Below, piece after piece: positions 1-64,000 of a stretch of 64,000 nucleotides of DNA (its first letter is position 1; every line of letters starts with the position of its first letter). The notes below the pieces were generated by a model, which saw nothing but the letters and a program-made list of their open reading frames with translations, had not been told where the DNA came from and did no database searches. A program made the translations under genes and the position numbers. Origin of the DNA: Bolinopsis microptera (lineage: Eukaryota > Ctenophora > Tentaculata > Lobata > Bolinopsidae); the NCBI RefSeq assembly GCF_026151205.1, contig NC_087073.1:8905411-8969410 (forward strand), written 5' to 3'.

Positions 1-1979
1 CATGAATCGGAGGATGGTGGGAATTTATTACAATTATTTAGTGAAAAAGGCTTAAAGTAAAACGATGCCATAGAAATTAATCTGATCGTTTATATCTAGA
101 AAATGAAGAATTGGAAATTGGGATTTCAACCGTCGTGAGTTGGTACGTGACACCTGTCGTTTAATGGGTTTACTCATGGTAAATACTGATGAATGAGGGA
201 TGAATATTTGATAATCTTTTGTCCATGGAGTCAACAAACCGAGTCAGGTTTGCTTATAGTTATACACGTGAGATATGTCACGTCTATTATGTTATATCAT
301 TGGCAGCCTTTATACTTCTGCTTTTGATTAATCTTGCTTATTAGCCGCGATCGAACAATGAGAAATTATCATATTTTGTAGTTGTGTGTACACTCATTAC
401 TCTATTACGTTTATATCCGTCATCAGTATCTTTATAAATTTTGAACTGGTAGTCTTGGATGTAACTTTATCTTTAATGTATCTCTGGATAGTTAGGTTAG
501 TAAGAAATTCAAATGTCATACTAGGGAGCAACTAGCTTGCAGCTGAATACGATTTATACATGTATTTTGAAAGCTCCTGCTTAATAAACATTTCGTATCA
601 CTTATATGTTTTAAACAACCCCTCCTGGGAGCAACTGAATAATTCAACACAATTGTCAATAACCCTTACCTATCTAATATGGTACGGTTTAGGATAATTT
701 GAATAATCTGACGATTTATCTGGTAAACGGGACAATACCACAAAACCATTTAGGAGCGATTATCATACGTCATGTCCCATAACCTTTATCTTAACTCTAA
801 TAACTCTATGTTGGAAAATTCAAAACGCTAGCCCTCTACTATGACCCCAACCCTAACCCTAACTCAATCCCTATAACTCCAGCATCTGATAAACCCCTAA
901 TGATAAATATTACTTACTTCCTTTTATGGCCATGTCACGTGATCAAGACAGTTTTTCGTGATAACTCGTCAGGGAAACATTTTTAACTCTAAGTCATGTA
1001 GGGTGATTCGGTATCAGCGTTAAAAAATACATCAAATTAAGTTGGAATCCTAAACTCTAACCTTTACCCTAGCGCTACACCTCACCATGACCCGAACCCT
1101 GACTCCACTGCGACTAGAGGTTCTGGGAGAACAACAGTAATGGAGCACAACCACCTGAGGCAGGACATCCGTTCTGTTGAGGAAAGTCATTTGATTTTGC
1201 TAGTTGAATTTATTAGTTGTTCGTAAGATTCTCAGAGGGCTTGTCATCCATATTTTCCTGGTACATTGTCGGCTTGATCAAATGGGACAGTGGCATTATC
1301 TCTGCAGTAAGGAAACTTTAAAATTTTCTCGTCGTAACAGCAAGGTCCCACACTTCAGCTGATTCAACAGCTGGACCTGGCAAGTGGGGCCTGGCACATG
1401 TCTCAAGGTTTGTTGATGTGCAGGGTTTTAAGCAGTGGTAAGCCCTTCCTGCCATCAACATGTTGCAGTACCATCCTTACTTAACTGTCAAATAAGTACA
1501 AGAGCGTTAGTCCACTGACTTACTCTTAGGATAACTTTGACACATTTATGTTGATAAGCGCTGGTGGTGCTTTCAATGGGTTCTCCCAGCATTTGAAATG
1601 ACATAAACAAGCGCCACACTGGGTCACTGGGTCCTGATAAGTGGAAGTGTGCGTGAAACTGGTCATAGGCATGTCCCCTTATTCCCAGAAGAGATCAACT
1701 GAAGTATAAGATTTTTGTACCGGTTTTTCAGCTGGCGAAAATTCTGGAAGAGTCGTTGCGAGAGTGTTCTGTTTGAGATTTTTGGTTAGATGGAAGAGTT
1801 TTTCATTGTATATTTTCATCCCTTACCTCTATTATGTTACTTGAAGTGGGCCTGGATGTCTTATCTGCTAACCCCAAGCATTAAGCAATTATCGTCTTCG
1901 TGCTGGTGTAGCACACAAAGAAAGCAATGTTGATGCAAATTTGAGATGGCATCAGGATTTAATTATTATTATATAATGT
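1..1979. other. Intergenic, no gene seen
   Basis: I see no open frame with splice sites or domain content here. The stretch is moderately AT-rich. It has a short telomere-like run of CCCTAA words near 846-862, degenerate relatives near 1050-1105, and CACGTG palindromes at about 265 and 936. Parts of 240-370 look like a diverged copy of 3240-3490 (shared CACGTGAGATAT and GAACAATRAGAAAYTATC words), which suggests an old duplication. Confidence 0.5.
843..862. repeat. Short interstitial telomere-like CCCTAA run
   Basis: About two and a half CCCTAA units stand in a row, with degenerate variants for the next 250 bases. This is too short to be a telomere. It may be a scar of DNA repair or chance. 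Confidence 0.4.
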
Positions 1980-2130
1980 ATATATTTTAAAAACATATTT
2001 ACGTTATATTTTCTACTATACTATTTTTTTCGCCATATAAAAACATATACATAATAATTTTGTAATATATTTTAATACTTTCAACACTACTATAATATAA
2101 CGAATAATTCGAGTATTATTATGTAATGGG
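1980..2130. repeat. AT-rich dispersed repeat G, copy 1
   Basis: The segment shares blocks with 3990-4095 (runs such as AACATATTTAC, TTTTTTC-CATAT and AAAACATATA) and with 53868-53945 (TTTTAATACTTTC then ACACTACTATA then AACRAATAATT). Three diverged copies in one window mark a dispersed repeat, probably a decayed transposable element. No coding capacity is visible. Confidence 0.6.
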
Positions 2131-3989
2131 ATGGAAATGCTTTAACCAGGTACCGCTAGTCCACACCCAGGCTCCATAATATGAAGGACTTGTTTTAATT
2201 CTGAATGAAAAGCTCGAATATTGGTATTGTCAATTGTTTTTGTGCTCGTCGTTGAGCAAATATTTATTTATCATATTGTTTATGATTATATCTACTGTAT
2301 TTGTATATCATATCACATATTTATTTTTAAATCATCATATGTATCTATTTTTACATACATTTATTATTCTATTTATCTGTTATTTTATTATATCGCTAAA
2401 TGCTGATTTAGTTACTATTATCAAGCCCAGCTGTACAAGGCAGGGAGTAAGGACGTCGTGTATATGTTTTGGCATATTTCTGATTACATGAGGATCCGAA
2501 AGTAACCAAAAGAACTGAAGTTTCCCATTTTATGTTAGTCACGTCTTTCGTCGATCCGTACCATGTTTTTTAGAAGCCGTGTTACGTTTTCCCAGAGCTC
2601 GACATTCGTTTACTTTGTTAAATTAAAATAAAAGAAAGAATTATCCGTGAATAGGACGTAAAGCAAGTTAATCGTTCGTCATAGGCATTTGACGCCATTC
2701 AATATCGACGACGAATGTGTTATCGCCACAAAGTGGCTCCAATGACTCAACATATCGGTGATATCTATGTACATATCAGAAGGATAATTTTCTGGTGATA
2801 CAGAGGACCAAAAGTCAGTATACACTATACATACGTTGGGTATTATAACAAAGCCATGTTTCACATTTGAGACCTTTAACTTTGCGTTGCTACAAAACCG
2901 TGCTTTCTGCATGATTCCCATAGTACTGATCTAGTATCAACCCTATCACTTGATCCCACGCAATGAATGAAATATAACAATGCATTACAATTTGAATCGA
3001 TCTAATCATTCGAAATATCTTTAAAAAACCGCAAAAATGGACGTTCGTTCGGAAAAAATGAAGGGCGTTATTATTTTACCTGATATATTCCTCGAATGAG
3101 CGATAATAGCAAGTCATACCAAAAAGAATTATTTCAATCGGGCACTCAACGACTGACAATATATACTAAATTTTGTCCCCCTTTACTTTTGCCGCTGGTC
3201 GGCATGTGTGAGAGATATTTAAGTTTTTGTCTGAGGAGGCGGACTTGAGATATAGACACGTGAGATATAGCCATCTGATCCACTGAGTGATGATACATTC
3301 TGCACTTAGACAATGCTACACCGACAAGCTCCTTTCATTAAAGATTAATTCTTTTATTCCCCCTGCTGGGTTTCGTATTTTGATACATGTATAATATTAT
3401 ATCATTATATGACTAACTCTTAGATTGTGATAAATCTTGCTTTGATCTTTGCCGTCGTTGCCGAGCGAACAATAAGAAACTATCGAGTGAGGTTGCCGTG
3501 CCGTGTAGACTATGTTGCGTTAATTAATCTTAGCTCTCTCTCGTCTCGGTTCTTAATAGGTTTTGCACTGCTAGTATTGTACGTATCAATATTTTTGTGT
3601 TTAGTAGCAATATTTACTCAACTGGTTACTCTCCCTAGTGTGGGATCCCAAACGACCGATCAACACGAAGGTTTGTTAATTCCGTTAGTAAAATGCGATT
3701 GTATCTTGCTTACTCCTTAGACTTAAGAGCGACCTGTTCTTATAATGGTCTCTGCTTTGTGAATGCTAGTATAACCAAGAATTCGGTTATCCAACTCGAA
3801 GTTTTTAGAGATAGAACAGTAATTTGAACTTCAGGACAAGCACAACATTATGTTTGCTGCACTAGATCATCTCTTTCTTTTTTAATAATAAAAGGAGTTA
3901 TTCTTAAGAGTTAGATAAGAGAAGCATACTTTTGGCTTTCACTCGAAAAATAAAGAAAAATAGATTGATTCCAGCGATTAGGGTTTATC
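2131..3989. other. Intergenic, no gene seen
   Basis: Only short open frames occur. The longest, a 97-codon plus frame at 3427-3720, is hydrophobic mainly because the DNA is T-rich. It has no recognisable domain. Nothing else is supported. Confidence 0.45.
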
Positions 3990-4095
3990 AGTATGCAATT
4001 TCTATTATACATTTTTAAACATATTTACATTAAATTGTATACCACCCTATTTTTTCATCATATGAAAACATATAGGTACATAATATTGGTAAAGT
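3990..4095. repeat. AT-rich dispersed repeat G, copy 2
   Basis: This stretch aligns by eye with 1985-2060: a poly-T/A block, AACATATTTAC, a T6-C-ATCATAT block and AAAACATATA-GTACATAAT. It lacks the second half seen in copies 1 and 3. Confidence 0.55.
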
Positions 4096-7000
4096 CATAG
4101 AAGAAGCTGACTTTTGACTCAGTCTGCATTAACAAAAATAAATACCAGTGTATTTTTTGGCAGGCCTGGACTTTACGAGAGCCCTGCCCTTATCTCATCC
4201 TGTTTTTTAATTATCTAGAGGAAGTAGGAGGAAATAGATGCTGGCACTAAATCACTTATCACAGATAAGTGCACTGTGCAGGGTCCCTAAGTCCACTCTG
4301 AGGAAGGAAATCCCTCTCTGAGCTCCACCAACTGGAGTAACTGGATCAGTGTTATCGGACTTGTCATTACTGAGATTCAATAGACCAACTCTTCCTTGAA
4401 ATATCAAATGTTTGATAATCGGCTAATCGGAACTACGGTAGCACCACGATGATAACTTACGATCGCGATTAGGATTGTTCGCCCCGCGGTTCTGTTGATT
4501 CCCTTTGTAGTATAACTGTGCGCTGTTCTTCGTGTCTCGGTCTATAATAAGCCGAATAAGTAGTTACTCTAGCCAATATAAGTAGTAAACACATGTTAAC
4601 AACAGTCTCCGTACTAAACCAGACGTTCATTATCACATCCATAATATGAAATTATAGGTATTAAATTGTTGCCTATTGATTACAAGTAACATTTTGTGAT
4701 TTGTTACCTAATTGTAGCAAGTCATTGTGCACGGACCGGGCCTATTCATTTAATTGGAAATACAAATGAGCTCAAAACACAATAGAGCAGCATATAATGC
4801 CTCAGTTTGAATATTTGCCGATAGACGAGGTCTAATCTTCGTCAGCTCATTATTCACCGCACCCCACTAAGAATTGTCACTAGGCAAACAACCGTTTATC
4901 ATGAAACTTCTGTAGTAATTTTGGATCGATTATAGGAAATTTTGGATCTACTAGGCGACTGGAACCTAATTCAAAGTGACGGTTCATACAGTTTAGAGAT
5001 AAATTACGGCACCGTCAAATTGCTAAACGTAATTGAAAACACAAGTAGGGCACATGGTTTGAAGGGATGCAACAGGTTTGAATATATTGATCACCTTAAT
5101 TTTTAATGGTCAACCACCCTGTTATTTACACCGACAACAAAACGTGTTGCCATGGAGATAAAGACAGCTACCAGACATGAAGCAGCCACCCAAATATTTA
5201 GCTATAACCTGTACAGTATATAAACAGTCCCCCTTACTCATGACTGACAGGACATTTGTCGTGCTGGTTCTACCATTTGCTTTACCCGGAGAGCAGTCAA
5301 TAATCCCCTAGATGATGCGTGGACCTTGTAATAGCCCAATAATTACTTCAGGGATTCGTCCGTCTCTACAAGTACAAACCTGTGCCCCAAACAAATTCGA
5401 TATCACAAAACATTAGCTGTGATATCTGATGACACTCTCACTCTATTCTGTGCTGCCCCGCTCCAAGCCGTCTGGAGGTACCCTCTAGCTGGTGGGGATG
5501 TCGGGTATGAGACCAGCACCCTCACACAACACGTGACCTGAGTTAGCACCTACTCAAATTTGAACACTGCCGAATTTGTCCGGCTTCATTCCTTGGCTCA
5601 CAGAAAAGAGTGATAGCAGTGGCCGGACAAGTCCAGGCACCAGCAGCACGGCCGGGAGTCGAGCAATGCCGTGCCGGATGTTTCAAGCAGGGGTATGTTT
5701 CTATAAATTAGATCAGCTAGTTGTCCCGGCCAATGACAAAGGGGCAAGCTGTCACGTGTGTCTCCTTCGACCAGTTACATCACAATATTCTAGTTACAGT
5801 ATGATGAGTTGTACTCACTTTTTGCCTGAGTCTTTGCTTGTCCGTAGTTGGCGGAGGAGCGATGACTCCTACCCAGGACATGACCAATGGTCCTGTGGAT
5901 TTATCATCTGGTGAGGTGGCTAGCAGTTTAGCAGGCTCCACCAGTTTAGCAGCTCTCCAGCCGTCTGCATTCTGAAACAAAACCAAATTGTCAGTTCTGA
6001 TCTATCTACTGAGGTCGCGTTCTTTTGTTTTGTGCACTAGTTAGTTAGTCTTCTAACTCTGTGATAATAACGTACGGTAACTATTTCTGTGTTACTTACC
6101 TCCTCAATCTATCTGCCTATCTTCTTACTACTGTGCCACATCAAATTATCAAAAATAGTTTCAGTTATAAAGAATGTGTAACATTTAACTGTGCCTCACG
6201 TATTTTGAAGCTGGGCTAGTCACTGCCCGGAGATTTAGGATCGTTAATGTAGACTCGTACTCTTTGTCCACCCGTTGCTCATGATATGAATCTGCAAAAA
6301 CACACGTAGGTCAATAACTTTAGACTGGTCCAGAAAGAACGGACAGCGCTTTGTTACAAATGAAGTGTGCACAGTGCCTACATGCCGCGAAAAAAACAAT
6401 GAATTCATATGAAGACAAAGGTTGAACTCTTTCTAGTTAAATTGGGTGTCCGTCTCTTCCGATATGAAGACACGTGATATTAGTGGTGGCATTCAGGAGG
6501 ATCAATTTGGGTGGACGGGCTTTGGAATTCAAAAAGATTTGGAAGGCCTCAAGATATTAAAAGCTTTTTATAGATCTGAGGAAAGTTAATGCAATTTTGC
6601 TCCGATTCGCCCTTTTTTTCAAATGGTAGAGAATATATAAAATCATCATGTTTATCGGTAAAAAATTATCATTTGGCGGACAAATTATATTCAGTGCATC
6701 CGCGATCATCACAAACCCAAAAACTTAAGATCACAGATTTCATTCCAGATTTCCACCAAAAGTTACATGTGAATTGAAACCGAGGAGTTTGTTACACGAG
6801 GAATTTATTCTACAATATACAGTGCAAAAAAACTCTCATACGACCCTTTTTTGTAAAACCTTTAAGAATAACCTTACTTTAAGTAGAATCTAAGATAGAA
6901 ATTGTGGTTTGGATCTCCGTCTCATGAATATATGGTTAGGTCATAGCAAGTTAGATGTTCAGGTAGACAAAATCTGACTTTGAGTATGATTTTGCCGTAG

Positions 7001-8039
7001 GTTGTTGATTAAGGATGGCCGGAAGGTAGGCGAAATGGCGTCTGGCCGAGAGTTAAGGGGGCGTGTTGGGTGCTGGTTTGTCCACGTGCTCAAGGGGGCG
7101 GGTTGCTCGCTGTGCGCTGCACGTGCTGACACACTAACATCCACGTGTACATCCGGCTCTGGATCCGCAGTTTAATTAGCGCAGGAGCTAATGCCGCATA
7201 GAGCAGTTGTCTAAGCAGGATAACTATAATGGTTCGGATAGTAGCTACGTGGCAGTGCAGTGGCTGACAACTCACAAGGGCATGTGATAGACCACTGCGC
7301 TGGCTGGCTTATGTCTCCGATTATACCACCGCCCAGTCAATATGTTTAGCTCAAAACCTAAAGCTTTAGTGGCTGAGGCAGATATTAAGCCAAGAGCTAG
7401 CAGCAGCCGAATGTCGATAAGCACATATTATTATGATAATGACAACATGAGGTCCCCCTGTCTGCTCGCTCTCAAACAGCTCTGACGCACCTGCGTACTG
7501 ATTTTTCAGCCACATGCGATGAAAGCTATTTCTACGACTAGCTCAACAACAATTTAGATGTCGGTCTAAATTTTTTAGATCACACCAGATGACAAACGTA
7601 AATCTGAAATGCATTTTAAGCTGATCCTGAGCGTATTTTAAGAGACGGCATGTTTTTTAAATTGCTTTTTTTTGATATATGTCGAAATGGTGGCAATCAG
7701 GTTGTTAAGGACCCACGGAAGCCCATCAAATTGTCGCATGGGAACATAATAATTTGAAATTTGAGGGTGCTTAGCGCCATAATTCGCGGGAGTCGCACCT
7801 TTGGCACTGAAAGGTTTCTTTGTTTAACTATCATGTGGCGTATTATAATTGTAGTAGAAATAGACCGGGCAGACAAGGACCTGCTCCGATATGTACGGTA
7901 GATAAGATACACTAGACGTGTAATAGGTCCAGGTCCTGATAGAGGTCTAGATAAGGGGTCAGATCAGGGCCCAGCAAGCAGGATGACAATCAGCTGGAAG
8001 GTATGATGGAAGGCCATGTGACAGGGAAGTTACCCTGCC
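4096..8039. other. Intergenic, no gene seen
   Basis: Mixed-composition DNA without convincing exons. CACGTG occurs at about 5530, 5753, 6471, 7083, 7130 and 7142, three of them within 65 bases. The 112-codon plus frame at 5576-5914 and an overlapping minus frame have no family features. Confidence 0.45.
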
Positions 8040-8420
8040 AAACCGGGAACTTTGCCCCCGCGCACCCCGGAGATTAGATTAACAATCCTCAGACTAAACA
8101 GCCAGTCTAGCGTCTGATTGGCGGCCCGGGTAACACGTGAGCAGCACGCTAAGTGCCATTGGCGGGGTATATTTAGTGTCAAGCGAGTTGGTGCGCGGTT
8201 TGCGCTGTTAGCACGTGATAGCAGGAGCAGCTTGGCATGTCATTTCCCCGCTCACACACCGTCTAACAGCCCGACCTACACGAGCACCGCGCCGCACGCA
8301 GCACCCCCCTCCCTACTGTAAACCGACTCCTGGGATCCCTCGCTCCACACTCCCGCTACTTCTCACGTCCACCAGTGGGCTAATATATCCGTCCATCACT
8401 TATATATCTCCTATCTAGTT
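8040..8420. other. GC-richer, CpG-bearing patch
   Basis: The patch is clearly richer in C and G than its surroundings, has several CpGs and two CACGTG sites (about 8134 and 8212), and is followed by a C-rich, pyrimidine-biased tract. It could be a distal promoter or enhancer. No initiator or exon can be proven from sequence alone. Confidence 0.3.
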
Positions 8421-11400
8421 TTGTTACTTTTACTCTGGCCTTGCCTTCGATCTTAGCACCTCACACCAGCTTTGTTCATTTATAAAGAACCGTCTCTCCT
8501 TTCAATATACAGTCTGCAGCCAGATCTATTGTCAAATATATTAATCAGTAACATGACAATGGACGCTATTACATAAAATGTATTAATTTATTCATTATCT
8601 AATTTAATCAATATTGAGTCTCCCTCAGGATCATTTTCCAATTGACAATTTAGTTTTGTATTGATAAATATAATGCGTACTTACTACTTATCAACCAATA
8701 TACTGGTCAATTTATTGACGAACCGCCGGAGTCCAGACAGACTTAAGACACGGTATAAAATAAGGCTTCTCATCTGAATTAATCATTTCGTAGCCCTCGA
8801 GGTGTCTACGTACTCTCTTGAAGTCTAACACTATACGAGCTGATCTAACTTATACAATATGTTCACAATGTTGTAAGATCACTCCCTAGGGCTGGGGATT
8901 AGTTTTATTGCTGGCTTGTTGCTCTGTGACAGTTGCTAAGACACACGTTACAAATTACCTGGTGGTCAGTTAGAGACTGGTTGTCTTCTTGGTATAATTC
9001 AGGGTGAGCACTGCTTATTGTCAAGAGTTTTACAAGTGTTGCATAATCATTGGGCATTGTCTAGATATAGCCAGGTTCAATACGATCTCGGCATTGAACG
9101 TCTAATAATTCGACAATTGTGATGGTGGGTGCTGGTCATTTTCCAATTATTTTTAATAGCGAAAACGTCCTGGCAGAATTGTAGAACAAAGGGCCGTCTA
9201 TATCATTCTAGTGACCTCTCGGGCCCCCTTTTATCCTCTGTCAACTTGACTCTTAGCTGCATGTCTGATACCAACCCTAAAAGTAAAAGTAAAGGTTGCA
9301 ACTCTGGTACTACAACACTGATCTTGTCTGACAAAAGAGGATGACGCCGAAAATTTGGCTCGGTAGCGGTTGTCGGAACAATGACGGGGGGTTCAGTTTG
9401 TATTGTGTTGAAACAAGTGGGTGACCGAGCCGGTCACGTGCAATCCAAGAGTTGGAGTAGTAGTACAATCTAGCTAGATAATGATAGGTAGCTCTTCTGA
9501 TGGAGTCATGTCGTTTAAATTGCCAGGCTGCCTCATTGTACTGCTCACGTTTCATCATCCGCTGAGATATCAGCTGTTTGAGTGGACGTCCCTCCTCCAA
9601 AGTATACCCGTCACGTGTCACCCTGGGAACACAGCTCGGAGTTTTCTAACCTTCACTTTTAATGACCGGGGAGTATTTGCTCAATATAATAAGTATAGTT
9701 ATGATACCTCATTCATTACCGATCTTCGGCGAGTTTTCTTTCTGAGTGGGATAATTTTTGTTGTTGCGTGATTAGTTGACGTCCTGATATATTACGAGCC
9801 ACTGTTAGGTGATGTCAGTCAGTGCGGTTTCGTGCTCGGAGGTTCTGTTTTGTTCTTTCGTACCTCGTGAAGAGTTTTAACTAACACTTTACTAATGTGA
9901 ACTATTAACTTCGAGCCGCCAGTATGGTTAATCGGCTCACACACTTTTAATTTTATATTCCGCCCCTTTACATACGGTGCACGATCATGTGCGTTCTAAC
10001 GGTGATTCACATCTAAACCGTCCCTATTGTTTTCTCTGTCTAGTTCTGTTAAGAAAGAAATGAAATATAGAAACAATATGAGTTGCTGGGGGCTATAATA
10101 ATAGCCAATGTTACAGGCTGCTAGGGAGCTGGTCAATGTTATAAGTTGCTGGGGAGTGGGGATCAGCTATAAAGGTCAATGTTACAGGTTGCCTGATCTA
10201 CTAGTTTTCTGTGTTGTTAGTCTTAATATTTCTTCTTCTTATTTTTGAAACCTTTACACCAGACACCAAAAGCTGATTCATGTTGACACTTCTTCATATT
10301 GATTTTTAAGTTAGTTAGTTAACACGAACCACTCTTGAAATAGAGGTTTCTGCAGAACATTAGCGGAGGATAAATATGAAAATTTAAATCTAGGGGGACA
10401 TTGAAACAAATGCGCATTGTTTCAGTTAGTCACTTAAATTAAACCAAAGTAATGGAGACTTGTATTTAGGGCGGCATCCTGAACTCTCAAATAGATTGAG
10501 ACTATGTTCTCCTATTAACCCACTGCCAGCAGATGAATAAAATCTTGATAATTGGTGTTCATGGTTGCTTTAATGACTCATTATGTATGAGGTCGTTAAT
10601 TATGCATACGGTCTTTTGTTACTCTGTCTATTTCGTGTTGGTACTATAAAACAGCAAAAATGGTGGAACTTTAAAATCTCACGTGTCAGGATATCAAGAC
10701 TGCTTGAAACTTTGAGTCTCAGGGTCTGAGGGTCTGATGAGATTTAGCTCAGGGTCTTAGGTCGTTAGCTTTTACCTGAGTTTAACCTCTTTTCAATTAG
10801 CTAAACCATCCCCAATATCTCAAAATTTCCAATAGAAAGATTGAACGTAAGTAATGATACCGAATACCGATACATATTGTTTTAGCTTAGGTATAATAGC
10901 TTTGCGAGACTTTTCGGTCGCTTTCTAACCGTTTTTCCTCTTCGTTAGTCTTTCACCAACTTCACGGAAATGGTAATAAAAGTTCCGAATATTGATATGT
11001 ACCAAGAATGGCGAACAGCCAAGTATTCATTGTCATAAAAATATGTGCGCTCAAACAGTTTAAGATGTTAAAAACCTTTTTCCCGTTTCCAGTTTTAGAA
11101 TGTGTTTACTGTTTAACAGATCTCATGTTTATCCCCACATTGTTTCCTAAATTGAGATACCAATTAATAGATATCCATTTTGTGCATAGTATGAGAGAAG
11201 TTGTTGGGTAGATGACGTATAATTTTACTCAAGTATTATCTAGTCAAGCCTTTAAGGTTAGGAGCGTGGACCCTGCAGCTACAGCGATTTCGGAGAAAAA
11301 TATTTGCAAACTTCATTCAGCAACACCGAATTCAGAGAATTCAACAAGAGTTGCAACTTGTTTCCAATGTCCACATTTGTATAGGAGTAATGAGGCGACA

Positions 11401-12559
11401 TTAGTTCTAAACTGTTGTTTTTCAAGAATTATCCCCAGCAGTCATTTTTTGCTCAAAATAAAGAACTTTAGCCACATATCATCCAAATTCCTAAATGTAA
11501 ATAGCCTTAAAAACGTCCATAACAACATTTCTGTTGCCAAAGGAATCAATTAAAAAGAAATCAAGTTCGTATACTTTGTAACGGCCAGATTTCGGTTTTG
11601 CGGTCGATTTTCTTTAACCTGATAATGTAATGATTCAATAAAATCGAGATCCTTGTTTTATGGCATTCATTAAAACTGTTTCAGAATAATTTTTTTATTC
11701 GGAAAAAAAAATACTGTTATGCAATTGAGAGCAGTAAATTTATTGATCTTGAAGAGCATTGAGTTTTACTTACTAAAATATTTCGAAGAAAATGGCAATT
11801 CCATATATTTGACACCTCACTGCAACGTTCATAAATGCAAAGACAAGAGCTTCTTCCCTAGACCCACACTAATTGACGGCGAGATATCGTTTCTTATGTC
11901 CTCCAATACGGTAACTGTCCATTACACACTGCAAGGTATTTGACAAATTCCTCTCCAGAGGAAGATATCACGAGGTGGCACTCTCTCCGAGTAGTGCCAC
12001 CTTCCCTTAGACCGGCATCATACGATTAATCTCCGTCTTGCGACTCATCCTAGCAATCGGGAGCCTAAACATTCGGAGTTCTACTTTATATACACTTCTA
12101 ACAAGATACGGCCATCCAGTGCAAGGTAATTTCCACGAAATTGAATCCGACAAATTAGCTTAAGAATCTAACATACTCCAGTGCCGACACATTGAATCTC
12201 ACTTTATTGTGTTTTCAATGGCGAAGTTCGCCTTCCTTGATCTTAACAGTTATGCAGTAAGATACTTGTTACGTGTTTACATGTTTAGACCCACTGTTAA
12301 CAACGCGAATCCAGGAGCTGTATTCCATTTTCAGAAGCTATTTACTTGCACTGTAGATATACTACTGATTTAGACTAGGTACAGTCTGCCCATGGCATGC
12401 CACACGTGTATCCTGCAGATCTAATGCTCTTAAAAACGTGCCCTCCTAGATCTTTTGATATCTAGAGCAGAATTATGAATAGCCTCTTTTCAGTATCGCA
12501 TATTTTGGAAGGAATATGGTCGACGGTTCTTTTAGGCTGGGCTATTATAGAATCGAGCT
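8421..12559. other. Intergenic, no gene seen
   Basis: I found no coding exon. The 113-codon plus frame at 11212-11553 has unstructured composition and no domain, and I consider it chance. CACGTG occurs at about 9435, 9612, 10680 and 12403. A small imperfect tandem repeat lies at 10078-10195. Confidence 0.45.
10078..10195. repeat. Imperfect short tandem repeat
   Basis: The phrase CAATGTTAYARGTTGCTGGG recurs about three to four times with spacers of different length (start words near 10080, 10107, 10134 and 10170). The copies have diverged and the array is short. Confidence 0.55.
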
Positions 12560-12799
12560 CGGTCAAATTCAGGGATTTGTCGGTCTAGATACGGTTCATA
12601 GTAGACAAGTGTGGTTTAAGGCAACGTATTTCGTCTCCTAGTAGATGAAGTGCACTGAACCACTCTCTCTCACGTTGCCAGCGTAAAGGCTCGCTCTGCT
12701 GAAGCCCAGAGTGACCACAGTGCGAGCAGTCTATGATGTGGAGTTGGCTTGTGACAAGCCAGGTAGTTAACTGGAACCTGGCAAGTGCTTTGGAATTGA

Positions 12800-13321
12800 T
12801 GGGTAATGTCACGTGGTCGGGGAGCTAAGTGACGACGCATGAAGGAGAGTGGAAGAGAGCCACGTGATCCCCCGGTACAACCCGGTCACATGACCGCTGC
12901 TCATTGCTCTCCCAAGTGAGACCATGCCCGCCAGCATCTCAGCGCACTATTTGCTCCCACTTCTCCGGTTGCTGCTGCTGCAGCCACTTTGCACCGTGTT
13001 TAGTCTCATTTTACGAGATACATGTACAGACTTCACGTGACCACGTGACCGTATCCCAATAAGTCACATGACCCGACGTCACGAGGTACGGTTGTTTTAG
13101 TGACGAGTCCACTGAGAGCTGGTGTAGCTGACATGACATAACACGGATCACGCGACCACGTCAAGCTCAACTAGACGTCGCCTAGATATCTGGGTAGCAG
13201 TAGTTGAGAGCAGCAGCGCAGGACTTGGCGTCAATTAAGCGTGGACAACACGGCGGGGAGCGGGTCTCAACGCGCGGATAGTGAGCGTGCTACTGGGCTG
13301 AGAGATAAACGTGACTGGCAG
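12800..13321 (+). promoter_or_regulatory. CACGTG-dense promoter candidate and possible 5' exon
   Basis: CACGTG stands at about 12810, 12861, 13034 and 13042. Near-matches (GTCACATGAC, CCACGTCA, TCACGCGA) lie between them, in a GC-richer patch. About 280 bases further on, a good donor (CAG|GTAAGCG) is at 13321/13322. This could be the promoter and noncoding first exon of the DMRT gene, whose first coding exon begins with a splice-acceptor-like sequence at 19876. The link is inference only. The patch could also serve an unseen transcript. Confidence 0.3.
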
Positions 13322-16300
13322 GTAAGCGAGGTGACTGAACCCTCACTATACCACGCTCATAGCCACCACTCCAGCAGTATTAGACACCAGTCTCACTTGT
13401 TCTTTTCCCCGACCTCGCCCTCTTTCTTCCCATTCCTCTGTCCCATGTGTCCAGCCAGCTGTAGTCAACTCCGTCAAGTTTGCCTTCTGTTAAAGACCAC
13501 AAAAATGTTTCAAAGTGATAGCAGCACTTGTGCGGTGAGGTCGTCATCTCCGACTTTTAAAAGCCAAGTGTCATCTAGAATCCGTACATATGTGCCAAAT
13601 TAATATATATTCTGTGCTTGTTTCGTCGTTTAGTGTTAAAAAGGAACGCTCTTTCGAGGTGTCTTACTTATTGCCTATCGTCCGTGGACTTTATATCTCG
13701 TTCCTCGAATACTTGCATTCTAGTTAACACTACACTGGACAGCTCACGTCATTCCTGACTTTACCCTGGCATTGTCGTGACTTTTGAATTTAGTTGTTAC
13801 CTGCTCTGAAACCCGAAGAAGTATTATCACGTTTCTTTTTTATTAGACATGCTCTGTAAATAATGGTCTTATTGATGTCACTTTAAAAATAAAAGTTAAC
13901 GTAAATTCTATAGAAAGTACTAAATATGCTTGTTAATTTATCATATCAGTACGAGGTCCTCAGTAAAGCATGAAGCCTTTCGATACACTTCTGCGCTTCT
14001 TTATATGACAACATTTAAAACTTTAGTTACCCTTAAAAAGTAGCCACGTGCTCACGGTAAAACTTAAAGGCATGTTTACTATTTACGTGATCTTTGGGTG
14101 GTCCGAATTTGCTCTATTAGTGATAGAATTTGACTAACGAAACGTTAAAGTTTGTTCTAGTCAGTATTGACACAAATACCCGGTTTAGACGACGAAACGG
14201 GGTCCAATTGTTATGCACAATGAGTGCTACAATAGAAACCTGTAAGACCGTCTGGAGAGAGTCTAATACAGCAATAAAACAGCTCAGTAAGCCATTTATT
14301 TTTTCACATTAGTGTTATTGTTATATTGTATTTAAGTTTGCCTGAGCTGACAAAAGGTGCTAGTAGAGAGTTTTACGTTTTCATTCACAATTACGAACTT
14401 GGCGCCTCGTTTTGCCACGTCTCGGCTGTTTTTTCTTCTATGTTTTGCAGACAGCTTCAGCAAGCCTGGTTTCATTGTGGAAAGTTTTCCTCATCAAACT
14501 CGATTATCGTACGGCTGACATTTTCATTGGAAATTTTAGATTATCGCACGTGTTGGCGATAAGATAAGTAAGTACGTCTCGGATAGTAAGAGATTGTTAA
14601 TTCTTTGTAACGACATTTTACTCGTAAAGAGTTTGCTCATCTAATTGCAAGAAGAGCAGCAAATTTTCGCACAATAATCATCTTAATTGCGACTAATCAG
14701 TGGCAGTTCCCATCCGGAAACTACTACTTACCATACAGTCATCGCTACACATCTTGTTACAACCCCGCTCTTTTATCGGCTGCTGCCAAGTGCCAGAGGA
14801 AAGTTTCAAATCAATTGTGCAATCCCAGAGCCGCATCATTTCCATTCTTACGAAGTACACGTGATTGCCAATGACTTGCTTGCACATATAATAACACTTA
14901 CACAGAGAGCAAGAAGTGGAAGGTGAGACTAGTGGAGCTGTGAGACTTATAGTGGGAGTTGGAGAACACACTTGCTGCATTGTCCCACCGCAGTATATAG
15001 ACTGTTATTCAGACTGTTACTGGTATAGAGCAGACCCGGCACGTGTGGACCAACAGTCGTGAGGTTGGTGCTATACGAAGGGGTGGGTTCTGGAGTTGTG
15101 TACGTGTTATTATAGATCTTACTCTTGGACCTATAATTATTACACGTTGTGGATCCTAGACATAGTACATTATCTAGGAGTTGAATTTCGTTTCAATGTG
15201 TTTCGTCACTTCGTGGCATGGTAGCTCCAATTTCATAACACTGAGCATTTGTAACACTTTGTGAGAACATTCTAGATCTGTAACTCTGTGTGAAAGTTGA
15301 CCTCAGACAGAAAGTTTAAGTAGGGACCTGCTGTTTGGGGAGTATCAGTCTGTCATAAGAAGGGTTCTAGATAGGTCTCCTCTCGATAAGGGGATGAGTA
15401 TCAACTTCTTGCCTCAGTCTGCCGTGTGTGGTGTCTGAATACCGCAGACTTGACATGGGATGACTCACAATGGTTATCCTTGCCGGGGATACGGCACTAG
15501 TCTATAGAGACAGGGGCCAATTTCATGTGCTACTGGCAAGTATTGTGTGGCTTCCCCTATGGTTGGCTATGGCACAGTCTACTTAGAACTATCTAAATGG
15601 GAGTCGATGACCCGCAAGTTTCAGGTCCTAGTACTGACCTCACACCGGTCTAGAAGACGAGCTAGCCGGCCTTAATAGTCCTGTCCAGATCAAGATTTAT
15701 GGTGAATCTACCAGTCGAGAACAGAAATTATATCAGCTGTGAGCTGCCCTGATATAAGCTTGAACATGTCTCGACTCTCGCAGTTAACAGGGCTTAGGAT
15801 CTCATAAAATTGTTTCAGTTGCCTTGTCCTTAGTTGTCACTTGATACTGGGGCTTGCGCGAGGTCATTACCCGATCTTTCTAATTCGACCTTTCCATTAA
15901 AGTTTGAGCTGAAGCCCCGTCACGTGTGGTGAGAAGGAGGGGCAGGCACTCACGAGGCAAGAACATTGGGAATGCGAAATTAGAGAACAGACCAGACATG
16001 AGACAAAGCACGGTACCACATGAGAAAACGCTACTCAAGATACAGCTTTGAAACACATGCCTCCTCTAGTACTACCAGGGAAAATGTTTCAAAAGCAGCT
16101 CGATCTCCAGGATTTTCACACCACCAAGGTTGGCTCTCACGGCCACCCTGCCAAGATCTCCAATTACACGAAAAGAGGGCTCGTTACGTCATTTCCGTAA
16201 ACAAGTGACGTAGCTAAGGTCAGGTGACAGTGAAGGAGACGCTACACGTGAGAAAGATGTAACGGAAAAATGATGTGCGAGTATATCACTAGCTCTGTCA

Positions 16301-19240
16301 TATTAGCTGAAACACGAGAGGGGGCCGTGCTGGGGGATCTGCTATGACTGGCTCGCGTGTGCCCCCTACCTCCGCTTCCAAGGTCCGCCATTGTCCAGCT
16401 GCCGCCACATGCTCCAATGATGTCCGCCGGAGCTATATCTACTTGGAGATCGGTGACCTGACATCGGTCCCAAAAAATACCAATTTATATCGGGGTAGAA
16501 TGCCTGGGAATCGTTTGTGATCTCGTGTGTCGTTAAACTATATGAAAATAAGATGTCAGCAGGTTAACAGCAAATGCCAGGATATTTTCTTAACCAGTAA
16601 GATTTAAAAGATTCCTCCTAATTGTAATATTGTTAAACTATTAGCTTGTTTCAAGATTCAATAGACAAGAGATTTCAGTGCATCTTGTCACGTGGAAAGC
16701 AAGACTATGTCATTTGTATAATCCGAGTTTAAAGCGCAGACCTCCGATTAATAATCCGGCGGGGTCCCGTTTTCCGGACGCCCCTTTGTCTAAATTGGTT
16801 TAATTGCCCGTTAATCGGCTAATCGATTCTAGTGATTAGTATCTCCAGTGATGGACATTGCGGGAAACAATAGGTAGTCACGTTACGAGTGGTATTCTCG
16901 GCACACGGCACGCGTACATAGTAGACCTTGTCCAATGAGAGCTCGCTAAACAGTCACGTGTCCCAACCAGAGCCAACCAGATCGCTCCGTTCCTCGGATC
17001 TGTCTACGGAGGAGGTCCTGTACTGACCTCCAAACTGAAGGGCTTCTCTTTTCAGAGCAGTATAGTACGTCACCCTTGTAATGTTTCCCGGACACTTCGT
17101 AACTTTAATGTGGTGCTATTAATTAGGCTGTCCACCTGATCCTGCGATAACAACACAACTGCATAATATGATATACCATGTTCATTATTTATGTGCATAA
17201 TGAGATGGGATATGATGACATGTATTTTCTCTGCTGTAATCAGTATATATTAAGTATTGCGGTGCACGTGTTTTTGGACATCAAATGGCCAAAACCTGAC
17301 AACGTGACACCCCTCGGAGTCAAGACCGCCACAATCCCGTCAGTCAGGGGGCAAATTCCCTCAAATCGAAAGCGAACTTGGTACCCCTTATCAATCTGTC
17401 ATTTGTATTTTTTGCTCAGTTCCCTCACTTCGTAACATTTCTCCATTGTTGGTGACTAAGCTGCCGTTTAACTAGGTGTTTTGTCATACACTACCGGGCT
17501 ACAGTTACGTCAGAAATGTGCATATATTTACATATTGCTCTTGCTACTTGTATTTCAACGGCGTGCACGCACGCTGCACAATTACAAAATTGTAGTGGCA
17601 AGACCAAGGAACACCTTCAACTTCAAAGCTTATCTCCAAAACTATATTATATGTATATATAAACTATATCGACGTCTATAATTTGGCCATTTTTCGCCAA
17701 AATTTAGACGTCTATCCCCGTCATGGGAGGTCATAAGTGGAGCCGTCGAAGTAAAGTCGAGCTAATTGTAGGGAGGACTGCACTGCTTTTGTTTTGCCGA
17801 AGGACCGCTTTGTTTGAGATAGGACTGTTTTCCATTGGTCTATAGTAGTCTAGAACACCATGCAAACCGTCGGACATCTGCATTACTTTAAATTGACTTA
17901 TTGTTGTTGAATCTCTCGATCTAGACAGCAACAATCCCACGACATAACTTGAGATCTTTCAGAATTAATTAGCTTAATTAGATACAAGACGTGTTTCCAT
18001 TGTTCACCCCGGGATCCTGCTTTTAGCACTCTTAAACCACCGCTAGTCACCTGCACAACTCCTGCAGTAAAGTTAATCAGGCCGCCTGTATGAGGAGGAT
18101 AGCTACTAGATGAGGGAAGAGGTAAAGTAATGTCATTGACTAAGCTCCTTTGTGAACTTGTAGACTGGGTGTGCTTCAGTGTGAGTGAGACAGAGGCCAT
18201 GGTCCGGGCAATTAAGGTTTTCCATGTTGTATGTTATTGGTGATGCTATCGTCGTATCTGTCGGAAACTATTGATTCTGAATTTTGTGGGTTGTTGGGAG
18301 TTTTCTCTGCGTTGGCATGGACGTCCTTTTTCTTTGGTGAGCAGCATGAAGCATTTGCATAACACGAAGCCGTCTCTTGAACATCATGCCAACTCGTTGC
18401 GTTACAAAAGTGAGTGTCTGTGTGATTTCAAACCCGTATAATCGAAACAAAAAACCCGTACTAGTTTCGAAAACCCTAGAATCACAAAGGCTATGGCACA
18501 TAGTTTCCCTTTGTGTGCATTTTACCTCGAAAAGTAGGAACAAAGAGAAAAGTTGTCATTGCAAGCCTTTAAAAAGTCTAATTTGTTAAAGATGTAACAG
18601 GGACGTCAGACTGTACAAGGGGGGACAGATGGAGGCGGGGATCCCACATTGTATTGATCTGACATAGAGTGAAGCTGGGTTGTAGTCTTTGTGATGGATA
18701 GTATCTGGCACACATACAAGTATAGCCTGTAACTTATATGCGAAACCTTGGTGACGGGTAGCCGTCAATTAATATCGGTCACTCTTCCGCCTTGCTGATG
18801 TTTTTGGAGATGAATGCTTAGTTTTACAGTTGGTTGTTACCCAAAAAATCCTTTGATATTATTTCTAATTAAGGTATTTTTAGTCGGTGTATTTGATCTG
18901 CTGTTCGTTTTTGGAATGGCGACTGAGGACTAAATCGTGGCAATCTTATTCCCTGTCCGCCCATTACTTTCCTACCTGTACTTGCAAGAGCTTTCCAGCC
19001 CAAAGAATTTCAAATTTAGCATTTATTCATCAGTATTTTTCGATTTCAGTGAAAAATTTCGTGTAAAATCTTTGTATGAAAGAAGTTAAACTAACTTCAC
19101 CCGCCTTAGTTGCAATTTGCAAACCGAACTAAGTAACAATCTGAACTGCAGACAAACTACTTAGTCATCCATTATTTGACGGGCCCTTCTTTTAAGCCTC
19201 AGTGATTGGGGCCATGCATAAAGAGCCCCACCAAGTAAGG
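13322..19240. other. Gene-free stretch upstream of DMRT coding sequence
   Basis: No coding exon is supported. CACGTG is frequent (about 14045, 14547, 14858, 15040, 15921, 16245, 16689, 16955 and 17265). If the 5' exon proposed at 13.2 kb is real, this stretch is the first intron of the DMRT gene. Confidence 0.4.
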
Positions 19241-19860
19241 ATTCAATCAAGGCATGGTTAAAAAGAGGTGTTATTTGTCAAACAAGAAGGAACAGCAGAC
19301 TTGACGTTTGATAATGAAAATTGTTGAAATGTTTATTTGCTTAGAAAGTGAAGTTATGTCAATGAGTTGCTTATAGTTAGTCTGACGCCTCACCAAGTAT
19401 CTTAACCTTTTTGTTGAGATAAATTGTAACATAACTTATGTGATACATTTTTAGTTTAGTTTGGGTTGATTACTGCAACTGTTATCTGGGTTAATTACTG
19501 CTCATTTTATCTCCACTGACAACATCAATTGATGCTAATTTTTCATATGTTTATTTGTTGCTGTGTGTAGTTGTGTCAATGAGTTGTTCATAAAAAATTC
19601 GTGACCTCACTAAGTAGGGCACTTAGCCCATTAGATCCCTTTGTAATTGTTTTATTAGATAAAGTATACGATAAATTTTTGTTTTAAACATTATTAAAGG
19701 TGCTTAGTTTTGATTTGTTGCACCAACTTTTGTTTCCAACCACGTACCATTTGAACCGCACAAGAAAAGGAAACCTTATGTTGTTGCAACCCTTCTCTTT
19801 TCGTTGCATAATTTGGCTTGATTACTGCAACTTTTATCCATTGAACAATGTTTATAAACA
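19241..19860. repeat. Diverged direct duplications just upstream of DMRT
   Basis: A block starting TGTTTATTTG near 19330 and containing TGTCAATGAGTTG then CCTCACYAAGTA is repeated near 19547, a period of roughly 217 bases. A second phrase, TTGATTACTGCAACT, occurs near 19468 and 19817. The copies differ at many sites, so the duplication is old. It ends directly before the first DMRT coding exon. Confidence 0.6.
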
Positions 19861-19881
19861 TCGATCACCAATTTAGGAAGC

Positions 19882-21946
19882 ATGTCGACAGTAATGAAGC
19901 CGGAAAGCAACACCTCTCTCACCAAGACACGGAGACACAACAGAATACAAGCCTGCGCCAGATGTCGTGACCACGGTTAGCTCCCTTTTCCCGAACTTTC
20001 GATAAAACTTTAAAACTATTATTGTTTGTTGGCCTTTACACTTATACCACCACCTGTTAGAGCTCTGGGTTCTGCCATCTGATTTATATTACATCATTTC
20101 CACTTCAGCACATCACATACCTAGCAACGTTCACACACAGCCGGTAATACGGATATTACGTAGTGCACGTTTAACAGATGTGGAATAAGGAAATAGTTGC
20201 AAGGTGTGGTTTTATGTGGTGATGATGAAACTCGTCTTTAGGCCTGTAAAAATAACAAATCTCATAGAGGCTTGTAGAGGTTATAACTACATTTTAGTTG
20301 TTAAACGTTCCAAAGTTTAAAACAGCATTTATGAGTTCGTAATACCAGCCAGGCCCTAATGACCCACTTCCACAGATTTTAGTGCGAACTAACCCATATA
20401 ATTCAAGGACTGTCTCGCTAAGTAAATTAAAATAGTATCGACCATTCAAAGGCTGTCTGACACTACTTTTATTTAAGTCTGCTGATAAGAGTGGGGTATT
20501 AAGAACTCATTAGCCATGTGTCATTATGTCAGGGGAGCTCCTCAGTGTGCCGTGTCTAAAAACACTGTAAGTTGCAGTCTCGTCTCTAATCTCTATCCTG
20601 TCGGAGGAGAGAGGGAGGTTAGAAACATTATAAACGTGCTCTCAGTTCCTTACGCTATGCTTTTAGTGACCGACATGCCGGTCCAGTGCACTGTTTCCTA
20701 AATATTGGAGGCGGTATTTGCCCGGTTGCAACATAACTCGCAGAATCAGTAGATCGCACCGAGCTAACGACTTGTTCACTCCAGCTAATGAGCAGCCTAA
20801 TAATCACGTTTTGCACTTCATTTCTACATTTAGGACCACACTTCTCGGGCTAGTCTCTTGGACGTTGGTGTTCACCTTTCAGCTCACCAATACCTCACGC
20901 CCTCTTCACTCCCTCCGTTATCTTTTGTGCGGCAATTTTTCGCAGAGCTTTAATTTTCGAACAAAGTAGCTTTATAGTGCTCAAGTTGTGCTAGAATCTG
21001 AATTTGGTCTCTTTTATTATTACATCATTGTTTTGTTGGCGTTGATAAATCACATAATTATGAGTTATGCCTGGCTCGTTTAAGACTGAAAGTGGAGGAG
21101 TCAAGGGTCCATATCTTCAGAGAGGAGGAGGGTTTCTTACAGAATAAATAATAAGAGGATTTGCAGTCTGCCTGAGGATTGTGCGAGTATTTGGTTGGTA
21201 CCCAAAAGGAGTTTCTATTTCGCTGTAAACGATTTCAGAAGAGATGGAAACGTGCTATTTAGGTTCCGTACAAAGCTCGTAGCTGACGGGCGGATAAAAT
21301 TACCAAAAACCAACCCACTGCATGTCTAGGACAGATCAAGGGACGCGAGTTCCAACCTAGTTTTAAACCTGGCAACCTAATTTATTCTCGGGCAGGCAAA
21401 CGAGTTGACGATGGATAAAGAATGAGCCGGTCTAGACGTCTTAGCTGACCTGCTTATATTATTAGGGAAGCTATATTTAGCGTCACTACCGTATCTGTTC
21501 TTAGTCACAAACTTTTTTGTCATTGGTAACAAGATCAAAATGTACCAACCAATTACACCTGATTTGGTCAAATCATGCCCTGCATTATCCCCCAGCTAGC
21601 GCCAGCTAAACCCTGTAATCTACAATCTACATGTACACAATATATATTTTCAATGATTCTGTCGGTGCAATTCATTAGTAGTAAACACAGCTGGTCCCCA
21701 TCTTGCTGGTACCCAGTCCCCATCTCCACTCCCTCCCCCTGCTCCTGCCTCTCCCCCGCAGTTTTACTGGGTGCAACTCCACAGCTCTTATACCTGCCGA
21801 AGATCTGGAGCGTGTGGAGCGTGTGAGTGTGTATTTGTGACTACTAATGAAGAGTACTGGCACGTGACTGCCACAATTCTCCTAACAAGAGCTCTCAGTC
21901 AGATCAATGTTTAATTCCCTCTCTCGTAACAGCAAGTAGCTCGATG

Positions 21947-21992
<46 letters not shown>

Positions 21993-24900
21993 GAAAGAGA
22001 GTTATTTGTTGCCTGACTTGTTCGTTGTACTCTGTTTTCTTGTGTGATCTGGTATGAGTTGCTGGCAGGGGCAGTACACTTGAAATACCGTGCGTGTTTT
22101 TACACAGCAACTCGTCTTATCCCTGATCAATAGAACAGATTAGCCTATATCTGCTTACTAATGCTGCCCATTTTAACGTGTTTCTGACATCCTTATAAAA
22201 CGTGACGCGGGCTCCCTGTATAGTTTGTAGTTGAGTTGTCATCACCTCTCCCCGGTCAACGGAACAGAATAAGCACACTCAGAAGCTCGCATAACAGACA
22301 GCTTAGTGCTGGGTCACGTGACCAGACCTTGCACTTCTCAGTGGCCCGGAGAAACCGGGTCATTCTCCTTCGACGCTGTCATTATCGACAGAATTTGCCA
22401 CCTTGCTTTACCGTACTTAGTGATCGGCGTTGATTATTAAGTTTTGGATGTTTTAGTGTGCTTTTTTACGTCCTGTTATACATCAAAATATTTGATAATT
22501 GTACACGTTTCCCTCCTCTTGATCTCGCCTCGATCACCCTCCAACCACTTTTAGTAATCATTAGCCGTTAGGAAAAGGGCACATTTCGAGTGTTTTTGTT
22601 CATTGTTTTCTGTGATACGACCGATAATTGAATTGCATATAATTCCTTACCGATAACTGGTAATCAATTAAGATGTCGATAAGCCTGGCATGCGGTGCCA
22701 GCCGTGGAAAGCTTTTACAGGGTTCCCACCATTAGTATTTCACGTGTCAAGGGCACGCGACTCGCAACTTATTGTAGACAGTCGTCAACCGGACAGTAGT
22801 GACAAGGAAACATGTCTCCACAAACAAGAGAACGTGAGGGTCACCCGGCACACCACTTCCAGCAACACTTCCCTGCCCGGTGCTATGGTAACCAGGAATC
22901 AGAGGCAGGGTGTTAGGGATCCGTCATTTCAGTTTAATGAACTTTGAGGTGAGGAAAAGAGAGCTGGTTTTGGCGCTGAAACTCTGAGTGTATACCCTAG
23001 TGGACTGAGTGTATAATACATCAGCCTCTATAGTCTATATCCCTCACACGTGACTAAGAGATGACTAAAAGGTAGTCACGCATGAAGGGAGAGTCAGGAT
23101 CATAGGATGGCTAAAGACCGGAATCTGCTGGGTGTACAGAGCAAACCGCAAAGTGATTTTGAGAATAGAGGGCCGGGGCGCAACAACCACAATCACATAA
23201 ACAGTATGCGGTTTGTCCCACATGTCGAGGCGAGCACTGCGTTCCTGTATTTACAGCGTCCTGAACAGGCCTGTGCAGGATAATAATATTCAGGAACATG
23301 TCATTAATTATAGGGGTAGTGGGCCAAGTCATTTGTCGGATATGTAACGTCTAGTGACGACTGGCAGCGAGAGAGAGAGATGTGGAGGGAGGGAGAGGGG
23401 GGTTCAAGTGACTCAGTCTCCTCCTCCTAACGCTCTTGTAATATGTTTAGCTAATGTTTGTTGTAGAGCTCCTAGTCTCACAGTCACAGAACAAACAGAG
23501 AGCAAGGAAGAGAGAGGGAGAGAGAGAGTTGTTGCTACACAGTATATGGTTTGCGTGTTGGATCGCTAGTAGCTGCTCTCGTTAATTTGTCTCTCTCTCT
23601 CTCTGCCTCATCCCTCCCGGGTATTCTGGACCAGCATGACACGTGTGTGTGCCGAGTGTCTGGTCCGAAGTTTGGTGATCACTAGTTTCTGTGCCGAATG
23701 TCTGACGGAGAGAATGTGTGGTCTGCCTCCTCCGCCTTCTCCGCCTCTTGCCTGGTCCGTGGTCAGATCACTCAGTGTGTGTGTAATCCGTGTACATTCG
23801 TTCCAGCACATCTTCCTGTTCAGTTTTCCACGCTCATTCGGCACGTCGTTGTTAGTCTCTAGTGGAGTGATCTTTTGTATGACTATTTTCACATTATATT
23901 GAACTGTTTCCGCTTTTTTACTAGTCTCAGTCACGTCTTGTTATCGTATGTTTTGTTGTCGTGGACAGATTTTCGTTGAATATGTAGGATAAGCCAAATT
24001 TGATTTGAGGGAAAAGGACAAGAGAGCAGGGAGGAGAGCGTTATATAACACATGTCCACGGTCGTCGGTATATCTATCAGCATTATCTTGCAATTCCTGG
24101 ATCCCACATTTTTATGTCTAGACGATCGATAGTATTTTTCATCACTAGGAAACCCCTACAAGTCAGGCTGGTAGCCCGCGATGTGTATGGTAGTACGGTC
24201 TGGCCCTGTCACGTTCGATGTTACATTTTTGTCCGTCAAGTACAGCCCTTGTGCCGTGTACTGGAGTCGGCAAAACATCGCACTTTCATATCGCCTTATC
24301 CAATGTCACTTACTCTAAGTCGCTACTTCTCATTATATCTCTAACATTTTTCCTTTTCCTCTTCTTCTCTTCGCTGGTATTTAGTATTTACACATCCCAA
24401 ATTTTGTTATTAGGAATTCCTTGTCCAGTTTACAAATGCTCTGCCACACATTACACAACGTCCACTCGTCTAATTTAGTTTCTGTGCTGAATTTTCAGCG
24501 TATATACTAGCTTGCAGACGAAAAAACATGACTGAATTGTTCTCTAACTCGAATCATTACATTAGCCAAACGTAACCGAGATCCTCATCGCACCAAACTA
24601 TTACTCATCGGTAGTCCGGTGCACTTGTCAAAATATGTAGCTAATACCCTGCCTTCAGGGACGTTACATATGTTAAAAGGGCACAAGTCCTCGTGTCCGT
24701 GGAAAGATTGCACGTGCATCAAGTGCCGGCTGAGCTCAGAGCACAGAAAAGTCATGGCTGCCCAGGTCGCACTCCGAAGGAAGCAGAGAAAAGTAACCAA
24801 GGACCCGCAGATTTCCCTCGACAGTTCAGGTAGTGTTCCTATTTCCGCCTATCTAAGTGTATCTCACAGTGTATCTCTGTGACAGTAAGATCTCCTGCAC

Positions 24901-25963
24901 CCAACTAGTTCACACCAGGGTGTCAGGCCCGGAAATTCAAACAATTACCTTATTATTAGGGCGTGAGAAGAAAACGTCTTATCAGTTTATTGAATATGCT
25001 AACGATTAGGCATTATGTGAGGACATTAGCACCAGTAATCTAATAACATGTACGTTCTCGCTGCGGCACTCAGCAGCATTTACGATAAAATTAGTTTTTG
25101 GCCTCGTATCGGTTCTAAAATTACAAATTAACGGAGTGAGGTGCACGTGAGTGGTGTATTGTGTTGGGCAGCAGACAATACACTCTGCTTTGAGTATCAC
25201 ACGGGGGGTGTTTGTGAATATATACAGCTGGCTAACACGAATCTCTCCCACAGGACACCTGACGGAAGACTGTCCGATGAATGATGTCACGAGTATCCAC
25301 GACCCGTCCCCCACACACTCTTCACTCGGACTTCTTACTGAGCTCTTCTCCAATATGGACAAGAACACGCTCGCTCAGATCCTGACGAAGCACAACGACG
25401 ATGTCCTGGCTACAATAGAGGAGTGTCTAGACTACACGGAGTCCCGGGACAACAACACTAGTAGCACCACCCCGGCCCCCATGGAGGAGTGCTCGGTAAC
25501 AGACTACTCAGACTCTTCCAGAGACATGAACACTGATGGCACCTACTGCCCCCAAACATCACCCCTTGCCCCTCCACCCACCTTCGTTAAGGACACCAGC
25601 ATGCCTCGCGCCATCAGCCCCAACGCTCTGGTTAAGAGTGAGCCAGCCGACCTCCCACCTCAAGAGACAATGAGTGTGAGCGAACACTCACCCCCAGCCA
25701 CCCTCACTCCACCCAACAATGACTTTTCAATAAGCAACCTGATCACAAAAACACCTCGAGGGGTAGTGAGTACAGAAACGCCAACCACGCGGACTGTAAC
25801 ATCAGATCAGAACAGCCCCATCATCTCTCGACTGATGTGGCCGTTCTGCGACGCGGCTCTGCTACGGACTCTAGTCACGTGTAACAGCTGTAATTCTATC
25901 ATTCAGCTCGGCGACAAATTTTGCAGAGTATGCGGCATGCCGGCCTTACCTTTTCTCTTGTGA
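19882..25963 (+). CDS. DMRT transcription factor (DM domain plus DMA domain)
   Basis: A DNA-binding regulator of the doublesex/mab-3 family, expected in the nucleus. Three exons join in phase: 19882-19975, 24659-24829 and 25254-25963 (975 nt, 324 aa). The DM domain is split by the first intron directly after CARCRDH. It has all zinc ligands (C25, C28, H31, H40, C44, C49, C51, C54) and the family signature LKGHK followed by [16 protein letters not shown] domain follows at about residues 112-146 (LGLLTELF, then [16 protein letters not shown]), which places it with the DMRT3/4/5 (DMRTA) type. The centre is Ser/Thr/Pro-rich and disordered. The tail carries C298-x2-C301-x10-C312-x2-C315, a zinc-knuckle pattern I do not know from DMRT tails. 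A second acceptor 21 bases upstream in exon 2 would give a poorer DM domain. The sequence just before the ATG ends in TTTAG|GAAGC, so a 5' untranslated exon is likely. The exact subfamily is uncertain. Confidence 0.92.
19976..24658 (+). other. First coding intron of DMRT, repeat-bearing
   Basis: A GT-AG intron of 4.7 kb interrupting the DM domain. It carries a (GA)n tract at 21949-21989, GA/CT-rich patches at 23370-23600, and CACGTG at about 21861, 22315, 22741, 23047 and 23640. No exon of another gene is supported. Short open frames on both strands look like chance. Confidence 0.6.
21949..21989. repeat. (GA)n microsatellite
   Basis: About twenty uninterrupted GA dinucleotides lie in the DMRT intron. 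The reverse strand gives a meaningless Ser-Leu repeat frame. Confidence 0.9.
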
Positions 25964-26782
25964 GGGATAATCGCCAAGTGTCCTCAAGCACGGGATGCAG
26001 GAGTCATGCTAGTTCCAAGATTTCCTTCAGAGAGAGAGAAATTGAGCGTGTCAGTGTGTGTCATGCCATTCTTAAGATCTAAGGCGAATAAGAGTTAAGA
26101 TATTTGTCACTGGAAGCTAAGCTTTAATAATAGATCTTATACAATAAGTATTAATCAATATCTTCCTCAATGGTCAGCATTTATGAAGCATTTATTGTTA
26201 CATTTATTACATGTTATATTGTGAAGTAACTATCAAGAACACAAGTGCAATATTCTTTTAAACTGGAAAATTTTAACTTACCGAAAGTTATTCTAAGTGA
26301 ATCTCTTCTCGCAGTAAAACACGGATATTCTATCAGTCCATTTATAAAGCTGGTAATTATGAAAAATAATATTCAGGGATTTGAAATATCTTAGTCTTCG
26401 TAAACTTTAACTACTTATGTTATTGCACATGACCCCTACAGTTACACTGGCCATTTTTCAACTGAAAACTATTTTGAAATGACTTTTTCACAGCGATGGT
26501 GTGTATGTAAATATTACGATTTATTTAATTTATTTGCAGCTGCCAATTTAGTAAGCGTTCAGTTGAATCCTTTAGAAGCAAATCTCGTTCAACGTTTCGA
26601 GACATTTTCAAACGTAGGACATTGCATTTCAGCATATTATTATTTGACACCTTTGAATATGATCTGGTCAGCAGTAATTGTACATGACTAGACATGTTAT
26701 TTGAGTTTGTTTTACGGATTGAATTGATTTTGATTAAATTAAAATGAAGATATTAAGATATTAGAAATGTTGAAAGATAGAT

Positions 26783-26788
26783 TTTATT
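26783..26788 (-). terminator. Polyadenylation signal for the FAM184-like gene
   Basis: TTTATT on the plus strand reads AATAAA on the minus strand, 160 bases beyond the FAM184-like stop. It is the first such hexamer downstream. It lies inside the presumed DMRT 3' untranslated region, so the two transcripts would overlap tail to tail. Confidence 0.5.
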
Positions 26789-26798
26789 TAAACAGACT

Positions 26799-26809
26799 AA
26801 TAAAATAAA
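26799..26809 (+). terminator. DMRT polyadenylation signal
   Basis: Two overlapping AATAAA hexamers are followed within 20 bases by TG/T-rich sequence, about 840 bases after the DMRT stop codon. The 3' untranslated region would end near 26.83 kb, only about 120 bases from the stop codon of the convergent gene. Confidence 0.65.
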
Positions 26810-26947
26810 GTGTTCTGATTTCTGAAAAAAGAGCTGGCTTTCAAAACAAAATGCTATATAATCAAAGATGATTATAACATTAACCGTAAACCAAAACCAA
26901 TATAAACCAAAAATACAAATAAGTTAATAATAATAAACAAAACGTGG

Positions 26948-29900
26948 TCACCTCATACCACGATTGATCTTATCCTCAACGGTTAAATTCTGAGATTTAC
27001 TAAAAATCCAATCATACTCGGCCAAATTGTTCGTGGATTGATGAAATCCTTGTCGTGCATTTCCCTTTGTCCCGGTTTCGACCAACAGCTGCTGGTTTGG
27101 GGCTTCAGGATCAACTTTAGCTGGCTCGATTTTGTCAGGAGATAGGCGGCTGTAATTGGAGGGTCCCTCAGAAAGGAGTGAGTATTTTTCGGGCTCTCCA
27201 CGTGTTGATTGAGGGCGTCCCGGCGAACTGAGGGATGGTAGTAAGGACCGGGGAGCATTTTGGGAGCGCAGCCGCATGGTGCGCCTGGTGTGGCCCTTTT
27301 GTTTGTAGGAGTAGATGGGAATCTGAATGTACTAAACTGTCTCAGATATGTAAGGGGCAGGCTTTCAAGGGTGCTTCTTTAGGGTTCAAGGGAGTGCATT
27401 TTTAATGATCCGGAAAGATTCATGTTTATAAGAGATCTGTGGGGTTCTATGAAGGTACTAGGTATAAGGAAAAACTGAAAAGATTATATGAGAAATGAGA
27501 ATGTTGCGAAATAGTATATGTTTTCATGAAGAACATTCATATTACGTTTTAGTAATTGTAAAGTTGTAAGTTTTAATTCCTACACATCATAACTATATAG
27601 GCGCATTGTTGCTTTATTTATGACACTGCAAAGCTGATACCGAATTTTGGCATCAACAAAGCATGAAATAAATGACAGCATTTTGCAGCATGATATGTGA
27701 TGAAAGATTGAGAAGAGAGATAAAAGAAATTCGTAAGTGTTTGTACATGTGCTTGCGATACCTGTCCATTAATTTCATTTAATTTCTATCTTCTAAATAG
27801 CTGAACAAGAAGATTTAACTGTTCTCAAAGGGCAACTTATCGTTAAATCACAAGCACTACAACACGTTAAACAAGACTGGAGTCTGAGTTCTTATTTGCG
27901 GTACGGAAAGTTCCGGGACTATCCCGACAAACCACAGAGCTCTTTATTCATCATTTCTAGGGAATGTTTAACTGCTCTGAGAAAAGCTAGAACGGTTGTT
28001 AAAACTGAGACACACGTTTAACAACACCTCTGCATACATGCTCTCTTCCGCCGGAAATCGGTACATCGAGAATTAGAAACAAATGTTAAAACGTTAAAAG
28101 TTTTAACGTCGCGTGATATTCGAGTCAGGCCAGTACTTCACTTGATCTCAATGCCCGTGTGGACTTTATATCATATGTATTGGGTCGGAAAAGCCGGTCA
28201 CTTCAAAGGCAAATTGACGGAGTTCGATTGAGCTTGTTAACTCGGGTGCTAGAGAGCGCCTGCCTACCCCTTTTGTGCACGGGTAGAAGTGGACTCGGTA
28301 CATTTGGAATATTCCAGTGCAGTTATGCATGCAGACCTTTTAACATGGGATACTTATGATAAATGCCAAACGTTTTCATTCTTGCAGTAATTATTGTCGA
28401 TACCAAGAAAAAAGTTTAAACTGTCAAAATGAAAGACCTTAACTAAATGCAGTCAGTTAGTTGAAACCTTGAATCAAAGGTTAACTTAGTAATAGTATGA
28501 TAATAAAATACAAACCTCGGTGGACCTGGCTGTTTCAGTACGACCATCTCTCAGCTCCTTAACACACGACATCCCCCCGTTTCTGAGCGTAACGGGGTTC
28601 ATGTCGCTGAATATTTTGTTGAAGTTCTCTTCCCTGTTACTCAGCTCTAGCCGATATTTATGTACCTCACGTTTCAGCCGCTCTATTTCTTCATCTTTGG
28701 AAATCTCGCCGTCAATCGACTTCTGACAGGAAAGTGTTAAGTGAGGAAGGAAAAGAGGCGTTTCAAATCCTAAGTTACAGTAACACAAATCAAAGCTCAT
28801 GCTAAATATAATTATATCTCAGTATTTAATCTACAGGTTTAGTGTCGAAAGAGAAGATTTAGTGTTGAATACCGATCGGAGAATTCCGACAGGGGACCGC
28901 TCACATAAAACGTCAACAAGATTTGGCCATTTTAAATGAAAAACCTTCCCTTCTCCTTTACACATAACGTGAGCTTCTCGACCAATTTCAAAACCACCCC
29001 TCCCCTAGAATGCTGACGTAATATGTGATTCCTCCCTAGGTTTTCTAACTAATAGTGATTCATAGACCTAGACAAAGAGACAAAAGTTTTTGAAATGTTT
29101 CAGCAATTGCAATGAATTAGCAGCAAAGAGACAAACGCTGAATGGAATCATGCACATTCGAAGCCTGGAGATGTCACGGTGAACATGGTTCTCGTCTCCT
29201 CCAAATATTCCCATGGGTAGGAGACTGACAAGGATATCAGATAAGTGTTCCAAAACTGGACTATATCGTTTCATTCACAGATAGTCGATACTCACCTTCT
29301 TACCACGTATCACCCAATCAAAAGGCTCTAAAAGCCGTATCTTGCTCTTACTCTTAGTTATAACACTTTTAGTTATACTTTCAGCTTCCCTAGGCTAGTG
29401 ATTTGGGTAATTTTAATTCATTTCAGGACAAAACAAAAGGTCACAGCAGAATTAGAGATTCGCACAGCTGCTGCAGTGTGATACCGTGGAATAATTGGTC
29501 TCATTTCAAGTAATTGAAATTCAAGTAATTACGTCGATGATGACTGAATGAATCATTTTCAGTGTAGTTTGTTATATTAAAGTCACTATTGTGACTAATG
29601 CTGATGAGCACCACAGACTGCTGAGTCACATGCTGATACAATAACCCTTAAGGTATGTACATTGCAATAAGCTATTTACATTGCATAGTTACGATGATTA
29701 AGTTGTGTAATCTTTCTGAAAATTGCAGCGAATATATCCGAACAATAGCAAATAAGTAGTTTGATTAAGTAGAATAAACATAATTAACTGAAGTTAACTT
29801 AATTATGTTAAGTAAAATCTGCTTAACATGACCATATGGGACCCTAAGGCTAAGCTAAATAAAGTTATGCTAAAATTATGATAATTTTTCTTATATATGA

Positions 29901-32900
29901 TGTGAAGAACAGTAACCACGTAATTTATTGAAATTTAGTAAAACTAACTAAAATTGAATGATCACACAAGTTTTAAAGTAGTATTTCACTTACAGGTTTA
30001 GGCTTTATAGATGTGGGACAAGGTGGTAAAAGTGGGTTACTCTCCAGTCTTTTCAACTGGCTAGTTTGATCTACTATCTTCTTTCTCAAGGCCTTATTCT
30101 CTGCTTCGAGCTGCTCATTTTGTACTCGAAGATTTTCTGAGACTTCATTTGCTGAGCGATTGTTGGCGTCCATTTGAGAAATCTTGTGGTTAACACTCTT
30201 CTGGATATCTGAATCATGAATTCGTTATAGAGGGAAATATATCAGTCCAGTTCATGTCTAGTTTAGGTCTCAATAAACCATTTTAGACAATAGACATGTT
30301 GGTATTAGAGACAACACGTGATGGATGGAGGCGAAGCCTACAGTTTAGGATACGATTAGGTTATCGCGACTATGCCCGACTAATTTTGGGACTTCGGCTA
30401 ATGATAAGACCTATTAATTTAGACGGTCTAAATTATAACAGCTACTGGTTTACAGTTACAGTTTCATATAAGAAATTATCACCACTAACTGTGAATATTC
30501 TCCTTCATCTTCTCCATAAGTTCCTTGTTAGCTCGAGCATTTTGCTGGAGTTTTTCAATCCTCAGGTGGTCCTTCTCCATTGCCCTGTCCTTGGCAATCC
30601 GCTCTTTTGCCAAGACATCGTGGTCTCTCTTGGCTTGCTCATGATCCTCTACCACCCTAAGTTATGTGTCGACGTTGAACAGTGCTAATGAAGCTAAGAC
30701 TAACGACGTCCCCGCTTTAACAAGGTCTAACCATCAGCCAGCCAGGCTAATGAGATCTTAGATCGTAAATTTGGGCAGATATCAGCCTGATCTGGTGGAC
30801 GAATGGTGAACATGGTGAACTAACATATGAATAAAATTGCACGTACGTAAACGTGGGCAAAAGATTTTGTATCTAGATTTGTCTGGTGAAGAACAGACAA
30901 TACTATCAACACGGAGTGCATGACCCGCTCCAATAGGCGAGGGATCTTTAAAAAACAGACTGAATAGACTTTAAAGCAAAATTGGCTGTCTCATTACGAC
31001 GGAAGTTGGTACATGGAAACCCTGATTGCGTCCATTTCCATACGTCGAGCATTTGAGGCTGTCAACATTTCAAATCAGAAACATAATTTCTAACGATTCC
31101 AAAAATTATGCATTGAGAAAAGCTCCAGTCAGTAAACTTGTCCAGTTAGAAAGTACTAAGTATACTTGACCACCAAGTTAATATACACGATCACTACTAA
31201 ATTAGAACAGCCACAGCCCACAAACACACAGCCCACAAACTTTGATCGAATTTGCAACTCAATCGGAGGTGTTAAAGTGTTGAACCGGATTTAAATCTCA
31301 ATCCCAGACTCATCTATCAAGTTTATTCCTTACCTATCATACTTTTCCTCTAGGCTCCTGTAATCAGATGTCAACTTTTCATTTCCCCCTGTCAACTCCG
31401 CGACATTCTTGTTGTGTCGTTCTAGAAGTTTCCTAGTACTCTCATCTTCAGCCTTAGTTAACCGTTCCATCTCCTCGAGCCTAAGGAATACGGAATGAAA
31501 CTAGACAGTAAATTGGATGGAACTTGCTGGAATGAACAGTTCTATAATACAAAGTAGCTATAAATCACAATCAATATTACGGGCTCCGGTTTCGGAATCT
31601 TATCTCTCCGCGAGACTAGTAATAAGAAAAGGTTTCGATTTAAACTGTTTGCAAACTGCGAATGCCGTGGTTAAGTCTGATTTTGACAAGACGATGCACG
31701 TGTAATATTTCTTTGGGTTTCTCAACTGATTTCCCACAGAAGCACAATTTTTTAAAGGATTTGGACACAGAACCCAAGTACAAATAGAGTTAATAATAAT
31801 ACCTTTTCCATTTCTCTTTATCAAGATCTGATTTTAACCGCATTATTTCCTTCTCAAAGAAACTCGTAATACTGTTTATTTCTTGCTCGTAAGCTTCCTT
31901 CGTTGCTTCAAGTTCCACCTGTAAATCGTCATGTAAAATCTACGGGTATAATACGCACAAGACTTAAATGTCACTGTCAGACTTTATATCTAATCTAAAA
32001 AAGTGGCTAATTTTAAGGATGTCGTCACATGTCACTGTCACATGTCACTGTCACATGTCACTGTCACTGTCACTGTCACTGTCACTGTCACTGTCACTGT
32101 CACTGTCACTGTCACTGTCACTGTCACTGTCACTGTCACTGTCACTGTCACTGTCACTGTCACTGTCACTGTCACTGTCACTGTCACTGTCACTGTCACT
32201 GTCACTGTCACTGTCACTGTCACTGTCACTGTCACTGTCACTGTCACTGTCACTGTCACTGTCACTGTCACTGTCACTGTCACTGTCACTGTCACTGTCA
32301 CTGTCACTGTCACTGTCACTGTCACTGTCACTGTCACTGTCACTGTCACTGTCACTGTCACTGTCACTGACCTCTCGCTCATGGTTCCTTGTAAACAGCA
32401 TGTGTACCACCAAAGTGAGCTCAGCTACTTTCTTGCTCAGCTTGAACTGTAATGCAGCATCATTCATAGGCTCCGAACACCCCTGAAAAAGCCAGGAATA
32501 AGATAAAATGGACTGAGAGCACCCACGAAAAAGCTAGGAACCAGGTTAGATAGGCGAGGTGGAGCAGATGGGGGAAATAGACCCCGACCCTGAAGAATCT
32601 AGGAACGAGAAAAGCAAGGCTCAGAGGACCCCTGAAGAAGTTAGGAATAAGATAAGATAGGTGAGGTGTGAAGTGAACCAGACCAACAAGTCAGACTGTT
32701 CTTCAGACTGGTCAGATGATAGCATCCCGAGCAGACGACAAAGTTACAGACCTCTGGGTCGTAACAATGGCATTGTACTGCTTCTTCGACACAATATCAT
32801 ACTGCATTTCATATTATCTGTACCAAGGAGGAGTCTGAAACTTTAGATACTTCCTAACTCTTCAAGAGACATGAAGGTACAAGGTGTTTCAAAAGTCTAG

Positions 32901-33248
32901 ATCTTATGGACTTTCGTTACAACTTCTCAAACATATGTCTAGAATCAATTATATAGAAGTTATCGGCAGTGCTGGGGTCAAATGTTAGTTCTTGGATATG
33001 TAAAATACTACACAGATTTCATTTAAGATTCATTTTACGGCCAGTTGAAGATCAATGAATTTATCTTATATGTTATCATTTCTGTTCCCTCCGAAAACTG
33101 ATCGATGGAGACTGTACTAAAACTCCCTAGTCTCTAAATCCAGCTCATTACTCTTTTGTCAAGACTAGATCGTTACCTTGTAAGCGAGACTAGATTGTCT
33201 GCTGGTACTAATAGAAGAGTGAGCAAGTGAAGATCGCCTGTTGGCCAT
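26948..33248 (-). CDS. FAM184-like coiled-coil protein
   Basis: Eight exons (minus strand order) 33177-33248, 32372-32482, 31803-31918, 31334-31480, 30490-30656, 29994-30208, 28516-28722 and 26948-27295 join without a frame break into 460 aa. The N-terminal motif [15 protein letters not shown] at about residues 38-52, followed by a heptad-rich helix, matches the start of the FAM184 family core (human FAM184A has a very similar MSKKIAQLTKVIYAL). Near the end, [18 protein letters not shown] matches the family's conserved C-terminal helix. The middle is almost pure coiled coil (Glu/Lys/Leu-rich), and the last exon is disordered. As I recall, vertebrate FAM184A is over 1,100 aa, so this copy has lost or never had most of the central rod. 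Function is not well known; these are cytoplasmic coiled-coil proteins of unclear role. The start ATG lies in a short Ser-rich first exon. An extra small exon cannot be excluded. Confidence 0.82.
27690..28021 (+). CDS. Possible small two-exon gene in a FAM184-like intron
   Basis: A plus-strand ATG at 27690 opens a 43-nt exon ending in a strong donor (ATTC|GTAAGTG at 27732). A pyrimidine-rich acceptor (CTAAATAG) at 27800 leads into an open exon 27801-28021. The phases match exactly and give 87 aa. The first half looks like an amphipathic helix ([20 protein letters not shown]), the second is basic and mixed. The second exon has no ATG of its own. I do not recognise a family. The first exon is preceded by TTTTGCAG, so the real gene may have more exons upstream. 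It is antisense to and inside the FAM184-like intron. It could still be chance. Confidence 0.35.
32056..32370. repeat. (CACTGT)n hexanucleotide array at a splice donor
   Basis: About 52 nearly perfect six-base units lie directly intronic to exon 2 of the FAM184-like gene. On the minus strand the exon ends GAGAG and the intron begins GTCAGTGACAGTGACAG, so the donor is formed by the first repeat unit. All frames are open through the array, giving long but meaningless Val-Thr, Ser-Leu, Cys-His and Ser-Asp frames. Confidence 0.95.
32479..32675. repeat. Tandem duplicates of a splice-acceptor segment
   Basis: The phrase CCCCTGAARAAGYTAGGAAY followed by AAGATAAGAT/GGYGAGG recurs about four times (near 32481, 32520, 32588 and 32630), with divergence. 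On the minus strand each unit reads as a pyrimidine tract, mostly ending TTCAG|GG, the same as the acceptor used for FAM184-like exon 2 at 32482. At least two further copies keep a usable CAG (near 32590 and 32631). Confidence 0.6.
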
Positions 33249-35628
33249 GTTGCTTCAGCTCCTCAGCACCAGTGCCCGGTGTTAATATTTTCTCCAGACA
33301 CCAGCCCGCAAACGACGATGAATTATCAGTTCCAGCTATCAGCTGTGTTGTAGGACCCTGTGCTGTGTTATTAGTGCACTAATGTAGAGACACAGTTCGT
33401 CTGGACTCGATCTCGGGTCATACCTGTGGAATTGAGATCTGGTCAGAGACTGGGCATGTAAGCTTGTTGCTAGATAATCGAGGAATAACGAGGAGTTGGC
33501 CTGTTTAGTAATTGAATATTGAATTAAATACGGGATGTTAGGATCCTCGAGAATATGAGAATATTCTGTAAATTTTACATGGGATAAAAATTGGCATGCA
33601 AGTGCTCAGTCTCTCTCAATCAGGACTGATAAATACTAATTTCTAGTCGCGACATTGCTCATAAGTCTCGCTAAGGACTAAAACGAGACTAGGCCTGACC
33701 CTCTGGCAAGAAAGTTCAAAGTCCTGGCCGCGAGTTATCATTGTTGAAGATGTCGGAGTCTGTAAATTTCTTGTAGCACTACGAAAACAGCTGCCTAATT
33801 CTTCCCTTCCGTTATTCATATGTGGTTAAGAGTATCGGGATGATACTTTACTGATTACAACAGTCGGAGTTTGAGCTAACAGCCGGTAAAAATAGTCAAT
33901 ATAAAATTAGCATACAAGCGAATGAAGACATCAAAGCAACTACGAGCATTTATCAACACATGTCTGTTCTGACATGATCGTTCAAGATTGTGAAGGCTCA
34001 ACAAGCAACAATGCGCAAAAAGATGTTATTAGTTATGAGATAGTTGTTCGGCCTGTGTTAGCCTGCATGAACAATAATAAATGAGTATATGTGATAAACT
34101 TGTCTTGCTACTGGTTGCTGGACTGGTCTCTGAAATTGCGCTACTCAACAAGGAGAGCTGGAGAGTTGCAGATACACCAAGGAAACACCAAGGAAACTCC
34201 GAGGAAACTCCGAGGGAACTTCTCAACTCTGCTTAGCAAGGATAGCAATTTCAGTGATCAACTGGTCGATCAGTACAGAACGTTGAAAATGGAGATGCTC
34301 TAATATGTGACCATGCACTGACCAAGCAGATGTCGAATGTTGTGGCTGCGATTAACAAGCCTTTGAGTAGTACACGTGCTACACAAAATGAACACCTTGC
34401 TTAGCTTAAAAAGCCTATTATCTGGTCAGTGTACACTGTTGTTTCAAAGTGTAAGGACAAGTTGAGCAATTCATCTTGACGTTGAACTGTATGCCATATG
34501 ATAAATCAAAAACTCTTGAAATAACTAAAAACAAGGTTTCTCCGCATGACGGTTAGAATTAGGTTATAATTTTGGGATTCGGCCTAGGATTAGAAACGAT
34601 TCTAAGACAATTTGACATTTAAACTTTATCACAACTATAGATCACAACTATAGATCACGATACAGAATACAAAAATTGTGTCACAATACAACAATCAGAA
34701 CACACAAAATATGTATACACTTCTAGCTACACTTTAAAGTTTAACGAGCGCGAAAAGAGTACAACTACAAGATTATTACTACATGATATTATTAGCAGTT
34801 TTATATATTAGCCCTACTTTTAGTGGTTCAGAGAATGTTACGTGTATGGTTGGTCATCTATTTGGAACAAGGGCGGTCGAAATAAGGTGAAATTCCATTT
34901 GTCTAGAATAAAAATTGTAATAAAACGCGAACACGATAGGATAAACAAATGAAATTGATATATAAATTTCATTCCGACGGAATTTGACAGCTGTCAAGAA
35001 AAAAATAATGATATAAAAATCACGAAAAAGCACAGTTTACCTTAATGATAAAGCAAAAGGGACTGAACTTGAAGAAAAGATACTGACGCTTGAAATCAAA
35101 TGCTGGCAGTTGTCCACCAATTAAATGGATTTTCAGCAACCGACAACAACATTAAAAACTCTTCATCACTCCTAAAAGCCTAAAAGATCATCGGACTAGA
35201 TAGAATATAGAGTAGAACACTAGTAGTACCAATCAGCCACCACAGCATTACGGAACACTAGTATTATAATAATAGAACGAAACGTACAACTACATCAACT
35301 AATACTATCACCTGCACGATTACCACACGAATAGTACATTTGATCTCTCGAACGCTGACCACGCGGGCTAGCTAAATTTTCATCAAGCACGCAACAATCA
35401 CCGTACACACCTGAGACCTGCACTAATGCACTCAGCTCCAAATATCATGATGCTGTGCTATTATTTGTGACTCATGTGTGACTAGGTGTAACACGGTGGT
35501 TGGACACACAATGGTTATTAACCACTGATATAGCTTTCCACCAACGATGGTTTATCTGCTGGTTCATGTACAGTAATCATTCAGCCTCTCATCTGTATTG
35601 GAAAGTATCAAGACACGTCGAGTAACAA
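33249..35628. other. Gene-free stretch upstream of the FAM184-like gene
   Basis: This includes the presumed FAM184-like promoter. A 51-codon plus frame at 34081-34236 begins with a hydrophobic, signal-like segment and runs into a short tandem repeat of CAAGGAAACYC-type units. It has no supporting splice sites or cleavage motif, and I do not call it a gene. Confidence 0.45.
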
Positions 35629-35703
35629 TAAGTACTAACAGTGTTACTAACACTAAGTACTAACAGTGTTACTAACACTAAGTACTAACAGTGTTACTAA
35701 CAC
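35629..35703. repeat. 25-bp tandem repeat, three perfect copies
   Basis: Three adjacent identical units begin AAGTACTAACAG at 35629, 35654 and 35679. Each contains the imperfect palindrome AGTGTTACTAACACT and could form a small hairpin. Confidence 0.92.
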
Positions 35704-37299
35704 TAACAAGTTCACTCTTGATACAAAACAACCACTTTGAATCTCAAAGCTGCCATGTTCTGCAACCATCTCTTAAAAGTGTATCATCAACAGCCCTTAG
35801 TTTCCTCACTCTAATTTCCAAACTATAATTAGTTAATCAATTTCTTAACCACGACTTCTTAAATGTTCCATACTCTAATTGTAAACCAGCTCGGGTGAAG
35901 GTGTTTGGAAAGAATTATGCTAGTGTAATTTTAATATAATAGCTGTGCCAGGTGGCTTAACTGTATACCGATACGGACTAGAGGGGGAGGAGTCTAGAAT
36001 GACAAAATTTAGCTACTGCTTACGTAATATGAAAACGATCCCGAACATATTAAAAATGATATCTATACGATTCTGAAATAACAATCAACCATACATTATT
36101 ATTAGCCATGATTATTTCTTTATTGCCATGCCTTTCAGCATACATTTACAAATTTAGGCGACGAAGTGGCGTTCCAAACAGGCTTTTGGTCTAGGTTTTG
36201 CCACAGCCCAAAAGCTATTATTTAATTGAAAGATTGAAATCGACCTCATTCTTTGAAGATCAGCTAAACTTCTACCATTTAAAATCCGATGCAACCGACA
36301 GCAAATTTAAATTGTAGTAACTTAAACAGACATTGAATATGATCAGCAACAGTGTTCACCAAAAGCAATCTACTTCATGATGATTACCTACAAAAACACC
36401 GGGACATAAAATTTAAAGCCAGAGCTTGTTGTACGAACAGAGACAGACTGCCGCGAGGCATCTTCCCCAAAGACAAAGACACTTTGTGGGCCAATGGCTT
36501 AAAAAATGAAATATTCCACAATGTTTTATGATAACATTTTTAGTATATAATAACAAGTGTAAAATTGTCACTAACATTTAATTTGCGGAGACAAATGTTA
36601 TTATATTAACGTGTTTCGTTATCTCCGTTATACTAATACCGAAATATGAGAGTTTTTCGAAGAAATAGCGAACACAGATACTTTTATAGAAATTTTCCCA
36701 TTTTGTTATAATATGAATATTAATAATATAAATGAATAATAATAAATGAATAACTATATATGAATACTAATAATATAATACAACAAAGTCGTTGTTTGCG
36801 AAGCTCACTACTAGTACTGGCAGTGGCACTACAACCTAAAACGGTATTAAGCAAAGTTGCACCACTTAGTTCATAACTACATTCATAACCATTTTACTCA
36901 TAATAACCCATAACCTTAAAATCAAAACCAAAGTGGAGGTTTTCTTTTAGGTGACTGAACGGATTTCTGCCTTGGATAATTAATATTTAGTTATTGACCA
37001 CAAGTACTAGTAGTAGTACTACTACTATTTGAAGTAGCCCTAGAATTACCTCAAAGATACGATTAAAGTCGACTATTAACTTTAAGTCATGTCAAGGTAT
37101 ATAGTATTAGTAATTGGGTTCTGGCAGTGCTAAAATTTTGTTAAACTTAAAATAAGTAATAAACTACTATGTACTAAAACCCGCACAATAAAGTGGGTCC
37201 GGGACCTGTCAGCGTGGGATTCGTGGGCGCAGAAAATTATGTTGAGGAAAAATTAAATTCTTAATTCTCCATTCTTATAGTCATACCCAAACATACAAC
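35704..37299. other. Gene-free, AT-rich stretch
   Basis: No coding exon seen. It contains AT-rich simple sequence around 36690-36785 and a small AGT/ACT hairpin run at about 37004-37030. Confidence 0.45.
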
Positions 37300-37304
37300 A
37301 TAGT

Positions 37305-37334
37305 CGAATAGAGATTCCGCCGAATCTCTATTCG
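37305..37334. repeat. Perfect 13-bp stem hairpin
   Basis: CGAATAGAGATTC and its exact reverse complement are separated by four bases. The stem contains the ATTCCGCC/GGCGGAAT core of dispersed repeat D, whose copies follow directly, so the hairpin probably marks a head-to-head junction of that repeat. Confidence 0.75.
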
Positions 37335-37344
37335 TTGTTTATAA

Positions 37345-37675
37345 ACATAATAGTCTGGGGTCCCCTTACCTGAGGACCCCAGGCTTTAATGTTGGTAGAG
37401 ATTAGGCGGAATGACAGGCTGAGCGCGGCCCAGTAAGGGTCCCCAGGTAAACACGTGAAACTAGTCCCACTGTACTGCTCACGTTACCTGACACGCCAAT
37501 GCCAATGCACAGCTCTCTACACTTTAGTTTTCGAGCTTGAGAGTTAGATTTTAGAGTAGCAAGCTGATAATGCCGACGTTACCTGGGGACCCCAGGCTAA
37601 TATATAATAGTGTTCATAAACACCTATTGAAGCCGCTGCGGAATGAGAGGCTGAGCGCATGCAGTAAATTGTAAA
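37345..37675. repeat. Dispersed repeat D, two copies
   Basis: On the minus strand, 37400-37452 and 37570-37672 contain the core GCTCAGCCTGTCATTCCGCC (with changes in the second), together with TAGCCTGGGGTCCCCAGGTAA-type ends. The phrase CCTGGGGTCC also recurs inverted at 37352-37390. Related copies are at 40322-40410 and 58009-58078. Confidence 0.65.
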
Positions 37676-37899
37676 TGCCCACGCCGTCGAGTATCACGCA
37701 GAAGAGTCCGGACCACTACTACTAGGCCTAATAAACTTAATGTCACCCACCCCCTCCTACACCCATTCCCAAGCCATACCATATTTTAATTCAACCAAAG
37801 TTTAACACCTTATGTGTTTAATGTGATTATGGATTAACTGCTTGATTTACGATCAGATGAATATTATACAGTAATATTAATTATACTGTATACTACTTA

Positions 37900-38089
37900 G
37901 GGGTCGTTCACATCGCTTCTACTAAATCGCTCGCCCAAATTTTAAGAAAATTCTTGTAAAAAGGCCCTTTGGGTATGAAATAGATCTCATTCGGTTGGGA
38001 TTAGGGTTTATGTAAAACCGTTTTGTACGGCTGCAAAACCATAAAAACCAAAGTCACGTGAAATTTTTGGGCGAGCGAATTAGTAAGAG
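37900..38089. mobile_element. Foldback element A1, right end lost
   Basis: The element starts GGGGTCGTTCACAT after a TTA. Its inner arm CGCTCGCCCAAATTTT is mirrored at the other end (AAATTTTTGGGCGAGCG, about 38062-38078). The outermost right bases are replaced by the next element. It has no coding capacity. The shared end sequence and TTA flank link it to A3. TTA/TAA target duplications are typical of PIF/Harbinger-type elements, but that assignment is tentative. Confidence 0.7.
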
Positions 38090-38215
38090 CCCGTTCACAT
38101 ATTACGTAATCAATATTTTGGCAATTTTTACCCCCCCCCCCCCACCCCCCTCCCTCCGTAATCAACCGTAATCAAGACCGAACCCCCCCATATTACGTAA
38201 TCAAGGTTTGACCCT

Positions 38216-38247
<32 letters not shown>

Positions 38248-38527
38248 TTATCAAGACCCAACCCCCTCCTATATTACGTAATCAAGATTAGACACCCCCC
38301 CCCCCCCTTACATGTTCATGTTAAGCCATTTATTTATTAAAAGCTATCACAACGGATTAATGAATGAAATAATCGCAAAGCACTTACTAAACGAAAATTG
38401 GTTTAAAAAACGAAAATTTTGATTACATAATTAACGAAAATTGTCCAATTTGTATTTTGAAAATCGGTAAATAATTAAAATGTTGATTACGTAATCAACG
38501 ACCAAACCCCCCCCCCCCCCCCCCCCC
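38090..38527. mobile_element. Foldback element A2 with poly-C tracts
   Basis: It begins CCGTTCACATATTACGTAAT and contains repeated TTACGTAATCAA and CCGTAATCAA phrases separated by long poly-C runs (about 38131-38150, 38217-38246, 38297-38308 and 38507-38527). Its left arm is the inverted counterpart of the right arm of A3. It is probably an older copy into which A3 inserted. Confidence 0.65.
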
Positions 38528-38530
38528 TTA

Positions 38531-38929
38531 GGGGTCGTTCACACATCACATATTACGTAATCAGCCGAGGGGGGAGGGGGGTTTCCAAATGCTTACGGTT
38601 GATAACGGGGGGGGGGGGGGGGTGCCGGGGGGTTTCGGCCGTTGATTACGTAATCAAAATTTTCTTTTTTATCACTTTGATAGTGATAAAATTTAGAAAT
38701 TGATCGAATATCCGGCTATAATAGTAAGTAGTTTAGCATGATCAGGGTAGCATGAAACGTAGAGAAAAGTGTTTTCTAGGAAAAAAGTCAGGGGGGTCAG
38801 GCCATGATTACGTAATATTGCTGTCAGGAGGGGGGGGGGGTTGGGTCTTGATTACGGTTGATTACGGAAGGGGGGAGGGGGGTAAAAATTGCTAAAATAT
38901 TGATTACGTAATATTATGTGAACGACCCC
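38531..38929. mobile_element. Intact 399-bp foldback MITE A3
   Basis: Both ends carry GGGGTCGTTCACA in inverted orientation, followed by ATATTACGTAATCA-type sequence. TTA stands immediately outside each end (38528-38530 and 38930-38932), as expected for a three-base target duplication. It has no open frame and would be mobilised by a partner transposase. It contains G-rich tracts. Confidence 0.85.
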
Positions 38930-38932
38930 TTA

Positions 38933-40001
38933 TATAATTTTGTAAATGGATAACGAAAATAAAAACCTCAAGATTTGCTCCTATTTGATGAATCGCTAAG
39001 ACCAAAGCACAAGTTATAATAATTACTGTAAGTGTAAGTGTGAAGTGCAACCAAGATGCAGCCAACTCCAGTCCTTGGTCCTCTGTTAACTTCGGCCAGA
39101 CTTGATTTACGAGTTGGTGACAGTAGAAGGTCGTCGTTCACAATTTACAACGGCCATCTAGCACATATTGGTAACACTATTACAGCAACGCTAAATGGCA
39201 AATGGCGACTGCGAGCAGCGCTGTTCGCCAGGCTTAAAGTTAAGCGATAGGTAACACTAACTTGACTGCTGACGGAGAAAACGGAAATAATATGCTTACA
39301 TTATCGAATTTTGTTAAGCAATCTGTCGTGGCCGGGCCCTCTTATCTGTTTGGCGTTAAGAACAAGGAAAACAAGTAATTTTAAATACGTTAATCTCAGC
39401 GGTGGTGCAGGTAATCTCGTGGCAGTGGGTCTCCGTCTACTCAGACTAGACCTAAAAGTGGTCGTTTTCGAACATGAGCTAAGTTTTAATTTCGTACCTC
39501 TTCACCATTTAGACGTAGCAAAAACGCTTTGCCCATTTTTCAATAGCGAGATTCCATTATAAATATATAACTATAAGATATAAATATTGGCCAGACCAAT
39601 GTAGACTAGATTACCAATTACGTCTCCCCGTGATCCCACATCCAGACCCCAATTTGAATTAACCACATATTAATATGAATTACGTTTACACTTACAAAGA
39701 GGTAAAGTTTTTGAGAAAGTCCACCGGTAGTCAACTTGTTGATTGTTTATCTCCACCCCTTTTATAGTGACCGTGAATTGATTGGTTCTGTGAGCTGTGC
39801 TGTAAGTGTAGTATAGGCATAGCTGTACTCAAAATGTGAACTCTCGTAATTTCCCTGCATTTGTACTGTTCATTTCCTGTCAGTATTTAATTCTATTAAA
39901 ATCAAATGATTGGATGCTTGATGAATACATGATTTGTTTTTGTACATGTGCAACTTTAAGCATGGGGGTTGATAACTTCACAAGCAACACATCCGGGTGT
40001 C
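38933..40001. other. Gene-free stretch between MITEs
   Basis: Two short plus frames (39056-39250 and 39311-39562) lack domain features and splice support. Nothing else is seen. Confidence 0.45.
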
Positions 40002-40212
40002 CACAATAATGTCTATTGTGATCGTGATTTTTCAAGAGCAGTAGTGACTATGAGACCATAATCATTCCCATTTTGATCCCTATCCAGTGTCCACTCCTCG
40101 ATGTTTCAGGACAAATTACGCAAATAGAGCATCTTTGGGATAATATTAATTGGCGGTGAAGAAAATCCCCTAGTGCTCTTGAGAAAAAACAATCACAATG
40201 GAAACTATTGTG
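40002..40212. mobile_element. 211-bp inverted-repeat element
   Basis: The left arm starts CACAATAATGTCTATTGTGA and runs to TTCAAGAGCAGTAG. The right arm, reverse-complemented, starts CACAATAGTTTCCATTGTGA and runs to CTCAAGAGCACTAG. This gives about 45 bp of inverted ends with a handful of mismatches. There is no coding sequence, and no clear target duplication was recognised. Confidence 0.75.
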
Positions 40213-40321
40213 AAGAGCCGGATATTGACTATTTGTGCCACCACGGATAAAAGGCCTTTTAAAGGCGACCTTTTAAAGGCGACCATGTAGTTAAACCCAG
40301 ATGTGTTGCCTGTGGATCATC

Positions 40322-40410
40322 AACCGTACTTACTGGGCGGCGCTCAGCCTGTCATTCCGCCATATCTTCAATCGTGTGATTATGAACACCAAAGTCTGAG
40401 ATCCCCAGGT
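40322..40410 (+). repeat. Dispersed repeat D, copy 3
   Basis: It begins TACTGGGCGGCGCTCAGCC, contains TGTCATTCCGCC, and ends ATCCCCAGGTAAC. It matches 58009-58078 on the same strand and the 37.4-37.7 kb copies on the other strand. Confidence 0.7.
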
Positions 40411-41063
40411 AACAACCGTACCAGTCATTGGTGTAAATTTAAAAGGGCCGAATTTCAACTATCGGGACCATCTATTATGTTGCTGGTGAAGTTAAATCTT
40501 GTGAGTTTCTCATTAGCTGCAAGCGTCAACATGAACAAGATATGGTTTAATCATTTAGCCAGAATGGATGACAGACCACCTCACCCAATTCCCACACAGT
40601 AATGAGTAAACAGGGCATCCAATCATATCAGCCCAAATCCCAAAACGACAACCTCGCCAAAGTCACATTACAACTGCACCAAAATACGGCAACATCACCC
40701 AAAATTTTCGGGTTAAAATGACGACATTTAGAATAATTCCTTTCATCAAATCACTGATTACATTAAACCGAAACACCGTTGCGTATGCATGTAGTACAGT
40801 ATAAGTAATCCTTGAATCGTTCCTACAAAGTCAGTAAGACGAAACAACATTTTAGAAAACGGAAATTTTGTCAATAATAATAAATAAGAATGAAGCACCC
40901 TATACATCAAACATTTTAATCATCTCAAAACAAACTTTTCAGAGATATCATCGGAAAATATAGCTATCGAATTCTAAGTCTATGTTCAACAACAGAGAGG
41001 CCCGTAAGTTACCAACCCAACGTTTAAGTACCAACTCAGGCCTCACATGATCTACATATCTTA
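40411..41063. other. Gene-free stretch, nothing recognised
   Basis: No exon, repeat or RNA gene was recognised here. Confidence 0.4.
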
Positions 41064-41070
41064 ACTTTAG

Positions 41071-41426
41071 GGGTGGGGGGGGGGGGGGGCGAGGTTAATC
41101 ATGAGTATTTTTTGAGAATTTTTGAATCTGAGAATTTGACCATTTTTGCCGGGAATACTCGAAAATGTCTCAAAAATTATTTTTGAATCTGAGAAATTTA
41201 GCATGGATTTCTCATTTTCTCAAAAATTGTCCACTCAAAAATAGTGATATACCAAATCATTCTTCATGATCATATCAGTGGTCCAATTGAGATGAGAACG
41301 ATTTTTTCACCTTTCCTGGAAACGTTTCTCAAAAATAATTAAAAATAATTTTTGAGAATGAGAATTTGGCCATTTTCGTTGAGACTCTTAAAAATACTCA
41401 TGATCCCCCCCCCCCCCCCCCCCCCC
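41071..41426. mobile_element. 356-bp foldback MITE with 7-bp target duplication
   Basis: The ends are a poly-G tract followed by AATCATGAGTATTTTT and, inverted on the right, AAAAATACTCATGATC followed by poly-C. Inner arms (TTTTTGAGAA, GAGAATTTGACCATTTT) are also mirrored. ACTTTAG flanks both sides (41064-41070 and 41427-41433). A seven- to eight-base duplication would fit a hAT-type transposase. The element is nonautonomous. Confidence 0.85.
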
Positions 41427-41433
41427 ACTTTAG

Positions 41434-42553
41434 CAAGATAATTAGACATAATTTAAAATAGTGGGCAACATTGAAGTGGGAGGGGGCCGGGGCGGGCAAT
41501 TCGCACTATTGGGTCAGGCTGTTAGTATAACTGGCAGAACCGGCAGACTTTTGGGTTTGTAACTTTTGGGCTGACATTGCTCCGAATCTGATGTTTAAAG
41601 TTTAGCAAGATTAGATATGGGTAGCGGACAAGAGGCTGAACTTGAATAAAACCATTAAAACGACCAAACATCAAACACAGGATAAAACCCGAAACAGTAT
41701 CAACGTGAAGAACCTGTCCCACATACTTTACTACGAATAAACCACTAATAGTAATATACAATATACAGCGTAAAATACATACTAAGCTGTAAAATATGTG
41801 AACCACTGCAGCCGAGTGCAGCGAAATCGCACAAAAGTTTCCGATTGGCTTTGAATAAAATAAAAATATAATTATATGATAATCACATCCAATTTAAATC
41901 CAAAATAATTTCTTAAAGTGAAATTTAGCAAAATACATGATATACCAATATGTTGACTGTTGAGTATTCTGTGAGTTGTGCATCGCAAACATTACCCTGG
42001 AAGCCGTCACCAGGGTCTAGAATAAACGGAAACATAGCTTATGAGTTTCATAGATACAGTTAAAACATTTCACAACACTTTATATTAGGTAATCAAATTA
42101 GATTTAAAATACAGTTTTAAGTTTTCTAGGGTACTCAAAAAGTATTAGAAACTATCATCACATTCTTCAATCAGTATGAATATGGCTTTTTTCATGTTAG
42201 GTCGGCCTTCAACAAACATTACGTTCATGTTTCCTTGTTAGGAATAACTTAAAATCCATGATCTTGTAAATCATAGGAATGTATAGCACATAAAATTAAA
42301 GCTAAGGTTAAAATAGCTCGAATCAAAAGGGATTGGTTTACAGCATGCATAGAATAAATGCATCCTCACATCCGATTATTCGTAGATGATTGCTAAAATC
42401 ACAATAAACTTAATAGGTGAAAATAAAGATTTTCATTTTCCAGAGTTTATCTATTGCGGCAGGTTGAGAATGACCGCAAAACTCTTTGTAATTCCTTATT
42501 TCTTGAGTTCTTAACTTCTTTGATAAATGATCTATGGTGGCGTGCAGTGTGCA
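41434..42553. other. Gene-free stretch downstream of the ZC3H18-like gene
   Basis: It contains the 3' untranslated region of the minus-strand gene that ends at 42554. I could not identify a canonical polyadenylation hexamer with confidence. Confidence 0.4.
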
Positions 42554-45500
42554 TTAGCTGTGCCTCCTTTTTTCATCCTTTTTCTTCTTTTCTAGTTGCT
42601 TCTCAACCTAAATGGGAATAAGTTTAAAAACTCTAACAAGCTTATAGGCTGCAATCTGCATAGGGTATATAAGACGATTTAGGTTTTTTATTTCAATTTT
42701 ACCATCAGTCACCTTTTGAAGCTGACGAATAAGAACTTCTTTAGTTTTCTTCTTATCTTTGTAACTGAAGTCTGGTGAGGACACAGGGGAGGTTGGAGAG
42801 TCAGCTAGTTTTCCAGCGTAATTCCCAGGACTGATAGAACCAGCACTGCTGCTGAAATATCTTCATATAAACTGGGAAAATAACAGTCACTTGTACAGCC
42901 AAACAGCTTTTTAGGACTGCATACTTTTTTTTTGAACAGCCAAATGGTTACCATGCATCCCGCAACCGGTGCACAAACAATTATAAAATGGCGCCTTAAC
43001 TTCGATACTTACGAAATTTTCAATATTTGACCTAGAGGTATGTACATTGTACATGACCTCTATTATCCACGTATTATATCCCGTCTATTCTAAACATCGC
43101 ACTAGTGTGTTTTGTAAGTTGTAAATAGTTCGGATGCTATTTTTGTTCGCTTGAAATGATTTGTAATTGTCTGACCATAACCGTTTCGATCGCTATAGTT
43201 GTGACGTAAACTTAGGAACAAGGTTTCGAGTTTAGCCCACACTCGAATCTTTTCAGAAAATATACGGTATGTATGAACCACATTGTATACAATTACAACT
43301 TTAATAATTATCCTAATTATAACAACATGCAATATGAATATCAATCGAGTGATTAGTGACAGTAACCTGGATGAAGAAGAATCATCGGACGCTGAATCAC
43401 TGTCTGACTCATGTTTCGACTTTGAGGCAGCATCTGACAGTCGTTTCGCCCTTTTTCTGGTCAGCAATTCAAATTCTGATGGTGACAGCTTCTCTTTAAG
43501 TCTCTTAAGCTTGGCTGCATCTTTCTTGGCTTTTCTTCGTCTATTTGCTAAATCAATATGTCTTTTCAGTTCTTGTAGTCTCTTGTGTTGGGGGGAGTCA
43601 GAATCATTGCTGGAGCTATCTGAGCTGCTAGATGACCGCGAATGTTGTCGCTTTCTATCTTTAGGACTGTTAGGCCGCATCCACGGGTCATGCCAAGCGG
43701 CATCTCCGCCAGGATGTGGTGCTTTTGGTTTCTTCATATCCTCATGCGAGGGCGGCTTGCGCTCGTATGCACCACGGTATCTCTCTGGTGTAAGTCGAGG
43801 AGGGTAGGGCTGGTGGGCGTGCTGCCCGTGCTGTCCGTTAGAGCTAGCACCACCATCACTAAGAGGAGATAATCTGCGGGTTGACTTCCCTTTCGGTGGA
43901 TTACTAGGAGAGCGGGACTTGACACTGTTTTCCTTCATAACGATCTTGCTTTGCAACTGAGGAGAGAAAACTTAAAATAGGCATTATCGTAAAATCAAAG
44001 TAATACCACAAGGAACATTTCCAGGTAAATTTTACGAACTCACAAACCACGCCATTTCATGAATTAACATGTAAAAGAGCAGAACTCCTTACCTTTCCAG
44101 GATGGCTGTCGTCACTTTCTTCGTCAGACTTTTCATTTCGTCTAACTTCCTCTCGAATTTTCTTGCTAACCTTAAGGCCACGCTCCCATGCACTCTCCTT
44201 TGATCCGGCTCTTGGTGCCATGTGAGGCGGCATGCCTGGTATCACTGAAGAAGAAGAACTAATATAAGATGATTTCTCGACGTATGTTGATTGTTGAGTC
44301 AAAAACATTCTTCACGGCTAACCTAACCAGAAACAAAAAAGTTTGTACAATCGATGAACATGTAAATTATTGTTAATATCACACTTACTGCCAGGCATCA
44401 TGCCAGGGAAGGGACCTGGCATTCCAGGAGGGGGACCATGAGCTCCACCAGCAGGTGGAGGCGCTGGGAATTTATCTCTGTTTTCAGGAGTACGGGACCT
44501 CCTGTCACCAGGGTGTGGTGGCTTTTCGCGAGAAGATTTTGGTCTGTCTTTACTCATTCCATAGTAACTCTCCCATGCTTTATGATACATATCGAAACTC
44601 TCCTTCATTTTCACATCGTCATATTTCCCGTCTTTCCCTCTCTCGTGTCTCCCTGGCTGTTGAGATTTTAAAATGAGTCAAACTATCGGAATATATTGAG
44701 AGTAATCATAGCATAGGTTTAATAAAAAGGATGTTGGTACTCTTTTTATCACACCCCTACATCAAATACACAGAAATAAATAATGAAAATTGAAAATGTT
44801 GTAAAATAATAATAATTATTAATTTACCAAAGGACCCATAGGACCTGGCGGAGGAGGCCAAGCAGCACCAGGAACAGGGGGAATCAGAGGTGGAATTGGC
44901 GGCGGAATTCCAGCATTAGCTCCAAAGGAGAGAGGCGGAAAATCTGGAACTGAGGTTTTCAGATGAGTGAAACATCAAAATTAATTTAATTAGATTATTA
45001 ACATATTATGGAGAAAAAAATCTTGGAAAAAGAGTAAACCCTTCCTATCGCTTAGTTACCTTTTCCTTTGGACGATGACGAGATAACAGGCATGGGAGGG
45101 AGGGATATCAAGGAGGGCATATCACCGGGTCTCATGCTCCTTCCTTCTCTTCTGTATTTGTCTAGGCTTCTGTTATCTCGAGGAGGGAACCTGGCCCTTT
45201 GATTGGATCTTTCTTCGTGACTCGAACCGTTATTCCTTGAGGGGGAAATCAATAAGAATAATTTATTATCTATTAACTTTGATGATCACAAGTCGATGAA
45301 GTACTCAAACCAGGGCTTGTGAGTCAAACACATGATCAGTCAAAGTCCATAAACACACCCCCTATCTTTTCATACCTGTTAGAATCTTCCATTTCAGGAC
45401 CTCTATCCGGACCTCTTTCAGGACCTCTATCCGGACCTCTTTCAGGACCTCTATCCGGGCCTCTTTCAGGACCTCTATCCGGGCCTCTTTCAGGACCTCT

Positions 45501-48500
45501 ATCTGGGCCTCTTTCAGGACCTCTATCACCTCCTCTTTCTCTAAAGTTCCTGTCACGGTAACTAGGTTCCCGGAAAGGCGAGGATTGCTTGCTGGCAATC
45601 CGTTCCAATTTGCGTTGCACTGGATCCAGTTGAGGAACAGGTGGACCAGGATTCTTTTTCACTGAAATTGAACGAAATTGTAGTAATTGAAGTACCTTTT
45701 GAACATGCATTGCATTCAAGATGTTCAACGCGCCAATCGAAAACTAATCATAACACCCTGTACTGCTACATGAGGGAAATAATCTTTAACTTGAGCACAG
45801 GATGATCGTCAAACCATCTAAAATATTCTAACCTAGAGGAATGACATTGTCACGAGGAGAATGTCTCGACCTTCCGTCCCTTCTACTTCGGCCTTCTGAA
45901 AAAGAAACCACCTGGTTTAACATCTAGCCAACATACAACACGAACGTGCGTGCGCAAATGATAGCCACAAACGACTTTCTACACAGACATCTCAATTTTC
46001 GAGGAGAAACTGTCAGCATTAGTGTGCGCGTCGGTTATGTCAATGTTTTTAATTACAAGCTATCAGAACAATTTAAAAAATCTAAAATCCGGAGCTGCAC
46101 ATTCTTAATTTCTGTCAACAGTCAGGTGCAAGTTAATATTTATCTTTAAACCGTGTTTACCTGTGTGACGGTGTTCCTTTCGTTTTGGATCACCCTGGCC
46201 CTGAACATATGAAAAAGGTTAGGCCAAATAAAATATATATTTAGAATAATTTTGCCCTATGCACATTAATTGAACTAAAAACATAATAGCAGGTTGCCAG
46301 TAAAACACATACATCTCCCAGTTCGCCATCTTCAGGCTCGCTATCACATTCGCCTTCCTCTGAATGATCGCCATCTTCAGAGAGTTTGGCGGGCGGAGGA
46401 GGGGGAGGAAGTTCTCCGTCAGACGTAATCGCTCCTTCATCACCATCTTCCCTCTTGATAACGTCTGTTACTACTACGTTCTCTGTGAACATTTTATAGT
46501 CAGGATTGTCTAACAAACACGTGTGAGGGTATAAACATGACATAATGTACAAACTATGTATAGATTTTAGTACAATTTTGGCATCACTAGGATAAGTATT
46601 AAGTATAGAGCTCTTATTTGAAAATTTGTCCAGATTTATTTTACAGAATTATTAAACAGTGTTTTAGTTTTCCGATTAACCTTTGTTTGGCTTAACATCA
46701 AAGTTTTGAAAAAAATTAGTTTTACAAAAAACTCTCCCTAGAACTCTCCCTAGAAAATAATATGGGAAATACAAATAACGAAACGGAAATTAGTAATGGG
46801 AGAAAAATAAGACTGTACTTGACGTGGTACTTACACTTTAAATTTGTGTCTTCCTTTTTCCTCCCCATACAACCATATGTTATCTACGACAATCAAAACT
46901 TAAGATGAGACTTCAAATATCCAAGGTCCAAAGACAAATTGTTAAAGTTCGAATACTAGGAGGATTCGACGTTATAAACTCGTAAAATTAGTAAATCTTA
47001 TCGTGGAATATTCCAATAGTTAGACTTGTTCAGATCTTAACTACTATAAAATCAAGATGTATTCAAGGCCAGAGGGTTGATTGCAAAGTTTAATGCATTT
47101 AATGACTTGGCATCGAGCCTTAGGAATCTGGATAAACATCAAAGATTTCTTGACCGCCGGCCAAATTTTTTGTTTGTATACTGAGAAAGATGTAAGACTC
47201 GTTTTCACTACCAAAATATCCAGAAATCTTTGACATTTAAGGGCGTAATACAATTTAATGCAGAGTTTAAAAAGGTCTATTCTAAGTTAGACTTGCATAA
47301 TATAGTCTACGAACTAAATTACTGTAAAACATCTTCTTCTGGAGCAACTAAACCACGTACTTTTTATTTTGCGGCAACACTTTATTCCTTACATTCCCTA
47401 TGCATGATATAGTCGAGTATGAATTGGTATCAAATGCAACATTTTCAGAAATAAGTTGATGCAAGTACCATTTTTGAATCGATACAAGAATTCCGCGGCA
47501 AATTTTATGAAGCTTGGTATAAAAAAATATAAGTAACGATGTTTTACAGTGTTCCACAAAATGAACATAGCTTACTGAATTATGGACCTTGGATTTCACA
47601 ACGTCAACAAGCCGAGGTTAAAACTAACTTCTACACGGCTAAGAAATTATCAACAAGGACCAACCATGATTATTTCCCTAGTGGGTCTTAGACGATCGTA
47701 AAACTATCGTCAAAAACTATTCTCGTACGGATTAAGGGATAAAGGAAATCTTAGTTTTGCTAATCTATTTAGCACAAAAGGGGGTTAGGTTCAAGAGTCT
47801 TCTACTACTATACTTTAAAAAGTACTGTTTAAGCCTTGAAGTGTTCCAAAATATAAAATCTTTGTCTCGGTCGATCGTTGACACAGATAATTTAGTCGTC
47901 AAATTTTGTTCTAGAGAACATAATTCGGCTCGATACTAATTCTACTCCATGACATTTGTCACACTGATTTTCGAATAATTTTTGTGAAGAGCTATTTTTA
48001 ATCTTGGTGGTGCAGAAACAACAAATTTCATGGAGTAAATAAGTTTTGCAAAACTAGGGCAATCTTCAATACAAGCGCAAGCAACACGGCAACATTTATA
48101 TTACACGTATCAGCGAAATTCGTTGAATAGAAATGAGCAACGATTATACAATTATACAATTGCTGTATTGAGCGCACAGTAATTGTACTTGAATTTTAAA
48201 AATTATCAGCCAGGAGTATTCATTATCAGGTTTGATGAGTAGATATGATTTCTGAGCACAGTTTTCGATTGCAAGAAGATTTGGCAATATAAGCTGTATA
48301 GAAGGTTAACTGCTGACAATGTTACGAATATGTAATAAAATTCATCGATATCACAAACGTGCAATAAGTTTAATACTGCGAGCAAAATGTAATAAGAACG
48401 AAGCAAAGATCTATCAACAAAATTGTTTAATGGGCTGCTGAAGCCGTGCGTCTTTTGAGCCTCATTTGATAACTGTTTCGAAATTAATTCTTTTTCAGAA

Positions 48501-51202
48501 TAGACTTTAGAATATAGAAATAGAGTTGTATATTTGCTTTAAAACTGAAGTCTATTAGTCTAATATATCATCAATATCGCAACGACATCAAGAATTTTAA
48601 CAAATACCAATAAATAATCGAAATAACCAATAACTTCGAGTATGCAGATTGCGGAAGTCAACAAACGACATTTCAACATATATTCAGATTACGCTCGATA
48701 GTCGACATGGTTTGGGTCCGGGAAAAAATTCCACCCGGTAGACTACTTTAATAATGCTAGAGATTATTGACGAAACTTGAAAAACTATAGTCCTTCTTTG
48801 CACGCAAAATTTACTAAATCGGTCAATCGAAACCTTTCATAAATCACACTAATTCTATCAGCTGAATAACGAATGTAATGATAGTCAGAACGAAATTGTT
48901 TCGAAGGATGTCAAAACCAGCGTTTTATAACTATCAACACCATAAAGAATTGCATATTTGATAAATTCTGTAACTAGAATTTCAAGTCGGTATTAACTGT
49001 CAAGAAAACAAACTAACGAATAAGTTATTAACAAAGAATGTGCAATGAAAAACAAAGAACAAAACGACGGAATTGTCACTGATCTTGACACCTTTATATC
49101 AGTGCAAAAACAGTGCGTATGTTAACCAGAAAAGGAGACCACGTCGCGTATATGGATATTGCAAAAATATTATTACATCGAATATCTAATTTGGGACCAA
49201 CTTATCGACTAGACTACAAGTGGGGTATAGGTATTAAAGCATACTTTTTGACACGTGACTTCAATTTACAATAAATGTAAATATTAAATATGCATCGCCC
49301 CCTCACCATGACAGAATTTAAGTTATTCCCAGCTTAATTTTAATCTGCGCTCAAAGTTTCACTATAAGCCGAACTATAAAGCAAAACATTTATATTTATA
49401 GCCCGGATCTTTGAACTCTCAGTTTCCAGTAATCACGATATTGGCACATTCTAGAGATTAAAAACTATTTAGCCCAGACGCAGACAAAGTGTTTGCAAAT
49501 AAGATTTTAAAGAGGCACTTTTATAACAGAGTCTCTTGGCTTACTTTACACGGGACAGGAGAATGTATCTATGAGCCGGGGATTTTCTTAACATGGAATA
49601 AGTTTTGTCCAACTTTATTTATGAGTGTTTCTAGCCAGTGTGAGGAGGCGTATGAAGGCAGGCCCGGCGCGGGCATTACAGGAAATCATAGTTAATACTG
49701 CTTGTGATGCATTATCAAACGGTGTATTTATAATTTATTAATCATTAATTTAGATTTTCTAAGTCAACTGTTCAGTTAACAATTCCTAGCCAAAATTGTA
49801 AATTGCCTCTCGTGAATTGACGGCACCGGGAGAGGAATTTCTCCTGGTCGTTTACTGTGGAGAACTTTGAAGAACATGATTCAGGAGTGGCTTCGGATAA
49901 TAAAATAAAAATAAGAGGTTTTTAAATTCAAACTGATTGCCAATGGCTCGAAACAAGTTACTATGTTCTGGTTTTTATCGGACAAGGCAACTGTATCTAT
50001 GGCCACTTGCACTGGGAAGTTGCCATGATTGTATTTCCATCCATGGGAGTATTCTAAAATTCTTTTCGAGTAAACGATTCTAAACAGGATTTCATCCAGA
50101 ATTGCACACCAAAAAGTCGCTGGTAAACGTAACTTTAGTTAGGCTCATTAAGTCTTCAAACAAAGCCTATAAATAGCTTTAATTTTAAAAACATATTACA
50201 CGAATGGGGAACTAACGATGTCCCCCATTGACAACCATTGTCATGACTACCAACAATATGACATGGAACACTAGCATCGATTATTATAGGTATGGTACAA
50301 CATTGATAACAATTTATAATATGCCTTCTTTTTTAATTTAGATGTCCCGCCACAGCTTTTGTTTTTAAACCTACTGTGTAAACATCCGACACGATTGGGC
50401 ACAGTAAGTTTAAAGCTGGGGAGCACAGACCATAAACAATGCAATATATTTGCTCCGTTACATCGAAATTATATTACAATTTGTATGGCAAAATCAGAGT
50501 AGCTATATCTAAAACGAGCAAAACATGTAAGCGGCACATGTAAAGAATTTGCAGTTCTTACAATGTGTGATCCACTATATGGACCGTTTACAAAATGTTA
50601 AAATTGATGATCTTTTAAGTCGAACAGACATGAAGATGGCAAAAAAACACATCCAGTCGCAACCGTTAAATAGTTTTCTGTTTCAGAAAAGATCATCAAT
50701 TCTCGATAGAGAGGGAAATTAATTTCAGCAGCTAATTAAAAATATGTAGCCCACACCTTGATAGAAAAAGTTCTCAGTTTCAGAAATCGAAAGATAACTC
50801 ATAAGAAATACTGAGAACTAACATTTAAAATGTAGAGTAAGGTGTAGACTACATCAAGCACCATGTATAGTATATTAGGCTAAGTTACTCACCTTGCTCA
50901 TTCATAAGGCTGGACTCATTGGAATCTTTCATGTGCTTATCAGATTGAGGACTAGTACTAGAGTTATGAGAGTTTATTTTGGAACGGGAAGGAGGCGCAA
51001 AATTAATAGACATAGTGTCGTGTGCGGCTGACAAATGAGGTGTTGTAGAAAATGGGAGTGGAAATGGTGGCGTGATTTTTGGGGGAGCAAGTCGTGCAGG
51101 TCGTCTCGCTAAACGATCGAGCGGATTCACAATGTCGGGTGGAGGCGGCCCTATTCCAAATGTTTTGGAGGGCTCCGAATACGGCAAATTTGGTTGATCC
51201 AT
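42554..51202 (-). CDS. ZC3H18-like nuclear mRNA-processing protein without CCCH finger
   Basis: Twelve exons join in exact phase to 796 aa: 50893-51202, 46313-46509, 46161-46200, 45833-45895, 45376-45661, 45060-45235, 44828-44943, 44389-44656, 44093-44244, 43367-43956, 42713-42851 and 42554-42607. The order of features is: Pro-rich start; acidic EDGEL stretch (residues 104-169); basic Arg-rich part with an 8-residue DRGPERGP repeat (about 250-295); Pro/Gly/Met-rich linker (about 360-495); ESAWERGLK (about 502-510); AWHDPWMRPNSPK (about 623-635); Ser/Asp-rich and Lys-rich coiled-coil tail ending in a VLIRQLQKVEKQLEKKKK helix. Human ZC3H18 has ESAWERGL, a WKDPWRRSKSPK motif and a C-terminal LLKQLKAVEDAI helix in the same order, and links the cap-binding/ARS2 complex to RNA decay. 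The expected CCCH finger between the acidic part and ESAWERGL is missing; the protein has almost no cysteine. Gene structure is secure, orthology is inference. Confidence 0.72.
45398..45530 (-). repeat. Coding minisatellite (24-bp units) in exon 5
   Basis: Between five and six copies of a 24-bp unit encode DRGPERGP in the ZC3H18-like protein. Units differ only at scattered sites and the array stays in frame. Such arrays usually vary in length between individuals without breaking the frame. Confidence 0.9.
46510..50892 (-). other. Long first intron of the ZC3H18-like gene
   Basis: A 4.4-kb GT-AG intron between coding exons 1 and 2. Apart from AT-rich sequence and short chance frames I see no nested gene. 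A short cryptic exon-like frame at about 46845-46891 is discussed under rejected items. Confidence 0.55.
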
Positions 51203-51886
51203 TATGAGGTGACAAACAAAAGCAACAAACAAGTTTTAACTAACTATCTAAATCTAAATGACAATTCACAGTTCAATATTTAGTGAACGGTGATCGAAAC
51301 TCCGTCCACTGGTGCCCTGAAAAATTATGTAACGTCAGCTATGATATTCACTGCACAAATGTAAATAATTCATCAAATATAATTAAATGTCATTTCAAGA
51401 TCATTTCAAGCATTAAAATTTAGTTTTTAAAAGCAAGTACCTTATTTTGAAACTCAGCTGACAATCAGAATCGGAACGAAGTTAACATTGCTAGGGTTTT
51501 GATGTTAGCTAAACTCTGTCTTTTAATTGCATACCAAAAATTACGTTTTTTCATCAATTTCAATAAATTGCCTTGATAGTATTCAGCAGTGCATGACAAT
51601 GTTAATTTGTGACATAAACAGATCAATATTATCAATAATTTCAGTACATATTTAGAAACCATTAAACTATGTTGTAGAATAGTGTAACAACCGATTTTTA
51701 TGATTGCAAAATAACAAAATTAAAAAACTGTTGATAAAAACGGAATGCAAAGTCGTTAGAATATTCTCCTAGGTAGAAATTTATCTATAAAGATAATTTT
51801 GCATTCTTTCTTTGAAACATTATATTTCAAATTTAAAAATTTATGTAGAAACATTTTAAGTAACACAAATACATATGAAAAAACAA
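51203..51886. other. Spacer between two minus-strand genes
   Basis: 684 bases hold the promoter of the ZC3H18-like gene and the 3' end of the upstream gene. The DNA is AT-rich, with no canonical AATAAA seen on the minus strand close to the stop. Confidence 0.4.
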
Positions 51887-53746
51887 TCAGCTTATTTCTC
51901 CTTCTTCAACATCTAGATCAATAACTTGTGTGAGCACAATTGCTGAAGAATCTGTCAGTGCATCCTTTAGAACAACATTTTTCTTAGTTTTCTTTGGACT
52001 AGTATCTAAATTGATTGTTATCAAATTTGACCTCTTCACAGGGCCAGGGTGAACCATCATAGGACCTGTGACTATTGGTAGAGGAGCTGACACGATAGGC
52101 ACATTAGTTGCCATCATAGGCAGAGGGGGAGGGAAAAAAGGAGGACCATGACCATGAATGAATGGAGGGGCCGGAAAATTACTTGGAAGAGTGGATACAG
52201 GCTGAGCTACAGTCTGTGGAGCAGTAGGCTCCATGTCTTGTCCTTTACTCCCAGGAAGTTCTTCCACTTCAGTCATTGTACTAAGAAACTTTTGAGTAAT
52301 AAGATTAGCAAGAAGATCTACTGCTTTTTCTTCTGTACTTGCATTAATATTTTTCTCGACTGCCACTTCTGTTTCAGGAGAATTGCTTTTCGAATTGTTT
52401 TTAGAATTATTTTTAGAATTTCTTTTTCCTCTCCTTTCCATATCCAGATATGATGATTGACTTTTTGGAATCTGCAGATTATGATCTGGTGTATCTTCTT
52501 TGTAATTCAGCTTTACTCTGCGCCTACTGGGTTCACGATCCTGGTCTTTACTCCTTTTTTCTCTTTCATAATCTTCTCTTCTAACAACTCTTCTATTGGA
52601 ACTGTGACTCTGAGAATCATACTGCATTTTTTCATATCTTTCGTGTCTGGATGCATTATGCTTTTCTTGACGTTTCAGGAATTCTGCTGAAGGAGGTAAA
52701 ATCTTTGTTTTAGATTTATACTTTGGCTCTTTTTCTACTTCGAGTTGAGATTTTGTTTTAGAATATGACTTTAATAAGTCATCATAACCCGATTCCTCTT
52801 CATTCTTATTGGCCATTGATTCAAGAAGCTGCAATGTTGGCTCATCATCAGGATGATACGAATTTTGTATTCTAGCCAATTTATCAGATATTTTTAAGGA
52901 TTTAACAGTTTTACTCAACTTTTTCTGTTCTGTAATTGGCAATGTTGGTTTACTGAAATTCATTGCCCCTGTATTCTCTGACATAATGACATGACTTACT
53001 TCATCATATGAACCAGGAGTTGGTAACAATGCTTTCCGAGAAACTGACTGAGTATCAGAGGGAGTCATATTCTCCCGAATATGGTTCTCCTCTAGGTTCG
53101 GCGGTACTTGAGTTATAGAAGAATGAGCAGACTGAATATCAGTATTAACTTCCAGCTCATTTTGATTATTTCTGATTGATGAGGTACTTTCATGAAGTAC
53201 TTGACTTATTTGAGTCTCCTTTGGTTGCACATCCATTTGCTGAACTTCGCTTTGCTGAACTTTCTCCTCTGATTCAACTTGTTCATTCGAATTAGGTTCA
53301 GGTTCCTCCTTATTGGCATTGAAAATACCATGTTGTACTATGGTAGCCAGTAATTGTCTTTCAAGGTTGGTAAAACATCTATTTTCTGAGGTTTCAATAT
53401 GATATTTAAGTGCTTTCAAAGTGTTGATGGTATCAATTGGAGCATCTGATGATAAAATATCAGAATGATTGGCAAGAAATTCAACATTATCTTCCAGTGG
53501 TGGATGCTGTTCTGAAGTTTCCTCTAAATGACCAGAAGCATCTGAATCATCAGAATCATAAGAAAATCTCATTGATTTTTCAATCTGAGATGCAGCAAAT
53601 TTTGCATCAACAATAGTATCATGATTCTGCTGAGGAGGTGGAGGCTCTTTTGAGCTGTATTCCTCTACATCTGGTTCATGTAACGGCTGTCCGAACGTCT
53701 TTGTGAAGGGTTGTAAACCTTGTATTGGATAACGATATCCTATCAT
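51887..53746 (-). CDS. Unrecognised disordered nuclear-type protein, terminal exon
   Basis: A single open frame of 619 codons with protein-like composition. The exon begins at an acceptor (GTTTTTAG|AACTGAAG at about 53755), so at least one exon lies upstream. The ATG eight bases later has a good context and may be the true start, or the frame may continue from an upstream exon (it is open through the acceptor). Content: Asp/Ser/Glu-rich N-terminal half; a short helical segment (TLKALKYHIETSENRCFTNL, about residues 108-127) that looks like the only folded part; a basic Arg/Lys/Glu/Ser stretch (about 350-440); Asn-Ser-Lys repeats; a Pro-rich patch (about 510-560); and an acidic end DLDVEEGEIS. 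This resembles splicing or 3'-processing scaffold proteins, but I do not recognise a family. It lies 684 bases upstream of, and in tandem with, the ZC3H18-like gene. Confidence 0.75.
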   Translation of the reverse strand: MIGYRYPIQGLQPFTKTFGQPLHEPDVEEYSSKEPPPPQQNHDTIVDAKFAASQIEKSMRFSYDSDDSDASGHLEETSEQHPPLEDNVEFLANHSDILSSDAPIDTINTLKALKYHIETSENRCFTNLERQLLATIVQHGIFNANKEEPEPNSNEQVESEEKVQQSEVQQMDVQPKETQISQVLHESTSSIRNNQNELEVNTDIQSAHSSITQVPPNLEENHIRENMTPSDTQSVSRKALLPTPGSYDEVSHVIMSENTGAMNFSKPTLPITEQKKLSKTVKSLKISDKLARIQNSYHPDDEPTLQLLESMANKNEEESGYDDLLKSYSKTKSQLEVEKEPKYKSKTKILPPSAEFLKRQEKHNASRHERYEKMQYDSQSHSSNRRVVRREDYEREKRSKDQDREPSRRRVKLNYKEDTPDHNLQIPKSQSSYLDMERRGKRNSKNNSKNNSKSNSPETEVAVEKNINASTEEKAVDLLANLITQKFLSTMTEVEELPGSKGQDMEPTAPQTVAQPVSTLPSNFPAPPFIHGHGPPFFPPPLPMMATNVPIVSAPLPIVTGPMMVHPGPVKRSNLITINLDTSPKKTKKNVVLKDALTDSSAIVLTQVIDLDVEEGEIS

Positions 53747-54361
53747 CTTCAGTTCTAAAAACGGAGTATTAATTTAGGGTAAAACTAACAAAACCTTAAC
53801 TATACTTTTGTTAAAAATTGCGATACAAAACACAGTATTTACTACCCCGGTTGCGCTCCTGTGCAGCAAAGATGTTTTAATACTTTCGACACTACTATAT
53901 AACAAATAATTTGAGGAAACGATGTAACAGAGTCGATATATTTTAATGTTGCCATGGGGTAGCAAATCCCCATACATCGTGGTCCGGTAGTTTCGTTGCG
54001 TCCTAATATAAGCAATAACTAAATAATTTACACAATACAGTGCCCATATCTGAGCGGCAATATGTAGTTAAATTGAATGTTTACAAAACATTCTGTGATA
54101 TGACACTTTATTAGCCTCCCTGCAATGGGCTGTTGGAGATAGGACTCATATGGAGTAAGTTATTGGGTTATATTTTTAAAGTCAGTACCTTACCTAATCT
54201 ATGGATAACTTTCTACTAAAGACTAATTATAAATATAATTTATCACGTAGAACTTACAAACCCCATAATAAACTGGGAACAAAACAACATGACAGAGTGA
54301 ATGTCATATTCCCTGTGAAAAAACTCTAGAACTTAATAGAATAAAAGTACTTAAACTTAAT
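53747..54361. other. Intron or upstream region of the 619-codon gene
   Basis: No upstream exon could be identified with confidence. The stretch contains copy 3 of repeat G and runs into the satellite element at 54362. If the gene has further coding exons, they must lie beyond 57.5 kb or be too short to see. Confidence 0.4.
53868..53945. repeat. Dispersed repeat G, copy 3
   Basis: Shared words TTTTAATACTTTC, ACACTACTATA and AACAAATAATTTGAG match 2065-2115 in order and spacing. Confidence 0.55.
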
Positions 54362-54441
54362 GGGGGGGGTGTCATGTCCGTCTATGTCCGCCTATGTCCT
54401 GTCCTTTTTGGATTCTATGAGACAACGGACGTGTTTTTTGG

Positions 54442-54603
54442 GACATTGGCGGACACGGACGGACATTGGCGGACTCGGACGGACATTGGCGGGCTCGGAC
54501 GGACATTGGCGGACTCGGACGGACATTGGCGGACCCGGACGGACATTGGCGGACTTGGATGGACATTGGTGGACATTAGCGGACATTGGTGGACATTAGC
54601 GGA
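54442..54603. repeat. 20-bp minisatellite, array 1
   Basis: About eight units of the type GACATTGGCGGACTCGGACG stand in tandem with scattered substitutions. The same array recurs at 55708-55852. Confidence 0.9.
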
Positions 54604-54604
54604 C

Positions 54605-55690
54605 AAACATTTTGAGGACTGAAGAGTACTGAAGAGTACTGAAGAGTACTGAGGAGGATGGCTGAGAAGGATGGCTGAGGAGGATGGCTGAGGAGGATGA
54701 CTGAGGAGGATGACTGAGGAGGATGACTGAGAGGGAGGAGAAGGATCAGAAAGACCCAGGAGGAGGAGGAGGACCCAGAAGGAGGACCTAGGAGGAGGAG
54801 GAGAACTGAGGAGGATGACTCAGGAGGAGGAGGACTCAGGAGGAGGACTGAGAAGGAGGAGGACTGAGGAGGATGGCTGAGGAGGATGGCTGAGGAGGAT
54901 GACTGAGAGGGAGGAGGAGGAGGAAGAGGAGGAAGAGGAGGAAGAGGAGGAAGAGGACTGAGGAGGAGGAGGAGAAGGACTGAGGAGGAGAAGGAGGACC
55001 CAGGAGGAGGAAGACCCAGGAGGAGGAGGACTCAGGAGGAGGACCCAGGAAAAGGCCCCAGGAGGTGGAGGAGGACTGGGGAGGAGGAGAACTGTTGAGG
55101 ATTGATGAGGATGACTGAGGACGAGGAGGAAGAGTAGGAGGAGGACTGAGGAGGGGAGGAGGAAGAGGACTGGGGAGGATCAGGAAGACCCAGGAGGACC
55201 CAGGAGGAGGAGGAGGAGGAGGACCCAGGAGGAGGAGGAGGACTGAGGAGGACTGAGGAGGAGGACTGACGATGACTGAGAAGGAGGAGGACTGAGGAGT
55301 ACTGAGGAGGATGGCTGAGGAGGATGGCTGGGGAGGATGGCTGGGGAGGATGGCTGAGGAGGATGACTGAGAGGAAGGAGGAGGAGGACTCAGGAGGAGG
55401 ACTCAGAAGGAAGAGGAGGAGGACTCAGGAGGAAGAGGAGGAGGACTCAGGAAGAGGACTTAGGAGAAATGAGAAGGAGGGCTGAGGAGAACTGAGGAGG
55501 AGGAGGAGGAGGACTGAATAGGAGGAGGAGAAGGAGAAGGACTGGGAGAGGACTGGGGAGGAGGAGGACTGATGAGAAGGATGAGGAGGAGGACCCAGGA
55601 GGAGGAGGACTGAGGACCGAGGAGGAAGAGGAGGAGGATGAAGAGGAGGAGGAGGACCCAGGAGGAGGAGGACTGAGGAGGAGGACTGAG
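54605..55690. repeat. Purine-only GGAGGA satellite, block 1
   Basis: The plus strand is almost entirely A and G, built from GGAGGA, GGACTGAGGA and GGACCCAGGA phrases. Order within the block is repeated in block 2, so these are higher-order repeats. Confidence 0.9.
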
Positions 55691-55707
55691 GAGACAACGG
55701 ACGTGTT

Positions 55708-55852
55708 TTTTGGGACATTGGCAGACGGACATTGGCGGACTCGGACGGACATTGGCGGACTCGGACGGACATTGGCGGACCCGGACGGACATTGGCGGAC
55801 TTGGATGGACATTGGTGGACATTAACGGACATTGGTGGACATTAGTGGACAA
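55708..55852. repeat. 20-bp minisatellite, array 2
   Basis: This near-copy of 54442-54603 follows the same leader (ACAACGGACGTGTTTTTTGG at 54423 and 55693). It is the start of the second higher-order unit. Confidence 0.9.
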
Positions 55853-57200
55853 ACATTTTGAGGACTGAAGAGTACTGAAGAGTACTGAAGAGTACTGAGG
55901 AGGATGGCTGAGAAGGATGGCTGATGAGGATGGCTGAGGAGGATGACTGAGGAGGATGACTGAGGAGGATGACTGAGAGGGAGGAGAAGGATCAGAAAGA
56001 CCCAGGAGGAGGAGGAGGAGGAGGAGGACCCAGAAGGAGGACCTAGGAGGAGGAGGAGGAGAACTGAGGAGGATGACTCAGGAGGAGGAGGACTCAGGAG
56101 GAGGACTGAGGAGGACTGAGAAGGAGGAGGACTGAGGAGTACTCAGGATGGCTGAGGAGGATGGCTGAGGAGGATGACTGAGAGGGAGGAGGAGGAGGAA
56201 GAGGAGGAAGAGGACCCAGGAGGAGGAGGACCCAGGAGGAGGAGGACCCAGGAGGAGGACCCAGGAAAAGGCCCCAGGAGGTGGAGGAGGACTGGGGAGG
56301 AGGAGAACTGTTGAGGACTGACGAGGAGGACTGAGGACGAGGAGGAAGAGTAGGAGGAGGACTGAGGAGGGAAGGAGGAAGAGGACTGGGGAGGATCAGG
56401 AAGACCCAGGAGGACCCAGGAGGAGGAGGAGGACTGAGGAGGACTGAGGAGGAGGACTGACGATGACTGAGAAGGAGGAGGACTGAGGAGTACTGAGGAG
56501 GATGGCTGAGGAGGATGGCTGGGGGGATGGCTGAGGAGGATGACTGAGGAGGATGACTGAGAGGGAGGAGGAGGAGGACTCAGGAGGAGGACTCAGAAGG
56601 AAGAGGAGGAGGACTCAGGAGGAGGACTTAGGAGAAATGAGAAGGAGGACTGAGGAGAACTGAGGAGGAGGAGGAGGAGGACTGAATAGGAGGAGGAGAA
56701 GGAGGGGGACTGGGAGAGGACTGGGGAGGAAGAGGACTGATGAGAAGGATGAGGAGGAGGACCCAGGAGGAGGAGGACTGAGGACCGAGGAGGAAGAGGA
56801 GGAGGATGAAGAGGAGGAGGAGGACCCAGGAGGAGGAGGACTGAGGAGGAGGACTGAGGAGGACTGAGAAGGAGGAGGAGGAGGAGGACTGAATAGGAGG
56901 AGGAGGAGGGGGACTGGGGGAGGACTGAGGAGGAGGATGGAGGACTGAGGAGAAGGATGAGGAGGACTGAGGAGAACTGAGGAGGAAGAGGAGGAGGATG
57001 AAGAGGAGGAGGAGGACCCAGGAGGAGGACTCAGGAGGAGGAGGAGGACTGGGGAGGAGGAGGACTGTTGAGGACTGATGAGGAGGACTGAGGACGAGGA
57101 GGAGGAGTAGGAGGAGGACTGAGGAGGGGAGGAGGAAGAGGACTGAGGAAGATCAGGAAGACCCAGGGGGAGGAGGAGGAAGAGTAGGAGGAGGAAGCAT
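55853..57200. repeat. Purine-only GGAGGA satellite, block 2
   Basis: It starts with the same phrase as block 1 (ACATTTTGAGGACTGAAGAG at about 54605 and 55854) and follows its order for roughly 1 kb. A further partial duplication follows after about 56.87 kb. The period is about 1.25 kb. Confidence 0.88.
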
Positions 57201-57344
57201 CTAAATGTTATTTCCATTTTTGTCCATTTTTTTCCGTTTTTGTCCGCTCTATTTTTTGTCCGTTTTGAAAATACAGGGTACCGAACGGACAAAAAACATG
57301 ATCCCCCCTATAACAGCAAAAATTGAACATTTTATTTAGCAATT

Positions 57345-57425
57345 TAGGTGTCCATTAATGTCCGCCTATGTCCGCCTATGTCCGCCTATGTCCGCCTATG
57401 TCCGTCTATGTCCGCCTATGTCCTG
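57345..57425. repeat. 10-bp TATGTCCGCC tandem repeat
   Basis: About six to seven copies of TATGTCCGCC or TATGTCCGTC lie at the right end of the satellite element. The left end has only two to three. Confidence 0.9.
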
Positions 57426-57487
57426 TCCTTTTTGGATTCTATGAGACAAGCGGACATAGACGGACGTGACACCCCCCCCCCCCCCCC

Positions 57488-58008
57488 TTAATTCACACAT
57501 GGGTGTACATCAACTATGCTGCTGAAGAAATTTGACGACCGATGAGAAAGATTTCTTTCAAATTCTCGAAAATCAGTCTAGGATCAACCAGAGCAATTCA
57601 AAACTTTCGACTATCAGTAAGATTGAACATATTGACTAAGCATGGGTGCAGGAAAGGTGTTGAAATTTGATTCTATGTTGTTGTTTTAAACAGTTCCAAA
57701 TCAGAAGAGTATGGTCAACAATTTGTTGTTTTCTCGGTCAACACACTGAGCCCATTTTTATTATCAATAGAATGAAACATTACTAACTGTTGATTGAATT
57801 AAAATGAATTAAATGAAGCATTTTTATTTGATGTCATTTGGGTAATTCATAATCAGCGTACAAAATAAATCAAATCAAAAATTATGTTACTTTCATACGA
57901 TGCCAATCTTTTTAGAACTGCTGTGTGCTACAAACGCAGAACGTGAAGAATTGTTTGATGCGCGGCTCAGAAAATTTACATTGCATAACCCATTATATAT
58001 TAATATTT
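57488..58008. other. Gene-free stretch, nothing recognised
   Basis: No exon, RNA gene or clear repeat was recognised between the satellite element and repeat D copy 4. Confidence 0.4.
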
Positions 58009-58078
58009 ACTGAGCCGCACTCAGCCTGTCATTCCGCCGAATCATTAAACATGATAGCCTGAGGTCCCCAGGTAAACT
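58009..58078 (+). repeat. Dispersed repeat D, copy 4
   Basis: It begins TTACTGAGCCGCACTCAGCC, continues TGTCATTCCGCCGAATC, and ends TAGCCTGAGGTCCCCAGGTA. This is the most compact copy and defines the unit as about 70 bp. Confidence 0.7.
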
Positions 58079-58390
58079 AATATATAAACTTATGTATATA
58101 TTAACAGCCGATGATACTATTACTAGTAAAATACTTGTTCCAAATATTAGACCGACGAAATATTAGACCATAAAATATTAAACAGTTGATGAGTCCAAAC
58201 CTGCGCGCGTCTTGGTAGGTTCGGTTAAAAACTTACATGAGCATAATGCAAAACCAATAACCCTCAGAGCCTTTTCACAAAAATTAATTGAGTTTGGACG
58301 ACCAATTAAGCGAAAGCAGACACTGCTTCGAGTTGTAATGAATATTTACCAAATCATGATTGATTTGCTGGCTTATGGCTCACTTTTCTT

Positions 58391-58660
58391 TGTATCACGT
58401 GATGACCCCCACTGTCGCTTCACTGTAGAGTTTAAACGATACAGGGGAGCCGCGCACTCGTGCGCGGCGGGTCATACAACGTATGACAATGACAAGGTGA
58501 CACAAGAAGTTTATTCTACTCGTGACTTTTGAAACAATTAGCACGTCACCGGTCACGCATTGTATCACGTCGTGACCCCCACTATCGTTTCACCCTGTAG
58601 AGTTTCAACGATACAGGGGGAGCCGCGCACTCGTGCGCGGCGGGTCATACAACGTCATAC
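58391..58660 (+). repeat. Tandem 170-bp repeat with conserved folded structure
   Basis: Two copies start TGTATCACGT at 58391 and 58561. Each holds an outer pairing TGACCC/GGGTCA (58403-58408 with 58469-58474; 58573-58578 with 58642-58647), an inner hairpin CCTGTA/TACAG(G), and the perfect palindrome GCCGCGCACTCGTGCGCGGC (58449-58468 and 58622-58641). The paired parts are kept while loops and spacers differ. It could be a foldback element or a structured RNA. No known RNA family is recognised. Confidence 0.65.
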
Positions 58661-59928
58661 AAAAAATAAAAAATAAGCTTAGGATGTAATTTATTGTTTA
58701 TAAGCATTTGCATCACATGTGATGTATCAAAAGAATATATGAATTATATGAATTTTGGAATTTAAAAAAACTTTGAACTTCAAATATTATAAATTTAGGA
58801 CTAAAAGCTTTTATAGACGGCGAGCCAATTACGATAATGTTAATACAATTGACATAAAAGTTATGAACATTTCAATCCTAAAATCACCATTATTGATACA
58901 TTTTATGCACGCAAACTTCATACTTTATACTTGAAACGTGCAAAACTCCCACAATCTAATTATGTTTGTATTATTTACAATTTAAGGTATAACATTGAGG
59001 TCTACAATGCTTTTACAATTAATGATTCTCCCGTGAAGATTGATTGCATGACGTTGCCAACCCTTTCATATTTGCTCTATCCAGAGCCCTTACGCTTGCA
59101 GTAGCGCGCGCCCGCCTCAAACAAGCGCGCCTGCAGTGTTGCGAAAGCACATGGTTAGGTGAACTTTCATATCGTAGCTCTACAACGATATCGACATAGC
59201 GTTCTCCAACTGCGAAGACTAAGTAATAATGGCATGGAGAAATTTCTTCGGGAGAACCAAGGCGGTTTTTAACAGAATCGCTGTATTAGTAGAAACTCTT
59301 ACGGGCAAAAATACGTGTATTCTGCTACGAGTTTAGAGACCTAACCGCTAATTAGACACAATAGTATGATGTCTAAGGATCGATAATATGTTAAGAAGTA
59401 TAAATTTGGCTTTATTAGTCACGTGCTATACCAATGCGCGTTTTAAACTTTGACAGTCTATTACTCTAAGGCAAATAGAGTAATCATATTCATATTTTGT
59501 CAGCAATAAGATCACATTATTTTCTATTTGGTGTGAAAATATGAGCTAGAACGGAAATAATCTCGCTGAGTTATAGCTGTTTGAAATTTATGATGAACGC
59601 GCGGGTGCCAATTGATAACAACTAAATGCTTTTGCGCGTAGTGCGCGTCTAAAATTTGGCAAAAACGCTTGCGGAGTGACAATATTCAAACTTCGATAAA
59701 GTATATGAAGTGGGTACTTCTCAGAAAGGAAAAATTTAGGCAAACACGATGTGACTATTTTTGGGTTGATTTAATACAACTGCAAAAAATTATTCAAACT
59801 TCAAGCAAAAAAGTCAAAATTTTTACCACTTTTTTGGATTTTTACCTGTGCTAAAACATAAGATAGAGGGATTTGTTTTATTTTTATACCATCTTGTGCG
59901 GCTGTCTTTTAGCTATATTTGTGCAAAT
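58661..59928. other. Gene-free stretch with GCGCGC islands
   Basis: AT-rich DNA with isolated GCGC-rich patches (about 59100-59145 and 59595-59650). Short frames only, no gene supported. Confidence 0.4.
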
Positions 59929-59929
59929 T

Positions 59930-60990
59930 TTACCGACATGCCAACAAAATTAACTTGCTCAAAATATCAAAAAACATGGTTTTTTGGCCTTTTTTTTGGC
60001 CCAAAAATCGGTTTTTTACGATTTTGACCGCGCTAACTCAGTCCAATCATCTTGAAACCACTTTTAATCGATTCTACGGTCAAAAATACGTCTAGTAAGG
60101 TGTTAATTGACGATGTCAATTCATGGCAGCTCGGCGCGGCACAGTAGCGCATCTCGCCGATCGCTGTGAGAAGCCTTATTAAGTGCGCGGCGCGGCACAG
60201 TAACGCATCGCGCTACAAAGTAAGGTGTATCTGGGGTCCCTAGCGTATCATGCAGACAATGCCCGTAAGAGCCTCTACTAATGATATGAGTGTACGCGTA
60301 TTTTGTCATATATAGAAATGGCACTCTACTAATATACAACACTCAACTGTACTGTATTAATCAATATTATATCCAATTAAACGACATTAAACCAGAGAAG
60401 ACAAGAACTTGAGAAAGGAACAATTCACTAACCGTACAAAAACTGATATGACGTTCAGGTAAGTATTAATGAAAATTTTACAGTAGCGCTCGATTTCTTT
60501 CATAAATTTTCAAAGTGCTCAGATCCGCGAAATATATATATTTTTTCTTTCGCTCTTAAAACTATTTTTGCATTACAAAACTATCAAATAGTATTATTGG
60601 ACAGTATTTTAACACTTATTGGGCAAAAATATTTCATTGTGGATGTATAAAGAGCCAAAAAAAATTTGCGCGCAAAAAAACATTTTTTTTGGAAGGTTTT
60701 TTTAAATTTTGACCAGGTTAACTCTTATGTGCGCTTATAAACTTAATATTAGCTAATGCGGCATATTGAAATGTATCAGAAACCGAAATATCTAAGCTTT
60801 TCCTTGAAATTAACCTATCGATAATCCTGAAAAACCTCAAAAAATGACCATTTTTAGGGCCAAAAATCGGTTTTTTTTCAATAAAACCAGGTTAACCCCA
60901 TTTTCAACACTTCCCACTATCACCAATCGATTCAAGGGCCAAAAATGCGTCTTTTAAGACATGTCTGATGACCCTGGTGTATCGAGCCGA
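59930..60990. repeat. Diverged direct repeat F, two copies
   Basis: A block containing AAAAATCGGTTTTTT, then GCTAACYC or GTTAACCC, then AATCGATTC, then GTCAAAAATACGTC or GCCAAAAATGCGTC occurs near 60003-60100 and again near 60865-60960. A second part (CCCGTAAGAGCCTCTACTA and CCCGTAACAGCTCCTACTA) follows each block at about 60260 and 60995. The period is about 0.8 kb. It is probably a decayed tandemly inserted element. Confidence 0.6.
60128..60215. repeat. Short GCGC-rich direct repeat
   Basis: The phrase CGGCGCGGCACAGTARCGCAT is present twice, 57 bases apart, inside repeat F. On the minus strand it yields a chance 73-codon frame. Confidence 0.75.
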
Positions 60991-60999
60991 AAATCCCCG

Positions 61000-62356
61000 T
61001 AACAGCTCCTACTATATAGAAAAATGTATTCACTCCATCGTATAATGCATCAATGTATTGAAAATAATATTCCTCTGTATACCAATTTCGTAGATTTATT
61101 AGCTGCTTTTGATTCAATGAAATGCATCAACGGATTGGTTTGATGTCAACTCGGCTACTGGACAAGGTGATACGTAGGGTCCTCCGGTCTTCAAATTTTG
61201 TTTCAATTTCTTTGCCTACTTTATGGAACTGGACAAGGCTATAAGTAAGGGGGCTTTATTACAGCTTGCATCTCCTGGGTTAGAAGAGAAACATGACTTT
61301 ACTACTGACTACGCTGATATCATGGAAATATTAGACAACTCTTAGGTTGGGTTGCAGGAAACCACTGACTTTCTATGCTAATATAGTGTAGATAATAAAA
61401 TATTGAATAAATTACATTCAATTTTAGCAATGGCCAATTGGCTGACTATAAGGTCATGTCCTGAACAAACAATTTTTTTAAATAGTCAAGTGATGCTAAA
61501 GCAGAGCACAAATGTGTAATAAGTTAATAGATTAAAAACTGATTCATGTGATGCATTACGCAGAGCACAGATAAAAATACTGATTCAATGATTAAAATTA
61601 TAGCTGTGAGTGTCAATAAATTACTGTGTCATAGAAAAGGAACGATGTACACGTGATCTGAGATACCAATATCTCAATATCAAAAGGATAGTGTCTAGAA
61701 ACATTCATAGTCCATGGTGACAGGTATCAAGTTAAACGAAGTTTAACTTGAACTAAGTGCCCATGCGGGTGAAACACAGAGCATGGCTGTCAGTAAAAGT
61801 GCATCGCACAGGCCGTATTCTACAGACAACACCGTGGACATGAACGTGGAAGGTCTCACAGTTAAGTACAACAGGTCAGAAACTTCGCTTATCTGTGTGC
61901 TATTATCAATACAGTGAAACAAATTTAGTGAAACAAATTAGGACGGAAACAAATTAAGACGGCAACTTAAATCAGGACTTAAAAAGCGGCTGTGTTAACC
62001 ATAGTTATACTGCTAGTGAGGTATGGAACACAACTCCCATGATTCTTTTTTTGAGAAAGATTTGTGTTTACACTATCTGATATTTAGAACATTAGTATAT
62101 AGACAATAGAACTTGCTAATAATTGTCTAACAGGTTATAATAAACAATAACCTGACATTTCAGCTCAATGGAGTATGGTATCATTATTGATTTTTTGATT
62201 TTGACCCCTAAAAATGATGAAAATGGTGCCTATTCTGCTCATTTGTCCCTTAACTTCATCAACGAAGAAGGCCAAGGTCCCCTAAGATTAGAATACATTT
62301 TATCGTATTAGATTGTAGTGTCCCTGGTAGTTAAAAAACCCATCGTAGACCCCAGG
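61000..62356. other. Upstream region of the monooxygenase gene
   Basis: No secure exon. A perfect 11-bp-stem palindrome (TCAAGTTAAAC and its complement around GAA) lies at 61727-61751. An open ATG frame at 61783-61874 ends in a possible donor but does not join in frame to the next gene. The promoter and 5' untranslated exon of the monooxygenase should be here. Confidence 0.4.
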
Positions 62357-64000
62357 ATGGAATTTCTCAGCACTTTGTTATATGGGGTTGTGCTAGTTGT
62401 ATTCTTACACTTGTGCAGAAAGATGAAAGCAGAAAATAGGAAGAGAGCAGTGAAACAGGTTAGTAAAGAATTTTATCAGATTATCAAACCACATAGTATA
62501 GCAAGACACGATTGAAATTTTCATTATGATCATCCAGCTATTATCCTGGATAAAGATGGAATTAGATATTTAGCAAATGAATCCATATCATAGGCTGCTG
62601 AAGATCGTAAATTCAAAGTGTGTGTCATTGGAGCTGGCTTAAGTGGAATTGGAGTAGGATATACTCTTAACGATATGGGAATAGAGTGAGTTTTTCTTTC
62701 AATAAAACAAAAATTACATTTAAAGCCATACTGCAGCCATACTGATAGTTATCTTTTATGTGCACCAAAATAGCAACTTAACTTAGCGGTTTCAGAAATG
62801 AAATGTACTGTATGGGATCATTCATACATTTTGATCCCACATTTCAGGCCCTACTATTTCCATAAGCCACTTTACTCATAGTGTAAGCTTTTCTTAACCC
62901 TTGACACCAGGTTGGCTTATTTAATATGTGAATGATCCCTAATGCTTTTTGAGCAATTGACATGTCTTTAAATTCTGGTGCTTTTCAGACTTTAATTACT
63001 TTAACACTACAGTTACGATATATTTGAGAAGAATGATGATGTTGGAGGAACTTGGTATGACAACATTTACCCTGGTGTTGGGTGCGATGTACAGTCACAT
63101 TTATACAGCTATTCACAATTTCTCAACCCAATGTGGTCAGAGAGCTTCAGTGAAGGGCCTGAAATCTTGGAATATGTCAACAAGCTAGCAGAACCAATCC
63201 GACCTAAGATAACATTTGGTACAGGCTGTTGTTAAAACCATTTGGAAAGACAATCTGTCAAAGTGGGTCGTTACATTGAGTTCTGGAAGAGTATTACAGT
63301 TTGATGCTATCATTGCTGGTACAGGACTCTTACACAAATTGAACACTCCCAAGATTCCAGGAGCTGAGCTTTTTGAAGGAATCGCTTTTCATACTAACCA
63401 GTGGAGGAATGATGTAAGTCTAGCTGGTAAAAAGATTGGTATAATTGGTACAGGAGCATCAGGAGTTCAAGCTATTCCCAGGATTGCGGATATGGGTGTG
63501 GAAAACCTCACAGTATTCCAGAGAACTGCTTCATGGGTTGGCCCTAGGTTAAATTTTAAATACTCGGATTCAGCAAAGTTTCTCTTTAAACACATCCCTG
63601 GACTGCAGAGACTTTACAGATGGAAAATCTTTTGTACTTACGAGTCAAGGTTTTTCATGCTACTCATGTTACCATCTAAAGATATGCCAATAATTGGGTG
63701 GCTGCATGGAAAGCTGCAGAGTTACATCCACCATTCAGTGCGAACCTATATAAAGAACACTGTGAAAGACCCTGATGTCGCTAAGAAACTGACCCCTGAC
63801 TTTCCAATGGGATGTAAAAGAATAACACCCTCTGACTCGTATCTAGAAGCTTTCAACAAAGAAAATGTGCATCTTGTCACTGACAAAATCAAAGGGATTA
63901 ACAAAAGAGGAATTGTAACAATGGACGAAAAAGCCCATGACTTGGACGTGATCATCTACGCCACAGGTTTTGACTTGCTGGGGAGTGTTAATGCATTTGA
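62357..64000 (+). CDS. Baeyer-Villiger/FMO-type flavin monooxygenase, 5' part, with frameshift
   Basis: An NADPH- and FAD-dependent oxygenase, membrane-anchored by its N-terminus and cut by the window edge. Exons 62357-62458, 62594-62685 and 63013-64000+ join in phase. Seen in order: an N-terminal hydrophobic helix (about residues 5-20); FAD-binding GAGLSG (47-52); FEKNDDVGGTWYDNIYPG, the typical start of this family; the fingerprint F-E-G-x3-H-T-x2-W (about 63369-63401), which marks Baeyer-Villiger monooxygenases; NADPH-binding GTGASG; and later GCKRITPSDSYLEAFN and ATGFD. At 63224 one extra G puts the frame into a stop (TAA at 63233-63235) after PKITFGTGCC. Dropping one base at that point lets the family sequence continue (AVVKTIWKD) with no other break to the edge. 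This is either a sequencing/assembly error or a recent pseudogene. The second exon is short and normal for the family. The enzyme's substrate cannot be told. Confidence 0.88.
62814..62939. mobile_element. 126-bp inverted-repeat element in an intron
   Basis: GGGATCATTCATACATTTT at the left is mirrored by AATATGTGAATGATCCC at the right. The element lies in the second intron of the monooxygenase gene, between TA-containing flanks. It is noncoding and short enough not to disturb splicing. Confidence 0.65.

Follow-up and report, generated by a model that had tools for sequence, protein, structure and literature searches.

The palindromic hexamer CACGTG is preferred by transcription factors of the MITF, USF and MYC families, and the CLEAR / USF / MITF E-box has the consensus GTCACGTGAC. 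We analysed a stretch of 64,000 nucleotides from the ctenophore Bolinopsis microptera (the window), in which CACGTG is concentrated around a DMRT gene. The exact core is common to this E-box and to the sites described here, and genome-wide GTCACGTGAC outnumbers its reversed control 19-fold (8,495 versus 439 occurrences, partly in tandem arrays). However, the full ten letters are found at only one of the 47 sites in the window (site 22315).

Homotypic clusters of transcription factor binding sites, a term used in PMC4621482, likewise bring together many copies of one exact site in the flank of a gene. The cluster reported here differs in its length of about 21.7 kb and in the raised genome-wide background on which it stands, and its members are candidate sites by sequence. 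A single exact palindrome that exceeds expectation by far throughout a genome is described for cyanobacterial HIP1 (PMC4390886); here, in contrast, the genome is that of an animal, the core has six letters, and the excess is 2.87-fold in samples and lies partly in tandem arrays. Within ctenophores, the CTEP1/CTEP2 loop-anchor motif resembles CACGTG in being widespread in regulatory DNA (PMC12221973). That motif is described as GC-rich with two CpG dinucleotides, whereas CACGTG has one, and the terms CACGTG, bHLH and E-box are absent from the main text of the same paper (PMC12221973; motifs compared by description). Among the literature matches listed, we found none that describes an excess of CACGTG in a ctenophore.

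A CACGTG cluster at a DMRT gene

The gene lies on the forward strand. Its predicted first coding exon (19882-19975) holds the first part of a DM domain and is followed by a predicted intron (19976-24658) that is bounded by GT and AG and is in phase. The next exon (24659-24882), in which position 24882 marks the end of the open frame and not a mapped splice site, carries the rest of the DM domain (PF00751). Alone this later exon scores 47.9 bits (1.2e-12), and the score rises to 64.2 bits (1e-17; cut-off 27) when the two parts are joined, which places the gene in the DMRT family. A further open frame on the same strand (25151-25963) runs to the presumed DMRT stop and contains a weak DMA motif (18.2 bits, under the cut-off of 23). 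A comparison with Pfam covered 13 open frames from this 26-kb part; only two matched, both from the DMRT gene and one of them weakly. Other genes upstream of DMRT were rejected, because the 11 open frames taken from the upstream part (ten of them at least 90 amino acids long and before 19.8 kb) had no Pfam match.

Five Dmrt genes are reported for Mnemiopsis (PMC4971632) and the present genome contains seven DM matches at six places; a DMRT gene is therefore no surprise in itself. At one of these places (C4:8286591-8287978) two partial DM matches are near neighbours on the same strand, an arrangement reminiscent of Mnemiopsis MlDmrtB, for which two alternative DM exons are reported (PMC4971632).

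An exact recount returned 36 CACGTG sites at 1-25963 and 11 at 25964-64000, the numbers that the sequence-only reading had given as approximate, and the local excess it described is confirmed. None of the other 64 palindromic hexamers is as frequent in the first 26 kb (36 occurrences of CACGTG; the next has 21), and under an order-2 model CACGTG has the highest z-score of all hexamers there. The expected number is 4.4 under an order-1 and 6.7 under an order-2 model. Relative to the latter CACGTG is present at 5.42-fold, and the nine classes of one-letter neighbours range from 0.12 to 1.41, with CACGCG (1.41) and CATGTG (1.40) the highest; CAGCTG is mildly raised as well (1.78-fold).

A maximum-likelihood scan of 94 contiguous kb, made up of two 10-kb stretches upstream, the window and one stretch downstream, placed the best segment at 5530-27204, with 34 sites in 21.7 kb. 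None of 300 uniform placements was as extreme, and in the same scan 5-33 of 100 placements were as extreme for seven control palindromes. The two stretches upstream of the window contain 0 and 4 sites, and three lie in the window's first 5.5 kb. The cluster stands well above its local background. The extent first proposed, 1-25963, does hold a cluster, but the best-supported edges are those of the segment. The excess had been suggested to stop at the end of the DMRT gene; the segment includes one site (27199) past the DMRT stop. Both tight groups pointed out earlier are present, with three sites at 7083-7147 and four at 12810-13047. By position, 28 of the 36 sites are upstream of the predicted ATG (25 of these at 5530-19881, the upstream part of the cluster), five are in the predicted intron (the first at 21861) and three lie beyond it, with coding occurrences at 24711 and 25876.

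The extended forms TCACGTG and CACGTGA, which had been thought frequent, reduce to a weak preference for T at position -1 (29 of 72 half-sites in the first 26 kb). GT occupies positions -2 and -1 in 16 of the 72. The comparison of flanking bases that the sequence-only reading had recommended thus yields weak preferences at these two positions but no strong extension, and a long shared consensus was rejected. The weak flank consensus picks out no single reader.

Genome-wide background

The genome searched (264,652,675 bases in 232 contigs) contains 116,822 copies of CACGTG and 46,887 of the reversed word, and CACGTG occurs at 0.44 per kb. A glutamate receptor encoded in this genome (L019) has a Mnemiopsis ligand-binding domain among its many receptor matches. 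The figure of about four sites expected by chance in 26 kb does not describe the true background: chance at 40% GC was the wrong assumption for a genome in which CACGTG is favoured throughout. The local excess is therefore about three-fold over the genome rather than nine-fold. An equal density in the rest of the genome, which had been named as grounds for abandoning the idea, was half borne out, in that the genome is enriched but the first 26 kb still has about three times its density.

We sampled 15 chosen 10-kb stretches on 12 contigs (150 kb before masking), in which GC is 38.1% and which contain 72 raw sites, 0-17 in each. After masking of arrays 52 sites remain, 2.87-fold over the order-2 model; by z-score CACGTG then ranks second among hexamers, behind CCCCCC, and the nine classes of one-letter neighbours all lie between 0.77 and 1.22. 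Over-representation in this genome thus concerns the exact word and not its neighbours, as judged from the whole genome with its reversed control and from 15 spot samples, and is in this respect HIP-like. On the same measure the rest of the window together with its flanks reaches 2.27-fold. Set beside 5.42-fold in the first 26 kb, these values describe a local excess on a raised genomic floor.

If the de-duplicated mean of the samples is used in a Poisson model, 36 sites in 26 kb have a probability of 2e-10. With a negative binomial, which was fitted to the same 15 samples and allows for the unevenness observed among them, the probability of at least 36 sites in 26 kb is 0.001, so that about ten such stretches are expected in the genome. 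One sampled stretch has 17 raw sites, more than the highest of six fixed 10-kb bins in the window (15), and retains nine after de-duplication, in which a site was dropped if its 24 flanking bases were a near-copy of those at a site that preceded it in that stretch.

Flanks of other DM and T-box genes

At five other DM loci we counted sites in the 10 kb located 5' of the DM match, a region that may be intron. These flanks contain 12, 9, 6, 11 and 7 raw sites (11, 9, 6, 11 and 7 after de-duplication), compared with a mean of 4.8 raw and 3.9 de-duplicated sites per 10 kb in the 15 samples (Mann-Whitney p 0.013 and 0.004, respectively; n=5). With five loci the enrichment is suggestive, not firm. 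Of six T-box loci four were taken for comparison; their flanks contain 4, 4, 4 and 3 sites and are not above random (p 0.36). On these counts an enrichment at developmental transcription-factor genes in general was rejected; when DM and T-box flanks are pooled against random stretches, p is 0.075 raw and 0.019 de-duplicated. The order-2 measure is 4.92-fold for DM and 3.02-fold for T-box flanks. Nearly all T-box exon matches (16 of 17) are on one contig, C3.

Candidate readers

The genome contains 29 HLH matches, of which 20 were retrieved and three compared with solved structures. The best match of one is MITF (L030, 3.5e-27), the second is USF2-like (L037, 1.5e-11) and the third MYC-like (L038, 1.7e-13). 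Candidate readers of CACGTG are thus encoded in this genome, and several are possible for the sites.

Repeats and tandem arrays

A scattered element carrying the motif had been offered as one origin of the excess. We reject this for 34 of the 36 sites. They lie in three stretches (3250-12300, 12300-17400 and 17401-26000), none of which matched anything but itself in a similarity search of the 264.65-Mb genome that skips very common words. These sites are therefore in independent DNA that was not copied with a repeat. A single site of the 36, at 936, lies in a recognised repeat, and it alone among the 36 was in shared sequence when the window was compared with itself and a further 180 kb; a transposon origin of the cluster was rejected. 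The dispersed repeat that holds it (818-1045) has at least 37 other near-full-length copies, 78-79% identical, among 39 scored of 2268 candidates, and for site 265 the repeat search likewise scored 39 of 2268. There was no Rfam match at gathering thresholds.

Throughout the genome 31,946 pairs of CACGTG have starts 6-36 bp apart, compared with 5,459 pairs of the reversed word; the latter number, from 46,887 occurrences, means that the reversed word is also strongly clustered for its rarity. Several unrelated tandem arrays with units of 17-23 bp contain CACGTG in the first 0.71 Mb of contig C1. Three sequence-unrelated minisatellites there, with units of 18, 22 and 23 bp, all include the word (C1:492442-492827, L053; 414997-415354, L052; 708736-709153, L054). 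Arrays bearing CACGTG account for seven of 292 TRF rows, which may overlap, versus 0-4 for each of twelve other palindromes, and the association is suggestive only. In four of five fetched arrays (L051 was left out) mismatch is 0, 0, 0.7 and 3.0% in the core and 1.8, 2.0, 2.1 and 0.6% in the rest, a mixed result that lends no support to the idea that CACGTG is better conserved than the spacer.

In array-masked DNA we found 12 CACGTG pairs 20-24 bp apart versus 0-5 in other 5-bp bins, a peak that was recognised post hoc, that includes one duplicate pair (L013) and that decayed arrays could produce. Pairs at 20-23 bp, about two helical turns, are seen at sampled loci such as L016, L022, L024 and L025. 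Elsewhere in the window, 32024-32369 is a GTCACT hexanucleotide array of 57 copies with 98% match, open in several frames, and 54441-57423 is a long purine-rich degenerate tandem array with a GC skew of 0.46-0.51, flanked by 10/20-bp repeats.

Interpretation

We favour, with a probability of roughly one half, a homotypic E-box cluster that extends over the flank upstream of DMRT and the first intron of the gene, set in a genome with a general preference for CACGTG. What is observed here is a cluster with its edges in single-copy DNA, the enrichment of one exact word, its genome-wide excess and the genes for bHLH-leucine-zipper proteins; to this the reading adds binding and effect, which we infer. 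The 34 sites in 21.7 kb, most of them in the 14-kb upstream flank and the first intron, would form the homotypic cluster. Dimers of the MITF/TFE, USF and/or MYC-MAX type would bind the candidate sites, which may jointly provide the DMRT gene with a distributed enhancer region, in a setting where CACGTG is presumably a favoured control word across the genome. The sequence-only reading had left the choice between a large regulatory domain and a scattered element. It is partly upheld: the regulatory domain fits, because the DNA is single-copy at a transcription-factor gene, the exact word is enriched, five other DM loci are similar and readers are encoded, while the element fails for all but two of the 36 sites.

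The main rival is a genome-wide process unrelated to DMRT. CACGTG would then be an over-iterated palindrome, kept by repair, recombination, a methylation-related process or architectural binding that hardly concerns this gene, and the window would simply come from the upper tail of the distribution. The excess of CACGTG and of GTCACGTGAC over their reversed words, the second rank of the hexamer in array-masked samples with flat neighbours and the negative binomial probability are all as this account predicts, but it leaves unexplained why density here rises to three times the mean within bounds that enclose a single gene, and why DM flanks are above random while T-box flanks are not. We regard it as rather unlikely, if the strongest challenge. 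Because the enrichment is genome-wide, a large part of it may have no bearing on DMRT.

An origin of the sites as remains of decayed minisatellites or transposons with CACGTG-bearing units seems improbable. The unrelated arrays of contig C1, the surplus of closely spaced pairs and the 20-24 bp bin agree with such an origin, but the reversed word is strongly clustered too, only two pairs in the window are closer than 30 bp, the single-copy stretches contain nearly all of the sites, and the neighbours expected from decay, CACGCG and CATGTG, are hardly raised. Highly improbable is an effect of composition or chance. GC is indeed higher in the first 26 kb (41.8%) than in the sampled stretches, and GACGTC, GTGCAC and GGATCC are likewise more frequent in that part, but this explanation is largely refuted by the Markov expectations, and the DM flanks L024 and L025, at 37.0% GC, still carry 11 and 7 sites.

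A broader and doubtful possibility is that CACGTG has a privileged place throughout the genome of this ctenophore, maybe as a binding platform for a bHLH-leucine-zipper factor with a global regulatory or architectural role. It may take in the leading place among complex hexamers in array-masked DNA, the core common to unrelated minisatellites, the pairing at 20-23 bp and the concentration at DM genes. The ctenophore lineage is reported to be without CTCF (PMC12221973).

Returning to the homotypic cluster at DMRT, an exact word that is enriched throughout the genome and gathered at DM genes provides a directly testable entry, with candidate readers that can be named and a site that lends itself to counting in the genome of any ctenophore. 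The rival account by a global process would, if true, be the more novel result.
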